Position numbers and translations under genes: made by a program | Shown here: piece after piece, positions 1-64,000 of the stretch | Position numbering within the stretch: position 1 is the first letter of the stretch | How the letters are laid out: each line of letters begins with the position of its first letter | From: Eutreptiella sp. 'Long Island Sound 2002' | Taxonomy: Eukaryota; Euglenozoa; Euglenophyceae; Eutreptiales; Eutreptiaceae | NCBI GenBank assembly: GCA_964036045.1 | Contig: OZ038381.1 | Coordinates: 161,638,283 to 161,702,282, forward strand | Length of the DNA: 64,000 bases | Reading direction: 5' to 3' | Notes under the pieces: model-generated | Databases searched by the model: none | Told to the model about the DNA's origin: nothing | Seen by the model: only the letters and a program-made list of their open reading frames with translations

Positions 1-1975
1 GGGCGTAGAGTCCACTGATCAGGTCTACCAGCCCCGCCGGCATTCGATAGTGGTGGAGGACCCGACGGAGGGTGAGCTGGGGAACGCTGTTAAAGGCCTT
101 GTTAAAATCAATGTAAAAATGGTAGGCCTGGGGGCTTCGGACGATTTCTGCTGTGACGTGAAAAAGGTGCTCCATGGTTCGGAAATTCGGCATGCCCCCG
201 TGTTGGCTGTGGTGCATGAGGGAATGATCTCTGATGAAGGTTTGGAGGGCGGAGGCGGCATGTCGGGCCACTAGTTTGTAGACAGTGTTTAAGAGGGCTA
301 TTGGGCGGTAGTTTGCGGGGTCGTGGGGGCATTTTTTCTTGTAGATCAAACATACTTGGGCGGTCGTCCTGTGGGGAGGCAAGGGCTCATGCAGGAAGCG
401 ATTTACCACCAGAAAGAAGAGCGTCTGCAGGTGGGGGGGGAGGACGGAGAGCAGGTAGGTGTTGGTGTGGTCGTCTCCTCCCGCCTTGCGCTGGTTAGCC
501 GAGTGGAGGATGTCGGTAAATTCTGACCATGTCATGTCCGGGATGTCCTGAGTTTCTGTGCCCGAAGGGCACTGGGGGGTGTGGCTCAGGAGGCGCTCTG
601 TGAAATCGTCGGGGGGGGTGTAGTCAGGCGAACCCCCCAAGTGGAGGAGCGTATCCGAAAATATCTTTGAAACCTCTTTGGTGTCTGTAGCAAGGGTTCC
701 GTCAGAGCGCCTGAGGGAAAATGGAGCCTGATCCGGGGGTTGGAGGTGTTTCTGGATGGCACTCTTGAGTTGGCGGCCCTGGACGATCGCTCTGTGTACC
801 GCGGTTCGGGCCGATTTCTGATTCGCCTTTTGCCATTCATCGAGGTAGTCATTGAGCTGCCTCATTTTTTTTCCAAAACGGGGGTGGGAGGCTGGGGGGA
901 GGGCATTGGCCAATTGGGTGAATTCTTTCTGAATTTTGGACGGGGCTGTCCCTCCCGCCGGGGTGGTAATCGAGTGGTAGGCCTCCGAGCACTCTCGGAG
1001 AATGGCGTCCACTATCGGGACCAGGTCAGAGGTCGGGACGTCAGGGAGGTGTTTGTTAAAGTCCTCACACCATTTCTCGGGGGGTTGCAGTCCCCCTTGA
1101 AGACGGAGCAGTTCCTGTTTCTTTAGCCTTCAGAAGCGTTTACGGGTGGGTGGGGGGGACTGTGTGGGTATGAGGGGTGAGTGCAGTTGTGCTGTGACAG
1201 GGTGGTGGTCGGTAGAGCAATCACCATAGAGAATTGAAGCGTCAGCAATTTTTTGGTCATGGAAGAGGCTCCTCGAAGCAAAGATGTAGTCCAATCTGTT
1301 CTTAGACGCCGGTCGGGTCCACCCCAGAGCAGTGCTGTGCATGTGACGGTACGTATCGATCCATGACGGGTTACTGCCCGATGTTTTGGAAGTGACCCAG
1401 GCCCATGGGTTGGAGTCGGCGTGCAAGGAGTCTAGATGGGGATTGCAGATGCAGTTGAAATCACCTCCCACCACATGGTAAGGGTATCGGGAAAGAAGAC
1501 GCTACAGGTTGACTTCAATCAGGGGGCGCCTGGTAATTGCGGGTGGGGGAGAGTAGAGAGAAGTGAGGAGTGTGGGGGGGGCGCCCGGGAGGGTTATTTC
1601 AACCGAGCACATGAGTCCATCGTCGTCTGAGTTCGGAACAAACTTTGTGTAGGGCCGCAAAGCCGAAGAGACCACAATGGCAGTGCCATTCTTTTTCTCT
1701 CTCTTGTTGATTTTGGTGAAAATTTTGCATTTTTCCCCCCCGTGGCTAAAGATGTGTGGGAGGCTGGGCTCTTCGTTCAGTTCCTGGAGGAGCAAGACAT
1801 GGTATCCTTTTTGTAGGTGGTGGAAAATGAAAGGGGTGGGGGGTTTCTTTTCCAGGTTGTGTGAAAGGATTTTGAGCGTGGGGGGCGGGGGGTTGTTGAG
1901 CTTTGCAGCTGGGCGCACATACCCCTTGCTTTGCCTCCAACTGGTCACGGGAGGGGGCTCAAGACCAAAGCAAGT
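1..1975 (-). pseudogene. LINE-A ORF2, left segment: APE endonuclease and reverse transcriptase (partial)
   Basis: Main part of a non-LTR retrotransposon ORF2, read right to left in one frame from 1975 to the window edge. Endonuclease motifs appear in order: SHNL and LLLQEL near 1900-1800, VVGGDFNC near 1470, RLDYIFAS near 1290, and STDHHP near 1215, together the catalytic set of an APE-type nuclease that nicks target DNA. The reverse transcriptase follows with LIYKK and NYRPIALLN near 340-290, then FYIDFNKAF near 115-90 (motif A with the catalytic Asp). The YADD box would lie beyond the left edge. Two in-frame stops break the frame: TAG at 1502-1504 and TGA at 1130-1132; I saw no frameshift. 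Its 5' start is cut off by the chromovirus and continues at 15165-15402. Certain as a LINE; the clade is not determined. Confidence 0.9.
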
Positions 1976-1980
1976 CAGGT
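1976..1980. repeat. Target site duplication, left copy (CAGGT)
   Basis: The five bases CAGGT directly precede the left LTR and recur directly after the right LTR at 15160-15164. Five bases is the usual duplication for Ty3/gypsy integrases. The duplication marks the point where the chromovirus entered LINE-A. Confidence 0.85.
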
Positions 1981-4323
1981 AAAGAAGGTCCCTACCAGGA
2001 CCGGCCCCCGCTGTGCCCCTTCCGCCTGTAACCCCTGCTGACTTGCTCCTGATCAACGATTGCATTTATCAAAATCCAGGGTTCCAAATCCAAAAATATA
2101 GAAAATACCATCCTCCTTCAACCCTGAACAGCAACCAGATCCCACAAATACAGCAATAATCCAATCCACACTGCGGGCTTCCGTTCAGCACACCGGTCGT
2201 CCCACGGTGGCGGGCATGTACAACAATTGCACCAAAGAGGAAAGCCCTGAAATTGGCAAATCAACACAAATAAAGCAAAGTTGGGGAAAGAGGTAAACCT
2301 ACACATTCACAGCCATAAACCCCTCATTCCCTGGACTCAAGACCTTTCCTTGACTCACCAACATATTGCCCTGAACCAGGTCAAATGAGATGGCTGAACG
2401 GCATGTGTCACAAGTCAATACACAAACCCCAAAAATGTGTTCACTCCCAAGCCTCTAAATCCTAGCCCAATAGGGGAGGTGGCGTGTCATGCCCTAGAGT
2501 GGCACTCAGGACCATGCCCTACCCTGACATGACCTTGGTTGGACTTGGAGTTGATTGGGCTTGGAGAACTGCCCCATGAAGATGACCTCACAACATGGCA
2601 AAATCAGGCAAATCACACCATTATGCCCAAAAGTCAATTATATACTCAAAAATGCATACGGCAAATATCCAATTGCTCCATGCATGTGTCAAACCGGAAG
2701 GTAAACTACAAGGGTGAGATAGACCAAAGGTCCATGCCCAAGAATATCCCATCATTAGCTCCGAAACCTCTCCGGTTATGTACATGGCATGCTTCACAAG
2801 TCAGCTCATGAGTTTGAGACCTAATTTTGTGAGGCCTCGTGTGCCAAGCCAAAGTAACCACGTGATCCGGCATATGGCGAGGTACAACACCGAAGCATAT
2901 GCCAACATATAAGCAACATACCATAGTTCAGGAATCTCTAGGCACTTTACTGTTAGCCGACCAGTTGAGCACATAAAACACAAAAATGAGCATAAAATGA
3001 GGTCAACAACATGCAAATATGTCCAAATACAAAGTTGTCATGATGGTATATCTCTATGCTCACCCATGATATCCGCTCATGGTTCAATACACAAATGATT
3101 GGAACCATTTGCCAACAATTCCCCCACTTGGATCCCCAATCGGGCGCATGGAGATACCTTCGCCACCCATATCTACATGCCCCATGAAAATGGGAGTGCG
3201 CTCATGGATCTCTTTGCCAAACATACCATGAGCAATACATACGCGGTAGACTTAGTCTAGCGCTTTGAATTCCACAATTGGGACATGGGCAAAGCCCTTG
3301 TCACGTGTGGCTCCCCATCTCTTCGGCCACACGAAGATATATAACATGGGCGTGAGCATATCGAAGCACATACCATGCATATAACATATACCCTCAAAAG
3401 TGGCTCCCACCATGGTATTCCATGCCCCTCCATGGACATAGCTTCACGTTAAAAATACGTGGGAACCCAAGGAAAGTATCTATGCAACCCCGACACTCAT
3501 GCGGTACACTCGAAAGTTGCAATAAAATATTCGGTTGCATGGTCCAAGAGTTATATATCACTTTCTACCCTCTTGACCATTATCCCTCGCTATACCGGGC
3601 ATGTGTACACACCAAAGGCGTTTGATGCTTCCTAAAATAAGTTGAGACTAAGGCGCTTGCAACCCAACCTTCATTATTCTCTTTCCTCACACTCGCGCGT
3701 AGATATGGCCCTTCAAAGTGGTCCCACGAATCACTTTTGTTTCCCTTATATCTCCAAGTCAAATGGGTGGCAAGTATAAGGGAAACCTGATTCGGGCATA
3801 GGGAAAAGAGTATGACCACTCGAAGAAGACCAAATCAAGTGCGGCGATGTCGAAGTCGAAAATCCGATTTCGACATCGCGAAAAATTTAGATTAAAATTT
3901 CGAGTGCTTGTTTAGAAAATTGCGGAAGCAACGAACCCTTTACAGATGAAATCTGACCCTTCATCGGAGTTTCCGCCAAAATATCTGGAAATAACAGTTA
4001 ACCAATCGGTTACCGCAAAATCGCGAGCCAACTGACAGTCGCCGATACATTGACCATCAGAACGAAAGGCGGAAAAATTACGGAAACATTATGATAAAAA
4101 AACCCTGTTGATTCCTGATATTCTGATATATAAATCTCCGCTGGCGGTGCCTCGGTACTGAATATGGCCGCTCATAGCCGGAATGGCCAAACCTATCACA
4201 CTATCACATCGGGTTAGGTCAGGTGGATGGGAGAGTATGATATCAGCCAATGGCGGCTTGCCGGCACATAGATACACACCCCAAGTGACCCCAAGATGGC
4301 CACGGGGGTCCGAACCGGCTTCA
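1981..4323 (-). repeat. 3' LTR of the chromovirus (left copy)
   Basis: 2,343 bp, same length as the right copy at 12817-15159 (offset 10,836). On the element strand it begins TGAAGCCGG and ends CCTTCTTT, so the 5' end is canonical TG but the 3' end is not CA. It abuts the purine tract at 4324-4333. An ATG at 2063-2065 in its last 85 bp reads out of the LTR into LINE-A and makes a 187-codon chimeric frame ending at 1502. Such a long LTR carries no recognisable gene; short reading frames inside it are not conserved proteins I know. Confidence 0.95.
3844..3879. promoter_or_regulatory. Perfect 11-bp inverted repeat inside the LTR
   Basis: GCGATGTCGAA at 3844-3854 pairs with TTCGACATCGC at 3869-3879 around a 14-base loop. 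The same structure is intact in the other LTR at 14680-14715 although the LTRs differ elsewhere. It could act in RNA 3' end formation or packaging; that is inference. Confidence 0.6.
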
Positions 4324-4333
4324 CCCCCCTTCT
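4324..4333 (-). promoter_or_regulatory. Polypurine tract of the chromovirus
   Basis: On the minus strand AGAAGGGGGG sits immediately before the 3' LTR start TGAAGCC. This is the expected position of the RNase H-resistant primer for plus-strand DNA synthesis, and it fixes the LTR boundary independently of the repeat comparison. Confidence 0.9.
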
Positions 4334-4716
4334 CAGAGCGTTGTCACCGCTCGGAAGTCATTGAAGAGAGGACGGGAGGACCCCAATGGGCTCCAATCCC
4401 CCCCTCCATGTCCCAAGGACACATGGAGGCCCCACACACGTCGTAGGCGTCCCCCATGCCCCAAGGGAGGGGTGAGGACACTGAAATTCGGTGCCCTACG
4501 CCATATCCGGTCTCCTCTTGATCTACAACATGGACCAAGGGGATCAAAGATAGAGAAATGTCGTCGGTCGACGTAAATAGGTATACCACAATGAAATATA
4601 TATGTGGAGATCGAGTGAAGGGGGTATATGGCCAAAGAAGGCCGAGAAATCCCCGGATGAACGCCCTCACCCGTCTCCTCAATCACAGAAACAAACAAGA
4701 TGCCAAGGGGGATCCA
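4334..4716 (-). other. Chromovirus 3' untranslated region
   Basis: About 380 bp between the end of the chromodomain frame (TAA at 4717-4719) and the polypurine tract. I see no conserved protein in any frame. Confidence 0.6.
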
Positions 4717-4881
4717 TTACGGTGCTACAGCAGCAACCAAATGGAACAACACGTCCTTGACATCCAAAGAAATATTCTTTTTCTTCAGGTACTCCATCCA
4801 GACCGTGGTGTACCTCGGCACAAAACTGCTCGGAGGCTCCCACGAATCCCTGGATGCGGCGAATCCCTTCCAACGGACTTT
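4717..4881 (-). pseudogene. Chromodomain at the C-terminus of the chromovirus polyprotein
   Basis: Directly after the integrase frame, beyond an in-frame TAG at 4882-4884, the same frame continues for 54 codons with KVRWKGF and then DSWEPPSSF, the chromodomain core (VKWKG then TWEP). The first strand of the domain (EKIL) lies just before the stop, so the stop falls inside the domain. Chromodomains at this place direct integration towards modified histones in chromoviruses. The aromatic cage is partly visible (W of RWKG, W of SWEP). The frame ends at TAA 4717-4719. The TAG may be a decayed CAG or a suppressed codon. Confidence 0.8.
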
Positions 4882-7500
4882 CTAAAGCCTACCCCCAGGC
4901 GTCCCCGGGTCCGGCTTGTCCGCCAGGATCTTCTCAGCGGTGAAGTCGTCCTCCTCACCCTCGTCCTCGGAGTCCACATCGCGGGCCGTGAACTCAAAGG
5001 TGACGGGACGTCCGCTGGGGTCTGGTGCTCGGGGACGAAGCTGGGTATGGTCGCGGTCCAGGATCTTGTTATCCCCCACACGAACCGCATACACATCCTG
5101 CCCGACCTTCCGCACGATTACCCCCGGCACATACCAAGATGCCTGCCGATGCCTGGACAGGACATCCTTGTGGTGCCGCTCCACCCACACGGTGTCTTGG
5201 AGAGCATACTTCTGGACCTTTCCCTTCTTGAAGTACTTGGCCCTCTTGTCATGCTCGTCCTGAAGTGCCTTGCACACCTTGGCCGCCGTGTTGTCAGCCT
5301 CAGCCATCATAGCGTTCGCATCCCGGGCCACTTTGCCATGGTTCAACCACGGGAGAGTGCGTGACACTCGATCTCGTAGGAACAGGATGCGATGGGGCGA
5401 CAGTCCAGTGGGTCCCGGAAGGTCGTGATACGCCTGGAGCACTCTCCACAGCGAGTTATACCAGTTCCGGCCCGGTTCGTCAATGTGCAGCTGGCGGAAC
5501 TTCTCGAACATCAGCCGCCCGGCCACCTCAGCACGGCCATTCGACCGGCTGTGGTACGCCACGGTCTTGGCGTGCCGAATCCCCATATGCTTGCACATCG
5601 TCTTGAACCACGTCCCCACGAACTGACTGCCCCGATCGCTGCAGATGACAGCCGGGACATCAAAAATCGTCAGCCAATGCCTGATCATGGCATTAGCGAC
5701 GGTCTTGGCCTGCAGCCCCACTCCATGCTTGTCCTTCTTGTCCTTCTTCTTGGACTTCTTGCGAGGGACCGCCACGATATACCCACTGTGCCTGTCCACC
5801 GCCAGGATGACACAGTCGTAGGTCTCTCCTTCCACGGTGACCTCAGGCATGGCGAATACATCCATGGCCACGGACCGCATAGGGGCCTCCGGTATAGCCG
5901 TATACACCGGGTTGCCCGCTGTGGAGTGGTTAGGGCTCTTCGTGGCCCGACACACGGCACAGTCGCTGCAGTACCTATCCAGGATGGCGTAGTACCCCGG
6001 AGGGAACTTGAAACGCCACTCCAGGTCCTGCTGCATCTTGTCTCGGCCAGGATGCATGAGCTGGGCGTTGTGCCAATGGTCAATGAGCTCCTCCACTCGG
6101 TTCTCGGGCACCAGCAGCTTGTCCTTGAGGAACAACTTGTCCCCATCCTCGGTCAAGCCCTCGGGCCATTCGTCGTCCGACGGGGCGCTCACGGCATTCC
6201 AGTACTTGCTCCAGTGCTCGGATGCCGCGTAGTCATCCGACCAGTCCTCTGTGAGCACCGACCTGACTAGCTCTACAGGGGCCACCATCCACTGCTCGAG
6301 GGTTTCCTCTCGAATAGCTTGGACGCGGGCACCCCGGAACTTGGCCAGGTCCGTACGATTTGCCATCACCACAAAGCACCTGACCCCCTCTTGCTCCATG
6401 GCCTTCTCCATCTCGATGATGCGCTTGGCCTCCTCGGTCTCCTCGGCGTCGCCATGGCTGGATATGTCCATCCACGCCTTGCCCGCGGGGTAGGCCCAGC
6501 GACTGAGGCAATCTGCCACAGTGTTGTCCTTCCCTGGGACGTACACGACGCTGAGGTCGAACTTGGCGAACGTCTCGTGCCATCGGGCCCTCCTAGCCGC
6601 TGGTCCTGAGGGGGCGTCGACATGCTCCTTGTGCCAGCGCTGTAGGGACTGGTGGTCCGTGCAAACCACCACCGGCTGCAGTCCGATGTGGCCAGACCAC
6701 TTCCTGAGCGCACATACAATGGAGTATGTCTCCTTCTCCCTCGTGGTCCATGTTCGGCGTTGGCCCTCGGCCAGGATCCTGCTCCAAAACGCCACGGGTA
6801 CATGTGACCCGTCGTTCCGGATCTGCTCGAGGACTGCCCCTACAGCATAGTCCGAGGCGTCCGTCCGTAGCACGAATCTCTCGTCCGGGTCAACCAGGAA
6901 CAGCCCCAACTGCCCCGGGAGTCGCTCCTTCAGGCGGTTGAACGCATCTTCGGCCTCAGGGGTCCAGGCAAGCTTCTTCTTGCTCCCCTTCCGGCCATCG
7001 AACTTGCCCACCTGCAGCATCTTGTGCAGCGGCCCCGAGAGTTCTGCATACATCTGGACATAGCCCGAAAAGTAATTGCAGAACCCCATGAAGAACCGGA
7101 GTTCGCTGATGGTCTGGGGCTTCTCCCAGTGGTGCAGGGACGCCAGCTTCCCAGGCATGGGACGGCGTTGCCCGTGACCAACCACGTGACCCGCCAAATC
7201 CACTTCTTTCACGAAGAGTGAGGCTTTGGTTGGCTTGCACACCATGTTGTGCTTGTCCAACTCGCTGAGCACTCGGCGCAGATCCTTCTCATGCGCGTTG
7301 ATGAGCTCGTCCTCAGTCATGTTCTCCGTGCCGGACCCGATGATGATGTCATCCACGAAGGGATCGGCACAGTCCCGGACAGGACCGAGTAGGTCCTCCA
7401 TCATGCGCTGGAAAGCGGCGTTGCCATTCTTGGCGCCCATAGGCACCACTTTCCACTGCATGGGCCCCAGCGGCGTTGACATCGCTGTGCAGGGCCTGGA
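4882..7500 (-). pseudogene. Chromovirus Pol, C-terminal part: reverse transcriptase palm, RNase H and integrase
   Basis: Open for 866 codons from 7482. Residues 1-50 hold the second half of the reverse transcriptase, with TPLG near the start and the catalytic FVDDIII at 42-48. RNase H follows: D208 in LRTDAS, E251 in REKETYS and D276 in VCTDHQSL. The integrase starts with an HHCC zinc finger near 465-510 (H and H in DHWHNAQLMHPG, then CSDCAVC), then the DDE core with D in AMDVF, D in CSDRGSQF and E in RAEVAGR, then a C-terminal domain with VWVERHHKD. All catalytic residues seen are present. It is separated from the upstream half of the reverse transcriptase by a single-base shift near 7500, so no active enzyme is made from this copy. 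Confidence 0.93.
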
Positions 7501-9722
7501 GTCCGGGTTGTAGCGGCATCTGGTGATAGCCGTGTTTCAGGTCTAACACCGTGAAAATCCGCTTTTTCTGTTGTTTTTGGGAGATGGAGTCGATCAGGGG
7601 AAGCGAGTACGAGTCGTGCTCGGTCTGCTCGTTCAAACCTCTGTAATCAACCACCAACCTCCACTCGCCCTTCTCCTTCTTGGGCACGATGAAGGCTGGG
7701 CTGGCCCACTCACTGTCGGAGGGTTCGATCCATCCCCGCTCAATGAACTCGTCCAACAGCTTCTTCATGGCCTCGGCCCGATCGCCCTGAAGTTGGTACT
7801 CCCGATGACGATAGATCTTCGGGTTCGGCTTCAGCTTGATCTTTGCTGTACCAAACCTCCCACGATCTGGAGGGTTCTTGTTGGCGACGCCACCGAATAG
7901 CCGCAGATAGGCATTGATCAGCCTCTCCTTCAGCTCGGCGACCTTCGGGTTCTCCTGGTCCTCTTCAGCCGCTTGTTTCGGTATAGATACAACCGACCGC
8001 ACTGCGGTATAGGCCTCTTCTGGGTCCGATTCCGACTTCTCCTCGTCCGATATGCCGTCTTCATCGTCGTGGGGAGCTCTTCCCACCGATAATCTTCGGA
8101 ATTTTGCGGCCTCGGGCTGGTGACTGTCGCTATCGGCACCCATTCTTGGAAAATCCCATGTTGGTGGGTCCGACCCAACCGGACCATCGTATTGGTCCGC
8201 GATGTGATCCATGACCCTCGCCACGAACTTGTCTTTCTCGTACTTGCCGGTGACCAACATCTTGTCATCCCACCAATGCGGAGATGTGACCATGGCCCGC
8301 CTCTTCTTGGCTGCCACACGGTCGTGCATCCCCATCCGCATGTAGTTGACGACGTCGTGGATCTCGGCGTGGGACAGGACGTCAATGCCATCAATTGGCT
8401 GATCCGTCCCCTCCTTGGGCTCAAACATGACCTTCATGGGCACCGCCTCCACCCTACGGATGAATGCTTCATCACCCGTGGGCTGGGCTTGCGCCCCATC
8501 CACCAGGAAAGCCTTGGTACCCCACGCTTGACCCGGGGAGGGCATTGATACACCCTTGGCGTCGATGAACAACTCCTCTTCTGGCCCGAATGACATCTCG
8601 TTCAGGGTGATGGAGTCCAGCGTCGACTTGAGACCCTCCAGCGGACATGGGGTGGATCCTATGCCGGTTATGACCAGGATCCCTGTCGCCCTATCCGCGA
8701 TGATCTTCTCCACCGTACGTCTGGTATTGTCCAGGGAGCCATGCCAATACATGGGTCCCCACTCCTTCAAACCCCAATGCCGGTGCCAGGCCGAGTCTCC
8801 TCGATGCCAGTGCCGCCTACACTTCCTCAGAAGTGGGGAATCCGGGGAAGCAAAGACGTCCGTCTCGGGCGCTTCGGCTCCCAGCGTCTGGATCATCCTG
8901 GTATACACCTGCGGCGCCATTCCATATCCCGTGAGCTGAACTCCACGGTCTCCTCTGGACTTGGCACCCACAGCTTGCACCGCTTGGACGATCTGATCCT
9001 CTTCCTCAGCATTCAATTGGGATGATCCGCATGCATAGTCCGTGGACAGCCATGTGAGGCATTCATCATCCTCCCGAACCAGCGTTGCGCGATGGGGAAG
9101 GGCTCCAATGGCGTTTGCCACCATGAAGTCATACCCCTTGATCATATCCCAGTCAGTAATGTCGGCCACATAGAAGTTCCCGGATAGAGTGCTTCTCTTC
9201 GCCAGATCAGGGCGGTTCAAGCGCTCATGCTCCCAGAATTCCATACTGATAGTGGCCACATGGGTGCCCCCACCCATGATCTCTCCATTGGCGACCTTCA
9301 GGCGGACCGGTCTCCGGCTGGGCTGCAGAAGTTCCTCCTTGAACAACCCTCTCCGGACCAGGCTCACCTGGGCACCCGTATCCACCAACACATCCACCAC
9401 CTTCTCATCTCGTCCGCACCGCACTCGCACTTTCAAGTGCAACTGCCGCTCGTCACCATGAGGCGTATGGACGACTCTCACGGCATGCAACTCTAGCACG
9501 TCCGGGTGCTTCAGGACTTCAAGGGTATGGTCACGGATGGTGTAGATCTTGGGCTGGTCCTGCCCATCCACGGGGCTCTCCGTGGTTGCTCCTTCCTTCT
9601 TGCCATGTCCCGTACCCACATGTACTTCCCTTGGCAGGGCGCTCCAGGGGTTGGGAGTGGCGAAACTCAGTGGTTTTGGCTCTTCTGGAGCCTTCTTCGG
9701 CACCCGATGTGCCTCTGATTCC
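7500..9722 (-). pseudogene. Chromovirus Pol, N-terminal part: protease, methyltransferase-like domain, reverse transcriptase fingers
   Basis: The frame is open from just after the TAG at 9723-9725 to about 7500. The aspartic protease active site VLVDTGAQVSL is at about residue 105-115 from the first Met at 9703. Residues 281-385 resemble the Dam-like module known from DIRS-type elements (start TDVFASPDSP, then W-rich WHRHWG and a DRATGILVITG strand); its expected NPPW-type motif reads YWHGSLDN, so it is probably not catalytic. An acidic linker leads to reverse transcriptase with ERGWIEPSDSEWASP, WRLVVDYRGLN and FTVLDLKHGYHQMPL (motif A). An extra base in a CCC run near 7500 then shifts the frame by one. 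Protease and polymerase calls are firm; the middle domain is tentative. Confidence 0.88.
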
Positions 9723-9784
9723 TAAGGGATTCCACTGATTTTCTGAGGAGAGACCTCCGAGGTCCCACTCCCGTGGGGGCTCCT

Positions 9785-10402
9785 CTAGACTTGACTTCCC
9801 GCAGCCCCTTCCGGCTGCGATCCGCCAGGACTTTGTCCACCACGTTGCTGGGCTTTGAGTTCCTCCAACGTCCTCAACATGTCCTCAGCAACCTCCTCGA
9901 TCAACCTCACTCGTTGGTCTTGGCCAGGTCCACCACCATAGCCTCTTCCTCCGCCTTTCCCTTGGCCTTTGCCTTGGCCTTTTCCCCCGTCTCCGCCCTT
10001 CGCCTTCCAATCGGAAATTCGCTGCTCCTTGGGCTTCTTCTCGGGGTGGGCGGCGAAGTAGGCCTTCTTGTCCGCCTCATAGACCTTGCACTGACGGTGG
10101 TCGTGTGCATGGTTGTCACCCTTGCCATAACAGACCCAGCACCCGTCGTGCTGAGACCTGTACTCCCGGAACGAGAGCGGTGGATTCCCGATCCTCCTTG
10201 GCTCTCTGTTCTTCTTGGGTCCCATCCGGCTCCATCTGGACCGATCCTGCCCATGGTCCCCCACGTTGTGTGCCACAAACGCGAAGAAATGGGCCTCCTC
10301 GTGATCCTCCCGGGACCCGGTCCAGTGGTCTTGGCCACTTCCACTACCATCCTCCGCGGAGTTGGCCGTGTCCTCCTGGATCTTCCGATGATGTCGGTCT
10401 TC
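9785..10402 (-). pseudogene. Chromovirus nucleocapsid-like zinc knuckle region
   Basis: Same frame as Gag and as the protease, between TGA 10403-10405 and TAG 9785-9787. A single cysteine/histidine cluster, CWVC followed by several His and a final C 14 residues on, lies near 10140-10090 and resembles a retroviral zinc knuckle with wider than usual spacing. A Gly/Lys-rich stretch (GKGQGKGQGKGGGRG) follows, as expected for RNA binding. About 20 codons after TAG 9785 a second TAG (9723) precedes the protease. The first TAG could be a genuine Gag stop read through at low rate, but two stops so close suggest decay. Confidence 0.75.
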
Positions 10403-10429
10403 TCAGTGGCCTCGTTGTCCATGACCATG

Positions 10430-12901
10430 TCAATCCTGCACGTGGGCCTCGTTCTTCGCATTGAGCTTCAACTCCACCGTGATGTACTTCACGATCTCGT
10501 CCAGGCTCATGCGGGCGAAGATGACCTGCATCCTCAGCGGCTCCCCGCGCCTCCACTCCACGTTGTTGAGGCGCAGCAACCTTTGCCCCATGGAGTCTCC
10601 AAACACCTCCACGTACACGGCGTTCTTCAGTCCCAACATCCGGTTGGGCTCGCCCAGGTTCATCCTGAAGAACTCCATGATACCCGCATGGGTATCCTCC
10701 GCCGCCATGATCCTCACCGCCACGCGCTTCTTCGCTCTCTTCTTCTCCTCGTCCTCCACTCTCCTCTTCCAGTTGCCGGGGAGGACGTCCTTCAGCAAGT
10801 GGCGATTCTCGCTGGCCTCGTTCCAGTCCTCCACCAGCTTGAGGCATCTGCGGTACTTCCGCAGATACCGGTTCCACTCCCGGACCCGCAACTCACCGCG
10901 GTCCAGCTGCAGCGGGATGGACCACAAGTCCTCCAGCTTCTGGTTCGGAGCGTCCACCCGCTCCTCATCCTCCAACCACTGGAGGCAGGCCTGCTCCGTA
11001 CAGATCAGTCCTTCCCGGATCTGATCCCGCAGCTCCTCCTTCAGGTCCTGCGCCAGCCGGTGTGGGAATGTCCGGCATACCCACTTGTCCCGCGGCGCTC
11101 CCCGCATCTCCCCGACGACCTCCTCGGCAAAGTCCTCCCAATCCAGGATGAAGTCATCCAGGTTGGAGGGGTTGCCATAGTAGTAGGGGATTTTGATTCC
11201 CCTGAGGTCGTCAATCCTGATGGCGTCTCCGACGTCCCCAGCCACCACTCCACCGAGACGGATACCACCTGTGGCCGGGGGGTGTGAGTACACTCCCCGT
11301 ACATCCCTCTCCTCCATGAAGTGCGGTCCAGTTGGGCCTGAACCCATGGGGTTTGGAATGCGGGAAGGACTTGCTGTGTCGGCCGTCCATATCCCCGTAT
11401 TGGGGTCCTTCGCCCACAGGTTTCCGCCTGGATGACCTCGACCATGTCCTTCGGCGCTTCCCATGGTTCGCCCCTGCATGGTCTGGCTCTGGATCTCCTC
11501 TTCCGCATAAACTGCATAGGCAGTCGTAGTGGGCGGTGTATCCTGGGTGGCATGGGACATCTGTACCGTCAGGCTCCTCGGGTCCGTGGTTGCGTGCCCT
11601 TCCCGCATGGACCCAGCCGGCGCTGTTTGTTCCCCGAGCATTGTGGATTCGCTGAACATGGGAACAAAAGGCAGCGCACCCGGGTCAACACGCGGAGGCG
11701 CGTATGGTGCCTCTGCAGGGCCGCCCATGGGATTCTCCATGGCGTTCCTGAGGGTCTTAACCCGCTCCGCCAGCTCTACCGCGGCCGGCTTTGCCGGGAG
11801 CTCCGGACCCGAGGCGAGGGGCTTTAGCTCCTCTAGCCTTTTCAGGCGTCCCGACATGTCCTTCACCAGGTGGAGGAGGCTGTCCACCACTCGCTGCTGC
11901 TTCTCCAGGGCCAGCTCCAGATTCTCCCGGTACCGGTCCCGTTCCGCTCGCAGCTCCTCCATGTCCTTCTCCGCGGCCGACTGGTCATCCAGGATCCCGG
12001 CGACGTCCTCCTCTAGACCGTCCTTCGCGTTGTCCAGGCGGTTGAGACGATGCACGATGGCGTCCATCCCCATCTTTGGGTACTTGCCCATGAGGAAGGA
12101 CACGTGCTCGCAGTGGCACACAGCGTGCCTTCCGCCTGATCGAGCGCATCCCGCGGTTCCCGGCGCCTCAGACTCATCGCCCATGGGCGTATCGCCTATG
12201 GCGTCCGTCTCTGGTCCCGTGTGCCGGGGCACAGGTGCCGTCCGGGCCCTGGCTGGCCTCTCCAAGCCCTCGGCGTCGTGCTTCAGGGCGGGCTTGGGGG
12301 CCGTATGCGCCCTGGCGATCGGTCTGGCCGTCTCCTCCGACTCCGAGGGTTGCTCATAGGCTGTCCGATAGCCCTCGGAGTGCCCCTCGGACTCCAACAG
12401 CCTGACCGGGCTAGGGTCCGTATCCATAGCCCCGGCGTCCCTTGCCGCGGACTTGGGTGACCCGCGCTTCCGGTAGCGCCGGGCCCGTCCTCCACTGCTG
12501 CCTGAATGGCAGGCCTCCTCAGAGTCCTCCGTGGCGGAGCGGAGGTTGCATGCCTTTTGGCAGCGACGCTCGCACATGGAGACCAGGTCCTCCATGTCAA
12601 GTCCTCCTCTTCCCGAATGTCGTACTTCTCTTCGCGCTTCAACTTCCGGAGTTCGCCATGCTCTTGAACGTCTCGGCTCTTCTATGGCTCCAATCTCCGG
12701 CGTGGTCTCCACCGAGTCCACAATACGCACCCGGGGCGTACTTGGGCAGGGCTCATAAGGGCCCAAGTCCCCGGGTCGGCGGTAGGTAGGGGCAGCAGGT
12801 AAGCCTCTGCTACCATAAAGAAGGTTCCTACCAGGACCGGCCCCCGCTGTGCCCCTTCCGCCTGTAACCCCTGCTGACTTGCTCCAGATCAACGATTGCA
12901 T
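10430..12901 (-). pseudogene. Chromovirus Gag
   Basis: An 823-codon frame ending at TGA 10430-10432. From the 5' side: a charged, low-complexity N-terminus, a predicted coiled coil (heptad-rich stretch with NRLDNAKDGLEEDVAG and many Glu/Arg, about residues 280-370), and a capsid-like retrotransposon Gag region in the last 250 residues (IPYYYGNPSNLDDFILDWEDF onwards). The most upstream ATG, 12899-12901, lies inside the 5' LTR and the frame stays open across the primer binding site; a more usual start would be the Met near 12595. Gag packages element RNA in virus-like particles. A second TGA at 10403 follows nine codons after the first; both fit CGA to TGA change. Confidence 0.85.
12803..12815 (-). 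promoter_or_regulatory. Primer binding site (initiator tRNA-Met-like)
   Basis: On the minus strand TGGTAGCAGAGGC begins two bases after the 5' LTR. It matches the common plant and fungal site TGGTATCAGAGC, complementary to the 3' end of initiator tRNA-Met, with one mismatch in the first eleven bases. It confirms the element's orientation. Confidence 0.88.
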
Positions 12902-15159
12902 TTATCAAAATCCAGGGTTCCAAATCCAAAAATATAGAAAGTACTATCCTCCTTCAACCCTGAACAGCAACCAGAACCCACAAATACAGCAATAATCCAA
13001 TCCACACTGCGGGCTTCCGTTCAGCACACCGGTCGTCCCACGGTGGCGGGCATGTACAAGAATTGCACCAAAGAGGAAAGCCCTGAAATTGGCATATGAA
13101 CACAAATAAAGCAAAGTTGGGGAAAGAGATAAACCTACACATTCACAGCCATAAACCCCTCATTCCCTGGACTCAAGACCTTTCCTTGACTCACCAACAT
13201 ATTGCCCTGAACCAGGTCAAATGAGATGGCTGAATGGCATGTGTCACAAGTCAATACACAAACCCCAAAAATGTGTTCACTCCCAAGCCTCTAAATCCTA
13301 GCCCAATAGGGGAGGTGGCGTGTCATGGCCTAGAGTGGCACTCAGGACCATGCCCTACCCTGACATAACCTTGGTTGGACTTGGAGTAGATTGGGCTTGG
13401 AGAACTGCCCCATGAAGATGACCTCACAACATGGCAAAATCAGGCAAATCACACCATTATGCCCAAAAGTCAAATATTTTCTCAAAAATGCATACGGCAA
13501 ATATCCAAATGCTCCATGCATGTGTCAAACCGAAAGGTAATATACAAGGGTGATATAGACCAAAGGTCCATGCCCAAGAATATCCCATCATTGGCTCCGA
13601 AACCTCTCCGGTTATGTACATGGCATGCTTCACAAGTCAGCTCATGAGTTTGAGACCTAATTTTGTGAGGCCTCGTGTGCCAAGCCAGAGTGACCACGTG
13701 ATCCGGCATATGGTGAGGTGCAACACCGAAGCATATGCCAACATATAAGCAACATACCATAGTTCAGGAATCTCTAGGCACTTTACTGTTAGCCGACCAG
13801 TTGAGCACATAAAACACAAAAATGAGCATAAAATGAGGTCAACAACATGCAAATATGTCCAAATACAAAGTTGTCATGATAGTATATATCTATGCTCACC
13901 CATGATATCCGCTCATGGTTCAATACACAAATGATTGGAACCATTTGCGAACAATTCCCCCACTTGGATCCCCAATCGGGCGCATGGAGATACCTTCGCC
14001 ACCCATATCCACATGCCCCATGAAAATGGGAGTGCGCTCATGGATCTCTTTGCCAAACATACCATGAGCAATACATACGCGGTAGACTTAGTCTAGCGCT
14101 TTGAATTCCACAATTGGGACATGGGCAAAGCCCTTGTCACGTGTGGCTCCCCATCTCTTCGGCCACACAAAGATATATAACATGGGCTTGAGCATATCGA
14201 AGCACATACCATGCATATAACATATACCCTCAAAAGTGGCTCCCACCATGGTATGCCATGCCCCTCCATGGACATAGCTTCACGTTAAAAATACGTGGGA
14301 ACCCAAGGAAAGTATCTATGCAACCCCCACACTCATGCGGTACACTCGAAAGTCGCAATAAAATATTCGGTTGCACGGTCCAAGAGTTATATATCACTTT
14401 CTACCCTCTTGACCATTATCCCTCGCTATACCGGGCATGTGTACACACCAAAGGCGTTTGATGCTTCCTAAAATAAGTTGAGACTAAGGCGCTTGCAACC
14501 CAACCTTCATTATTCTCTTTCCTCACACTCACGCGTAGATATGGCCCTTCAAAGTGGTCCCACGATTCACTTTTGTTTCCCTTATATCTCCAAGTCAAAT
14601 GGGTGGCAAGTATAAGGGAAACCTGATTCGGGCATAGGGAAAAGAGTATGACCACTCGAAGAAGACCAAATCAAGTGCGGCGATGTCGAAGTCGAAAATC
14701 CGATTTCGACATCGCGAAAAATTCAGATTAAAATTTCGAGTGCTTGTTTAGAAAATTGCGGAAGCAACGAACCCTTTACAGATGAAATCTGACCCTTCAT
14801 CGGAGTTTCCGCCAAAATATCTGGAAATAACAGTTAACCAATCGGTTACCGCAAAATCGCGAGCCAACTGACAGTCGCCGATACATTAACCATCAGAACG
14901 AAAGGCGGAAAAGTTACGGAGACATTATGATAAAAAAACCCTGTTGATTCCTGATATTCTGATATATAAATCTCCGCTGGCGGCGCCTCGGTACTGAATA
15001 TGGCCGCTCATAGCCGGAATGGCCAAACCTATCACACTATCACATCGGGTTAGGTCAGGTGGATGGGAGAGTATGATATCAGCCAATGGCGGCTTGCCGG
15101 CACATAGATACACACCCCAAGTGACCCCAAGATGGCCACGGGGGTCCGAACCGGCTTCA
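12817..15159 (-). repeat. 5' LTR of the chromovirus (right copy)
   Basis: 2,343 bp, no length difference from the left LTR and about 43 substitutions by eye. On the element strand it begins TGAAGCC directly at the target duplication. The only TATA-like sequence I favour, at 14961-14970, is about 190 bp from the LTR start, which would imply a short U3 and more than 2 kb of R-U5 leader. The internal 11-bp inverted repeat lies at 14680-14715. Confidence 0.95.
14961..14970 (-). promoter_or_regulatory. Candidate TATA box of the 5' LTR
   Basis: TTTATATATC on the minus strand, 190-200 bp inside the 5' LTR and also present in the left LTR. The position is plausible for a U3 promoter. No start site can be seen, so this is a suggestion only. 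Confidence 0.35.
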
Positions 15160-15164
15160 CAGGT
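15160..15164. repeat. Target site duplication, right copy (CAGGT)
   Basis: Matches 1976-1980. Removing the element plus one copy joins the LINE-A frame at 15165 to 1980-1976 in phase. Confidence 0.85.
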
Positions 15165-15402
15165 CGGGCAAGCGTGATGGTCGCGGGTTTTTAGGAGTGG
15201 GGCGGGGGCGGAGGGGTTCAGAGGATGGAGGGGGGGTGCTGAAACGATGCGCGCTGGGTTGAGGGACGCCGAGGCGTTGAAGCAGTTCGCTAAGCTTGCC
15301 CGCTGCCGTCTTGAGTCTCGGCGTCGGGCTCGGCGTCCAGAGCACACTGCACGTTGCGAAGGATGACCGCCACTCGCCGGTCCCGAGGGACTTCGGCCCC
15401 AT
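15165..15402 (-). pseudogene. LINE-A ORF2, N-terminal segment
   Basis: An ATG at 15400-15402 opens a frame that runs to the chromovirus target site and, across the empty site, stays in phase with the endonuclease frame at 1975 (codon first bases shift from 0 to 1 modulo 3, as the 13,184-bp offset requires). It overlaps the last 113 bases of ORF1 in the +1 frame. The segment is Pro/Arg-rich and has no known domain. In the present DNA the LTR adds a TGA directly after the target duplication. The overlap suggests reinitiation or frameshifting between ORF1 and ORF2. Confidence 0.75.
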
Positions 15403-17998
15403 CCACCAAATCGCTCATGCGGTAGGGCACCTGATGCTGCCATTGTTCTCGAAGTTCTCCCGTGACTTGGAGGGCTGAGTATCGTGGTACCCGCACACTC
15501 ACCACCGGGCCATTTCCCTTACGGAACTCCATGGTGGTAGCCCCCACGAGTGAAATCGAGGTGATAGTGTTGCCTAGGTCATCGATGTCCTTATGCCATC
15601 CTATGCCCACCACAGGTTCATAGTCGTTCACGCTGACTTGGTTCGGCTGTACCGCTAGCAGGGGGATGTCCTCCAAGTCTTTAGCGTGCATGAGGTTGTC
15701 GATGAGATTCATGAGCTCCGTGGGGAGCTCCTCCGCTCGTTCGAGGGTGTGGGAGGCATCCACGTACTTCCATCCGTAGTGCAGCTTGCCTCTTCGGGTC
15801 TCTCTCTCCCATTCCTGCTTCTCGAGGTAGGCCATTAGGGTGGTCTCCATAGTCATGTCGATGACGTCCTCGATAATGCGTAAGCCCGGGAGGTCTTCCT
15901 CCGTGAGGTCCTCCGGTTGTCGATCTTCTTGTCGCGGCGGGCGGCGAGGCGGGCGTAGGAGTGGTTGATGCTCCTTGTAGTTGGCGATGTAGTCCTTGAG
16001 GAAGGCCCCCGCGCCGACGTTCAGGCCCGCTCGCACTCGTGCTTCCGGCGGGCGATCCTCCTCAGCCACCGAGGGGTCGAGTTGTAGGAGTGTGTCAACC
16101 TGTAGATAAGGTTGGGACGGGTGAAAGGAAATGGGGCCCATAGCAAAACCCGTGGCAATTTGAGCGGATTGGAGCTTCTCATAGGTGACGGAGTAGAAGC
16201 TTATAGGAGGATTTTCGGATCTCGAGTGGAATTCAAACCGCGTGAATGGGCCTAGGAGACCCGCCGCACATTGAATGTCAAAAAGTGAGGTCGTGTTGGG
16301 CGCTTGGACATCCACTTCGTTTGGCTCTCCCTGACTAGGCATCGGCGGCGGAATAGAGACCATGGTCGGCGGAGATTTAGGGTGAGCATCCTGCTTGCCT
16401 CCTTTTCCAAATGCATTGAAGGTGATCAACGCTCCGTCCTTTGAGGTACACATTACCATCGCTCCATTATTGTGGAGGATAGAGGCAAAGGTAGAGAGAG
16501 GCGAGCGCCCTTCGTCACTTGGGGTATTGCTAAGGTCCAATCGGACTATCACGCTATCCCGGCTCTTGATTGACGTGCCCATGACACGGGTGCGCCCTCG
16601 TCCCCCAATCATGTGGCCCATGAGGGTGTTCATGACCTCGGTAGGTGTAAATTCTCCCTTGTGGCGGTTTCTCTCGTTGCGTGACGGGTTCACAAAAAAA
16701 GAGTGTTGGTCAACCATTTTTGCCACTTCAATCACATAGAATCGCCCTCGTAAGAAATCTCCATGCTCCAAAGCCACGGACATAAGTTCGTTTGCAAGAG
16801 CCGGAGCCATGGTATATTCGTACCAGTAATAATTTGGGTGTGGTGCACGAAGGGCTTCTCCGTTCTCAAAATAATATTTGCAATTGGTAGTAGTCGCCGC
16901 GCCCTCAAAGTCCGGTGCAAGCGTATTGTTCAACCATTTGTAGAAGTCCCGCACGTTGCCTAGCTCCGCTTTCTTTCGGGTGTTGGTGTCTTCTTGGTCA
17001 CTCGGGAGCTCTCGTTGATCAATGATCTCTCGTAGCACGTCAAATCGAAGTAGGACATGCGCTTGCTCTATATCCAAGTTGGTACTTTGATGTACGAAGC
17101 GACGTAGGCTCGAGGAGTGGTCAACCGTGACGCTCGGGTGCTTAGACGGAGCATACCATGATTGGGAATGAAGTCGGTAGGCGATGTATGGCACGGCGAG
17201 AGCATTCCCCAAAATGAATTGGGCGTTCTCAACGTTTTGGTTGCCGGGGATCCACCATTGCTTTGCATCATTGAAGCCTAAGCGTTGCGTAATAAAGGGG
17301 CGTAAGGGAGTGAGAAGCAAACGGGGGTCAACCAACAAGCAATTTTCTGCATTGCAATTTTTAATGGGCGCCGGTAACATGAACCATCCGTCGAACTCTT
17401 CGTTGCGGGAGCGGGCAAGTTGAAGGGCGTGTCCTATAGACGCCGCCCAATCCGTCACGGTCTCTACGGTGGTTCCCAAGTCGTGATCCACGTAGTTGTA
17501 CGGCACCGGGCACACTAGGAGGGTCTTGTGGATGTGCAAGATATCATAGACGTGCGCCAAGTCTTCGTGTGCACAATTTGAGTAGAAGCCCGAGCTTTTC
17601 AGGATAGTGGTGTTGAGTTTAGTGAAGGAGTTCTTTTTGTCGGAGACGTTGGACTCATGGTTCCATTGGCAAGTGTCCCATAATTTTCGCAACGTGGCAC
17701 ACGCGTGCATTCGCTTTTTGGCATCATACGCCATGGTGCCTTGCACTTTGATGCTTCCTGTTCGAGATATGAGGAGTTCGGCGTTGCTCTCAACGGAAGC
17801 CCATCGTTGTAGGGCCGTAGGCGCTGCTTGGTCAATATGTGAGTATTGTCCAAAGGTGAGCGGAGAACCGCTAGGCAAGCGTGGATGAAGTTTTTTATTT
17901 TTTGGCAAAGTGGGATGTTTGGAGTCGTCAATATCCATAGAATTTTGCGTTTGAGAAGCATTGGACCAACCAAGGAGCGTATATGGGCTTGGGAACAT
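15290..17998 (-). CDS. LINE-A ORF1 with C-terminal AlkB-like 2-oxoglutarate/Fe(II) dioxygenase domain
   Basis: A 902-codon intact frame from ATG 17996-17998 to TAG 15290-15292; the frame is open about 54 codons further upstream but without ATG. The last 200 residues read as an AlkB fold: LRIIEDVIDM and HYGWKYVDAS, then QVSVNDYEPVVGIGWHKD with the metal pair H802 and D804, SISLVGATTMEFRKG, the third metal ligand H855 in WQHQVPYR, and R875 and R881 in RRVAVILR, which bind 2-oxoglutarate. AlkB enzymes remove methyl groups from nucleic acids; a role in protecting or processing element RNA is inference. The first 700 residues match no family I know and show no CCHC knuckle. Its 3' end overlaps ORF2 of the same LINE. 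It could instead be a host gene next to the LINE, but the overlap with the ORF2 frame argues against this. Confidence 0.8.
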   Translation of the reverse strand: MFPSPYTLLGWSNASQTQNSMDIDDSKHPTLPKNKKLHPRLPSGSPLTFGQYSHIDQAAPTALQRWASVESNAELLISRTGSIKVQGTMAYDAKKRMHACATLRKLWDTCQWNHESNVSDKKNSFTKLNTTILKSSGFYSNCAHEDLAHVYDILHIHKTLLVCPVPYNYVDHDLGTTVETVTDWAASIGHALQLARSRNEEFDGWFMLPAPIKNCNAENCLLVDPRLLLTPLRPFITQRLGFNDAKQWWIPGNQNVENAQFILGNALAVPYIAYRLHSQSWYAPSKHPSVTVDHSSSLRRFVHQSTNLDIEQAHVLLRFDVLREIIDQRELPSDQEDTNTRKKAELGNVRDFYKWLNNTLAPDFEGAATTTNCKYYFENGEALRAPHPNYYWYEYTMAPALANELMSVALEHGDFLRGRFYVIEVAKMVDQHSFFVNPSRNERNRHKGEFTPTEVMNTLMGHMIGGRGRTRVMGTSIKSRDSVIVRLDLSNTPSDEGRSPLSTFASILHNNGAMVMCTSKDGALITFNAFGKGGKQDAHPKSPPTMVSIPPPMPSQGEPNEVDVQAPNTTSLFDIQCAAGLLGPFTRFEFHSRSENPPISFYSVTYEKLQSAQIATGFAMGPISFHPSQPYLQVDTLLQLDPSVAEEDRPPEARVRAGLNVGAGAFLKDYIANYKEHQPLLRPPRRPPRQEDRQPEDLTEEDLPGLRIIEDVIDMTMETTLMAYLEKQEWERETRRGKLHYGWKYVDASHTLERAEELPTELMNLIDNLMHAKDLEDIPLLAVQPNQVSVNDYEPVVGIGWHKDIDDLGNTITSISLVGATTMEFRKGNGPVVSVRVPRYSALQVTGELREQWQHQVPYRMSDLVDGAEVPRDRRVAVILRNVQCALDAEPDAETQDGSGQA

Positions 17999-18170
17999 GG
18001 TAGCGTGAAAATAGGCGCGTTCACGTCGGAATTGCGAAATGGGACTAGAGGTTAGCAAAGACGAGAAATGTCGGCGACGGCGGTGAAATAGCGTCGGTGG
18101 CACGACCAATGCCAACCAAGGTAGATGCTCAAATTTCGGTGAAATGCGCCCAAATGCCACTAGTCCTGGA

Positions 18171-18989
18171 CGGCTTATTTTTTGACTAGTGGTGCGACAT
18201 TGTCCATCTGAAGGGGCAATCGAAAAAAAATAGACACTCAGAAAGGGATATATATATATATATGGAGATCATATATGTACTATCCGGGGAAGACAAGTGA
18301 TATGCCCCGGATGTAGAGGCAAGCAAAGAGGAAGAAAACGCCAACTCAACATACTTCTACACGTACTTGGACGTCAAGTACGTGAGATTGCCCATTTTTT
18401 GGAAAACACTCAAAATGAATAACCCTTTGGGCCTATTAAGTTGGGATCCCTTGGCCTCATCCTATGACTATGGGGGGCAAAACCTCATACACAGTGCCTA
18501 TGAGGCACGTTAGTTCGTCCTTGGGCGCTTGAACGCTCGTAACCCTTGTTGTTTCACTTGGGGGCTCAAAGCGCCTTCGGCCGCCCAGATTTTCTGAGAA
18601 AAATCTGGGACACAATGCGTTTTATCAAGGAAAAAATTGCGGATCACTCGAAGAGTGTTTCAGTCTTAACTTCCGAAAAAATCGTATTATAGAATCTTCT
18701 ATCGCAGTCCACGGAACGGACGACGACAGGCGGCGCGACTGCGGCGTCTTCACAACATTCAGTAGTTAAATAAGAAGTCGGGATGTTTACCGATTTCACG
18801 GAAAATTTGATAATGACAATGAAATTATGATAGATCCGCATCGATTTGACAGATCGGGAAGGTTAGGGATCAGGATCGGTCTCGTTCCGGTTCCCACAGA
18901 ACAGGCAATAACATGCTCCCACTGACGGACCCGCTCACGGACGGCGTGACGAAATGACGGTAAAGGGCACATGGCTCCGGGCCTCCGGG
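18171..18989. other. Non-coding flank of LINE-A
   Basis: AT-rich sequence with a (TA)n microsatellite near 18247-18262. It may include the LINE-A 5' untranslated region. No protein frame, RNA gene or clear element end is visible. Confidence 0.5.
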
Positions 18990-19020
18990 CCCTAACCCTA
19001 ACCCTAGCCCTAACCCTAGC
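18990..19020. repeat. Interstitial telomere-like tract
   Basis: Five successive units of CCCTAA or CCCTAG type. Sequence continues normally on both sides, so this is not a chromosome end. It indicates a TTAGGG-type telomere in this organism or an unrelated satellite. Confidence 0.6.
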
Positions 19021-20640
19021 ATGGGGTTCTGGGTACCGCTTCACTGTCAGCCATTCGCCTTTGGCTCATAGCTTAGGGAGGGAGTGTAATAGACTCGGCC
19101 AGATCGGCTAAATAACTGTCATGATTGCGAATAATTCCGAATCCGAAACCTCAGAGCGATCATCGCAATCGCGATCGCAAATCGCCCCAGACTGCCCCAT
19201 GGACCGGAGAACGTCATACGCTTTTCCCAATACATGAATCAAATCTCCTTTTCTTTATTTTACATTATATGTGGGAGATATAATCATAGGAAAATTTTGG
19301 TTCATGAGTTGACTTTAAGAAATCATACCTCGAATTCTTTGTTAGCAGATTCGTTTTTGAGGTATGGGTTCGAATTGCATCGGTCTCAGTGAATTTTCGA
19401 ATCCCACGGATGTTAACGCATACACATGATTTCATGAGATCATTGACGTTAGAGTAGACAAGCGTTCATAATTTTGTCATGGGTGCATGCCAAAATATAT
19501 GAGTGTTGTATCGTCTCATGAGTGTTGGCTTACCATCGCAACTTTCCTTTAGGGCAATAGTCGTTGTACATAATGCATGGTGCATTACCACCTTATGGCT
19601 TATCTTCAATGAAGGTTTGTATGACATATGGCTTTGCATACATGTCTTTGTTTGGATGTCTTGTGTCATCTATTTTGTAGTTTCATGATGCAAGAGTATA
19701 GGTTGATATAGGTGTAATATCATTCGCATTTTGCCCATTCGTTGTGTATGTTTCCTTTCTCAGGACGTTTCTCCATTCTCAAATTGTATGATACAAGGGG
19801 CCGCCCAAGCAAGAGCCGTCTAAAGAGCCGCTTAACATACGCCGCCGAAACAAGCAAGCCGAACAAGACGGGACCGGAGTACCACAAGTGGCACCCCACT
19901 CCATAGTAGTCTTTTGTTGTTTTGTGTCTTCTTTGGGATTGGTTCTATCGTCTTGATTTTATTGTTGTCATAAATTTTGGCCTCTCATCAATTTCTTGAT
20001 ATTTTCATTTTTACAAACAAAACCTTGTAAAATATTGCCCAAGGTTTTTTCAATAGTTAAATCTTTAACTCTGCAAGTTTCATTTTTTTGAAGAATGAAA
20101 ATGAAATACAAATTTCACAAATGAGTGCAAGGGCAAGCTCATTTCAGTTTGCAACGTTGAGACAGTGTACACCGTCAAGCTCCAAAAATCATGTTGATTG
20201 TGCGGAGCACCACCGTAAAAGGTAGCAAAGATACGATCAGTGTTCAGCATCAACAGTGTTCAGGGAAAATGTTGTGGAGGTCGAACACCAGTTTTGGTAC
20301 ACTAACCGTGCACCCAAACTTTTCTCGGTCAAGGCATGGTAAGTCCAATGATATTCACCTGTGTTTAGAAAACGGTTGTACATTTTAGAGATGAGGGTCG
20401 TGTATTGAACCGCATAAATGTAGATGTGCAAGTTGTAATTTTTTGGGCGATGGGACATCGTTCGTGGTGATGGCCGTCACTTGCTAGAATCCCTAAGCTG
20501 GTTCAGCCTCGTATGTGCTTTCTTCGGTACGAGGATTGATCTATCCTTGGCAATACGTCTTTTGAAACTGTTGCATGGGTACGCTTAGTTTTGCTAGGAA
20601 GCGAACAGATAGTGTAGTGATTCTTGTTGATTATGCAAAT
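19021..20640. other. AT-rich intergenic DNA
   Basis: About 1.6 kb without a convincing frame on either strand, no structured RNA and no clear repeat ends. Short open frames of about 65 codons show no conserved motif. Confidence 0.5.
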
Positions 20641-20645
20641 CTGGC

Positions 20646-20916
20646 TGTATTCAGGACCACCTTTGAGTTCTCCATTCCAGATCAACTAGTTCTGCACCAG
20701 GCACAAACAGCACCACAATCAGGACCTGAATAATCCACAGACTAACAGAGTTTTGAAATTGTTCATCCGCCTGTCATTTTGCAATACCCTGCGATAATAC
20801 ACAGAACTTTTCATGTACGGAAAAATCCCTTTTTTCTGCACGCACGCAACGCATCCTAAACTACGGGACTCGCGATCTGGCCACCGGCAGCCCCCTGCTG
20901 GGCATAACCCGTCACA
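20646..20916 (-). repeat. LTR-like direct repeat, left copy (probable 3' LTR)
   Basis: 271 bp, nearly identical to 23690-23960. On the minus strand it begins TGTGACGGG and ends CTGAATACA, with matching TGT...ACA ends. Just before it on the minus strand is GGCTTGGCAGGGGG, which fits a polypurine tract. The five outer bases CTGGC resemble CCGGC next to the other copy, a target duplication with one change. Confidence 0.6.
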
Positions 20917-22877
20917 CCCCCTGCCAAGCCCTTGCCGCAGCCACTAGGCCACCTGCAAGGGCTGACAGAAACCCAGGGGTATGCACAGCGAGTATTGTAC
21001 AAAAAATTTGCTGAAATGGACTGAGATATTATACAATTCCTAACCCCATGACCTGAAATCCTGAACTAAGGTCCCTCTACTTTTTTCGGGTATACCAACA
21101 GTATCCTGAGTGGGGGGGGGTCACTGCCACCTAAAAACCCAGCTGACTATGGGAAAAAATTCCTGAGAAAGCACTAAAAGTTTTCAAACAGAAATTCACC
21201 TAAGCAAAATCCTGCTCTAAACTCCTGGCCTAAAACTCAGGGGGGCAGTTCTCCAAAAAACTGAAATCCAAAACAGTTTCACTGATCCTACTTACTGCCC
21301 ATGCCATCTGTCTGGTCAAAAAAAAGGTTTCCTGCACCAAACAAAACCCTGCTCAGAAGTTTGAAAAAAAAAATTGACAAACAGGCACAAAAGCAGCAAC
21401 AACAGGGCACAAAAAAAAACAGTGAATACACACTGTGCTGCACCACAGGGTATAGCAACCCTTATTGCTAATATACAAAAAGCTTCTGCTGCGGCCTTGA
21501 GTATAAACAAATTAAATTACTTCTGAGCATCTTGAGCAGCACTCTCCCCATCACTCTGAGGCAGAGGACAGAGAAACAAAATAGGAGCGCTGACGTATGG
21601 GGGGAGCTGGTGGAGAAACAAGAACACAGACCTGAATCGGCTGGACTCATCCAAAGGTATTTTTGATATGTCGACATCTGAAAATTGATCCCCATCGTAT
21701 CTCACTGACCTGGAACAGGGAAGCAAAGAAGAAAGGGTAAGAAAATCAGAAGGTTAGGGCAAACGAACCTGCATGCATACAATGCAACAAACACATGCGC
21801 AAGTGTGCACACGTGCATACATTAGTAAAAAAATTCCTGAGTGTCCCCAGAAAAAATTATGCAAACATACAGTACACGGGTCCGCTGCACATAGTGTGCT
21901 GTGGCCACTCCCCCCTCCCACTGTGGGGTGCTGCCCTCAGGCAAAACCGCACCCCAAAATTCTCTTGTAAAATAAAAACAAAGCAGAATTTTCCTACACA
22001 CTCTGGCCTAGAGTGTATGCGCCCACTGAGGCACGCATGCCCTCAGTGGGGGGGGGGGGGGCAGGAGTCACTGCAGGGGCAGTGGCTCCGCAATGAGACT
22101 CTGCAGTGGCAGAGTACAATAGTCCCAAACTGGGACAGTGGGTGGGGGGAGTACTACAAAAATATTATAAGTTTACCCATAGTTTAAATGAGGGACTGGC
22201 GCACCGGCCGATGCACAGACGTGCCCCAGCTCCCAAACAGCAGCAAAGAGTTACAAAACAAGCAAGCGCCACAATGTGACTCTAAAAAAAAATTCAGAAG
22301 TCTTTTGAAAAATATTCCTCTTGTCAGCAAAACAAGCCAAAATTGGGTTGACATGCCCTGAGCAAAATGCTCAAAATCAGGCCAGTGTAAAACTGGGCCT
22401 GAGGCCTCAGATTCAAAAAACTGAAGCAAGGCTGCACATCAGTGTGAGCCACTGAGCACAAAAACAGTGTTTTTTGAGCGCCTAAGGCGCTTGGTGTCAA
22501 ACCTGTTTTTCCCATCAAGCTCATTTGAGCTAGATTCAGCCACAAAAAGAAAAACTTGACGAACACTGAAGAAAAAAAAACACACAAAGGCAAACGCGCT
22601 GACAGCCTTCCAGCCCAAGCACGAGGCTCAGGGGAGGCGCGCGTCAACCCAGAGAGCTGTCCAGTGCTACGATGGTCCTAGCAGTGATTGTGGTAATGAA
22701 TCTGACACGAACTGAGAATGAGCTGAGCCTGAAACCCGGTTATGCAGTGAAAACTGCCACCTCTGTGGCTTTCCACTGCGCAAGCGTGCACGAGCACACG
22801 CAAGACACTACACAACCTTTATGTTTATCTTCCTTGCCACAACCCGGCCCCTCTCTCCTTCACTACTTTGACTTCAG

Positions 22878-23050
22878 CAGCGCTCTCCTGCAGCGCTCGT
22901 GGTGTGCGCTGTCATTCAGCGCTTGCAAGCAGTGCTGTCCAAAAGCGCTTGCCTGCAGCGCTGCACTGCGCATCAGCGCTCACTGTCAGCGCTCTCCGGC
23001 AGCGGCGCCAGCGGTCAGCGATGCCGCGCTGCCTTTCTCGCCTTCGTGCA
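22878..23050. repeat. Cluster of CAGCGCT motifs
   Basis: About six CAGCGCT heptamers and several near matches occur in 170 bp, without fixed spacing. The core AGCGCT is self-complementary, so each copy is a small palindrome. Confidence 0.5.
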
Positions 23051-23094
23051 CACCTTTAGCGCCTTCGCCAGCGCGCTTGAGTGAACTGATCATC

Positions 23095-23165
23095 TTGGGC
23101 ACTCCTGAGGTGCACGCCCGGGCACTCACGAGGTGCACGCCTGGGCACTCTCAGGGTGCACTCTG
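23095..23165. repeat. Short tandem repeat, about 23 bp, three copies
   Basis: Three successive units of the form GGGCACTC followed by GAGGTGCACGC or a variant. Each contains the palindrome GTGCAC. Confidence 0.5.
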
Positions 23166-23682
23166 AGACTCTGTTCTCTGAAGAAGTTCAGGTCAGAATT
23201 TTTGCTTGGGTCATTTTCTGTTCTCTGACACCGGCGGGCTCCGTAGCCGCCGCGAAGGATCTTCTTCCTCAGTTGGGCTTCGTGCCCTGCTGCCACAGAG
23301 CAAGCAGACTCCTTTTCACTGTTGGCCGCACGAATGGCGGCCTCCTTGCTCTCTTCATCAGCCTGAATGGCCTGCGCCTGTTGAACACCTCCGTAACCGC
23401 ATTCCCAATGTTCTTCCACACTCAGACCATGAACGTGAACACTTTTGTAATGTGGCGGCAGGAGATTTGCACACGCCCTTGCGCTGTTGCGTAACTCTCG
23501 TTGCGAAGTTTTTGGCGCGCTTGTTTTCTCTCTTCATGGTTCACGATTCGTCGAACTTCACACTTCTCCAACTCCGTAGCAAGACCACAAGCATTCACTG
23601 TAGCAGGCATCTCCGTCGGACTCTCACTGTCACAGCACTCCAGGACCTCCTCTTCCATTGGTACTGTCCTAGATGAACACAA
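23126..23682 (-). pseudogene. Charged coiled-coil-like ORF of the LTR element, frameshifted
   Basis: Starts immediately after the right terminal repeat. The first frame (to TGA at 23422) carries VRRIVNHEERKQARQKLRN; a second frame to 23126 continues with EESKEAAIRAANSEKES. Together they suggest one Glu/Lys/Arg/Ala-rich protein interrupted by a single-base shift near 23420. No known family. Position and composition would fit a small Gag-like protein, but that is inference. Confidence 0.4.
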
Positions 23683-23689
23683 AAACTCT

Positions 23690-23960
23690 TGTATTCAGGA
23701 CCACCTTTGAGTTCTCGATTCCAGATCAACTAATTCTGCAGGAGGCACGAACAGCACCACAATCAGGACCTGAATAATCCACAGACTAACAGAGTTTTGA
23801 AATTGTTCATCCGCCTGTCAGTTTGCAATACCCTGCGATAATACACAGAAGTTTTCATGTACGGAAAAATCCCTTTTTTCTGCACGCACGCGACGCATCC
23901 TAAGCTACCGGACTCGCATTCTGGCCACCGGCAGCCCCCTGCTGGGCATAACCCGTCACA
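23690..23960 (-). repeat. LTR-like direct repeat, right copy (probable 5' LTR)
   Basis: Partner of 20646-20916, same length, with about a dozen substitutions. See that entry for termini and target duplication. Confidence 0.6.
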
Positions 23961-23962
23961 CC

Positions 23963-24363
23963 GGCATGTAAGTCAGTAGTACATTCATTTTTCAGAACTT
24001 TCTCGCAAATTATAGCTTGTACAAAAGGGTTGATCAACTTCAAGGGAGTGGGAGAAAGGTTGTGGCAACAGCTCTTTTTTTGTGTTGAAGAAACCAAATA
24101 GCAGCAGATGGGCCAAGTTATATATTCATAATTGTTCCGGTGGCAAACAAGTAAAAAAATGTCCATGGACTGAGGGTGCTTAGTTCATCTTGCTCAATCT
24201 GCGTACCCCTATTCCGTTCAGGTTGATGGTAAGTTGTTTACATTATTTGAGTTTAGGATGAGCTATCTTCTCTCTTACTTGCCAGTTCCAGTCCACATTT
24301 CCAATGTAGATAATGTGCACAAAGAAGCAACGCAATTGTTTTGCAACATGCCTTTTGTGTTCA
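23963..24363. other. Short intergenic stretch
   Basis: About 400 bp between the LTR element and the next repeat pair; nothing recognisable. Confidence 0.4.
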
Positions 24364-24600
24364 TGATGCATATGGGACCTTGCCCTCATATGCAGGCACA
24401 TTTTAAGTAGGTAAAAGTTTCTCCTTGGAACCCCTCAAAGCTTCAGGAGATCGCTGACGCTCCAGTGTGAGTGCCAGCTGGTGAAAAGTAGCACGAAATA
24501 GCTCGAGGTTGGCCTGAAAATAGCTATTTTTGTCACTTTTTTAAAGTTTTTTTTAAGTTTCTAACGTATTTGAAGGTTCATTGAACCTTCAAAGTAATTA
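24364..24600 (+). repeat. Diverged direct repeat, left copy
   Basis: Begins TGATGCATATGGGACC and is about 80 percent similar to 26179-26405 by eye. Near its end is a palindrome, TGAAGGTTCA next to TTGAACCTTCA. It could be the 5' LTR of an old element. Confidence 0.4.
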
Positions 24601-25325
24601 GAGCTGCCGGCATGGCAGCGGGCGCCGTTCGTCTCGACAATTTTTACGGCATTATTTTCTTGATGAAAAATGTCGTAGATGTCGCAGATAGCTACAAAAA
24701 GCTGTTTTTTTATTAAATTCCATTGACCTATGGTGGAGTTTTAGTGTACAATATGGCATTTTTCATTAAAGTGCCCTAAGTTGTCAATTTTGCTCCTGAA
24801 GTTACGGCCACTCCCTCCCCTATGGGGGATATTCAGCATATGTCTGTAGGTATTCAAAAAAATGTTACGGGGCGCCAGATTGCCCTGAGGCCCCTAGGCT
24901 GGCGCATGGGGGGAGACCCGTGCTTCAAGTTTTAACCTTGTTTTCAACGTGTTGTTGACTTTGTTTGACCGGTTTGACTCCATTATGACCCATAACTGAC
25001 TTAGACCTGTTGACCATAGGACAGTTCTTGTCGACGACACTCTTGTGCATGCTGGCCTCCTCAAGGGGCCTCCAACGTCGCCAAAAATGGGGTTTGAAAG
25101 ACACAAATTTTCCTGACAAAAATGGAGTCCAAAATGAAGCTCTTCAGCCACATAGAGGCAAGACATCCAACACACGTCCATGTTCTAGAGTAGATGCAAC
25201 TCTGAAGGAGGACTTGGAGTTCTTCGTGTTCTTCAAGGTAAGTTGCACAAGGCATTAGAAGGAGCCAATCCAAGGAGCTTCAGTCCTTCACCAAGCCCAA
25301 GATTGGACTGCAGATAAACCAATCG

Positions 25326-25833
25326 ATGGCCTGGCGTGGCCTGGGAAGGCCTGGAGCGACATCATTACCAGGTATGTCCTCCACAACCTCCACCTCCTCC
25401 TCAAGTACTTGGACTGAGGTGCATCATCAACAACATGGAGAAAATGATCCTGACATAGAAAATGAGGCTTGCTGGGCCTCCTACTCTGGATTAGAAGCGG
25501 CAGAGATTGCCAAATATTTTGCGACAAGTTCATCAGCGACGACCAGCGACGAATTTGGGCCAGCCACAAGCCCAATCACATGGTGGAATCATGCCCCCAA
25601 TGAATTTTTACCAGCAATTGAATTTTATGACGCCCAACGACAAGGGCACCAAAAATTTCATATGTGGGACAGCTTCAGCGAAGGTAGCTGTCACCATACG
25701 ACGAGAAGACCGTCGTCAACTCACAACAAAGGAGCTGGAGAAGTTTGACAAGGAGATGAAGGAGTTCTTCAAAAATTATCTGAGCTCAACTGGCTCTCAG
25801 AGTGGCAAATCCTCTCTAATCTTATTTGTCTGA
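25326..25833 (+). other. Remnant reading frames between the diverged repeats
   Basis: Two overlapping plus-strand frames, 25326-25748 and 25507-25833. The second ends in a Lys/Glu-rich stretch (LTTKELEKFDKEMKEFF). They match no family I recognise. Their place between the repeats suggests decayed element coding sequence. Confidence 0.3.
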
Positions 25834-26178
25834 TTTTTCTGAGCCCTTTGCCAGTCTTGCCTGTCCTGCCAGAGTCCCAGTGATATATATTCCAAACTAC
25901 ATGTTGTAAATACTTCTGTTTATTGGCGATTCTTGCCATTGTTTGGTTGTACTTTACTTATTTTTAAGGTTTTTTGAACCACACTTTGTTACTTACACCA
26001 AGTGTTTCTATACTTGTTTCTTTTGCTGATGTCTTCCTGCCCAGCTAGTCTATTTTTTCGGGATGGGTGTTTTTCGAAACACTGCAGCAGGAAAAGCATA
26101 TAGGGCAAAACATGAGTTACTTTTACCCGTCAGAGGTTTCTCCAAACAAAGCTCATGGAAACTTTTTAAGGAGGAGGG

Positions 26179-26405
26179 TGAGGCATATGGGACCTTACCT
26201 TCATATGCATCACATTTTGAGTAGGTAAAAGTATCATTCTGGAAGCCGTAAAAGCTCTAGGAGAAGGCTGATGCTCCAGTGTGAGTGTATATTGTATAGT
26301 AGCAGGAAATAGCTCCAGCTTGGCCTGGAAATAGCTATTCTGGTCACTTTTTTAGGGTTTTTTAAGTTCCTAATGTTTATTGAACCTTCAGAGTAATGTG
26401 AATGT
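26179..26405 (+). repeat. Diverged direct repeat, right copy
   Basis: Begins TGAGGCATATGGGACC directly after the purine-rich AAGGAGGAGGG, the arrangement expected of a polypurine tract and 3' LTR on the plus strand. No primer site or target duplication was found. Confidence 0.4.
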
Positions 26406-26870
26406 AATTTTTTGAGAACTGGTGTGTGAATTTTAACATGGTACCAAAGTGCATTTTCAAATTCCTTGGTTTTGTTAAATTTTGGGGGACCAGAACACGG
26501 CTAACGGTCACAATAGCAAAGCAGAATGTAAAGGTTGAGTCAAAAATAGGTCAAATACAACCTTGATTCCAAAAGACGGTTCACAAAACGTACACTCAAA
26601 AAGGTACACTCGTAGGACGGTTGCCTTATGGACTTCGCCGTGGGCCGCCATCACCCTAACAGCTTCCGTTTAACCCCGGTCACTGCACTTCCTCGCCGAA
26701 GCTTCTACTTGCCCATTCGCTTGCGGTACTTGCAACGGGCGGGGTTGTCCGAAATTGTATTCGCTCACGCCTCCGGCTGCCTGATCGGTGTGTCGCTGAT
26801 GAGGGGCACCCAAGTGGTCGCATCCTTCGTTGCGCCGTGGACTCGCACAACTCCAATAGCGATAAGATTT
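26406..26870. other. Non-coding stretch
   Basis: No supported gene. A 104-codon plus-strand frame at 26628-26942 has no recognisable motif and overlaps the tandem repeat that follows. Confidence 0.4.
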
Positions 26871-26875
26871 CAACA

Positions 26876-27200
26876 GGTCAACAGAGGTGGTCGCAGATTC
26901 CAAATTCGTCATTGCCAGTCTGGCCGTTTTCTGGAATTTTGAAGTTGGGAAGCTTCCAATGGAAACACCAATAAAAATTGTCAATGTGTCAATAGAAATG
27001 GTCGCCGGCTCCAAATTGGTCATCGTCGGATGGGATTCTCCAACCGGCGACCGTCTTGTAGAGTTTGGCATCTTGAAACATTTCAATGGAAATGCCAATG
27101 GAAATGGTTGACAGGTCAACAAAAGTGGTCGCCTTCCAAATTGGTGTGGAAGTTGGAACCTTGGAAGCTTCAAATGGAAATGCCACTGGAAATGGTCAAC
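26876..27200 (+). repeat. Degenerate tandem repeat, about 90-120 bp, three copies
   Basis: Units begin near 26876, 26988 and 27113 with GTCAAYA then GTGGTCGC (or AATGGTCGC) and TTCCAAATT, and end in AATGGAAATGCC-like sequence. The copies are diverged in length. Confidence 0.55.
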
Positions 27201-28290
27201 ACGTCACAAGAAGTTCCCCCGACTGCGTGTGGTTCCCCGGGCGGGCGGCGGGGGGGGGGGGGGGGATTGAATGGGTGATCCCTGGTGTATGGGTGAATCC
27301 GAAAAGTGTTGGGCAGAGCAAAACCCCTGCAAATCGGCAATCCGCCTGCCTACTACACTGGCACCGTGGTGATATTAATGTGAAAAAACCATGCTTGCAA
27401 CATTGTCAAAACTGAGCTTCCCTACAAAGCGGATGCACACTGTCACTTGGCCTCTCTTTGTGTTTCACACCCTTTGTTGCCCATGTATGTGTGTGAACTG
27501 GGCGAACTCACGAAGCACAACGCGACTCCGACACGCTATTTGACTTCTCGCATCCAAGGGTACCAAATATATCCATCGGCCGGCAGCATGTTTTTGGGGA
27601 ACTCGTGGTGTTTGTGGGATTGTGCGTGGTGCCCAACTCAGTCTCTTTGTTGCCACGTGCACCAAGGAAAATAGAAAAGGTTTAGACCCCTATCTGTTTG
27701 GCGAGAGCTGCTCCTTGGTCGCGAATGGAGTAGCTACTGTGAGAAGGATTAGCCGGGCTAAGGTCGGAGCCCGCGTTACACCCCCAAGCTTGGGACCGTG
27801 TAAAAAAGGCTTGGGGACATTGTTGCTGCTCTCCCGGCAATCGGAAGAGGCACTCAGCCGTCGCGTGGGCCTATTTCTCCATGTGGCCAACCAATCAGCA
27901 TCCATTCAACACTGTCACAGTGCCGCATAGCTGTGTAGAACACAAACAATGGTGCGGTCTGTACTTCACCAGGCAAGTGGGGTTCACCCTTGGTGATCTG
28001 AATGCGGTTGATCTAAAACGGTGGGCAGTAAGATCTAGTGGGGGTATCAGTAAAAGTGCTGTGGGGACTACTTATGGACTGCAATGTTGGCTCCCCAAAA
28101 TTTCATACCCACCATGTATGCATTGTCTGTGCCATGGTCGCGGAGGCTCCCTGGACCACAATGTACTTCACGCCATTTCCAGGTTGGTGCACGGCTGATC
28201 CCTTGATCGGGGGCTAGGCAATGCTTGTGGTGCTGGTGATGCAATGAGGGTTCGGATGAGCGAACTGGCGATCACTGAATCGCCTGGCAC
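27201..28290. other. Non-coding stretch with a long G run
   Basis: Contains about 16 consecutive G near 27250. No conserved frame, RNA gene or element end visible. Confidence 0.4.
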
Positions 28291-28295
28291 ACAAC

Positions 28296-28445
28296 TGGCC
28301 CCGGGCATAAAACCACCCCCAAATGGGGGATACAACCACCCTTAAAACCACCCCGGGTGGTTTTATGCCCACTGTTTTGGGGGATAAAACCACCCCTTTT
28401 GGGGGATAAAACCACCCCTTATGGGGGATAAAACCACCCCCCTTG
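28296..28445. repeat. Cluster 1 of a GGATAAAACCACC motif
   Basis: At least five units of GGGGGATAAAACCACCCC or close variants, 20-25 bp apart, including an inverted copy (CCACCCCGGGTGG core) near 28345. The motif recurs at 29594-29645 and 30076-30225. Confidence 0.7.
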
Positions 28446-28479
28446 TTCACCTCCCCCCCCATGGGGGGCTTTTAATTGG

Positions 28480-29590
28480 GGGGCCGGGGAATGGGGCCCC
28501 GCCCCCCTCTAAAAGCAGTCCTTATGCCATTATATACAGACCGCGCGCCGAAACGAAACATACTTCAAAAGTCTACGATGCAGCCCCTCTAAATGACCGC
28601 CTCAGAGAGCTGATTCGCACTGTCATATTTGTTTTGATCAATCATGGCTGTTTTGCAAAGTTAGGACCTTTACAAGGTTTTAACTTCTTTAACAGCATCC
28701 ACTAATTCCATATAACCTAGGGATGCGATTTAAAGATGCACCAGCAAAGTTGAGGTGCCGAACAACACTATATATAAGCCACAGGCCCCAAATCCCAAGA
28801 AATCTATTTGCCATATTATTTATTTGCTGTGCACGCGTGCATTTCGCAGTCGCCGGCATTTGCGATCTTTCATTTTGACTGTTCAAAGTGAAATCGGGCT
28901 ACAGTGCACGATATTTCGATCTAAGACCAGTTTTATAAATGATTCTAAAAGCTTCGTGTTGCTGTATAGTTGAAAAACCGCCGTCATTTTGTTTTGGCAC
29001 CGCTTTTCGATTTGACGTTTTTCAGCGCATACGGCCGCCTTTACAAGCTCAAAAATGAAAAGAATACCCCCAAATTGACCGAAATTGCCATTCATTTCGT
29101 CAAAATCCGATACAATAGGCCCAAGATAAGAATATGTCAATGTTATGCTATTTGCAACCTGTGTCGCTAATCTTGCCAAATGCACCCTTCCTGTCTTTGC
29201 GCTGCTAGCTTAAACACCAGGCAAAGGAGTGTTTTTGCTCTTGTTTGTCACCGCCTGGCTCCACTTCCAACATAGAAAGGTGACCCGAAAACGGCTAAAA
29301 ACGTAATAAGGCTTTTCTTTTGATGGTGCTTCGCACCAGCAAAGGAAAAGCCAGACCAAGCACGAAAGACGAAGGATTCATTTAATCCTACTGTTCCACA
29401 CCCTCCACAACATATCATGTATCATTGCTTCATTGCAATTTCCTCAACATGCTCATCGTTGTTTGTTATAAATACTTGATCATGCATGTGCATATTGTGC
29501 AATTTGACTTCCACATCCGACAGATACCTTTCAGAGGCGATCGCAGCCCGCACACTGCCCTTCCCCATCTCGTGGAGCCCCCCTCCGCTT
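28480..29590. other. Non-coding stretch
   Basis: Mixed-composition sequence with no supported gene on either strand. The longest frame, about 100 codons on the minus strand at 28883-29185, has no conserved motif. Confidence 0.4.
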
Positions 29591-29593
29591 GTT

Positions 29594-29645
29594 AAAACCA
29601 CCCCCTTCGGGGTGATAAAACCACCCCAGGGTGGTTTTATGCCAC
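29594..29645. repeat. Cluster 2 of the GGATAAAACCACC motif
   Basis: Two direct units and one inverted unit form a palindrome around 29615-29643 (ATAAAACCACCCC followed by GGGTGGTTTTAT). Confidence 0.65.
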
Positions 29646-30075
29646 CAAAGCAAAAAATGACACGGCACAGCAAAACAAAGCAAAACAATCCAAACCAAAG
29701 AAGTCTGAAGAGTGCACTGTGCGTGACTGATAGGGTCCCCCCCGATGGGGGGACCCGTAGCAACACACATGAAATTATGTCCTGCACACCTGAATAGCTG
29801 TCCTACATCCACCAGAACCATGGAAAACCCAATACCCACTGGTAAAAAAAGTTGTGCGAGAATTCGACCGCGGAACCAGGGGGGAGGTTCTTGCACAAGG
29901 CGGTTCCTAGGCACGGGGGGGGGGGGGGGGGGGGGCGGGTAAGGCACAACACAGCAAAGCAAAGCAAAACAATCTAAACCAAAGCAGTTTGAAGAGTGCA
30001 CTGTGCGTCTGTCTGTCTTCCGGGACTGAGTTTCCTGGTTCACATTGAGATGGGCCACCCCCCCCCCCCCCGGCC
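29646..30075. other. Spacer with repeated AAAACAA sequence and a 21-base G run
   Basis: CAAAGCAAAACAATC followed by AAACCAAAG occurs twice (near 29680 and 29962), each followed by GAAGAGTGCACTGTGCGT, indicating a duplicated block. A run of 21 G lies at 29915-29935. Confidence 0.5.
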
Positions 30076-30225
30076 AATAGGGGGATAGAATCACCAAAAA
30101 TGGGGGATAAAACCCCCCCAAATGACCAAATGGGGGGATAAAACCACCACTGCAAAAGGGGGGATAAAACCACCCCAGGGGTCAAAAATGGCCAAAAAAG
30201 GGGTTGGGGGTGGTTTTATACCCAC
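30076..30225. repeat. Cluster 3 of the GGATAAAACCACC motif
   Basis: Four direct units and one inverted unit (GTGGTTTTATACCC at the end). Confidence 0.65.
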
Positions 30226-30722
30226 GACCAGGCACACAACCAGGTCAAAAGATCATCTATGCCATCATGGGGCGGGGAATCCCCCCATTCAAATGCGACT
30301 CGTTCGGACATCCGATGGGCGCCGGGCTTCACAGAGTTGTGTGAATGGCCATTGTGTTAAGTTGGAAGATATGAGGGGCACAGATCCCAGCAGCTGCTCT
30401 CCGGCAGTATGCTAGCACTGGTAGTCCGAATGCAGGCGCTCTGCCGCTGGGCGGTGCAGGCCTGTAGCATCATGTGGCAACGGCCGGCGGGTTTTCTTGA
30501 CGTGGACGACCGGCTGCAACACCTACGCAAGCAGCTCAAAGCAGAACCAATTCATGAAGAGCACCTAGCCGAGTTGTGGCATTGCTGCAGTACCCCCCCT
30601 TGCGCAAGCACCAGGAAAGTCAGGAAAACGACAGTCAGACCGGGTCCCAGTGCTTGGACAGAGCAGTGCTTACGCGCGACGCGCGGTACCAAAAGATCGT
30701 AAACCAAAAACCTGCCCACACC
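30226..30722. other. Non-coding stretch
   Basis: No supported gene. A plus-strand frame of 97 codons at 30409-30702 lacks known motifs. Confidence 0.4.
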
Positions 30723-30983
30723 TCACCCTAAGCACAATTCTGATGACAGGGCACTAGAAAACAATGTGCAGGCAAATTTCAGCCAGTTCTGGGGGTCCTC
30801 ACTGCCCATCAGGGGCATCAGGAGCTGTGGAATAGAAGTAAAGTTTGCCCTCAGACCATGCCCATTCCTCGTGCATTTCAAAAGAATGAAATCATCCCCA
30901 CAACCGATAATAGTGGCAGGCGCCTGCTCACCGGTGGACGGGAGGTACGTGACAGCCAAGCCAGGAGTAACAACATTAGTCAT
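30723..30983 (-). CDS. Small SH3/Tudor-like protein of a dispersed family
   Basis: 86 codons starting MTNVVTPGLAVTYL and continuing with GEQAPATIIG and DDFILLKC, the pattern of short beta strands seen in SH3/Tudor-like folds. Just upstream of the ATG the minus strand reads GATGTGATTTTCAGCC, a good splice acceptor, so this is probably the first coding part of a longer spliced gene. Related starts occur at 42361, 45557 and 49095, and a similar fold at 43952. The function is unknown; I suspect transposon origin because of the copy number. Confidence 0.45.
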   Translation of the reverse strand: MTNVVTPGLAVTYLPSTGEQAPATIIGCGDDFILLKCTRNGHGLRANFTSIPQLLMPLMGSEDPQNWLKFACTLFSSALSSELCLG

Positions 30984-33186
30984 GGCTGAAAATCACATCA
31001 AAACAAACAGCCGCAGGTTGCAGTACCAAGCATAAAGTTGCTATGAGCAGGAGGACTCATCACAAACATGATACAGCCCTGGTGTCCTGGGTCCTGGTGC
31101 GAGACAAGGCGGTGCTTGCGCAAGAGGGGGGGGGGGGGGGCGGGGATATGCAGCCCCTCTGTGATCAGGAGGCACTGACCCGAGAGCACGACTTGGTATT
31201 CAACAAATTCAGTCGTCCATGTTGCGGTGAGTCCTGCGAGGTAACTTGGGACCCCGCACACTCAAGGCGGACCCAGCGATGTCCATGCACCGTTGGTGCA
31301 GGCAAGATCACATGAGGGAAACAAAGACGGACAGCAACAACCGACTGATACCCCCCCCCCCCCCACATGCTCCTGCAGTGGCCCCGCATCACCAATTATG
31401 TCTGGTGGGACTTATGTCTGGGGACGCCGTTCTTGACTTCCATGCAGGGGACGTTTAAGGGGGGGGGGGGGGGTCAGCTTGCAGATCACATTGGATGTGC
31501 ACTTGTGTAAGACTGTTTCAGAAGCCGGCATCCACGCGAAATGATCATCAAGTGAAAGGGATGCATGGAGAGTCGGGTATGTGCGGGTGTGTGCCTTGTA
31601 GCCCTCTGTTGATGACTGATGGCAGCTTTGCTCCTCCCTATTGTGAGAGAACATCGCGATTAAGCACAGACTTATTTACACATATTTACAACAATATCCA
31701 CCAATCAACGCATGGATACCATAGAGGACTGCATATCCGAGCCCTTTGAAGGCAGTTTCAGCAGCTCCAACAGTGAGACGTCCTCGTGGTCACACATCTT
31801 GCCATATTCCTTGCAAACAGCACACGCTTGTCCCCTGCACCAGCACCTCTCGAATCAAGGGTGCACTTGTGGGCATTATCTGCCCCAAGGAGATTGGAGC
31901 GCACTGAGGGTGCAGCATGGGCAGTGAAGGGTGGGAGGCAGCCAGCAATGCCAGTTGCAAAAATGTTCACTCCCAATGTTCCCTCTTTTATGGGGAAAAA
32001 AAGTGGAACACACACCCCCGGGACTCGGCAAAGCAGCTGTTGACAGATCATATGCTGTCGAGCAATAGCTGCTGGTGGTGTGTTATTGTTGCCTTCCTGA
32101 GGCGCCCCTGTCAGTGAACCAATCTTCCGGTACTTAAATCATTGGGCTCACAAGACAGGCCGCAGGTCGGACATTGGTGAGTGCATTGACATCTTCAGTG
32201 GTTAGGTAACAAAAATGCTCCAAGATGCCTGCAGTACTATTCGATGGCAAGTCCAACTGCAGCTGTTGTTTGCACATGGAATAAAAGCACACACCGGTCA
32301 AGCAATAGCAAACTACATACCTGCAGTACAAGCAGTGGCGAAACTGTGCAGCACCAAGAAACACTGTCATGAGAAGCCATACGCCTGCATGAGTATGATT
32401 TGACAATCATCAACAAACACCTTGACCATGACGAGTGATCTTCGGCGGGCCATGAGGCAACGGATACTGGGTTCGCATACGCCCCCGTGTCACAGGCGCA
32501 TGGTCATCATCACTCAGTTCAGTGTTTTCTTCGGCGGGGGGAAGAGGGGGTGTTTGCCCGGCGCGCACCCAGCGCGCTATTTTTGTATTACTATCCCGGC
32601 TTTAACCCCAGATTTACCCTCCCCCAGAGGAGCCAAGTCGACCAGAGTGGACCCCAAACCCTCCCTACAAAGCACGCTGGAGAAGTCAAAATAGCTGAAT
32701 TCAACAACAATGTGTATCCATCATGTATTGGCTAATAAACAACTTGCTCCCCACAAGTGTGGGCATCAATAAATTCATCACAATGATGCTCCTGGCACTC
32801 ACCACAAACTGTAATGGTGGAGCGCTTCTGACAACACAACGCACACATCTGCCTCATCCTCTCCCTCATCTTGCGTGGCGGCCCGGTTTCCTCAATAGCA
32901 CCAGAAGGTTGAATTGAAGGCAAAGGACGGTTAGGTTCCCCGTAGGTACTGAAACCACCGAAGCAGAGCTCGGGACGGCCTTGGGTTCCCCAAAGATACT
33001 TCCTTAGCACTTGCCCCTACATAACCCCTGCCGCCTCGGGGGGCCACGTGTGGGTGGAATGGCTACATCACCCTTGCCTTCTCGGGGTCCCCATGGTGGG
33101 GAGAGATCAACATGGCTGCATCACCCCTGCCTTCTCGGCTCCCCATGGTGCGGAGAAAAGAGGGATGGAAGGGAGGGGAGGGAGGG
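30984..33186. other. Repeat-rich non-coding stretch
   Basis: About 2.2 kb with G or C runs near 31126-31140, 31351-31364 and 31458-31472, a copy of the dispersed leader sequence just upstream of 30983, and at 33036-33146 two imperfect units of the CATCACCC..GCCTTCTCGG repeat. No supported protein frame. Confidence 0.45.
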
Positions 33187-33209
33187 TTGGGTTGGGTTGG
33201 GTGAAGGCC
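33187..33209 (-). repeat. (GGGTT)n microsatellite, possible LINE-B 3' tail
   Basis: Four units. It lies downstream of LINE-B on its coding strand, where several LINE clades end in a short tandem repeat rather than poly(A). The link is inferred from position. Confidence 0.4.
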
Positions 33210-33659
33210 TCCCCCGGACGGCCAGACCCACCGCGCGCATCCTTCCCTGCGCCGCGTGATTGGGCCGGACGACTCCCGGCTGTCCGGTCACAAGGCCTAC
33301 CGGACTGCTGACGGCCCCCGTACCCCGCGGAGGCACACGCGGGAGGGAGATGCCGCCGTGCCTGTGTGTGTGTGGGCGTGCGCGTCAGTGTGTATGGTGG
33401 GCGCGCGGGTGGGGGCGGCGAGGCACGTCGGGTCACACGGCTGGGCCGCGCCTGGCCCTGACTTGACCCGCTGGTGGGTCCCGGGGGGGGGGGGGGGGTC
33501 GCTACCTGCTCGTTGGCCGCGCCTGTCCCCTGTACGTGGTCTAGTAAGGTTCCGGTGCTGGCACCGGTGCTGGGGGTACGGGGGCTGGACCTCGCCTTAC
33601 CTCTGCCTCCCTGTCGACGCGCACAAGCCTGGGTCGCTGCGCGTCGTTTTCCTTCGGTT
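33210..33659 (-). other. LINE-B 3' untranslated region
   Basis: GC-rich sequence between the LINE-B stop (33660-33662) and the GGGTT tail, with an 18-base G run near 33482. No frame supported. Confidence 0.4.
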
Positions 33660-34850
33660 TCAGTGCACGGGAGCGGCTGCCGGCGTGAGGGCCCATCGCT
33701 GGGCCACACCGGCTGTGGTGTACAGCCACAAGGGCCCGCAGGCATAGGGTGTCATGGGCGCTGGCAGGGGCAGGGCGCCGTCACCCGGAGGCATAGCCGT
33801 AAGCAAGGCCACGCCAGCCCACGAGGGACGCGCTTCCGCCTCTGCGAGCAGGGCAAGCGCCCAGCACACGGCCGCAGGCGGACATATAATGAGCAGCACC
33901 GGTGGTCCCGGGTGCCAGCTGGGCTCTACTGGGAGCGCCATATGTAGGGACCCAGCACTGCACACCTGCCAGGACGCGAGCCCCCGCACCAAATACGACG
34001 CCGCCAGGGTGTAGGACCACGGCACGTATACCTGGGGGTCCTGTACAGTGACCGCTGGGGGTTGCGGGGGGGGCCGGTCTGGAGGGCTGTGCGGGTATGG
34101 CAGCGCAGCCCACAGGGCATAAACGTCTGCAAAGGACAGGGGAGGCAGGGCCAGGGTACTTACGACTGCCTTAGTGGCACGGTGCCGGGCCGCGGGCGTC
34201 AGGCTGGACGGGCCCGCGCTGGACGACCTGTACCAGAGACCAGAGAGGGTGAGCGTGTCGCAGTTGACGGCGTCCTCCGTGAAGTGGGCGTCCCACGTGC
34301 ACTGCAGCTGCGGTCGGCGGCGGACATCCTGCAGGACCCCGTCGACGGTGAGTGTGGCTCCAGGGGCTGGGGACACGTGGCTGAGGAGGAGGGCTGGAGC
34401 GTGAAGCAGGTGGAGGAAAGCGGCCGGGCAGCGGCTGCGGACGTGCTGCCACAGCTGACGTTCTGCGATGCCACAGAAGTGGCACTCCATCGGGATGCCC
34501 GGTTCTGGGGGGGGCTGCCACTCGAGCGCGCGGTAGGCGAATGCACGCTTGATGGCACGCGTGGGCAGTGCGTCCGACTCGAGGAGGTCATAGAAGACGG
34601 TGCCGTCGGGGCGCCAAAGGTGGGACCGGCGGCCGGCGTAGTAGGCAGCCGCGGTGGCGTCTTCGTACGCCTGGTCGAGGCCGAGCTGAGGTTCCAGCAG
34701 CAAGGCACCCTGGTAATGCAGGACCAGGGCCCCTTGGAGGTGTTGCGGGAGGGGCACGGCCCACGGGGTGGGTGTGGAGGCTCCACGGGCGGCGAGGTCG
34801 TGTGCCTCCTTGTTGAGGAGGGCCAGCAAGTGCTGGGCTTGGGTGTCATG
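33660..34850 (-). pseudogene. LINE-B ORF2 C-terminus: end of RNase H and zinc finger
   Basis: Same frame as the polymerase, downstream of the in-frame TAG at 34851-34853. The first residues contain LLNKEAHDLAARGAS, the last catalytic motif of RNase H. About 130 residues later CHFCG, H and C in QLWQHVRSRC form the C-x2-C-x8-H-x4-C finger typical of the LINE C-terminus, which binds element RNA. About 220 Pro/Leu-rich residues follow to the stop at 33660. Confidence 0.8.
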
Positions 34851-37170
34851 CTAGGCTGGGACCCACAGCTCATAGTGCTGGCGGAGGCCCAGCAGGTTGA
34901 GGCAGAGGCGACGCCACAAAAGCTCCAGGACCGTAAGCTTGGGTGGGAACCGGGTGCAGCCACGGAGCAGGGCGGAGGAGCAGTCCGCTGACGACACCAG
35001 GCACCCGTGCCACCCCTGCAGGAGGTGCAGGGCGACGAGGCGGACCAGCCATTCCGCGCCCGTGGGCGAAGCCCATAAGCGGATGCCATACCAGGCGCGC
35101 AGAACAACGCCCACTCCGGGGGCGTAAAAGACGATGCCCCCACCCCCATCGCATTGACGGAGGGCCGCGTCGGTGGACAGAACGAGGTGGTGGTAGCGTT
35201 GGAGGACGGCGGGATCGGAGTCGTAGAGCACGGGCATGGCGGCTGTCGTGGCGTCGGGCAGGAGGGCGATCTGCACGGACAGCTGCAGGGCTGCCTCTCT
35301 GAGGGGCTGCGACTCACTGCCGGGGACGGAGGCCTGAGAGAGGTACTGGGCTGAGTGCTGTGCCAGGAGGTTGCGGGAGCAGGTAGCCTGTGTGTAGGTG
35401 AGGAGGAGGCGGCATGCTGAGCGAAGGGGCAGGTGCGGGCAGCCCGGGCCCCCGTAACGGGGGGCCAAGGACATGAGGGCCCGGGATGTCCAGCAGGGCA
35501 GGCCGAGGACTTGGCGGTAGAGCGCACGGGCCTGCACAGACGCCTCCGCGACATGCTCAGGGGGTACCGCTACCCCTGAGGCGACGTAGTCCAGCTGGGA
35601 GAGGATGAAGGCCCAGAGTGAGCGGAGCGCCAGGATGGTAGTGGCGGGGTTGGTGTCCAGGCGGCGGCGCATGCGGGCTATCTGCTTGGCCAGGTCGGCA
35701 TACACACCCGGGGGGCGCAGGGCGTGGGAGAGTGGGATGCCCACCACCTGGGGGCTGTCTGTGGAGGTGGACGTGAGGTAGTGGGGCACCTGGGTCTGCT
35801 GCAGGCGGAGGGCGGATCCATCGAGGTCGAGGGCGAAAAAGCGGAGTTTGTCCATGTGGACGAGGCCACCTTTGGCGACGGTAGCCCTGGTGCAGAGGCG
35901 AGTCAGGTCGACCAGCGAGGTGAGCGTGGGCCGCACGAGGCGGCGGTCGTCGGAGTAGGAGAGGTTGCTGACGGGGACTCCGCTGGGCGTTGGGGGCACG
36001 CGGACGTCGTCTAGATGGGGCAGGCTGCCGCTGACCACCAGCTCGCCGACTTGGTACGTATCCCCGGATGGGTTGTCGCCCTGGTTCCACCCCTCTTCCG
36101 TGACGTACGGCGGGGCGAACCCATCCGCTGTCACGGGGTGGATGCGCAGGCGACCGTAATACTTCATGGCCCAAGGGCCGAAATTCCAGGGCAGTTGCAG
36201 GACGCCGTGCAGGGGGGTGCAGTCCTCCCGCTGCTGGCGGAGGAACGCGTCGGCCGAATCCCAGTCGGTGATGGCGGCTGTACCGTGGGACTCCAGACAC
36301 GCGAAGACTACCGCGCGGAAGGCCAGCGCCAGAAACGCGGGACGGATGTCGGCGCGGTAGGCGAAGGTCTCTGGGGTGAGGGTCCCGGAGAGCTCTAGGG
36401 ACGGCACCAGCATGGCCCGCGCGGCACGGGACTCGGAGCGGGTGAGGGGGGAGGTGAGGGCTACCGGGCGGTGTGCCTTGAAGAGGTGGGGGAACGGCTT
36501 GGACTTGTCGATGCCCATCATGACGGAGTCGAGGGATAGCGAGTCCTGCCCCGCGTCGACGAGCTGGAGGTGGCGCTGGACACCCTGCACCCCCCCATGC
36601 CTGAGGTGATGCAGGAGCGCCTGGGGACACTGGTCCAATCCTGCGAACAGTGACCCGGCCGCTGTCACTGAGGTCCATATGCGGTCGTCGCGGAGTACGG
36701 GTCCGTCGGCAACCGCCGCACTGTAGAGGCCTCGGCGGCGACGATCTGCCGGGTGGATGCCTGCATGCAGCAGGTCGCCTAGGAGCGAGACAGGTAAGTG
36801 TGCCACGGGGTCGAAGTAGGGGTCCCACTTGGCTGGGTCGAAGGCGGCTGTGAGGAAGTCCAGGTCCAAGGTGTGGCCGCGGTGGGCTGTCGTGGCTGCG
36901 GCCTGGTTGTGCACCTCCTGAAGCCTGGCCTCCGCCGTGGGGAGCTCCACGACCAGGTCTGGCTGGATCCCACTGTAGGGGCGTAGGGGCTTGGAGGGGC
37001 GGCAGAGAGCACCTTTGGTTGCGGATGTGATGGAGGTGGCGCGGAGGACTTCGTCTGGGCGTTCCACTCCGTGGCGTGCCGCGGTGTCGGCCAAGTAATC
37101 ACGGAGGTCGGTCAGGTCGGACTCGGGGGGAATCACGGAGGCGAAGGTCCCGCAGCACTCGATCCAGGGG
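34851..37170 (-). pseudogene. LINE-B ORF2 middle: reverse transcriptase and RNase H
   Basis: Open for about 770 codons. Motifs in order: HRPVALTSPL, ITDWDSADAF (first catalytic Asp), GDNPSGDTYQV (motif B), NLSYSDDRRLV (catalytic Asp pair), then CPHLPLR and a thumb region. RNase H follows with STDAALRQCDGGGG, GAEWLVRLVALHL and SSADCSSALL, giving the D-E-D residues; the fourth lies after the TAG at 34851. A frame change near 37160-37195, beside a GGGTGGGGG run, separates it from the endonuclease. Copies primer-nicked element RNA into DNA at the target. Confidence 0.88.
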
Positions 37171-38118
37171 TCGAGGGTGGGGGATGAGGTGCCTGGCCGC
37201 AGCCCACAGGGACTGCAGGAAGCTGTTGGGGCCCACGGGGTACGAGGCCAGCCAGCCCCACGTGAGGTCGAGCAGGGCTGCAAGGCGAGGAAGGGTACCT
37301 GCAGGAGAGTGGCGCCAACGAATCATGCGCCAGTTGCGGATGTCGGCCAGGCCCTCCATGGGTTCAACGGTGGCCAAGAGGGGCTTGTGGGGAGTCGGGG
37401 AGGGGAGGATGTCCGCATCCGGGACTGAGCGTGCGCCTTTGACGAACACGTGGTCTATGCACGTCGCCTTGAGGGCTCCCCGGGAGGAGGAGAAGTGGGT
37501 GGGGGCGTCCGGGGGGGAAACCGCGCGGTACCGCACCATGCACCCATCGCCACGGCAGGCGGCCGCCAAGGGGTGGCGGGAGCAGTCTCGAGACATGTTG
37601 AAGTCCCCACCAACCAGCTCCAAAGCCACTCGCAGGTAGGATGCAAGGGTAGTGAGGTTGATGAGGACGGCCCTCCGGGCCTTGTAGTCGAGGTCAGGGT
37701 GTACGTGGACAGAGGCCAGGAGCATGAACCCCAGGGTGTCATGACGCACAGTGGAGACGAGCAGGTCTGGGGCGTCGTACTCCACTCGCGGGGCGGTGGC
37801 TGGGTGCTGGAGCGCACGTCGCCAGCCGATCATAAAACCTGTACCACAGCCCTCGGCCGTGCTGGTGCGGGAGGCATACTGAGCAGGCAGGGCCTGCAGG
37901 AGGGGGGCAAACGACCAGAGCTCCTGAGCGCCGAGCATGAGGTCGTCGGGGTGAAACGCCTCGACGGGCGTATTGGACTCATGATGAGTCACTGTAATCT
38001 GCAGCCTGTGGGCGGCGTCGCTCCAGCCCACCGCAGTGGCAGGCCACGCCTCCGCTGGGCGGATATCGGCCGCTCGCTGGGCGGGGGACTTGGCGGCGAA
38101 GGCATGTCGTGGAGCCAT
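37170..38118 (-). pseudogene. LINE-B ORF2 N-terminus: APE-type endonuclease
   Basis: ATG at 38116-38118. Endonuclease motifs are ELVGGDFNMSRD, CIDHVFVKG and PTPHKPLLATV; the Glu of the LxxQE motif is represented weakly by AQELW. The frame continues to 37099, but the sequence after about 37170 is out of phase with the polymerase. The start codon follows a GC-rich leader containing a tandem duplication. Confidence 0.8.
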
Positions 38119-38195
38119 AGTGCTGTGCCTGGGAGAGCGAGACGGAGGGAGGCGGCGGGGAAGGGGGCAAAGGGTAGTGTTTGCGAACGGAATCT

Positions 38196-38310
38196 GAGGG
38201 ACAGGGCTGAGACGTGGGCTGGGTCTGGGTGAAGATGTCAGGGCAGAACAGGGGGCAGGGCTGAGATGCGGGCTGGGTCTGGGTGAAGATGGCAGAGCAG
38301 AACAGGGGGC
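38196..38310 (-). repeat. Tandem duplication in the LINE-B leader
   Basis: Two units of about 58 bp, each containing GGGCTGGGTCTGGGTGAAGA and GCAGAACAGGGGGCAG. Repeated 5' units are common in LINE promoters. Confidence 0.6.
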
Positions 38311-38330
38311 AGGAGGTGCGAGGCGTCGTT

Positions 38331-39373
38331 CTTTAAGTATCGTGTGATGGCCTTAGGGGCCGGACGTCGAGGTTGTGGCGCGGGCGTGCGTGGCGGGGCG
38401 AGTTCGAGCTGGATGGGGGTAAGAGGAAGGAGCGTCAGCGCACTGGCTGAGGGCAAGGGCTGAGGGCAGTGCTCGGGACAGGCAGGGGGGGAGGAGGCAT
38501 ATGGTGTCGCTGAGGCCCCGGGCCTAGTCGGAGCGCGGCTGTCGACGTACGGTGTCCCGGGGTCGACGACGGTGCTGGCGGCGTTCGGCTACGGCGGCCG
38601 CTGTGGGCGGTGGTCTGGTCTGTGGCGGCGGCTGCGGCGGGTTGCTGCTGCACTATGGTGTTCGCCGCCGCCACGGTGTTACCAAGGGAGGCCAGGGCTC
38701 GCTACCACCGAGCCATGGCCTGGTCTTTCCCGCGTGTGGGGGGGGGGGGGGAGGCGCGTGTGGGGGCGTGTGTGTGCATGCTCGTGTGTTGCCTGGTGCT
38801 CCAGGCCCCGGCGGGGAGGCTGGGGGAGCCTGACGCTGAGCCCACCGGGGGAGTCTTCGGCCAGGACACGCCGCCTCCTGGTCGATTGACATGCTGCCGG
38901 CTGCCCCACGACTGCTGCACGGGGGCAGCCCTGCCCGCTACGCGACTGGGGGTGGTCGGCACTCCTTGACTGCACGAGGCACAGGTGGTGCTGCACTAGG
39001 CTGGACCATCCGCCCACGGTGGCTGGCATTGGCAGGTGGAGGGGCTTCAGGGCGCGCCTAGCGGTGCCCTGCCCTGAAGCCTGCCCGGGATATCACCCTG
39101 GGTGGCGGTGCTGCTGTCCGGGTAAGCGGGGGGGGGCCGGAGGGCACACCACCCGAGTGACCGCTCCGTTTTGTGGGGAGGGAGGGGTTTTGGGGAGGGA
39201 GGGGGGGGGGGGACGGAAAGTTCAGAAAGGACCCCAATCCAAGTCCCCTCACAGCCATTGCCCTAGGCATGGTAGCTCATCAAAGTTGTGGAGTTCTGGG
39301 GAGCCTATGTCCAAATCCAAGTAGAACGTTGATCGTTATTGGCACCACATCCAAATTTTGGAGCCCCCTTTGT
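38331..39373. other. GC-rich non-coding stretch
   Basis: Runs of G near 38738-38750 and 39200-39211; no conserved frame. May include more of the LINE-B leader. Confidence 0.4.
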
Positions 39374-39457
39374 TTGGTCTAAGTCCATACCCATCCACAG
39401 GCAAAAGCACACGCACACAGAAAGTGATAAGAGGCGTCGGTATGCGAGTTGTGGGCG
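39374..39457. repeat. 84-bp direct repeat, copy 1
   Basis: Matches 39621-39704 with two mismatches. Contains CACACGCACACAG and GGCGTCGGTATGCGAG. No flanking target duplication seen. Confidence 0.75.
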
Positions 39458-39620
39458 TGATGTCGCATAAGGCAGCATGTGCCATAGAAACCGTCAAGGG
39501 TGGGTGGGTGGGCCAGCATCTTTCAAATACAAAAGACAACTGTACAGACATCCACAACAGAAAAATCCAAACTCAAAATAGCACATACCAAACTTGGGTT
39601 TGCTTATGGCAAACCTCATT

Positions 39621-39704
39621 TTGGTCTAAGTCCATACCCATCCACAGGCAAAAGCACACGCACACAGAAAGCGATAAGAGGCGTCGGTATGCGAGTTCTG
39701 GGCG
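39621..39704. repeat. 84-bp direct repeat, copy 2
   Basis: Second copy, 247 bp downstream of the first. Confidence 0.75.
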
Positions 39705-39860
39705 CAAACACTCCCCTACACCGACGTGACGGACAGATCACGCGACTGTGGAAACTATGAAGCGGGCTGTCAGGCCTCACCGCCCGTGCAGCTCAAAATA
39801 CGCGCACACACATACGCACGTAACCCCACTGGTTCCCACGTTGCCCCAACCCGTACAACC

Positions 39861-40811
39861 CTAGCTGCGGTACTCCGGTGCGTCTCTCATCATTCGCACC
39901 GGTACACGCCGCGCGTACCAATCCTCCGCGATGGTCACCACTGCGCGGTAAAGCCTCTCTCGACCTACTGTCCCGTCCCAGCACCTCACTCCCTCACCCG
40001 GTCGTACAACCAACAGCGGTGCTTGCAACAACTCCGGCCGCGGCATGCAGAAGTACCAAGCCTCCCACACGTCCGGCAGCCACTGACTGATGACCGCCAC
40101 CGCCCTGTCCGGGTCGCGCCCCACGTAAACCGTCCCATGCTGCGCGCACGCTAGCCATCCAGAGTATGACAACCCCACCGCGTGCCCCGCACTGCCCGCC
40201 AGCAAACCCGGACACCATCCAACCACCACGACCAACCTGCACTGTGGTAGCTGCCACCACCGTTCGGGTACCCACTGTCGCTCGCCCCGGAGGTCGACTG
40301 GCCCCCAATTCCAGAGGGGCGATACTATATTGTACACCACCTCCTCGCCCGCGCCTGCCAGGAAGTGCCTCCGGGGCGCCCTCCACGCAATTGACGCTGC
40401 CGCCCCATATTTCCACCGCAGTGCCGCCCGCACCACCCCCGGGGCCACCGCCAGCCCTGCCCCAGTAAACCTTATGGAAGCCGCGGGCCGAGTGGCCCCC
40501 GCACTGACGTAGTAATCAAATGCCCCCATCAGGAGCGCGATCAAGTCTAGGGCGCCGGGGAATAGCATGCAGATCGCATACAGGATGCACGCCGCGTCCA
40601 CAATCTTCCCCCAGCGCCGCACCCCCACAATGGCCGCCAACAGTTCCCTCGCCCACCCCCGCAAAATTGGCACTGGGTGGGCGCGCGCGATACCCCGCAG
40701 TCGATCCTCCTCCCACCTCCCCCAATCGTGCTGGCGCCTACGTCGGCCCATATGCGATGGGGCCGGCGGCGGCAACGGGTGAAAGGACGGTAGTACAACC
40801 GGTCTCGGCAT
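39861..40811 (-). CDS. Hypothetical protein with one or two membrane-like segments
   Basis: A 316-codon frame from ATG 40809-40811; a later Met (before GRRRRQHD) is also possible. After a Pro-rich start and a basic patch comes a hydrophobic stretch (IVDAACILYAICMLFPGA, then LDLIALLMGAF) that could span a membrane once or twice, then a Trp/Arg/Gly/Val-rich region. I recognise no family. It lies downstream, on the same strand, of a transposase-like fragment, so it could be a second protein of that element. A chance frame is possible in GC-rich DNA, but no stop interrupts nearly 1 kb. Confidence 0.4.
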   Translation of the reverse strand: MPRPVVLPSFHPLPPPAPSHMGRRRRQHDWGRWEEDRLRGIARAHPVPILRGWARELLAAIVGVRRWGKIVDAACILYAICMLFPGALDLIALLMGAFDYYVSAGATRPAASIRFTGAGLAVAPGVVRAALRWKYGAAASIAWRAPRRHFLAGAGEEVVYNIVSPLWNWGPVDLRGERQWVPERWWQLPQCRLVVVVGWCPGLLAGSAGHAVGLSYSGWLACAQHGTVYVGRDPDRAVAVISQWLPDVWEAWYFCMPRPELLQAPLLVVRPGEGVRCWDGTVGRERLYRAVVTIAEDWYARRVPVRMMRDAPEYRS

Positions 40812-41149
40812 GTAAGATAACGACTGTGGTAGGGGGGCAATCACATGCAAAAGGCAAAGAGAACACTAGCGCGTTCGCCCAATCTCCGCACCACTTAAGT
40901 GCAACCAGTCCCACAACCCGCGGCCGCCTTCCTAACTACCCGCGCGCCATGGCTGGAGCACGTCCTTTCCCACATATCCCTTCGGCACCGTCCCCCGGTT
41001 CGGCCACAGGTTGACCGTTGTGTTTGTCTTCTGCACCGGGTGAGGGCACGTCGGGGACCGGGGATACGATGCCTCCCGCCACCTGCAACCACCCACGCCC
41101 ATACGCCAACAAGCAGCGGGGACCACCACGCATTAAGTACCAAAAGATC

Positions 41150-41592
41150 AAGCGGGTCGACGGACCGTTAACCCCACATGCCCTTGTAGTTGCTTTATCA
41201 CAGGCAGTCCCAGGGTCCATACATGCTGAACCAACATTGCGGGGCCCCCCATCGCCAATCGCAAACGACGCGCGGCCTCCAACTGCGCCCTGCCGTAGCC
41301 TCCCCCCCCCCCCCACCGACGAGACGCGGCTAAATGGGAATTCAACCACTCCAACCGTCCATATAATGTTGCCCAACAGATCAACGGCAACGGTCACCTT
41401 GTAAACATGCGACACATACTTAGGATTCCACAGGTCTGCACTCCATATCCCGCCAATGGAACTGATGGGCATGGAGTCTGTGAAATGTGTCATAAAGAAT
41501 GGGAAATGGGGACAATGGTTGAAAGGATTCAACCTGTCGGCCCATCGAATCTCTTGAACAACATGGTTAAGGTATTCGCGAACATGAAAGCA
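41150..41592 (-). pseudogene. Transposase-like (DDE-type) fragment
   Basis: The minus strand encodes FTDSMPISSIGGIW, then NPKYVSHVYKVTVAVDLLG and NIIWTVGVVE, resembling the first catalytic region of PIF/Harbinger-type DDE transposases (an Asp followed by a K..YK..V.VDL.G.I pattern). The upstream side is cut by the 48-bp minisatellite at 41595. The usual PG.hD signature is degraded. Family assignment is tentative. Confidence 0.4.
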
Positions 41593-41594
41593 CT

Positions 41595-41784
41595 GAGTCC
41601 CTAACCCCAACTCGAGGGGCCACGCAAAAAAGCGTGGATTGTGAGTCCCTAACCCCAACTCGAGGGGCCACGCAACAAAGCGTGGATTGTGAGTCCCTAA
41701 CCCCAACTCAAGGGGCCACGCAAAAAAGCGTGGATTGTGAGTCCCTAACCCCAACTCGAGGGGCCACACAACAAAGCGTGGATT
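41595..41784. repeat. 48-bp minisatellite, array A (4 copies)
   Basis: Period 48 bp: GAGTCCCTAACCCCAACT then CGAGGGGCCACGC, a six-base A-rich spacer and GCGTGGATT. CCACGC and GCGTGG form a perfect 6-bp stem in most copies. The same unit builds array B at 55849-56262. Confidence 0.9.
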
Positions 41785-42108
41785 CAAAGATTGTCGCGGT
41801 TTCCTCAATAGCACCGGAAGGTTGGGGCCCAAAAGAGGGCGGAAATGCTACGTCACCCCTGCATTCTTGGGGGTCCCCCAAAAAGGGGACAAAATCAGAA
41901 GTCAAAACCTACGCCGGGGGTCACCATGATGCTCCACGCAACAAAGCGTGGATTCAAAGACTGTCCCGGGTTCCTCAATAGCACCGGAAGGTTGGGGCCC
42001 AAAAGAGGGCGGAAATGCTACGTCACCCCTGCATTCTCGGGGGTCCCCAACAAAGGAGACAAAATCAGAAGTCAAAACCTACGCTAGGGGTCACCATGAT
42101 GCTCCTAG
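41785..42108. repeat. Two tandem units of about 165 bp next to array A
   Basis: Each unit carries CCTCAATAGCACCGGAAGG, GAGGGCGGAAATGCTACG, TCACCCCTGCATTC and GACAAAATCAGAAG; they are joined by CCACGCAACAAAGCGTGG, the hairpin of the 48-bp repeat. Parts recur at 32888, 56300 and 57762-57850. Confidence 0.8.
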
Positions 42109-42199
42109 TATCTCAAAGTGTGGGTCTCTAGTACAGCCAGGCGCCCAAATAGCTGCACTGTGCTAAGTGCGCCCCCTTAGTGCACCCCCTAAAAGGCCA

Positions 42200-42361
42200 C
42201 TAGAGGGGCACGGGTCCAAAAAGATGCCCAGCGTGCGCCCGGCACGCTAACGTTCCCCCGTTGTCCCCATGACGAGAGGGACAAAAAATGTTGGCAGACA
42301 CATGTTCCCCAGTGCTCCCAACGTATGTCACAGTCATGTCGGGAATAACATTGTTAGCCAT
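42200..42361 (-). pseudogene. SH3/Tudor-like family member, short copy
   Basis: 53 codons from ATG 42359-42361 to TAG 42200-42202. It starts MANNVIPDMTVTYV followed by STGEHVSANIF, clearly related to 30983. The same TGATGTGATTTTCAGCC leader precedes the ATG. The protein loses similarity after about 30 residues, so it is probably a truncated copy or a first exon. Confidence 0.45.
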
Positions 42362-42429
42362 GGCTGAAAATCACATCAGAACAAACAGCATGGTGTTGCA
42401 ATGTGCGGTACCATGTTGTTATGAACACA

Positions 42430-43598
42430 ATGCACTATCACAAACATGACTGAGCCTCTCTTTCCCTGTACAAACGCTCTACAAACACCCAATCCTCCAT
42501 TCTGGACCACAAAAACAGCGGTCCCAAAATGTCCTCAAAACAGCGGTTCAACGCCCAGCCTGCGCTTAGACAAGGCCATGCATGCGCAAGGGGGGGGGGG
42601 GCTTGGACAAGGGCGTAGCTTTTACAAGAGGGGGGGGGGGGCGGTACTACAGAGAGAGGGCCGGCTCTCGGAAATGCAAAAAACATTGGGATCTTTACGG
42701 TGTGGATACACCAGTGTTTTTTCCAACTCAACGCAGTCCACAAAGCGTGCAAGCCATTAGAACGTCTAATGCTCATCCCTGTGCCCACCCCTTTGCTTGG
42801 CGAACCCCCCAAAAGCGTGGCCCGCCACAGTCTCTGGACAACCCGGTCCTTAGCCTGAGACAACAATGGCTGTCACCTTGACAGACTGCATCCAAAATGA
42901 TTATCAACTGTTTTTCAGTCAGAACAGCATTTGCCACCTGCATACCCACGCCAAGAAGGTACAGGGGGATATAATACAATAGAATATCATCATCATAAAA
43001 TGTGGTTTAATGTGAGAGGGAAGGGAGGACTGGGCTATTTAGTGAACACCACTGCAGGCAGGTCGTTGGAGTGGAGTGGACTGTTGTTGCATGCTAACCC
43101 CACAGGCCACCGTATCCCTGCCTTGAAAACAGGTGTAGTACATCAGCAAATGAAAAAGCTACTAAAGCGCGCAGTGCGATTGAGACACCGTCTCGCGGGG
43201 CATGCTGAAATCCGCCCATGTGCTGATTTACCACAACCGGTGTGCCAAAGCCATATGCAGTGCAAGAGCAGCAGAGCAGGGGAGGATGAGGTTCGGATGG
43301 ATGGCTGGGGTTCATGCGGCATGGGGTATTACCTGCATTCTTATCAGCGTGCGAGCGAGTGGGAGAGGAGCATGGCACCTGCCTCCTTCATCTGCTGCCC
43401 CAATCTTTCCTGGCAACAACTTCACGCTGTGCTGATGCTATGGCTCAGCCAGTGCATGCGCTGGGCGCAGGATTTTGAGACCTGGTCTCCTGCTCGGGTA
43501 TTGAATGTTAGGGGGAATCCTTGCACTGCGCGTGCACTGCACGCACATTGCGCGCACACTGTGCGCTACTTTTAGACTATGTTCCCCCTGAAGAGCCA
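42430..43598. other. Repeat-rich non-coding stretch
   Basis: Contains two G runs near 42591 and 42631 flanking TTGGACAAGGGCGTAGC, and a segment TCTGGACCACAAAAACAGCG that recurs at 45709. No supported frame. Confidence 0.4.
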
Positions 43599-43952
43599 CT
43601 AGGCACGCCCCTTGGAAACACCCTGAGAATCGGGCGACCCAAACTGGACTGGAGGGCACCTTGAGGGGGACCTTCCCGGTTCTTGTGGCAGTGGTGAAGG
43701 ACCAGGAGCCTTTGGGGGGCAACTTGACTGTGTGTTGGGCGGTGGAGATGGAGGGCAGTGAGGTGGCGAATCTGAACTTGGGATGGCGAAGGAGATGGAC
43801 TCCATCTTGCATTGCCGATTCACCACTCTCAACCCATCTTGGTAGTATTCCAAGTGGAGGAGTCCATCTTCATCCTTCCCAACCACCGTGGCAGGAGGTC
43901 GCAGGCCATTGGTGCGGGTATAGAACATCCTATCCCCAATACTGAGATCCAT
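43599..43952 (-). CDS. SH3/Tudor-like domain with Pro-rich tail
   Basis: 117 codons starting MDLSIGDRMFYT, then LRPPATVVGKDEDGLLHLEY and VVNRQCKMESISF: alternating short strands typical of an SH3/Tudor barrel of about 55 residues. A Pro/Ser-rich tail (PPHCPPSPPPNTQSS) follows. CATTTCTCAG, a possible splice acceptor, precedes the ATG by about 15 bases. It shares ..PATVxG..D..L.. with 30983. Complete gene structure is not visible, and the family's dispersed copies suggest a mobile element. Confidence 0.5.
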   Translation of the reverse strand: MDLSIGDRMFYTRTNGLRPPATVVGKDEDGLLHLEYYQDGLRVVNRQCKMESISFAIPSSDSPPHCPPSPPPNTQSSCPPKAPGPSPLPQEPGRSPSRCPPVQFGSPDSQGVSKGRA

Positions 43953-44254
43953 GGAGAAAGTGGGCCTGAGAAATGAGGAGGGAAGTATGATGTCCTGTAG
44001 CAGGCACCCTGAAAGTGTATCACCATATCAATCAACCGAGAAAAAGAGTAGGTGTGGTGGAAATGGGTAAAAAATCGTGTACAAAAAGGTAGAAATGGGT
44101 GAAACAGGGTGAACATCCAAAAATGCCATATCCCCAATGCATCAACACCTACTACCAAACAACAATGATGCCCAAAGTACCATAAAGTATGGGTTTCTAC
44201 TATGGCCAGACGCCCAAATAGTTGCACTCTGCGCACACTGCACGCGCACTGCGC
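43953..44254. other. Spacer with a copy of a dispersed leader repeat
   Basis: 44185-44240 repeats sequence from 42114-42165 (TGGGTTTCTA, then CGCCCAAATAGTTGCACT), about 85 percent similar by eye. No gene supported. Confidence 0.45.
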
Positions 44255-44443
44255 TTAAGACACCCCCTTAGCCGCCCACACACCCTGCCAGGGAGGTCGT
44301 TTTGTCACAGACAAATGTGATTGACCAGTAGTCAGCACCACGCTCCGAGGGGCCCAGGATCTTGGCAGACACAATAGTGCCATCTGAACGTTGGAATTGA
44401 CAACATCACCAGGAGAGTACGTGTCAATATCATTGACATTCAC
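44255..44443 (-). other. Diverged member of the SH3/Tudor-like family region
   Basis: The frame VNVNDIDTYSPGDVV follows CACAATTTCAGCC at the same place where other copies have TTTTCAGCC and ATG, but here the codon is GTG. Too diverged to call a gene. Confidence 0.3.
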
Positions 44444-45350
44444 GGCTGAAATTGTGAAAAATTAAGTGTTGCACATGATACAGGGTACAGGGCGGTGCCA
44501 AAGGAAGGAAGGAGGCTTGTACAGGTGCGTACCAATGGATTGATTGAAAAGGGCCGTGGGGAGAATGGAGGTCCTCCCAATCAAGCAGATCAACGGCAGA
44601 ACGGGGGCCAGGTAATGTGAGACACCAGCAGGCAAAATAGCACCATCCCGGACAGTGCAGGAACAATGCGGAATGCTGAGGTGAGGGACGGTGTAGGAAT
44701 AGGGCAAAATTGCGAACAGCATACAATGGTAAAACTGGTTTCACGACCACAGTAGAGCCCGGGTGTATGGCCCGGGTGCTCATATCTGATAGCTATGCAC
44801 TCGAGGCAGGATGAGAGGCCCACAACACTGGCAAGCACGTGCTCCCCTGCTCCCCTGTGGTGCCTTTCTGATAAAAAATTGCCTGGCTTCAAGAGGTCAG
44901 CATTCATTGCCATGAATACAAAGGAGGCAACACACAGTAACACCGATATTTTCCAATGCACAATGCCCCCTGCAGCCCACAAACGCACCACACACCATTA
45001 CTCCTGGACCCCAACACTGTTATTTCTACCCAAACACAACAAGTGGCTACCCATTGCTGATGCTCAGTGCCTTATGACCGCTTGTGGGCAACATTCATTC
45101 GTACTGTCGTCCTACGCCAACCGGGCTTAAGTCGCACCACGTGCCCACACTGCACGCACCGCACTTGAGACACCCTCTGAGGGGTCAACAGATCTATCTC
45201 TTATCCTCGGGCCCACTGCCGTGTGGCAGACGCTTCGATTGCTTTCAGGTCCGCCTATGCGCTTCCTCACCTCCTTCGTCGGGTCTGGCATCAGCTGCAA
45301 GCAGTTGACCGGCCATGGGACAATGTCTCAGAAAGACGCTGGGGGAGGAA
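44444..45350. other. Non-coding stretch
   Basis: Small frames on both strands of about 100-130 codons, none with a known motif. Confidence 0.35.
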
Positions 45351-45557
45351 TTATCTTTGGAATGGGACGGTCAGACAGAGCGTACCCAATGCATGCCGCA
45401 AGCAGGACCTGGTGACCATAATTTCCCCCTCCCCATTGCACCAGCACACCGCAGGTCTAAAAAAAAAACCAACAATAACACGGGGCCCAGACAGACAAGG
45501 CCGTGCTTGTGCGTGTACATGAAGGGGGCGGAGGTCGGGTATTGCGACATTAGCCAT
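45351..45557 (-). pseudogene. SH3/Tudor-like family member, short copy
   Basis: 68 codons from ATG 45555-45557, starting MANVAIPDLRPLHVHAQARP. Its first 20 residues nearly equal those of the frame at 49095 (MADVPVPNMRPIHVHAKARP), so the two belong to one subgroup. TGTGATTGGGGGCC precedes the ATG: the leader is recognisable but the acceptor AG is lost. Confidence 0.45.
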
Positions 45558-45646
45558 GGCCCCCAATCACATTAAAAACAGATTCAAATGACTTGCACTC
45601 CAAGGCACAATGCTGTGGTGGCAGAAGCAAGTCTCAGATGCATGGT

Positions 45647-46189
45647 TCAGCCCCTCTTTCCTTGTCTTTCACCAGACAATTTGCTCGCGTCCTTGTGACT
45701 GTACATTCTGGACCACAAAAAAGGCGGTCCGGAAAACGGTGGCAATGCAGGGCCGTTGTGCTGAGACAAGGCAGTGCTGGACAACAAGGTGGGGGGGAGA
45801 GGTAGAGGCATGACTGCGTCGGGCTTCTGGAGGGAGATGAATGCAGGTATGAGTACTGCACTTTCATCTTTGGTACGGGCAGTTCTGTAGAGGACGTGGT
45901 GGCCCCGTGTCTTGATGATGCGCTCGAAGTTGGCGGCATGGGACGTGGATGCAGCGAAGGCTTCTTTGCACTGCCGAAACACACGTCCCCAGGGCCCACT
46001 GCATGGGCACGGCAAAGTGCATGCTCCCCACCCCCCCGCCCCACACCGCATGGCATGCAAAGTGCCCCAGATAGCAGGTAACTTGTTGCGAACAGCGGCG
46101 TCAGGTGAGGGGCGAGACACACTAGGGAACTCTGTATTTGGGGGGCGTTGCATTGAAGACGGGGGGCTCCGGAGATATTGACAGTGCAC
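45647..46189 (-). other. Possible decayed coding exon
   Basis: A 180-codon minus-strand frame whose middle (WGRVFRQCKEAFAASTSHAA then FERIIKTRGHHVLYRTARTK) has protein-like composition unlike its flanks. No family recognised. A competing 221-codon frame overlaps it. Confidence 0.3.
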
Positions 46190-46299
46190 ATTACACTACA
46201 CATGACAACGCTTAACGGCCCACGGGAGCCCAAAAATAGCGCAGAATATCCTACACGAAAAGCTCCACCACGTTGTCGTGAAAGGCAGGGGTTCGGCAC

Positions 46300-47883
46300 G
46301 TGAACTCCAATCGTTTTCCAGAGCGGTATTGTGCTGCCCCACCAAAGGCATCACCCGTCATGCAACGCTTTGGCCCAGGTCTCAGAGCCCCCCGCTCCAA
46401 GGGGTATCAAAAGCAAACCAAAGGCTGCTTCCAATGTGAGAACCATCCCTTTTGGAGGGGGAGAGAGTGCAGGTTCGCGCCAAGAGGTTTGTGGTTATAC
46501 TCAACATACGCAAGGGGGTGACGGGCTTGGCACCCCCCCCCCCAATTTGCGCAAGCACGGCCGAGGTCACGGACGATCAGACAGGGATGCCGTGCTTCGA
46601 CATGCAAGCGCTTCTTGGGGGCTTTAGGCCCAAGTACAAGAGCACTGAGGCATGGCACAGCCCCTCCGTCCCAGTACGCCCGGCTCACAGGACGTCATCT
46701 CACATTCTTCACCACAAAAAGCTGGGGTCGGAACAACAACCGTCAGACCGGGTGAGTGGAAGTACTTGCGCCTCGCAACTTTTGGGGGGGACCTGAGCCA
46801 ATGCCGTGCCAGAGCACGAGGGAGGGGGGCAAGGGGGAGGGGCCGCGGGTGGGGGCGCATTTTCATCCCCAAGAGAAAACGGCGTTGGTTTTGGTTTAGG
46901 GCAGAGCGCAACAAAACGGCTTTGGGTGGCGAACTGGACTTGCAGACGGGGGGGCCCGCCCTGACTTCAGCCCGTATCCCCCGGTGGATGACTACGGAAG
47001 TTTTCGAGACCCCAGTCCCCGAAGTCATCACAAGAAATTCTCGGTTCGGGTGACCGAGCCACTGACCCTGTGCACCAGATGCATCGGCTCTGCTGGGGAC
47101 CGCAGAAACACCCGATCTCGCACGGCCACCAGGGCTGGGCTTGGGCAAAAAGGCGGGCAGTCTCGGGGCGCTCGCGGTCGCATCATTGCCACCAAGGCCG
47201 ACGACATGTGGAGGTTACCGGCCCACATACTTCCTGCGACCGTGCATGTGTCGCTGTAGGCCACATGTGTTGTTGTTGGCCTCTGGAGGATGTGTCCGGC
47301 AGCATGTTGCTCGGGTGTTCAGAAGTGGAGGAAATACCCTCACAGGCCGTGCAGTTGAAGAATTGAATGACATGACAAACAGTGGGCACACCAGCGGGAC
47401 TTTCCACGACGGAAACAAAAACAGATCCCGCCCGATTACTTTGCAGGTACCCCACCCTCTGTTTGAGTGCCCAAACCCCCCCCCAAAAAAATTGCAGTCC
47501 AAAGGGGCAGGCGTACAGAAACTGCCGTCATAGAACACCCTGAGATTGCCAACAACCGCCAACGGGTCATCGGTTGACCACCAAATGCTTCAAGCTTCGG
47601 TGGTGGGGGTTGACCGCCAGCGTTTGCAAATCACAACCCAAAGCCGTCACTTCAGGAACGCCCTGCATAGCCGCACGAAGAGGAGGAGGGGCCGGAACAG
47701 CGTCGGTGCGGGATTTGCCTTGTGACGCCCAGTCCAAACCAGACAAAGCGGCTTCATGGGTCTGGTCAACATCCCGGCCCAATGCAACGCTTTGGCCATG
47801 CGGTCAGCACCATCGACGGACTCACGGCCCGACACTGTGGAGGGCATCAGCTCTGCCGTCAGAGAGGGGCACGACCCCTCCCA
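46300..47883. other. GC-rich stretch without a supported gene
   Basis: Many overlapping short frames on both strands, none with conserved motifs. Includes CACCCCCCCCCCC near 46531. Confidence 0.35.
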
Positions 47884-48891
47884 TCAGTAATACACATGAC
47901 ACTCCAGTGTTGCCTTCTTCTTCGGTCTTCTGAGGGCGGCCATCGCCTTTTCGCCAGCGAGTCCCATCGCATTGCCGTACAGATTGAGGGACAGGCGCCG
48001 CAGCGAGGCGCTCTCCTTCAGAGTCGCCAGCGCCCGTGCCCCTTCGGCGCCCACCACGTTCCAGCCCAGGTCGAGGGTCAAGCTGCGCAAGGCCGGCCCG
48101 TCCTTCAGCAGCGCCAGCGCCTGCGCCCCGGCGTTCCCCACGTCGTTGGATCGGAGATCGATGACGAGGGTGCGCAGGGCCGGGGCCTCCTTCAGCGCGG
48201 CCAGCGCCTCGGCCCCGACGTCGCCCAGGGCGTTGTTCCAGAGGTCGAGGGTGAGGGCGGTGAGGCCGGGGGCCCTGTGCAGTGCGGCCAGAGCCCGCGC
48301 ACCGCTGGGCCCAACTTTGTTGGAGTGGAGGTCCAAGGCCAGGCTCTGGAGCGCGGGGGCGTCCTGAAACGCGGCCAGAGCCTGCGCCCCGCTGTCGCCC
48401 ACGACGTTGCCGCCCAAATTGAGGGACAGCGCACTGAGGCCCGGGTGGTCCTTTAGCGCGGCAATTGCCTGGACGCCGTCGGTTCGGCTGCCGCGTGCGC
48501 TCTCGAGGGCCAGCGTGTGCAGGTCGCGACGGGGGGTGTCGGGGGGCAGGTCGCGGGGGGCCTCCCGGAACGCGGCAATGGCCTGAATCTCGTCGTCCCG
48601 GCGGCCGATCCGCACGCTCTCAAGGGCGAGGGTGTGCAGGCGGCCAGCCCGCCGCAGTACTGCAAGCCCGTCCTTGGGGTCCCAGAGGCCTCTGACCTTC
48701 AGACGTAGGGACCGCACGTTCCCCACGACCATCGCCATACGTTCCTCGGCCTCTTCGGAGCTGGTGACCAGTTTCACGTACCGGCGGGGCCCCAGGCTAT
48801 GCCACAGCCTTTGGCAGACGCGGCTGAGCACCTCCGCATGCAACCAGTCGGCAATAAGATCCAACAGTTCGGCGGGCAGCAGCAGCAGCAT
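47884..48891 (-). CDS. F-box-like leucine-rich repeat protein
   Basis: 335 codons from ATG 48889-48891 to TGA 47884-47886. Residues 1-45 (MLLLLPAELLDLIADWLHAE then VCQRLWHSL) resemble an F-box, the Skp1-binding domain of SCF ubiquitin ligases. The rest is at least six leucine-rich repeats of about 28 residues of the ribonuclease-inhibitor kind (GAQALAAFQDAPALQSLALD, with N-x-[LVI]-G turns). Such proteins choose substrates for ubiquitination or act as scaffolds; the target is unknown. The frame is open to another ATG at 49095 whose first 20 residues belong to the dispersed SH3/Tudor-like family leader, so an upstream start is possible. No intron is needed. Could be a host gene or a captured fragment. 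Confidence 0.65.
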   Translation of the reverse strand: MLLLLPAELLDLIADWLHAEVLSRVCQRLWHSLGPRRYVKLVTSSEEAEERMAMVVGNVRSLRLKVRGLWDPKDGLAVLRRAGRLHTLALESVRIGRRDDEIQAIAAFREAPRDLPPDTPRRDLHTLALESARGSRTDGVQAIAALKDHPGLSALSLNLGGNVVGDSGAQALAAFQDAPALQSLALDLHSNKVGPSGARALAALHRAPGLTALTLDLWNNALGDVGAEALAALKEAPALRTLVIDLRSNDVGNAGAQALALLKDGPALRSLTLDLGWNVVGAEGARALATLKESASLRRLSLNLYGNAMGLAGEKAMAALRRPKKKATLECHVYY

Positions 48892-49095
48892 CGGGCGTCT
48901 GTAAAGAGTGCCACGGATGTGTGGCGACACATCTGCAGTCGGGCAATACGCTTTGGGGTGAACAATGAAATGTAAAAGCCTCTCAACAACCCGCAGGCGC
49001 AGAGGACCGTAACACAGCATCACCATCCCAAGACAAGGCCGTGCCTTGGCGTGGACATGAATGGGGCGCATGTTGGGTACAGGAACATCAGCCAT
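48892..49095 (-). other. Family-type leader fused in frame to the LRR gene
   Basis: 68 codons from ATG 49093-49095 (MADVPVPNMRPIHVHAKARP) that run straight into the F-box start. The same 20 residues occur at 45557. The region may supply a 5' leader or promoter to the LRR gene. Confidence 0.45.
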
Positions 49096-49619
49096 GGCTC
49101 ACAATCCATCACAACCAATCAAAATGGCTCTCACTACCGCACTACACAGCATATGCTGTTTACTATGGGCAGCTGCAACTCCTATGTGCATGCCCCAGCC
49201 CCTTTTTCCCTGTCATCCCACACAAAATGGGCCCACAGTTTTGTGATGGTACGTCACTTTAAGTTACTCGTGGTCCCAAAATGATGGTAACATGATGGTA
49301 ACACGGGGAAAGTTGTGCTATAACAGGGCCTGACTTGTGCAGGAGGGGCAGCGGGGGGGGGGGGGGGTCATTGCTGCTTAGGTCTGGGTACGCACAGTGC
49401 GTGCACTTTTTGGGGAAACCATAGAACTTTAGCAAAAGTGTGTGTTTGTGTGTGTTTTTGTCAACACTCCTGCCTTCCCCCCCACCCACCATGCAGCACT
49501 TCATTCCAAATGTGGTACACACACCATGTCACAACTGCAACCACCACCCCATGAGCCCATGTGCTTGTTACTGCCCTTCTTGGTCTCATCCCAGTTGCCT
49601 TTGAGCAGTACGCTTATTG
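49096..49619. other. Non-coding stretch
   Basis: A G run near 49350-49367 and a TG-rich microsatellite near 49439-49460. No gene supported. Confidence 0.4.
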
Positions 49620-50165
49620 GAGCAGCCAAAACAGGTTGCATTTGGCCATCATTTGGCAGCTGAAAGACGCGGGCCGAAATTTTGTGTTTTCAGCCGCTAA
49701 ATGACAGCAGAGATAGGGTGCTGCTGTCCGCCATCATTTGGCGGCCAAAATGTCTAGATTTCACCGAAAATTTACATTCCCAGCCCCGGAACAGGTTGCG
49801 GTCGGCCATGATGTGGGCAGAAACACACCGGTCTTTCAGAAAATGTGCCTGTCGTTTGGCGGTCAACATGCACCAGGTTTGCCGAACATTTGCGTTTTCT
49901 GCCAAATGACGGCCAAAGCGAGTGGTGTTCGGCCGTCTTTTGGAGACCCAAAACGCGCCGGTTTTGGGAGGCTTCGCTTTTTTGGTCGCCACATGATCGC
50001 TGAAAGGAGTTGCACTTGGCTGCCATTTGGCGGGTGAAACACGCTGGCGGGTGAAACACGCCGGTTTTGCCAAAAACTTGCCGGTTCCAACGTCAAATGA
50101 CAACCGACCAGTTTCAGAGGTCTTTTGGTGGCCAAAAAGCAAATTTTCGGCAAGAGGCCGCAACC
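49620..50165. repeat. Degenerate tandem repeat, roughly 70-75 bp
   Basis: Recurring blocks GCCATCATTTGGCGGCCAAA, GTCGTTTGGCGGTCAAC, GCCAAATGACGGCCAAAG and GCCATTTGGCGGGTGAAAC alternate with AAACACGCCGGTTTTGCC-like blocks. It keeps a 233-codon minus-strand frame open (49690-50391) that shows the same period as about 25-residue repeats. Confidence 0.6.
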
Positions 50166-50530
50166 TGTGGCTTATCCAGATATGGTCCATTGGGAAACAA
50201 GAACATTGATGTCTCCATGTACGTCTGCCTCTGCTTGCACAACAGGAGCCAATAGTAACAAAAACGACCATCATGTGGCTGCCGTGCTTTGTCATAGAAC
50301 GACGATGTTCGTCACCAATTTGCCAACGATCTTTGGTTGTTTCAGTGCTGCATGGGTGGTGGGTGTTGGACTTCCTTTCAGTCAACATCATGAGTGGGCA
50401 ACCTGCTCAGGTTCTTTGTAGTGGTCGCCTTCCGCATGCGTGAGATTTATGCAATCTTTGCCCATGTTGTTCCATCGCACCAGAATCACACATATTGTTG
50501 GACAACATTCATCGCGCAAGAGGTCTTTGG

Positions 50531-50564
50531 GGGCGGTTCACCACTTCATTGTAGTGGACCGCCC
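50531..50564. other. Hairpin 1
   Basis: GGGCGGT and CCACT pair with AGTGG and ACCGCCC around a short loop, with a 3-base bulge. Lies 14 bp from hairpin 2. Confidence 0.5.
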
Positions 50565-50577
50565 AAGTTGAAAGCCG

Positions 50578-50606
50578 AAAGTCCAACACTGGAGGTGTTG
50601 GACTTT
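50578..50606. other. Hairpin 2, perfect 12-bp stem
   Basis: AAAGTCCAACAC and GTGTTGGACTTT flank a 5-base loop. A stem this long with such a short loop suggests a terminator-like or small-RNA structure, or an element end. Confidence 0.6.
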
Positions 50607-51889
50607 CCCATGTGCAGTGGGGGGAAACCTTGTGTATGGTGCTGGCACACCCCTCCAAGAGCATGTACACATAAACATAAACACAAAAACACGCATAAAG
50701 AAAAAGCCAAGATTTGAAAGAAATTACCATGAAGATTCTTGTAAGACGAAATTCATGCAGGCCTATGAAACGCCTTCCGAAACGAATAGCCAAATACAAA
50801 TACACCCGGAGGGCCTGGTAACCCGCCTCGCTCTGCAGAAATAACAATGTACAAATTTCTGCCTGGCACCTGGTCTATGTCGGTATATGATTGAATCGCG
50901 TGCATGACTGAGGCAGCAATACGCCACTCTTGCCCATTCGCGTCGGCGCGGGCGCACACACGCTGTTGTTGAGTAAAAGTCTACTCTGAAGACCATGGCA
51001 AATGCATACGCACAAAGATACGCACCAACGCATACAAAAATAGTGACTCTGGGGCGAATGATATGTATGCTTGACCAGTTTCTGGGAACAAACCAAAAAT
51101 GCACGCTCTACAGCTAGAGATGAGAGTGCGCATTGAAGGCATTCGCCCCATACAACAGCGAATCAATATCAGCCGGGCAGCTCGAGCCAGGCTGAGTATT
51201 TTGTCAAAGGGCTCCGTTGTGTCTCAACGACTGCCGTCCATTAGTCAACCGTGGTTCCCTTAGCCACCCCCAGGGTCATTTGCAGAGGGTACGATTATTA
51301 CAGTCCACCTATGGATCTGCGGAAAATCAAGAAACACCTGACCCAACGTTGATGGTGACACTTATTTTGGGGGTTCATGCTGAGTCCGTCGCGCCCACCC
51401 ATTGTTCCAGCAGCGTGCACACACCAACCATATCACCACTAATAAACCGCATGCCAAACCCCAGCGCTGGCAGCACCAGTAGGTGCGCCGCTGGGGAGGT
51501 AGTCAGTTCGGCGACTCTGCGCCAAAACATCAACTCAACTGACAGGGCACTGATATAGTGTGACGCGTTCAGCCAAAGAAAATCGAATTATTTTGATGTA
51601 GCACACCAATCTCAGGTCAGTGGTGGCTCAAAGCAAGCAAGCGGCAAAAACTCAACCACAACGACAACAACAAAAGTGTGTGTTAGAGAATGACTTGAGC
51701 GTCATATGTTGGGTTGGCCCGAGCGTGGATAACAGACACGTTGCCGTAAACACCAAACAGCACGCTCCAGTCTCCAACTCTACACGTGTACCATGCCTCT
51801 GAAGGAAACAAGAATTCATTTCATAAGCCAACAGACAGCAAACGACATGTGTGATCATGCGCCCAGTCCTTGTACTCTCCAGGTGTGAA
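50607..51889. other. Non-coding stretch
   Basis: No conserved frame, RNA gene or element boundary visible in about 1.3 kb. Confidence 0.4.
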
Positions 51890-52140
51890 AAATGTAACTC
51901 GTGTACAAAAAAATTGTCTAGTCATGTAATTTTTTTTGCGGCAAATGCGTGTAATTTTTTTTTGCGGTAAGTCGTGTGAATTACAAAAAAAAATTGAATC
52001 TTTTTTCTGTGGTAAGGGCGTGTATTTTTGTTTTACGGTAAGTCGTGTGAATTATAAAAAAAATTGATTTTTTTTTTTGCGGTAAGGGCGTGTAATATTT
52101 TTTTGCAGTAAATTGTGTAAATTATTCAAAAAAATTGAAA
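51890..52140. repeat. AT-rich tandem repeat with GCGGTAA core, locus 1
   Basis: Five or more units of T-rich sequence followed by TTTTTGCGGTAA and GTCGTGTGAATT. The same unit builds 57890-58235. Confidence 0.65.
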
Positions 52141-52318
52141 AATTGAAAGAAATGCAACCTTTGCAATACATGCGCAATATGTACAGCCGCCGGTTCCGTA
52201 CGGCACCCCATAGCGACCTTAACGATGGGACGCCGAGTCCACAAAGCACTTAGTACTCTGCGTAGGAACCAATTAGTTCGGACTCGGCCAATATAACATA
52301 GTTTCACATGGTGTCATT

Positions 52319-52445
52319 GGCACTAGACACAAAATCAGGCCCAAGAAAAGAGTCCTGACAAGGCCATGGCCAATATCCCGTGTGCTAGCACTGGGAACAA
52401 AATCAGGCTAAAGAAAAAGAAGCCTGACAGGGCCATGGCCAACGC
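52319..52445. repeat. Tandem duplication, about 65 bp
   Basis: Two units containing ACAAAATCAGGC, AGTCCTGACA or AGCCTGACA and GGCCATGGCCAA. Confidence 0.6.
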
Positions 52446-52567
52446 TAGTGCCACCATTACAGGCCACCAAGGCAGTGGTATGGGGCCAATATAATAGCAA
52501 TCTTATACGCTCCACCTTTGGTACACCAAACGGGCGGAGGAAAATAAGTCCACAAAACATGCACCCG

Positions 52568-52753
52568 CTACAAGTAGTTGCAGAATGCACACTTGTAGAT
52601 CAAGTCCATTTTTGTGTCGCCGGACTTGGGCTTTGCACCAGGATTGGGGTTAAACTGACAAGCGGCACGCAACTCTACTACTAGCTGCTTGGACAGGTCA
52701 TTGATGAAAAGCTGGTCACGCCCAAGCCTCCGGCACCTTGCGCCACTCTCCAC
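52568..52753 (-). pseudogene. C-terminal fragment downstream of the Ulp1-like region
   Basis: 61 codons with RRLGRDQLFINDLSKQLVVE and YKCAFCNYL. It looks protein-coding and lies on the same strand just after the Ulp1-like fragment, so is probably part of the same decayed element. No known domain. Confidence 0.35.
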
Positions 52754-52927
52754 GGATGAGGACCTTGGGACGTCTGTGTGGGAGTGGCCATGGAAGGTTG
52801 CGGCCTGGCCTCCGGGCTTTCCACACTCTACTCGGCGGAGGCCTCCTTTGCCTTCGAGTGGGGTGGGGGTGGCCTGAACACTGTCCTCCTTAGCCGAAAA
52901 TGCACCTTCAACTTGGGTGCTGGGGGG

Positions 52928-53466
52928 TCACGCCGTCCACATCATCGCCGGGCGCTTCAACAACCCGCACAGCACGATCAACATGCCACCGGCACCCATT
53001 GGGAGCAGGAGCACATCGGAAAAAGTAACCCGGTGCTCCACCACCAGCTTCGCGATGTTCAAGCTTTGAAAACCACAAGACCAACCATCAGTTTGGAATC
53101 CCAAGGCGTGGTGCTTGGCGGTTAGTGAAAGCTTCTTCGTGGCCATCAACGGATCAAATGAGTGGAGCTTAGGGGTTCCCAAATCCAAATAGTGAAAAGC
53201 TCCAACCGGACACGACAATCGAAGGCACACACAAACCAGTGCAACCCTTCCTTGTCATTGGAATTAACCACAAAAATGTGGCGGCGGCAACAAGTCATGT
53301 TGGCCAATCTTGTGCCGGATTCAACTCTCTGCATGTACCTGGACAATCTCTTTACATATAGAAGCGCCAGAGTCCACGCACGTGGTTCATCGATTTCCAT
53401 GTGGCAGAGCTCTTGGTTCAACCAACACACGATATCCTTGTCTGTCAACCAATCTCCCACCCCCAA
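52928..53466 (-). pseudogene. Ulp1/SENP-like cysteine protease fragment (transposon-derived), frameshifted
   Basis: Frame 53466-53146 has WLTDKDIVCWLNQEL and, further on, HIFVVNSN with GLHWFVCAFD, the catalytic His region. The second frame (53230-52928) has QTDGWSCGFQSLN, the Gln oxyanion residue and catalytic Cys. A single-base shift near 53150-53190 separates them, so the protein is dead. Ulp1-type C48 peptidases occur fused to or beside transposases in many algal and plant DNA transposons (for example MULE and KDZ types); here the partner is the fragment at 53906-54280. A host SUMO protease is unlikely given the decay and setting. Confidence 0.65.
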
Positions 53467-53905
53467 AGGGTTGTTTCGCTCGGGTGTACCCTTTGCGAAC
53501 GGCCGGTAAAGGAACTTTTGAATGGGGAGCGAAAATCACGCGAATATGGGTGCACTAATGAACGATTCTGACCGGGAACAACTATTTTCACAGAGTTGGG
53601 ATGGCAGCAATATTTCTAAAAGTTCTAAAAAAACAAAACCCGGGTGCCCATGAAAAGAAACGGCCCCTTTTCCACACGCCACGGTGCCACGGTGCCCCCA
53701 CAAAATGCCCGAATCCTACTGCGGGCTTTCCCTGTGTCTGCGGCGGCAATGTGAACGTGAAAATACAGCAAATTCGCACGAATATCGCGCGAAAATCACG
53801 CGATTTTCGCATTCATTTTCGTGCAGGCGCGCACCTCCACCGGGTGGTGTGCACCAACTCAAGTACGTAGAGCCACCACAACCCATGGTCCCATGTCCGC
53901 ATGTC

Positions 53906-54280
53906 CTAGGCCCGCCGCTTGCGGCGGCATCTGAAACGCTGTGAGAGGACTTGTACATAGTTGAGGTCACTAAGTGCCCTCTTGCGGGCACGCCGCGCCA
54001 AATGCCGCACTGTCACGGGCTCTTGTCCAAGATCCCACCCCTCTCGACGGAGGCTGTCATCTATGGTGTGGTTGTCAACCACAACCTGCACACCTAGGCG
54101 GCCACGCAGGAGGCTTAGGCCCTCGCTATTGCGCAGCATGCGCTTTAGCCTGCGGTGGCTGCCTTCCATGGCAAAGCATGAAAATTTGGAGAGGATTCTC
54201 CACTTGCGGGCAAAGAAATACATGTGGTCAATCCACAGATGTGACCACAGCAGCTTAGGCCACTATAACACTAAGTGGGC
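53906..54280 (-). pseudogene. Transposase-like fragment upstream of the Ulp1-like region
   Basis: The minus strand encodes LLWSHLWIDHMYFFARKW, FSCFAMEGSHRRLKRMLRN and VVVDNHTIDDSLRREGWD. The layout resembles the C-terminal part of transposases in the KDZ-like group, which also carry Ulp1 domains, but I cannot confirm catalytic residues. Ends at a stop near 53906. The upstream part is lost at the junction with a LINE remnant near 54290. Confidence 0.4.
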
Positions 54281-54296
54281 CTTGCCCATTTGTATG

Positions 54297-55854
54297 CTAC
54301 ATTCGCGAAGCCTTCCTACGTCCCCCCGGACAGCCATCCGGTGTCAGGTCCGCCTCAATACCGCTCACCGTTTTCCGCCCCAGATTGTCCGACTGGAGCG
54401 GGGCCATGACAAGAGTGTGGGTCAAACTGCTGCAGAACGACTCAAATGGGTTCCACGGTGCCCTGAGACCGTGTGGCCTCCGAGGCGGGGCGTACTCCGA
54501 TCTCCCTGACAAGTTCTCATATACTTGTCGTTGATAAGAGTTTTCCGGGCTGCGTAGGACTTCTCCCACTCTAGCACATCTAGACTCATAACACATGGTC
54601 CCCAGATCCATCATCCCCATCACAAAGGCGGCAACAACATTGTCCGCCCCCGTCGAGGAGCGGCGCAAGAATGTGATCGTTTCTTGGAACTCTGTGGGGA
54701 TGATCCCGGACATGAGGACCACGGTCCACTGCACCCCATGTTTGCGCCACATCTCTCGTGCCAGGCCCGCATCTGCTTGTGGGAGAAACTCCAGGATGCT
54801 GCTCACTAACTCTCGGAGGGTCTATGCCACCGACTCGGACCTTTCGCATTGGATGAGCATGTCAGCGACATCTTCTTCTGGCCCCCACAGAATACACACG
54901 GGTTTGGGGGGATGTGTTGATGTGGCTGCCATTCCTTGTACACTCGCATGGATTGTTGTGTGGGCAGCTTGCCGTCCCTTGCACGGACAATGTGCCGGTG
55001 GAGGGGTCCATCTAGGAGATCTTTCACTTGCACCGCTGCCACCCCGCATCCCAACGGCGTATGGGACCGGGTGACCAGGGCCGCATGCTTTATTCCCCGC
55101 TATGTTACACGGGCCAGTTCCTCGTATGTCGGCGGACGGAGGTCAAAGACGCCTTCGTCGTCTGGGATCATGAGCTGAACATGCATGCTGGGTGCCGCTA
55201 GCCGTGTGGGTAGGGGCTGGGACGAGGCTGCTGCAGTATCGGCAGAGTGGAGGAGAAAAGAGAGCAGATGGGAACTCTGCTTGACAAGCCATAGCGTGTC
55301 CATGACTGCCTCGGATAACCTTTGCTGTAGGGCATGCAGCATCCAGTCCAGGGACTGATGGTTTACCGGCGTGGCGGTATACTTGGTGATACCCTGTCGT
55401 AAGGACTGGTGGACTGGTGATACCCGATGACTGTGGCGTCCACGGCGTGGAAGGACTTGGGCGGAGCGAACGCGTGGAGAATGGCCAGGGCTGATCCGAG
55501 GACTTCCGCATCCGGTACTGTGCCATAGGAGGATCCTATCCATGTTGGAGCCGCGCAACTTGATATGGCTACGTTTGTCATAGCCGCATCCTGCGGCGAC
55601 GCATCTAACGATGTGTACGAGGCCGCATCATCCTCCAGAAGCCAACAAAATTTGTTGGGAGAAAACCAAACCACATCTGTGGGTGTGAAGCACTCCACGT
55701 CCCCCAGTGCTAGAGCATTGCTCAGTGATAAGACTGGTGCCACCACTTTGTCGGGCTGGACTGCCGAGTGATAGAACCACTGCACAGTCGCCGTAGGATA
55801 GATTTTGCTGAAGCAGCTGATGCAGTGAATGGCTCCTTGCTCCATATCCAACAA
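54297..55854 (-). pseudogene. LINE-C remnant: RNase H and C-terminal zinc finger
   Basis: Broken frames on the minus strand. RNase H signs: DAEVLGSALAILHAFAPP (catalytic Glu), SFHAVDATVIG (Asp) and LLHSADTAAAS (last Asp). Then KLPTQQSMRVYKEW with CVFC and, one frame over, DMLIQCER, the zinc finger typical of the LINE C-terminus. The remainder has FLPQADAGLAREMWRKHGVQ. Interruptions are TAG at 55100-55102, TAG near 54829-54831 and at least two frameshifts. Its 5' side is cut by the 48-bp minisatellite array B. Confidence 0.65.
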
Positions 55855-56262
55855 AGCGTGGATTGCGAGTCCCTAACCCCAACTCAAGGGGCCACACGAC
55901 AAAGTGTGGATTGCGAGTCCCTAACCCCAACTCAAGGGGCCACACAATAAAGCGTGGATTGCGAGTCCCTAACCCCAACTCAAGGGGCCACGCAACAAAG
56001 CGTGGATTGCGAGTCCGTAACCCCAATTCAAGGGGCCACGCAACAAAGCGTGGATTCAGGGTCCCTAACCCCAACTCAAAGCGCCACGCAACAAAGCATG
56101 GATTGCGAGTCCCTAACCCCAACTCAAGGGGCCACACGACAAAGCATGGATTGCGAGTCCCTAACCCCAACTCAAGGGGCCACACAACAAAGCGTGGATT
56201 GCGAGTCCCTAACCCCAACTCAAGGGGCCACGCAACAAAGCGTGAATTGCGAGCCCCTAACC
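55849..56262. repeat. 48-bp minisatellite, array B (about 8.5 copies)
   Basis: Same unit as array A with GAGTCCCTAACCCCAACTC, AAGGGGCCAC, a spacer and GCGTGGATTGC. Because 48 is a multiple of three it keeps repeated frames open on both strands; these are not genes. Confidence 0.92.
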
Positions 56263-56380
56263 TAACCTTAACAAAAAAAAATCTGGTTCCTCAAGGACCG
56301 CCCTGCAAAAGGGGACAAAATCAGAAGTGGCTACCTCACCCCTCCCTTGGTACACTCTAGAACACCCAATTTCGTTCTAG

Positions 56381-56465
56381 CCTAGAACTTCTAGTCTAGA
56401 TGTTCTGGACTAGAACGGTTCTCTAGATGGTCTAGCCTAGAACACAAATCGTTCTAGCGTGGACT
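56381..56465. repeat. CTAGAAC/GTTCTAG cluster 1
   Basis: Eight or so copies of the half-palindromes TCTAG, CTAGAAC and GTTCTAG in 85 bp just outside the left arm of the foldback. Similar clusters lie at 57462-57545 and 57694-57770. Confidence 0.65.
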
Positions 56466-56494
56466 GGTAGAATAGGTAGAAGATAAAAAACAAA

Positions 56495-57410
56495 TTGTCA
56501 CACTGGGTTGGGGGGTGCATGACACACACACTCATAGCAACCAACACACTTGACGCATGCATACACATATGTGCCCCCCCCCCCCCCCAGCGTACACACA
56601 GTTTTGCGGGAGCATATGCACAACACAACACACAACATACGATTCAAGGGTGGGGAGGGTGGGGTAAGAGGCCGACCACAAGCACCGCACAAACACCCCC
56701 TGAGTGTCGAGCTATCAGCCCCCCCCCCCCGCTTTCCATGTTGTGGTCTGGGTTGTGGGGCTACTCTACTTGTTGTGCTTAAGGTTAGGGAGGGTATCCA
56801 TTACCTTTTTGCAGGTGTGCTTTTGTTTTTTGAATTCGTTGACTTCAGAATTGAATTAACAAGTGCGTACACAGTGACACCAAGAGATAGGTGTGTTACT
56901 CCTTCCCTCCTCCCCGCCATGTGTGTCTGTGGTGTGGGGTTGTCGAGGGAGGAACGATGGTGGGAAGGGGGGACCTGTACACTAGACAACCCCACACCAC
57001 AGACACACATGGCGGGGAGGAGGGAAGGAGTAACACACCTACCTCTTGGTGTCACCGTGTACGCACTTCTTAATTCAATTCTGAAGTCAACGAATTCAAA
57101 AAACAAAAGCACACCTGCAAAAAGGTAATGGATACCCTCCCTAACCTTAAGCACAACAAGTAGAGTAGCCCCACAACCCAGACCACAACATGGAAAGCGG
57201 GGGGGGGGGGGGCTGATAGCTCGACACTCAGGGGGTGTTTGTGCGGTGCTTGTGGTCGGCCTCTTACCCCACCCTCCCCACCCTTGACATTGTATGTTGT
57301 GTGTTGTGTCTATGCCAAACTGTGTATGCTGGGGGGGGGGGGGGCACATATGCATATACATGCGCCCACTGTGTTGGTTTCCATGTGTGTGTGTGTGTCA
57401 TGGAACCCCT
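56495..57410. mobile_element. Large imperfect palindrome (foldback element)
   Basis: The left arm (about 56495-56944) is the reverse complement of the right arm (56985-57410) around a 40-bp centre; the inner 300 bp are nearly perfect. Arms hold C or G runs (56573, 56718, 57200, 57331) that mirror each other. Frames of about 190 codons on opposite strands encode the same peptide, as a palindrome requires. Long terminal inverted repeats with almost no centre are typical of foldback transposons. No transposase is present; target duplication not found. Confidence 0.75.
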
Positions 57411-57461
57411 CCCACACACACATTGGTGTCCTTCGCTGGCCAAAATGGTTGAATTTTTTTG

Positions 57462-57545
57462 TTCTAGTTTCGCTCTAGGCTAGATGTTCTAGCGCCGTTC
57501 TAGGGAGCGGCGCTAGAACGTCGCTAGAACGTCGCTAGAACAAAA
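57462..57545. repeat. CTAGAAC/GTTCTAG cluster 2
   Basis: Includes GCGGCGCTAGAAC and two successive GTCGCTAGAAC units directly outside the right foldback arm. Confidence 0.65.
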
Positions 57546-57693
57546 ACTTTTTCCATTCCAATTTCAGGTCAACACGGTGAAATTGTGAAAAACAAGCCCT
57601 AGGCCCCCAAGTACTGATAGGTGGGTCCAAGTTGGATCCCTCATATCACCCACCCTTGACCCCCACGGGTGGGGGTAACCCCCTCTTTTTTTC

Positions 57694-57850
57694 GTTCTAG
57701 CCTTCTAGCGCCGTCTAGGCTAGAACGAAATTGGGTCTTCTAGCGTGTACCTAGGGCTGCCTTTTGGGGGGGCTAGAAGAGGGCGGAAGTGCTATGTCAC
57801 CCCTGCATTCTCGGGGGTCCGCAAAGCCAAGCGCGGGGAAAAAATCAGAA
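57694..57850. repeat. CTAGAAC cluster 3 and a copy of the dispersed CATTC repeat
   Basis: 57694-57770 has four CTAG-type units. 57762-57850 repeats the block GAGGGCGGAAGTGCTATG with TCACCCCTGCATTCTCGG found twice at 41785-42108. Confidence 0.65.
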
Positions 57851-57889
57851 GTGGCCCACAGGTGGGCACATCGGTTACAGGCATGCGAT

Positions 57890-58235
57890 TTCAGTAAAAT
57901 TGGTAATTGTTTCTTTGCCGTAATGTCGTGTAATTTTTTTATTTTTGCGGTAAAAACCTGTAGGAAAAAATCGTCACATCTTGTAATTTTTTTTTGCGGT
58001 AAGTTGTGTAATTTTTTTTGCGCTCAATGCGTGTAACAAAAAAATCGTCACGTTGTGTAATTATTTTTTTGCGGTGAATGTGTGTATGAAAAAATCGTCA
58101 GGTTGTGTAATTTTTTTTTGCGGTAATGCGTGTGACGGGCATACACGAGTTACCGCAAAAAAAAATTACACGACCAGACGATTTTTTTGTTACGCATTTA
58201 CCGCAAAAAAAAATTACACGAATTACAACATACAC
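57890..58235. repeat. AT-rich tandem repeat with GCGGTAA core, locus 2, with inversion
   Basis: Five or six direct units (TTTTTGCGGTAA, CGTGTA) to about 58130, then two inverted units (TTACCGCAAAAA) to 58235. The junction CGTGTGACGGGCATACACG forms a short inverted repeat. Confidence 0.65.
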
Positions 58236-58570
58236 TCTCCAGGTCTGCGCAGAATGCAGTTCGCAACGTGCGAGACTGCACCTGCAGTACCGCCAAAACC
58301 AGGGCATGTCCGCAGATTGTTTGCTGTGCTCCTCTCATTATCTCCCGCTGCGGCACACAGACGCCACAGTGAGAGTCAAACGTACACATGCAGCCGACGC
58401 CTTGAGCGCCGGATTGCATCCGGTGGTCGGGAAAAGATTCGCGCCTACAACCGTTGTGAAGTAACCGACCACCATCGTAGGGTGCCGTTTCCCACTAACT
58501 GTCATCCAAAAAAAAATCGACGACGACGGGTAGTTAGCTGCAGACCCAAGCGGTCGCTCACGACCCCTTC
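58236..58570. other. Downstream region of the ABM-like gene
   Basis: No supported gene. If an intron began at GTAGGA near 58574 on the minus strand the gene could continue here, but no third ABM-like domain is seen. Confidence 0.4.
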
Positions 58571-61500
58571 CTACCGAGTCCAAGCCTTGTCCTCGTACGT
58601 AAAAAAGCTGCAGCCTAGCGGCCTCAACGCAGCCTTACACTTCTCAACTTCATCGCGCGGGCCGTGGAGCTGCAGACTAGTGATACTTGCGTATTGCAGG
58701 GCTTTCTGCAGGGCAGAGTCAACAATGGTGAGATGGTCCATCACATCCTGTGCGGTCCGGTATGACTCTCGACAGTAGGCGTAGTCGTCGGAATATACAA
58801 AACTGTAGCTCAGGCAACCGGGCTCGTCCTTGGCCTTGTCGACGTCCCAGCACGCCTTGAACTTCGCCCAGTCTTTGACCTCGAACAGGGGGCAGAGCCA
58901 AATGCGCTTGTCCTTCGCAACGCCGAAGCCGCCCTGCACGCGCCTCCATGCCTTGGGATCGTAGGAGAAGAATGCACACCCCAGGGCAGACAATTCCGCC
59001 CGACACTTGTTGATCTCATCAGCTGGGCCATGGAGTTCCAGCGATGTCAATGTGGAGTACTCCAGTGCCTGCTTTAAGGCTGCAAACAACAGAGCACCAA
59101 TGGCATAGGGGAGTATGGCGGAGGTTCCATGTAGGATGATGTGCCACCGAGTAGTACAACAGGTGTGGGTACGGGGTACAACAGGAGGAGGAGGGTGGGT
59201 GGGGGTGCGGGGTGGGGGTGCACGGAATATCACAGCACGGTGGCCTGGGGGGATACTTGCCACATCTCATATCGCAAAACACTCCCCCTCTTCGAAATGG
59301 GTCCGTGCAAAAGGGGCTTTTGGGGGCATCGTAAAGTTGGCAAAAGCGGTGAAAAACTTGACAGGTTTGGGGTGTGCATATGACAAAAGTCGTTGGGAAT
59401 TTATAGGGCTACACATAGTTGCAAACGCGCAATATCATGGCACCAAAAGCATGGCCAATCCAAAGGATCATTATGCTGCAAAATAGGAGATCGGGAGCTC
59501 GAAAACAATGGTTGCAAGAAGACGTTTCATGGACACCAGATGACACTAAACACGAAAACCAAACTTACTGCTCGTCCTAAAACGACCTGCCTTCGGTTGC
59601 TCTCCTGACAACATTATGCAATGGCGACAGCCACCATTTATCACAAACCAAATGTGAAAAAAAGACATCTCGTCACACAGACATATCCATTGGGATTGTC
59701 ATCCATTTTGCAATGGCAATCGGCAGAGTGGCTGTCAACTGCTTGTCATTTGCCTGCACAAAACAATTGCCAGGGTCACACCATGCCAGGCTGCCTTACA
59801 AACTGCCCATGCCCTACTGTCAGGATGCCCACCACATTGTCCATGCTACCCCCGAACTGGCCCAGGGCTCAGTTGGATCGGAAAGCCACCGTCGGATGAC
59901 CCCATGCCCTGCTGTCCTTCAGCAATGCCCCACATTACTCGCATGTTCCACTGTGTGCACCACAGCGCCCCTGCCCTGCCCTGGCGTCTGTCAGAAAAGG
60001 CAGGGGAACTCTGATAGACAGCAGGGCAAGGGCAACAATAGGGCATTAGCCAGGGGTGGGGGAAAAAAGGTTTGCGCGGGCGGGGGGGGCCTTCGAGCTC
60101 CTTTCCTAGACCCCCCCCCCTTCAGGGCTCGAAGGTCGGGAGGCCTAAAAAGTAGCCTGCACAACCCAAAAAAGGACCGTTCAATGATTAAAACTGATTT
60201 CCAGCACTTCCCTGCCCCCCACCAACAGTGGTGGTACTTATGTCCGGTCAATTCCGGCTACATCCCATAGCACAAAAAAAAAGGATGCAGCGCCCCACCT
60301 TGGCCTCCTGTTGGCACTACACTTAAGAATCAGATGAATCATCTGATGAATCAGAAACAGCAGATCCTGAACTACTACCATCAGAAGTAGAATCAGAACT
60401 TGGGGAATCGGAGTCGGAGTCAGTGCTTGAGCTTGAAGTGGAAGTGGACGTGGAAGTGGCACTGGAAGATGCAGCATGCACCGAGGGTGCATAATCTGAG
60501 TCCTGGAGGCGAGAATCAACATCTGACCTCTGTATTGCGCACTCTGGACAGAACATACACGAATACATGTTCCGAATTCCAAAATTCTTCATAGGGGGTG
60601 CCTGGCATAGGAAAAGGTGTAAAAGGCAAAGCAATGATGTCCGACATTTTTCTTGGTAAAATGCAGAAAACCCAGAAATGGTGCTGAAAAAAGATACTTG
60701 TTTATTCCTCCTTTCTAACGGAGTGGGAGTGTTAGAAGGAGAGGTCGCGGCCACCTTTATAGCCCCCGAGGGATGGGGGGGGGTCTGAGTGCGTATTTCG
60801 CTTAGCCCACTTTATAAGGGGGTTGGGCATTGCGACTCCTGAGGAGGAGCCCTGGGCGCCCCCGGTCCTCAGTTTTTTCTTTTGCCTCCTCCCCGAATTG
60901 GATGCGCCAAAAAAGGGTGTTACACCTGTCGGACATCAGCCATCACGGTTGAGCGCACTAGGGGAACTGCCCGTGCCCCTTTTATACCCTGTAGGGCCCG
61001 GCGGGAGTTAAGTCCGGAATTTTTTTCAGTTCGCTGGGTAAAAAATACCCAAAATTTTGTTTCATGAACGGTCCTGACCTTCGAGCCCCTTTCCTGGACC
61101 CCCCCCCCCCTCCTTCGGAGGGCTCGAAGCCCCCCCCCCCCCCCCCGCGCAAACCTTTTTTCCCCTTCCCCAGGTTTGGGGGGTTTGGGCAACAGTGGGG
61201 CACTGGCAATCGAGAGTCGGTCTGACAGACAGTCAATATGGGAATATCAAAGAATCCAACAAATTCTGTTGCCTGTAGCAACGCCCCCTCCTTGGGAAAG
61301 ATTGGGGGAGTCCACTTGTCTTTCCATCCCCAGCCATACATAATTTTTTGTAAGGAACATCCTCACAAGTTTCCGAAGATCGTTCAACGCTCTCATCGCT
61401 CGCAGGTACCAATTTTGTTCGTGTCCTCAAGTGTAATTGGACGCAATTTTGGCAGGTGGCAAGCCCAGCTCCTACCGTGCCTCTACCCCTACATTGTGTG

Positions 61501-64000
61501 TTGTGTGAATGAATGGTGAAAAACCATATGAACAGCACATGCAGGTGTGAATGTTAACGTGCAGGACGAGTGGTGAATTTGTACAAATATCATTCGGAGG
61601 GAGTTCACCTGCCTTGCAGTTGACCAGGTGGTCCAGCACATCTTGGGCAGTTCGGTACGACTGCCGGCAGAAGGCATGTGTATCCGAGTAGACAAACCCA
61701 TAGCTCAGGCAGCCTGGCTCGCCCTGCATCTCCTCTGCATTCCAGCACGCCTTGAACTCCGGCCACTGCTTCACCTCGAAAATGGGGCACAGCCACACCG
61801 TCGTGTCTGGAACACAATCCAGATTCTTCGCCCTGCCAGGAAGCGGTTTGGCAGCCCTGTCAGGAGGGGCCTGCAAACGAGGTGCAACAAGGAGCATAGG
61901 CAGGTTCAAATGGCGGTCACATCATTACTCATGTTCTTCGACGGTATCTCCGTCCCGGCCTTCGCTGGTTTCAAGGCGGCAAAGAATTCCAGAGGTTCCT
62001 CTTTGCAGAGACACACACTCAAATTAAATCTCAAGTCAAATCAGATCAGAATCCACCGCAAACTAAAGGAACTCTTAGGGGAAGGGTTATGTGCGTGTGC
62101 ATGGGGCAAACGTTGAATGAGGTGACCATCGCACATGTCGCTCTGTGAACGATCACCTTTTGCACTGCAAATGTACACTTATATTTTCACCGGCTGTCTC
62201 TTAGGCTGGCAACATCCTACACGTCCATGGGTGGCCACTACGGTGGAGCCTCATTGCAGTGTCCTGGCCTTCACTACTTGTTAAATAGCCAGTGGAACAA
62301 TGGGACTAGTCTAGTTAGAACGTTCTGGCACGGATGTCCAACGCCACTTCATTTTTCCTTCTCCTTCAACAACAACAACCGACATTTCCAAGTGCAGCTA
62401 CAGTGCAAGCTCTGATTGGTGGGTGCAGTGGTGCACTCTGCATCATCTCGCCGTGAACCTTACATGAGCAGAATTCCTTTGGCGCCCTGAGCACCAGAAA
62501 TTCGGTTGGGCCTTGCATTACACTTTCGCAAACCAAGGGGGAGACCAGACGGTGGGTCTGTATTGGAGCATCCCATCCCTGGGATTTGAACCTGCAGAAT
62601 GGTTGAATGCAAATGCCTGCGAGCAAAGGGAAAACGACCTTCGCCGCAAATGCATAAAAAATGCAACCATTGCCATGTTCCCAACCCCAGGACCTGCTTG
62701 ACAGTAAGCGGCGCCACATGAGTCGCCGCATAAATGACAGGCCACGCCGAGGCCTTGTTTACGACGGGGTCATAGGCTGTGGGTCGGACGGCGTACGTGT
62801 ATGCGGCATTATTGCCGTTGTTGTCCTGCGGAACGTAAATGGGAGGATTTACTGCTCCGTAGGTGCTGCTGGGGGTAGGCCAGGGCTGAGGGGCCAGGGT
62901 GTTCTGGACATATGGGAGGTAGCTGCTGGTTGGGATACTGGACGCAGCCACCGGGGGGGCGCTGTACGCAGCGGCGGGGGGTTGGAACGCAATCTGACCG
63001 AAGGAGCTGTAGCTGGTGGTCGGAACTGCAGGGCTGGGGGGTGGGGCACTGACATCAGGGGCAATATAGTTCAGGTGGGCGGTTGCGGGGGCACTGGGAA
63101 TGGGGGCAGCAAAGCTTGCAGGAGCGCCCCAGGCCGGGGCGTTCGGGGGTATTGGGGCCATGACCGTGGGGGCAGGCGCAGTGGGGGCGGAGTAGGTCAG
63201 CGGATGGTGGGGCACAGGCGCCGGGCCCATGGGGGCCATGAGGGCTGCAGGCGGGCTGATAGGGCCCATGGGCGCAGGGTGGGGCAGTGTGGGAGGCAGC
63301 TGCGTGCCGCGGACAAGACTTGCAGAAGGAGAGCTGAAGCTCATGGGCGGAGTGTACATCGGGGCAGGAGTTGGTGTACCAGGGGGGCCCATGGGGTTGA
63401 TGTATGTGGGGGCGGTCATCATAGGGCCGGTGCCAAAGGGAGGTGGACCGTAGCTCATGGGGGGGTTGTACATGGGGGCCGGGCCCGGGATCATGGGCTG
63501 CTGGGGACCTGGCCTCACGTACGTGGGGGCCGTCATGCCGTGCGGGCCGTAGCCCACGGGTGGGGCTGCGGGACCACTGGGCCCGGGCGCACCGTAGCTC
63601 ATTGGGGGCTGGTACACCGGAGGCATTTGCGGCCGGGGGGCAAAGCCTGCTGGGTTGACGTACGTGGGGGCCATCGTGGAAGGAGGGTAGCCCATGGGGG
63701 GGTAAGGGCTGCCTGGCGTAGGAGGATAACCCCCTGCGGGAGGGTAGCCCTGTGCAGGTGGGTAACCCCCTGCGGGAGGGTAACCCCCTGCGGGAGGGTA
63801 ACCCTGTGCGGGTGGGTAACCCCCTGCGGGAGGGTAACCCCCTGCGGGAGGGTAACCCTGTGCGGGTGGGTGACCCCCTGCGGGATGGTACCGGGGCATC
63901 TGGTACCCAGGGTACCCAGGGTAACCAGTGTAGCCAGGGTAGGGGTAGACCGCCGGGTAGCCTGGGTAGGCATAGGCGGGCGCCTTGGACTTGCTCTTGC
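58571..64000 (-). CDS. PGY-rich protein with tandem ABM-like domains, three visible exons (5' end outside window)
   Basis: Exons on the minus strand: edge-62694, 61870-61609 and 59079-58571 (TAG). Both introns are GT..AG and keep the frame. The first exon is low complexity: GYP repeats, then a GGYPPAQGYPPA tandem block, then over 300 Pro/Ala/Tyr/Met-rich residues. Exons 2-3 form two repeats of about 110 residues that align: VWLCPIFEVKQW with GCLSYGFVYSD and YRTAQDVLDHL, then IWLCPLFEVKDW with GCLSYSFVYSD and YRTAQDVMDHL, each followed by a half with SLxLHGPxDE. The pattern resembles antibiotic-biosynthesis-monooxygenase (ABM, dimeric alpha-beta barrel) domains; enzyme activity is unproven. 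The splice between exons 2 and 3 restores exactly the spacing seen in repeat 2, strong support for the model. Location and role unknown. Confidence 0.7.
60055..60190 (+). repeat. Inverted repeat copy 1 inside the intron
   Basis: Contains GGGGAAAAAAGGTTTGCGCG, a G run, CTTCGAG, CCTTTCCTAGAC, a C run and GGACCGTTCA. Reverse-oriented partner at 61050-61175. Confidence 0.6.
60323..60754 (-). other. Ser/Asp-rich frame inside the intron
   Basis: An open frame of 143 codons with no ATG at its start, a CPEC motif (MYSCMFCPEC) and a long Ser/Asp/Thr tail. A TATA-like CTATAAAG lies directly upstream on the same strand. It might be a small nested gene or the remains of the transposon between the inverted repeats. 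Confidence 0.3.
61050..61175 (-). repeat. Inverted repeat copy 2 inside the intron
   Basis: Reverse complement of the 60055-60190 family with longer C runs. The outer flanks also correspond, suggesting terminal inverted repeats of a 1.1-kb unit. Confidence 0.6.
61871..62693 (-). other. Intron 1 of the ABM-like gene (0.8 kb)
   Basis: Donor AAGCAG/GTCCTG and acceptor CCTCGTTTGCAG, phase 0 at both ends. The upstream frame would otherwise run on for 78 codons to a TGA at 62460 with no domain. Confidence 0.65.
63719..63899 (-). repeat. In-frame tandem repeat encoding GGYPPA units
   Basis: Units of 15 bp (GGTTACCCTCCCGCA type) repeated about twelve times with a 45-bp higher-order pattern of two GGYPPA and one QGYPPA. 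Rapid length change is likely here. Confidence 0.8.

Follow-up and report, generated by a model that had tools for sequence, protein, structure and literature searches.

Ty3/Gypsy (Ogre/Tat) elements of Phalaenopsis carry, like the retrotransposon analyzed here, an AlkB-family dioxygenase with intact metal- and 2OG-binding residues, and an AlkB encoded by such an orchid element removes m6A from ssRNA in vitro, according to the available text of PMC9289625. The same text describes the orchid elements as being of the LTR type, with a separate ALKBH5-type ORF (PMC9289625), whereas in the euglenid LINE the AlkB domain forms the C terminus of ORF1 and has ALKBH8 as its nearest solved relative. Plant RNA viruses of the Alphaflexiviridae, Betaflexiviridae, and Closteroviridae, as named in PMC9289625, are also mobile RNA-based genomes that encode AlkB, for which RNA repair or demethylation is proposed. 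Unlike the LINE, these viruses are positive-strand RNA viruses that use no reverse transcription. Their AlkB domain is located in the replicase polyprotein. In the literature searched, AlkB was found in an LTR retrotransposon, that of the orchid, and in no non-LTR element.

We analyzed a 64,000-nucleotide stretch of Eutreptiella sp. 'Long Island Sound 2002' DNA (the window) that contains a LINE on its minus strand. ORF1 of this element comprises 902 codons plus a stop (ATG at 17998, stop at 15290-15292), and its frame stays open 5' of the ATG as far as 18268, while the plus-strand reading of 15290-17998 contains 28 stops. The features of the window copy are as follows.

18221-18245, minus strand: spliced leader at the LINE 5' end, CTTTCTGAGTGTCTATTTTTTTTCG; this copy lacks the first three bases of the leader or has them altered
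17999-18220, minus strand: LINE 5' UTR, in which the ORF1 frame is open and has no in-frame ATG
15290-17998, minus strand: ORF1, 902 codons plus stop
16079-17998, minus strand: N-terminal ~640 residues of ORF1p, without a Pfam, NCBIfam, or PHROGs match and under purifying selection
15293-15901, minus strand: AlkB-type 2OG-Fe(II) dioxygenase domain and C-terminal tail, ORF1p residues ~700-902
15290-15402, minus strand: ORF1/ORF2 overlap of 113 nt, counted from the first ORF2 ATG; ORF2 is in the +1 frame
15161-15414, minus strand: 5' piece of ORF2, with the frame open up to the LTR element
1980-15160, minus strand: LTR retrotransposon in ORF2, foreign to the LINE, with LTRs at 12816-15160 and 1980-4324
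1-1979, minus strand: remaining ORF2 of the window, comprising EN and the start of RT and running past the window edge

The original prediction had described a 902-codon frame overlapping ORF2 by 113 bases and had implied that an inserted LTR element splits ORF2. The frame is present and lies on the minus strand, the overlap is exact when counted from the first ORF2 ATG (15402) to the ORF1 stop, and the insertion was found at 1980-15160; the strand, the spliced leader, and the lineage of the host did not figure in that prediction. The two LTRs are 2345 bp each and 98.2% identical, and the element gave protease, RT, RNase H, and integrase matches, with the protease and integrase-core matches slightly under the Pfam cutoffs; the order of these domain matches suggests a Ty3/gypsy element. 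The ORF2 pieces within the window matched RT (E = 7.5e-9) and, weakly and under the cutoff, EN (E = 0.0035), and they contain in-frame stops at 1502-1504 and 1130-1132. With two in-frame stops and an LTR element within ORF2, the window copy of the LINE is dead.

The C-terminal part of ORF1p matched Pfam PF13532 with an E value of 2.3e-12 and a score of 48 bits, above the cutoff of 31.2. A phmmer search against the PDB returned ALKBH8 (3thp; E = 2.5e-12), and a profile search likewise placed ALKBH8 as the nearest solved structure (E = 9.3e-25), while the same profile also matched chains deposited as DNA N6-methyl adenine demethylase (E = 2.8e-8). The window protein has the HxD motif (H802 and D804), the distal H855, and R875-x5-R881. 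Both the profile matches and the motifs thus bear out the complete AlkB signature that had been read from the sequence at the ORF1 C terminus. The metal ligands H802, D804, and H855 are conserved in 30/30 loci, and the arginines of the 2OG motif were kept at R875 in 27 of 29 loci (lost in 2) and at R881 in 24 of 29 (lost in 5). Members of the ALKBH8 subfamily have an RRM before the AlkB domain and a methyltransferase after it; neither had a Pfam match in ORF1, and the likeness to ALKBH8 is confined to the AlkB domain. Zinc knuckle and transposase_22 domains, like the RRM, had no Pfam match in ORF1, and NCBIfam and PHROGs gave no match anywhere in it, the AlkB domain included. AlphaFold models built on shallow alignments had mean pLDDT values of 40.5 for the AlkB part and 28.5 for the N-terminal part, too low to be used, so that support for the double-stranded beta-helix fold comes from the profile matches alone. 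A tree that combined 5 LINE proteins with 27 of 109 other AlkB relatives put the former on a single long isolated branch, a placement that points to no particular origin of the AlkB domain. A viral origin was rejected, as relatives were absent from the viral contigs and phages searched.

The LINE family is dispersed and multicopy, and LTRs are absent from the element itself. The ORF is more than a product of chance: among the best 50 matches listed in a search of the genome, 45 besides the window's own extend to residue 899 or further. In 29/29 other copies examined the ORF1-AlkB frame directly joins ORF2 with no gypsy element between them. The assignment of the AlkB domain to ORF1 of a non-LTR retrotransposon is therefore supported: uninterrupted copies exist, all 29 carry the ORF, and the frame is dispersed across many chromosomes rather than being a single-copy host gene, so that neither of the two refuting outcomes named in the original prediction occurred. 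L032, a copy free of the LTR element, has EN, RT, and RNase H matches in ORF2 that all exceed their cutoffs, the endonuclease matching Exo_endo_phos with an E value of 4.8e-6 (26.9 bits versus 24.5). The ORF2 RT matched RVT_1 (E = 8.5e-25), and its best PDB matches include R2-type and LINE-1 ORF2 proteins. Judged by layout rather than by an RT tree, we take this EN-RT-RNase H arrangement to be an I-, R1-, or Tad-like architecture. The LINE is ~8.16 kb long in the two copies read through, both of which have a frameshifted ORF2; neither these two nor the window copy, with its ORF2 stops, has both ORFs intact. The 3' end of the LINE is CTACGTGC, followed in most copies by a short A run. Target site duplications (TSDs) were sought at 22 of the 29 other loci (L008, L010, L013, L021, L022, L023, and L026 were left out), and duplications of at least 13 bp flank 18 of the 19 copies with a readable 3' end. 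The AlkB LINE is a young, multicopy family with the TSDs of target-primed insertion. The copy tree is comb-like with short tips, which fits a single evolving active lineage, and we infer from the young copies with their TSDs and leader that the element was recently active.

Selection was analyzed on the copies with the best protein scores, with L021 and L022 excluded (duplicated contig) and stop codons skipped. Against three divergent copies, dN/dS was 0.172, 0.080, and 0.113 for AlkB residues 700-864 and 0.147, 0.114, and 0.102 for the N-terminal part, with a dS of about 0.81-0.96 in the AlkB part. These ratios indicate that the AlkB domain is under purifying selection of a strength like that on the rest of ORF1. 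Residues 866-902, which hold the 2OG arginines and the ORF2 overlap, are less constrained, with ratios of 0.43 in young pairs and 0.34 versus L069 and undefined values versus L067 and L068. Singleton changes likewise had N/S values below 1 (0.37-0.40) because the copies were picked by protein score, which biases the young-family ratios downwards.

The LINE carries the euglenid spliced leader (SL) at its 5' terminus in 28 of 30 loci, and the leader sequence was confirmed from PMC3621762 and PMC6242988. The leader marks the host as a euglenid; a fungal or dinoflagellate host, considered earlier, was discarded on this ground. Seven SL-RNA-like genes in the same genome are headed by the identical leader sequence, and a 5S rRNA lies beside the one such gene scanned. 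The leader at this position implies that the template for retrotransposition is a trans-spliced mRNA; the LINE copies derive from processed, trans-spliced mRNA. The first leader base, which is A in 7/7 SL-RNA-like genes read, was T in 36, A in 17, C in 1, and G in 0 of 54 exact LINE heads counted genome-wide, as would be expected if the base next to the cap resisted copying. The copy tree used for inheritance of the first base holds two A-type copies (L014 and L020). The trypanosome leader has a cap 4, in which position 1 is N6,N6,2'-O-trimethyl-A and position 4 is m3U (PMC11417388); if this euglenid had a comparable cap, an RT arriving at the 5' end would be blocked or misled there. There is about an even chance that the T at position 1 instead was simply added without a template when the RT had stopped one base short or stems from a T-starting SL RNA gene variant. 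Non-LTR RTs add non-templated nucleotides, as the available text of PMC8857657 reports, and the sample of SL-RNA-like genes was only seven; yet all seven begin with A, which argues against a gene variant, the spread of the counts over the four bases is non-random, and a block at nucleotide 1 with subsequent non-templated addition would in itself mark that nucleotide as hard to copy.

On balance, we lean toward the view that ORF1p of this AlkB-bearing, SL-headed euglenid LINE places a probably active demethylase, with a presumed substrate, in the RNP of the element. ORF1p would act in cis by coating the mRNA of its own element, and the AlkB domain of ORF1p, as an active Fe(II)/2-oxoglutarate dioxygenase, would strip methyl groups of the m6A, m1A, m3C, or m3U type from that RNA. 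Demethylation may protect the element RNA against decay and against being recognized by the host, or it may remove lesions that block the element's RT and so let the RT reach the RNA 5' end. ORF2 would probably be reached by +1 frameshifting or reinitiation inside the 113-nt overlap. The earlier proposal of an enzyme that demethylates the element's own RNA or counters methylation is plausible, with purifying selection behind it and the substrate presumed. The available text of PMC7873242 reports, for mammalian cells, suppression of LINE-1 by the m6A eraser ALKBH5 and a helping role of the writer, and m6A promotion of LINE-1 is also cited in that of PMC9289625; removal of m6A thus need not benefit a LINE. 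A bolder version, which we regard as quite doubtful, is that a hypermethylated, trans-spliced mRNA template is the reason why the LINE has an AlkB, that this AlkB erases N-methyls so that the RT copies through lesions in the body up to the cap, and that the A-to-T change at leader position 1 is the fossil of a base that is still poorly copied. In laboratory practice, RNA is treated with AlkB before reverse transcription, and if this version is true, the LINE AlkB would be a natural counterpart of that treatment and the genomic LINE copies a record of cap chemistry. The first-base signature would be a possible route to infer euglenid cap modification from genome sequence alone.

It is unlikely, in our judgment, that the AlkB acts on DNA rather than RNA, clearing the target site or new cDNA of 6mA or alkylation damage or erasing host silencing marks on element DNA. 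Fungal DNA transposons carry TET/JBP-type dioxygenases, which offer a parallel, and the profile does match DNA N6-methyl adenine demethylase chains; however, ALKBH8 is the best match by many orders of magnitude, and ORF1 proteins of LINEs generally act on element RNA. ALKBH8 is a tRNA wobble hydroxylase rather than a demethylase, and as the closest solved relative it favors a function other than demethylation, with the fold retained to bind RNA or protein or performing ALKBH8-like hydroxylation of tRNA or mRNA bases. The loss of the arginine motif in some copies points the same way, and the motifs do not reveal the substrate specificity of an AlkB. Such a function nevertheless seems improbable to us, as the metal ligands present in every locus and the constraint on residues 700-864, which matches that on the N-terminal part, argue for catalysis. 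A status of the AlkB frame as host gene or chance one-off fusion outside any active element is scarcely credible: its sole support is the dead state of the window copy, whereas the dispersed copies have TSDs and a common 5' end and share the AlkB frame at the dS and low dN/dS given above, and the genome copies refute it.

Overall, with the demethylase that we favor, LINEs would join RNA viruses and a single lineage of LTR retrotransposons among the mobile genomes that have captured a methyl eraser. The AlkB domain sits in ORF1, the template-packaging protein in other LINEs, and the limiting of reverse transcription in the cell by RNA modification becomes testable. The element resembles EN-RT-RNase H LINEs in its two overlapping ORFs, its EN-RT-RNase H domains, its TSDs, and its short A-rich 3' end, but it differs from them in having an AlkB domain in ORF1, with no zinc knuckle, RRM, or transposase_22 match, and a 5'-terminal spliced leader. 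DNMT-carrying retrotransposons, described for dinoflagellates and charophytes in the available text of PMC5890265, are likewise retroelements that captured a methylation-editing enzyme; theirs is a cytosine methyltransferase and hence a writer, whereas the LINE AlkB would be an eraser. The SL-headed template raises the question of how new LINE copies are transcribed. Dinoflagellate retrocopies with relic spliced leaders are genomic copies of reverse-transcribed trans-spliced mRNA. Those retrocopies are of host genes, whereas here the element itself is SL-headed, in 28/30 loci.

The original prediction that a 902-codon frame ends in a complete AlkB signature was confirmed on the minus strand of the window. 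The last ~200 residues of ORF1 of the non-LTR retrotransposon LINE-A matched the Pfam profile 2OG-FeII_Oxy_2 (PF13532) with an E value of 2.3e-12, exceeding the curated cut-off, and all motif residues were present (H802-K-D804, H855, and R875-x5-R881). The LINE-A features in the window were as follows:

15290-17998, minus strand: ORF1, 902 codons from the ATG at 17998
15402, minus strand: first ATG of ORF2, in the +1 frame, 113 nt overlapping ORF1
1979-1, minus strand: remainder of ORF2, matching RT and, weakly, endonuclease

The ORF1 frame is open upstream to position 18268 (minus strand), and the 113-base overlap with ORF2 that had been predicted was exact when counted from the first ORF2 ATG. 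ALKBH8 was the PDB match of the AlkB part (E 2.5e-12). With a profile of eight rows, six from LINE-A and two from distant relatives, ALKBH8 was reached at E 9.3e-25 and the S. pombe protein P8A3.02c at E 1.3e-13; for chains labelled DNA N6-methyl adenine demethylase the values began at E 2.8e-8. The rest of ORF1 showed no domain besides AlkB against Pfam up to an E value of 1, and NCBIfam and PHROGs gave zero matches to any part of ORF1, the AlkB domain included.

The window copy is dead, because an LTR element splits its ORF2 at 15160 and two in-frame stops (TAG at 1502-1504 and TGA at 1130-1132) follow in the frame. The LTRs of the inserted element are 2,345 bp long and 98.2% identical, and matches to protease, RT, RNase H, and integrase suggest a Ty3/gypsy element. 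The window also carries a second LINE-like, GC-rich region at 33663-38352 (minus strand), with an endonuclease (EN) match at 37102-38118; a search tolerating up to 5 edits found no spliced leader (SL) on the 5' flank of this region. Tandem repeats of a 48-bp unit, similar in both places, lie at 41594-41784 and 55849-56262.

Searching the genome (2.28 Gb, 2,205 contigs) with ORF1 yielded 53 rows from the 50 candidates scored of 2,547 at first look. Residue 899 or beyond was reached in 46 of the 50 first rows, including the window's own, with 81 to 100% identity and on many chromosomes; two of the 46 sit on a contig repeating a third. The AlkB frame is thus multicopy, and the ORF is present in other copies of LINE-A. 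At 30 loci examined, all 29 besides the window's own ran from ORF1-AlkB directly into ORF2 with the LTR element absent; three of these loci (L010, L013, and L026) had other gaps or breaks farther along, though they were continuous across the LTR-element position. The alignment started within the same 7 bases in 27 of the 29. Two copies were read through and gave a full length of about 8.16 kb, one of them with matches to EN (E 4.8e-6), RT (E 8.5e-25), and RNase H (E 2.5e-6). ORF2 was frameshifted in both, so no copy was seen with both ORFs intact.

Among 22 copies tested for target-site duplications (TSDs), 19 had an identifiable 3' end, and L003, L024, and L028 lacked a recognizable one at the expected position. 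A TSD of at least 13 bp, in some cases with one or a few mismatches, flanked 18 of the 19; extra bases separated it from the leader in L007 and L009, and the flank itself was repetitive in L014 and L029. L011 and L016 were counted as one insertion because their flanks are common to both. The remaining copy, L015, had no TSD; ORF1 sequence of another LINE-A copy makes up its 5' flank, which marks it as a nested insertion. The dispersed copies, the TSDs, and the ORF1-ORF2 continuity identify a LINE family, and the reading of the AlkB frame as a host gene was rejected on the dispersed copies with ORF2 and TSDs. Two unusual arrangements were also seen: a direct repeat of about 117 bp or more (the compared flank length) around one copy (L005/L033, C22:38613170), and a divergent copy (L068, 1927-3278) in which the leader and N-terminal part of ORF1 lie on the strand opposite to the remaining sequence, resembling an inversion by twin priming.

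The listed protein relatives with more than 70% identity were on ENA contigs and on one 1,951-base JGI metagenome contig (P0003, 97%), and P0004, P0006, and P0012 correspond to the divergent copies L068, L069, and L067 of the same genome. Against L067, L068, and L069 (dS 0.81 to 0.96), dN/dS was 0.172, 0.080, and 0.113 for residues 700-864 and 0.147, 0.114, and 0.102 for residues 1-640. Young copies (n = 28, 378 pairs) gave ratios of 0.23 for AlkB and 0.24 for the N-terminal part, and N/S was 0.14 and 0.11, respectively, for variants in at least four copies and 0.37 and 0.40 for singletons; picking copies by protein score pulls the young-family and singleton figures downwards, and the better evidence of constraint, on AlkB as on the N-terminal part, comes from L067, L068, and L069. 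Residues 866-902, which overlap ORF2 and carry both arginines, are less constrained (0.43 among young pairs, 0.34 versus L069, and undefined versus L067 and L068). The metal ligands were unchanged at all 30 loci; of the two arginines, R875 persists in 27 and R881 in 24 of 29 loci. The tree of LINE-A copies was comb-like with tips mostly of 1 to 2%, as would be expected for a single evolving active lineage.

Full LINE-A copies start with (T/A)CACTTTCTGAGTGTCTATTTTTTTTCG. The same sequence is given for the 28-nt Eutreptiella SL, described as matching the Euglena gracilis and Phacus SLs (PMC3621762), and for the E. gracilis leader (PMC6242988). Of the 30 loci, 28 have this SL as their 5' end; L008 and L023 begin 14 to 38 nt farther in. 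Such a 5' end implies that LINE-A was copied from a trans-spliced mRNA, and the leader identifies the host as a euglenid. The leader followed by GT had 1,217 exact matches genome-wide, and 7 of 12 loci fetched around such matches (L055-L061) had an SL-RNA-like sequence in common after the leader. In Euglena, 5S and SL RNA genes are linked; a 5S rRNA lay beside L055, the sole one of the seven scanned. One contig region (G000 C2:22678-1731225) has dozens of leader+GT matches at recurring spacings and is perhaps a large SL RNA array. A second repeat family (L062-L065), headed by the same SL followed by GTGTCTTTTTGTCCATGC..., had no 5S rRNA in the three loci scanned (L063-L065), and its members are apparently other SL-headed retrocopies.

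The leader begins A-C-A-C in the seven SL-RNA-like genes. Exact genome-wide patterns counted 36 LINE-A heads with T-C-A-C (longer anchor) and, with a shorter anchor, 17 with A (two of them on a contig repeating a third), 1 with C, and 0 with G. Of the 19 copies whose 3' end was located, 10 (9 independent; the L007 TSD is not abutting) start with a T that lies outside the TSD, 2 start with A, and 1 starts with C. Five more are ambiguous, since their TSD either has a terminal T or runs into the leader, and L015 lacks a TSD. These first-base counts are as expected if a cap-adjacent A were copied poorly. The T could reflect misreading of that A, or an RT stop one base short followed by untemplated addition; non-LTR RTs are reported to be able to add untemplated bases (PMC8857657). 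The first leader base of trypanosomes is described as N6,N6,2'-O-trimethyladenosine (PMC11417388), and a 2017 paper states that, as far as its author knew, the type 4 cap had been seen only on kinetoplastid SL RNAs (PMC5491325).

ORF1 proteins of other LINEs bind element RNA, and by likeness to them the LINE-A ORF1 protein would do the same. Its AlkB domain may be catalytic and act on RNA within the element particle, and the benefit could lie in evading control by RNA methylation or in giving the RT a cleaner template. In mammalian cells, m6A is reported to promote LINE-1 (PMC7873242 and PMC9289625) and its eraser ALKBH5 to act against LINE-1 as a suppressor (PMC7873242); thus, a simple escape story need not hold. 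Among the open-access papers listed, judged by title and the beginning of the abstract, an orchid Gypsy element was the only retrotransposon with an encoded AlkB; an earlier description, for instance in a subscription paper or a Repbase entry, is possible. The AlkB of the orchid element is reported to demethylate m6A in single-stranded RNA in vitro (PMC9289625).
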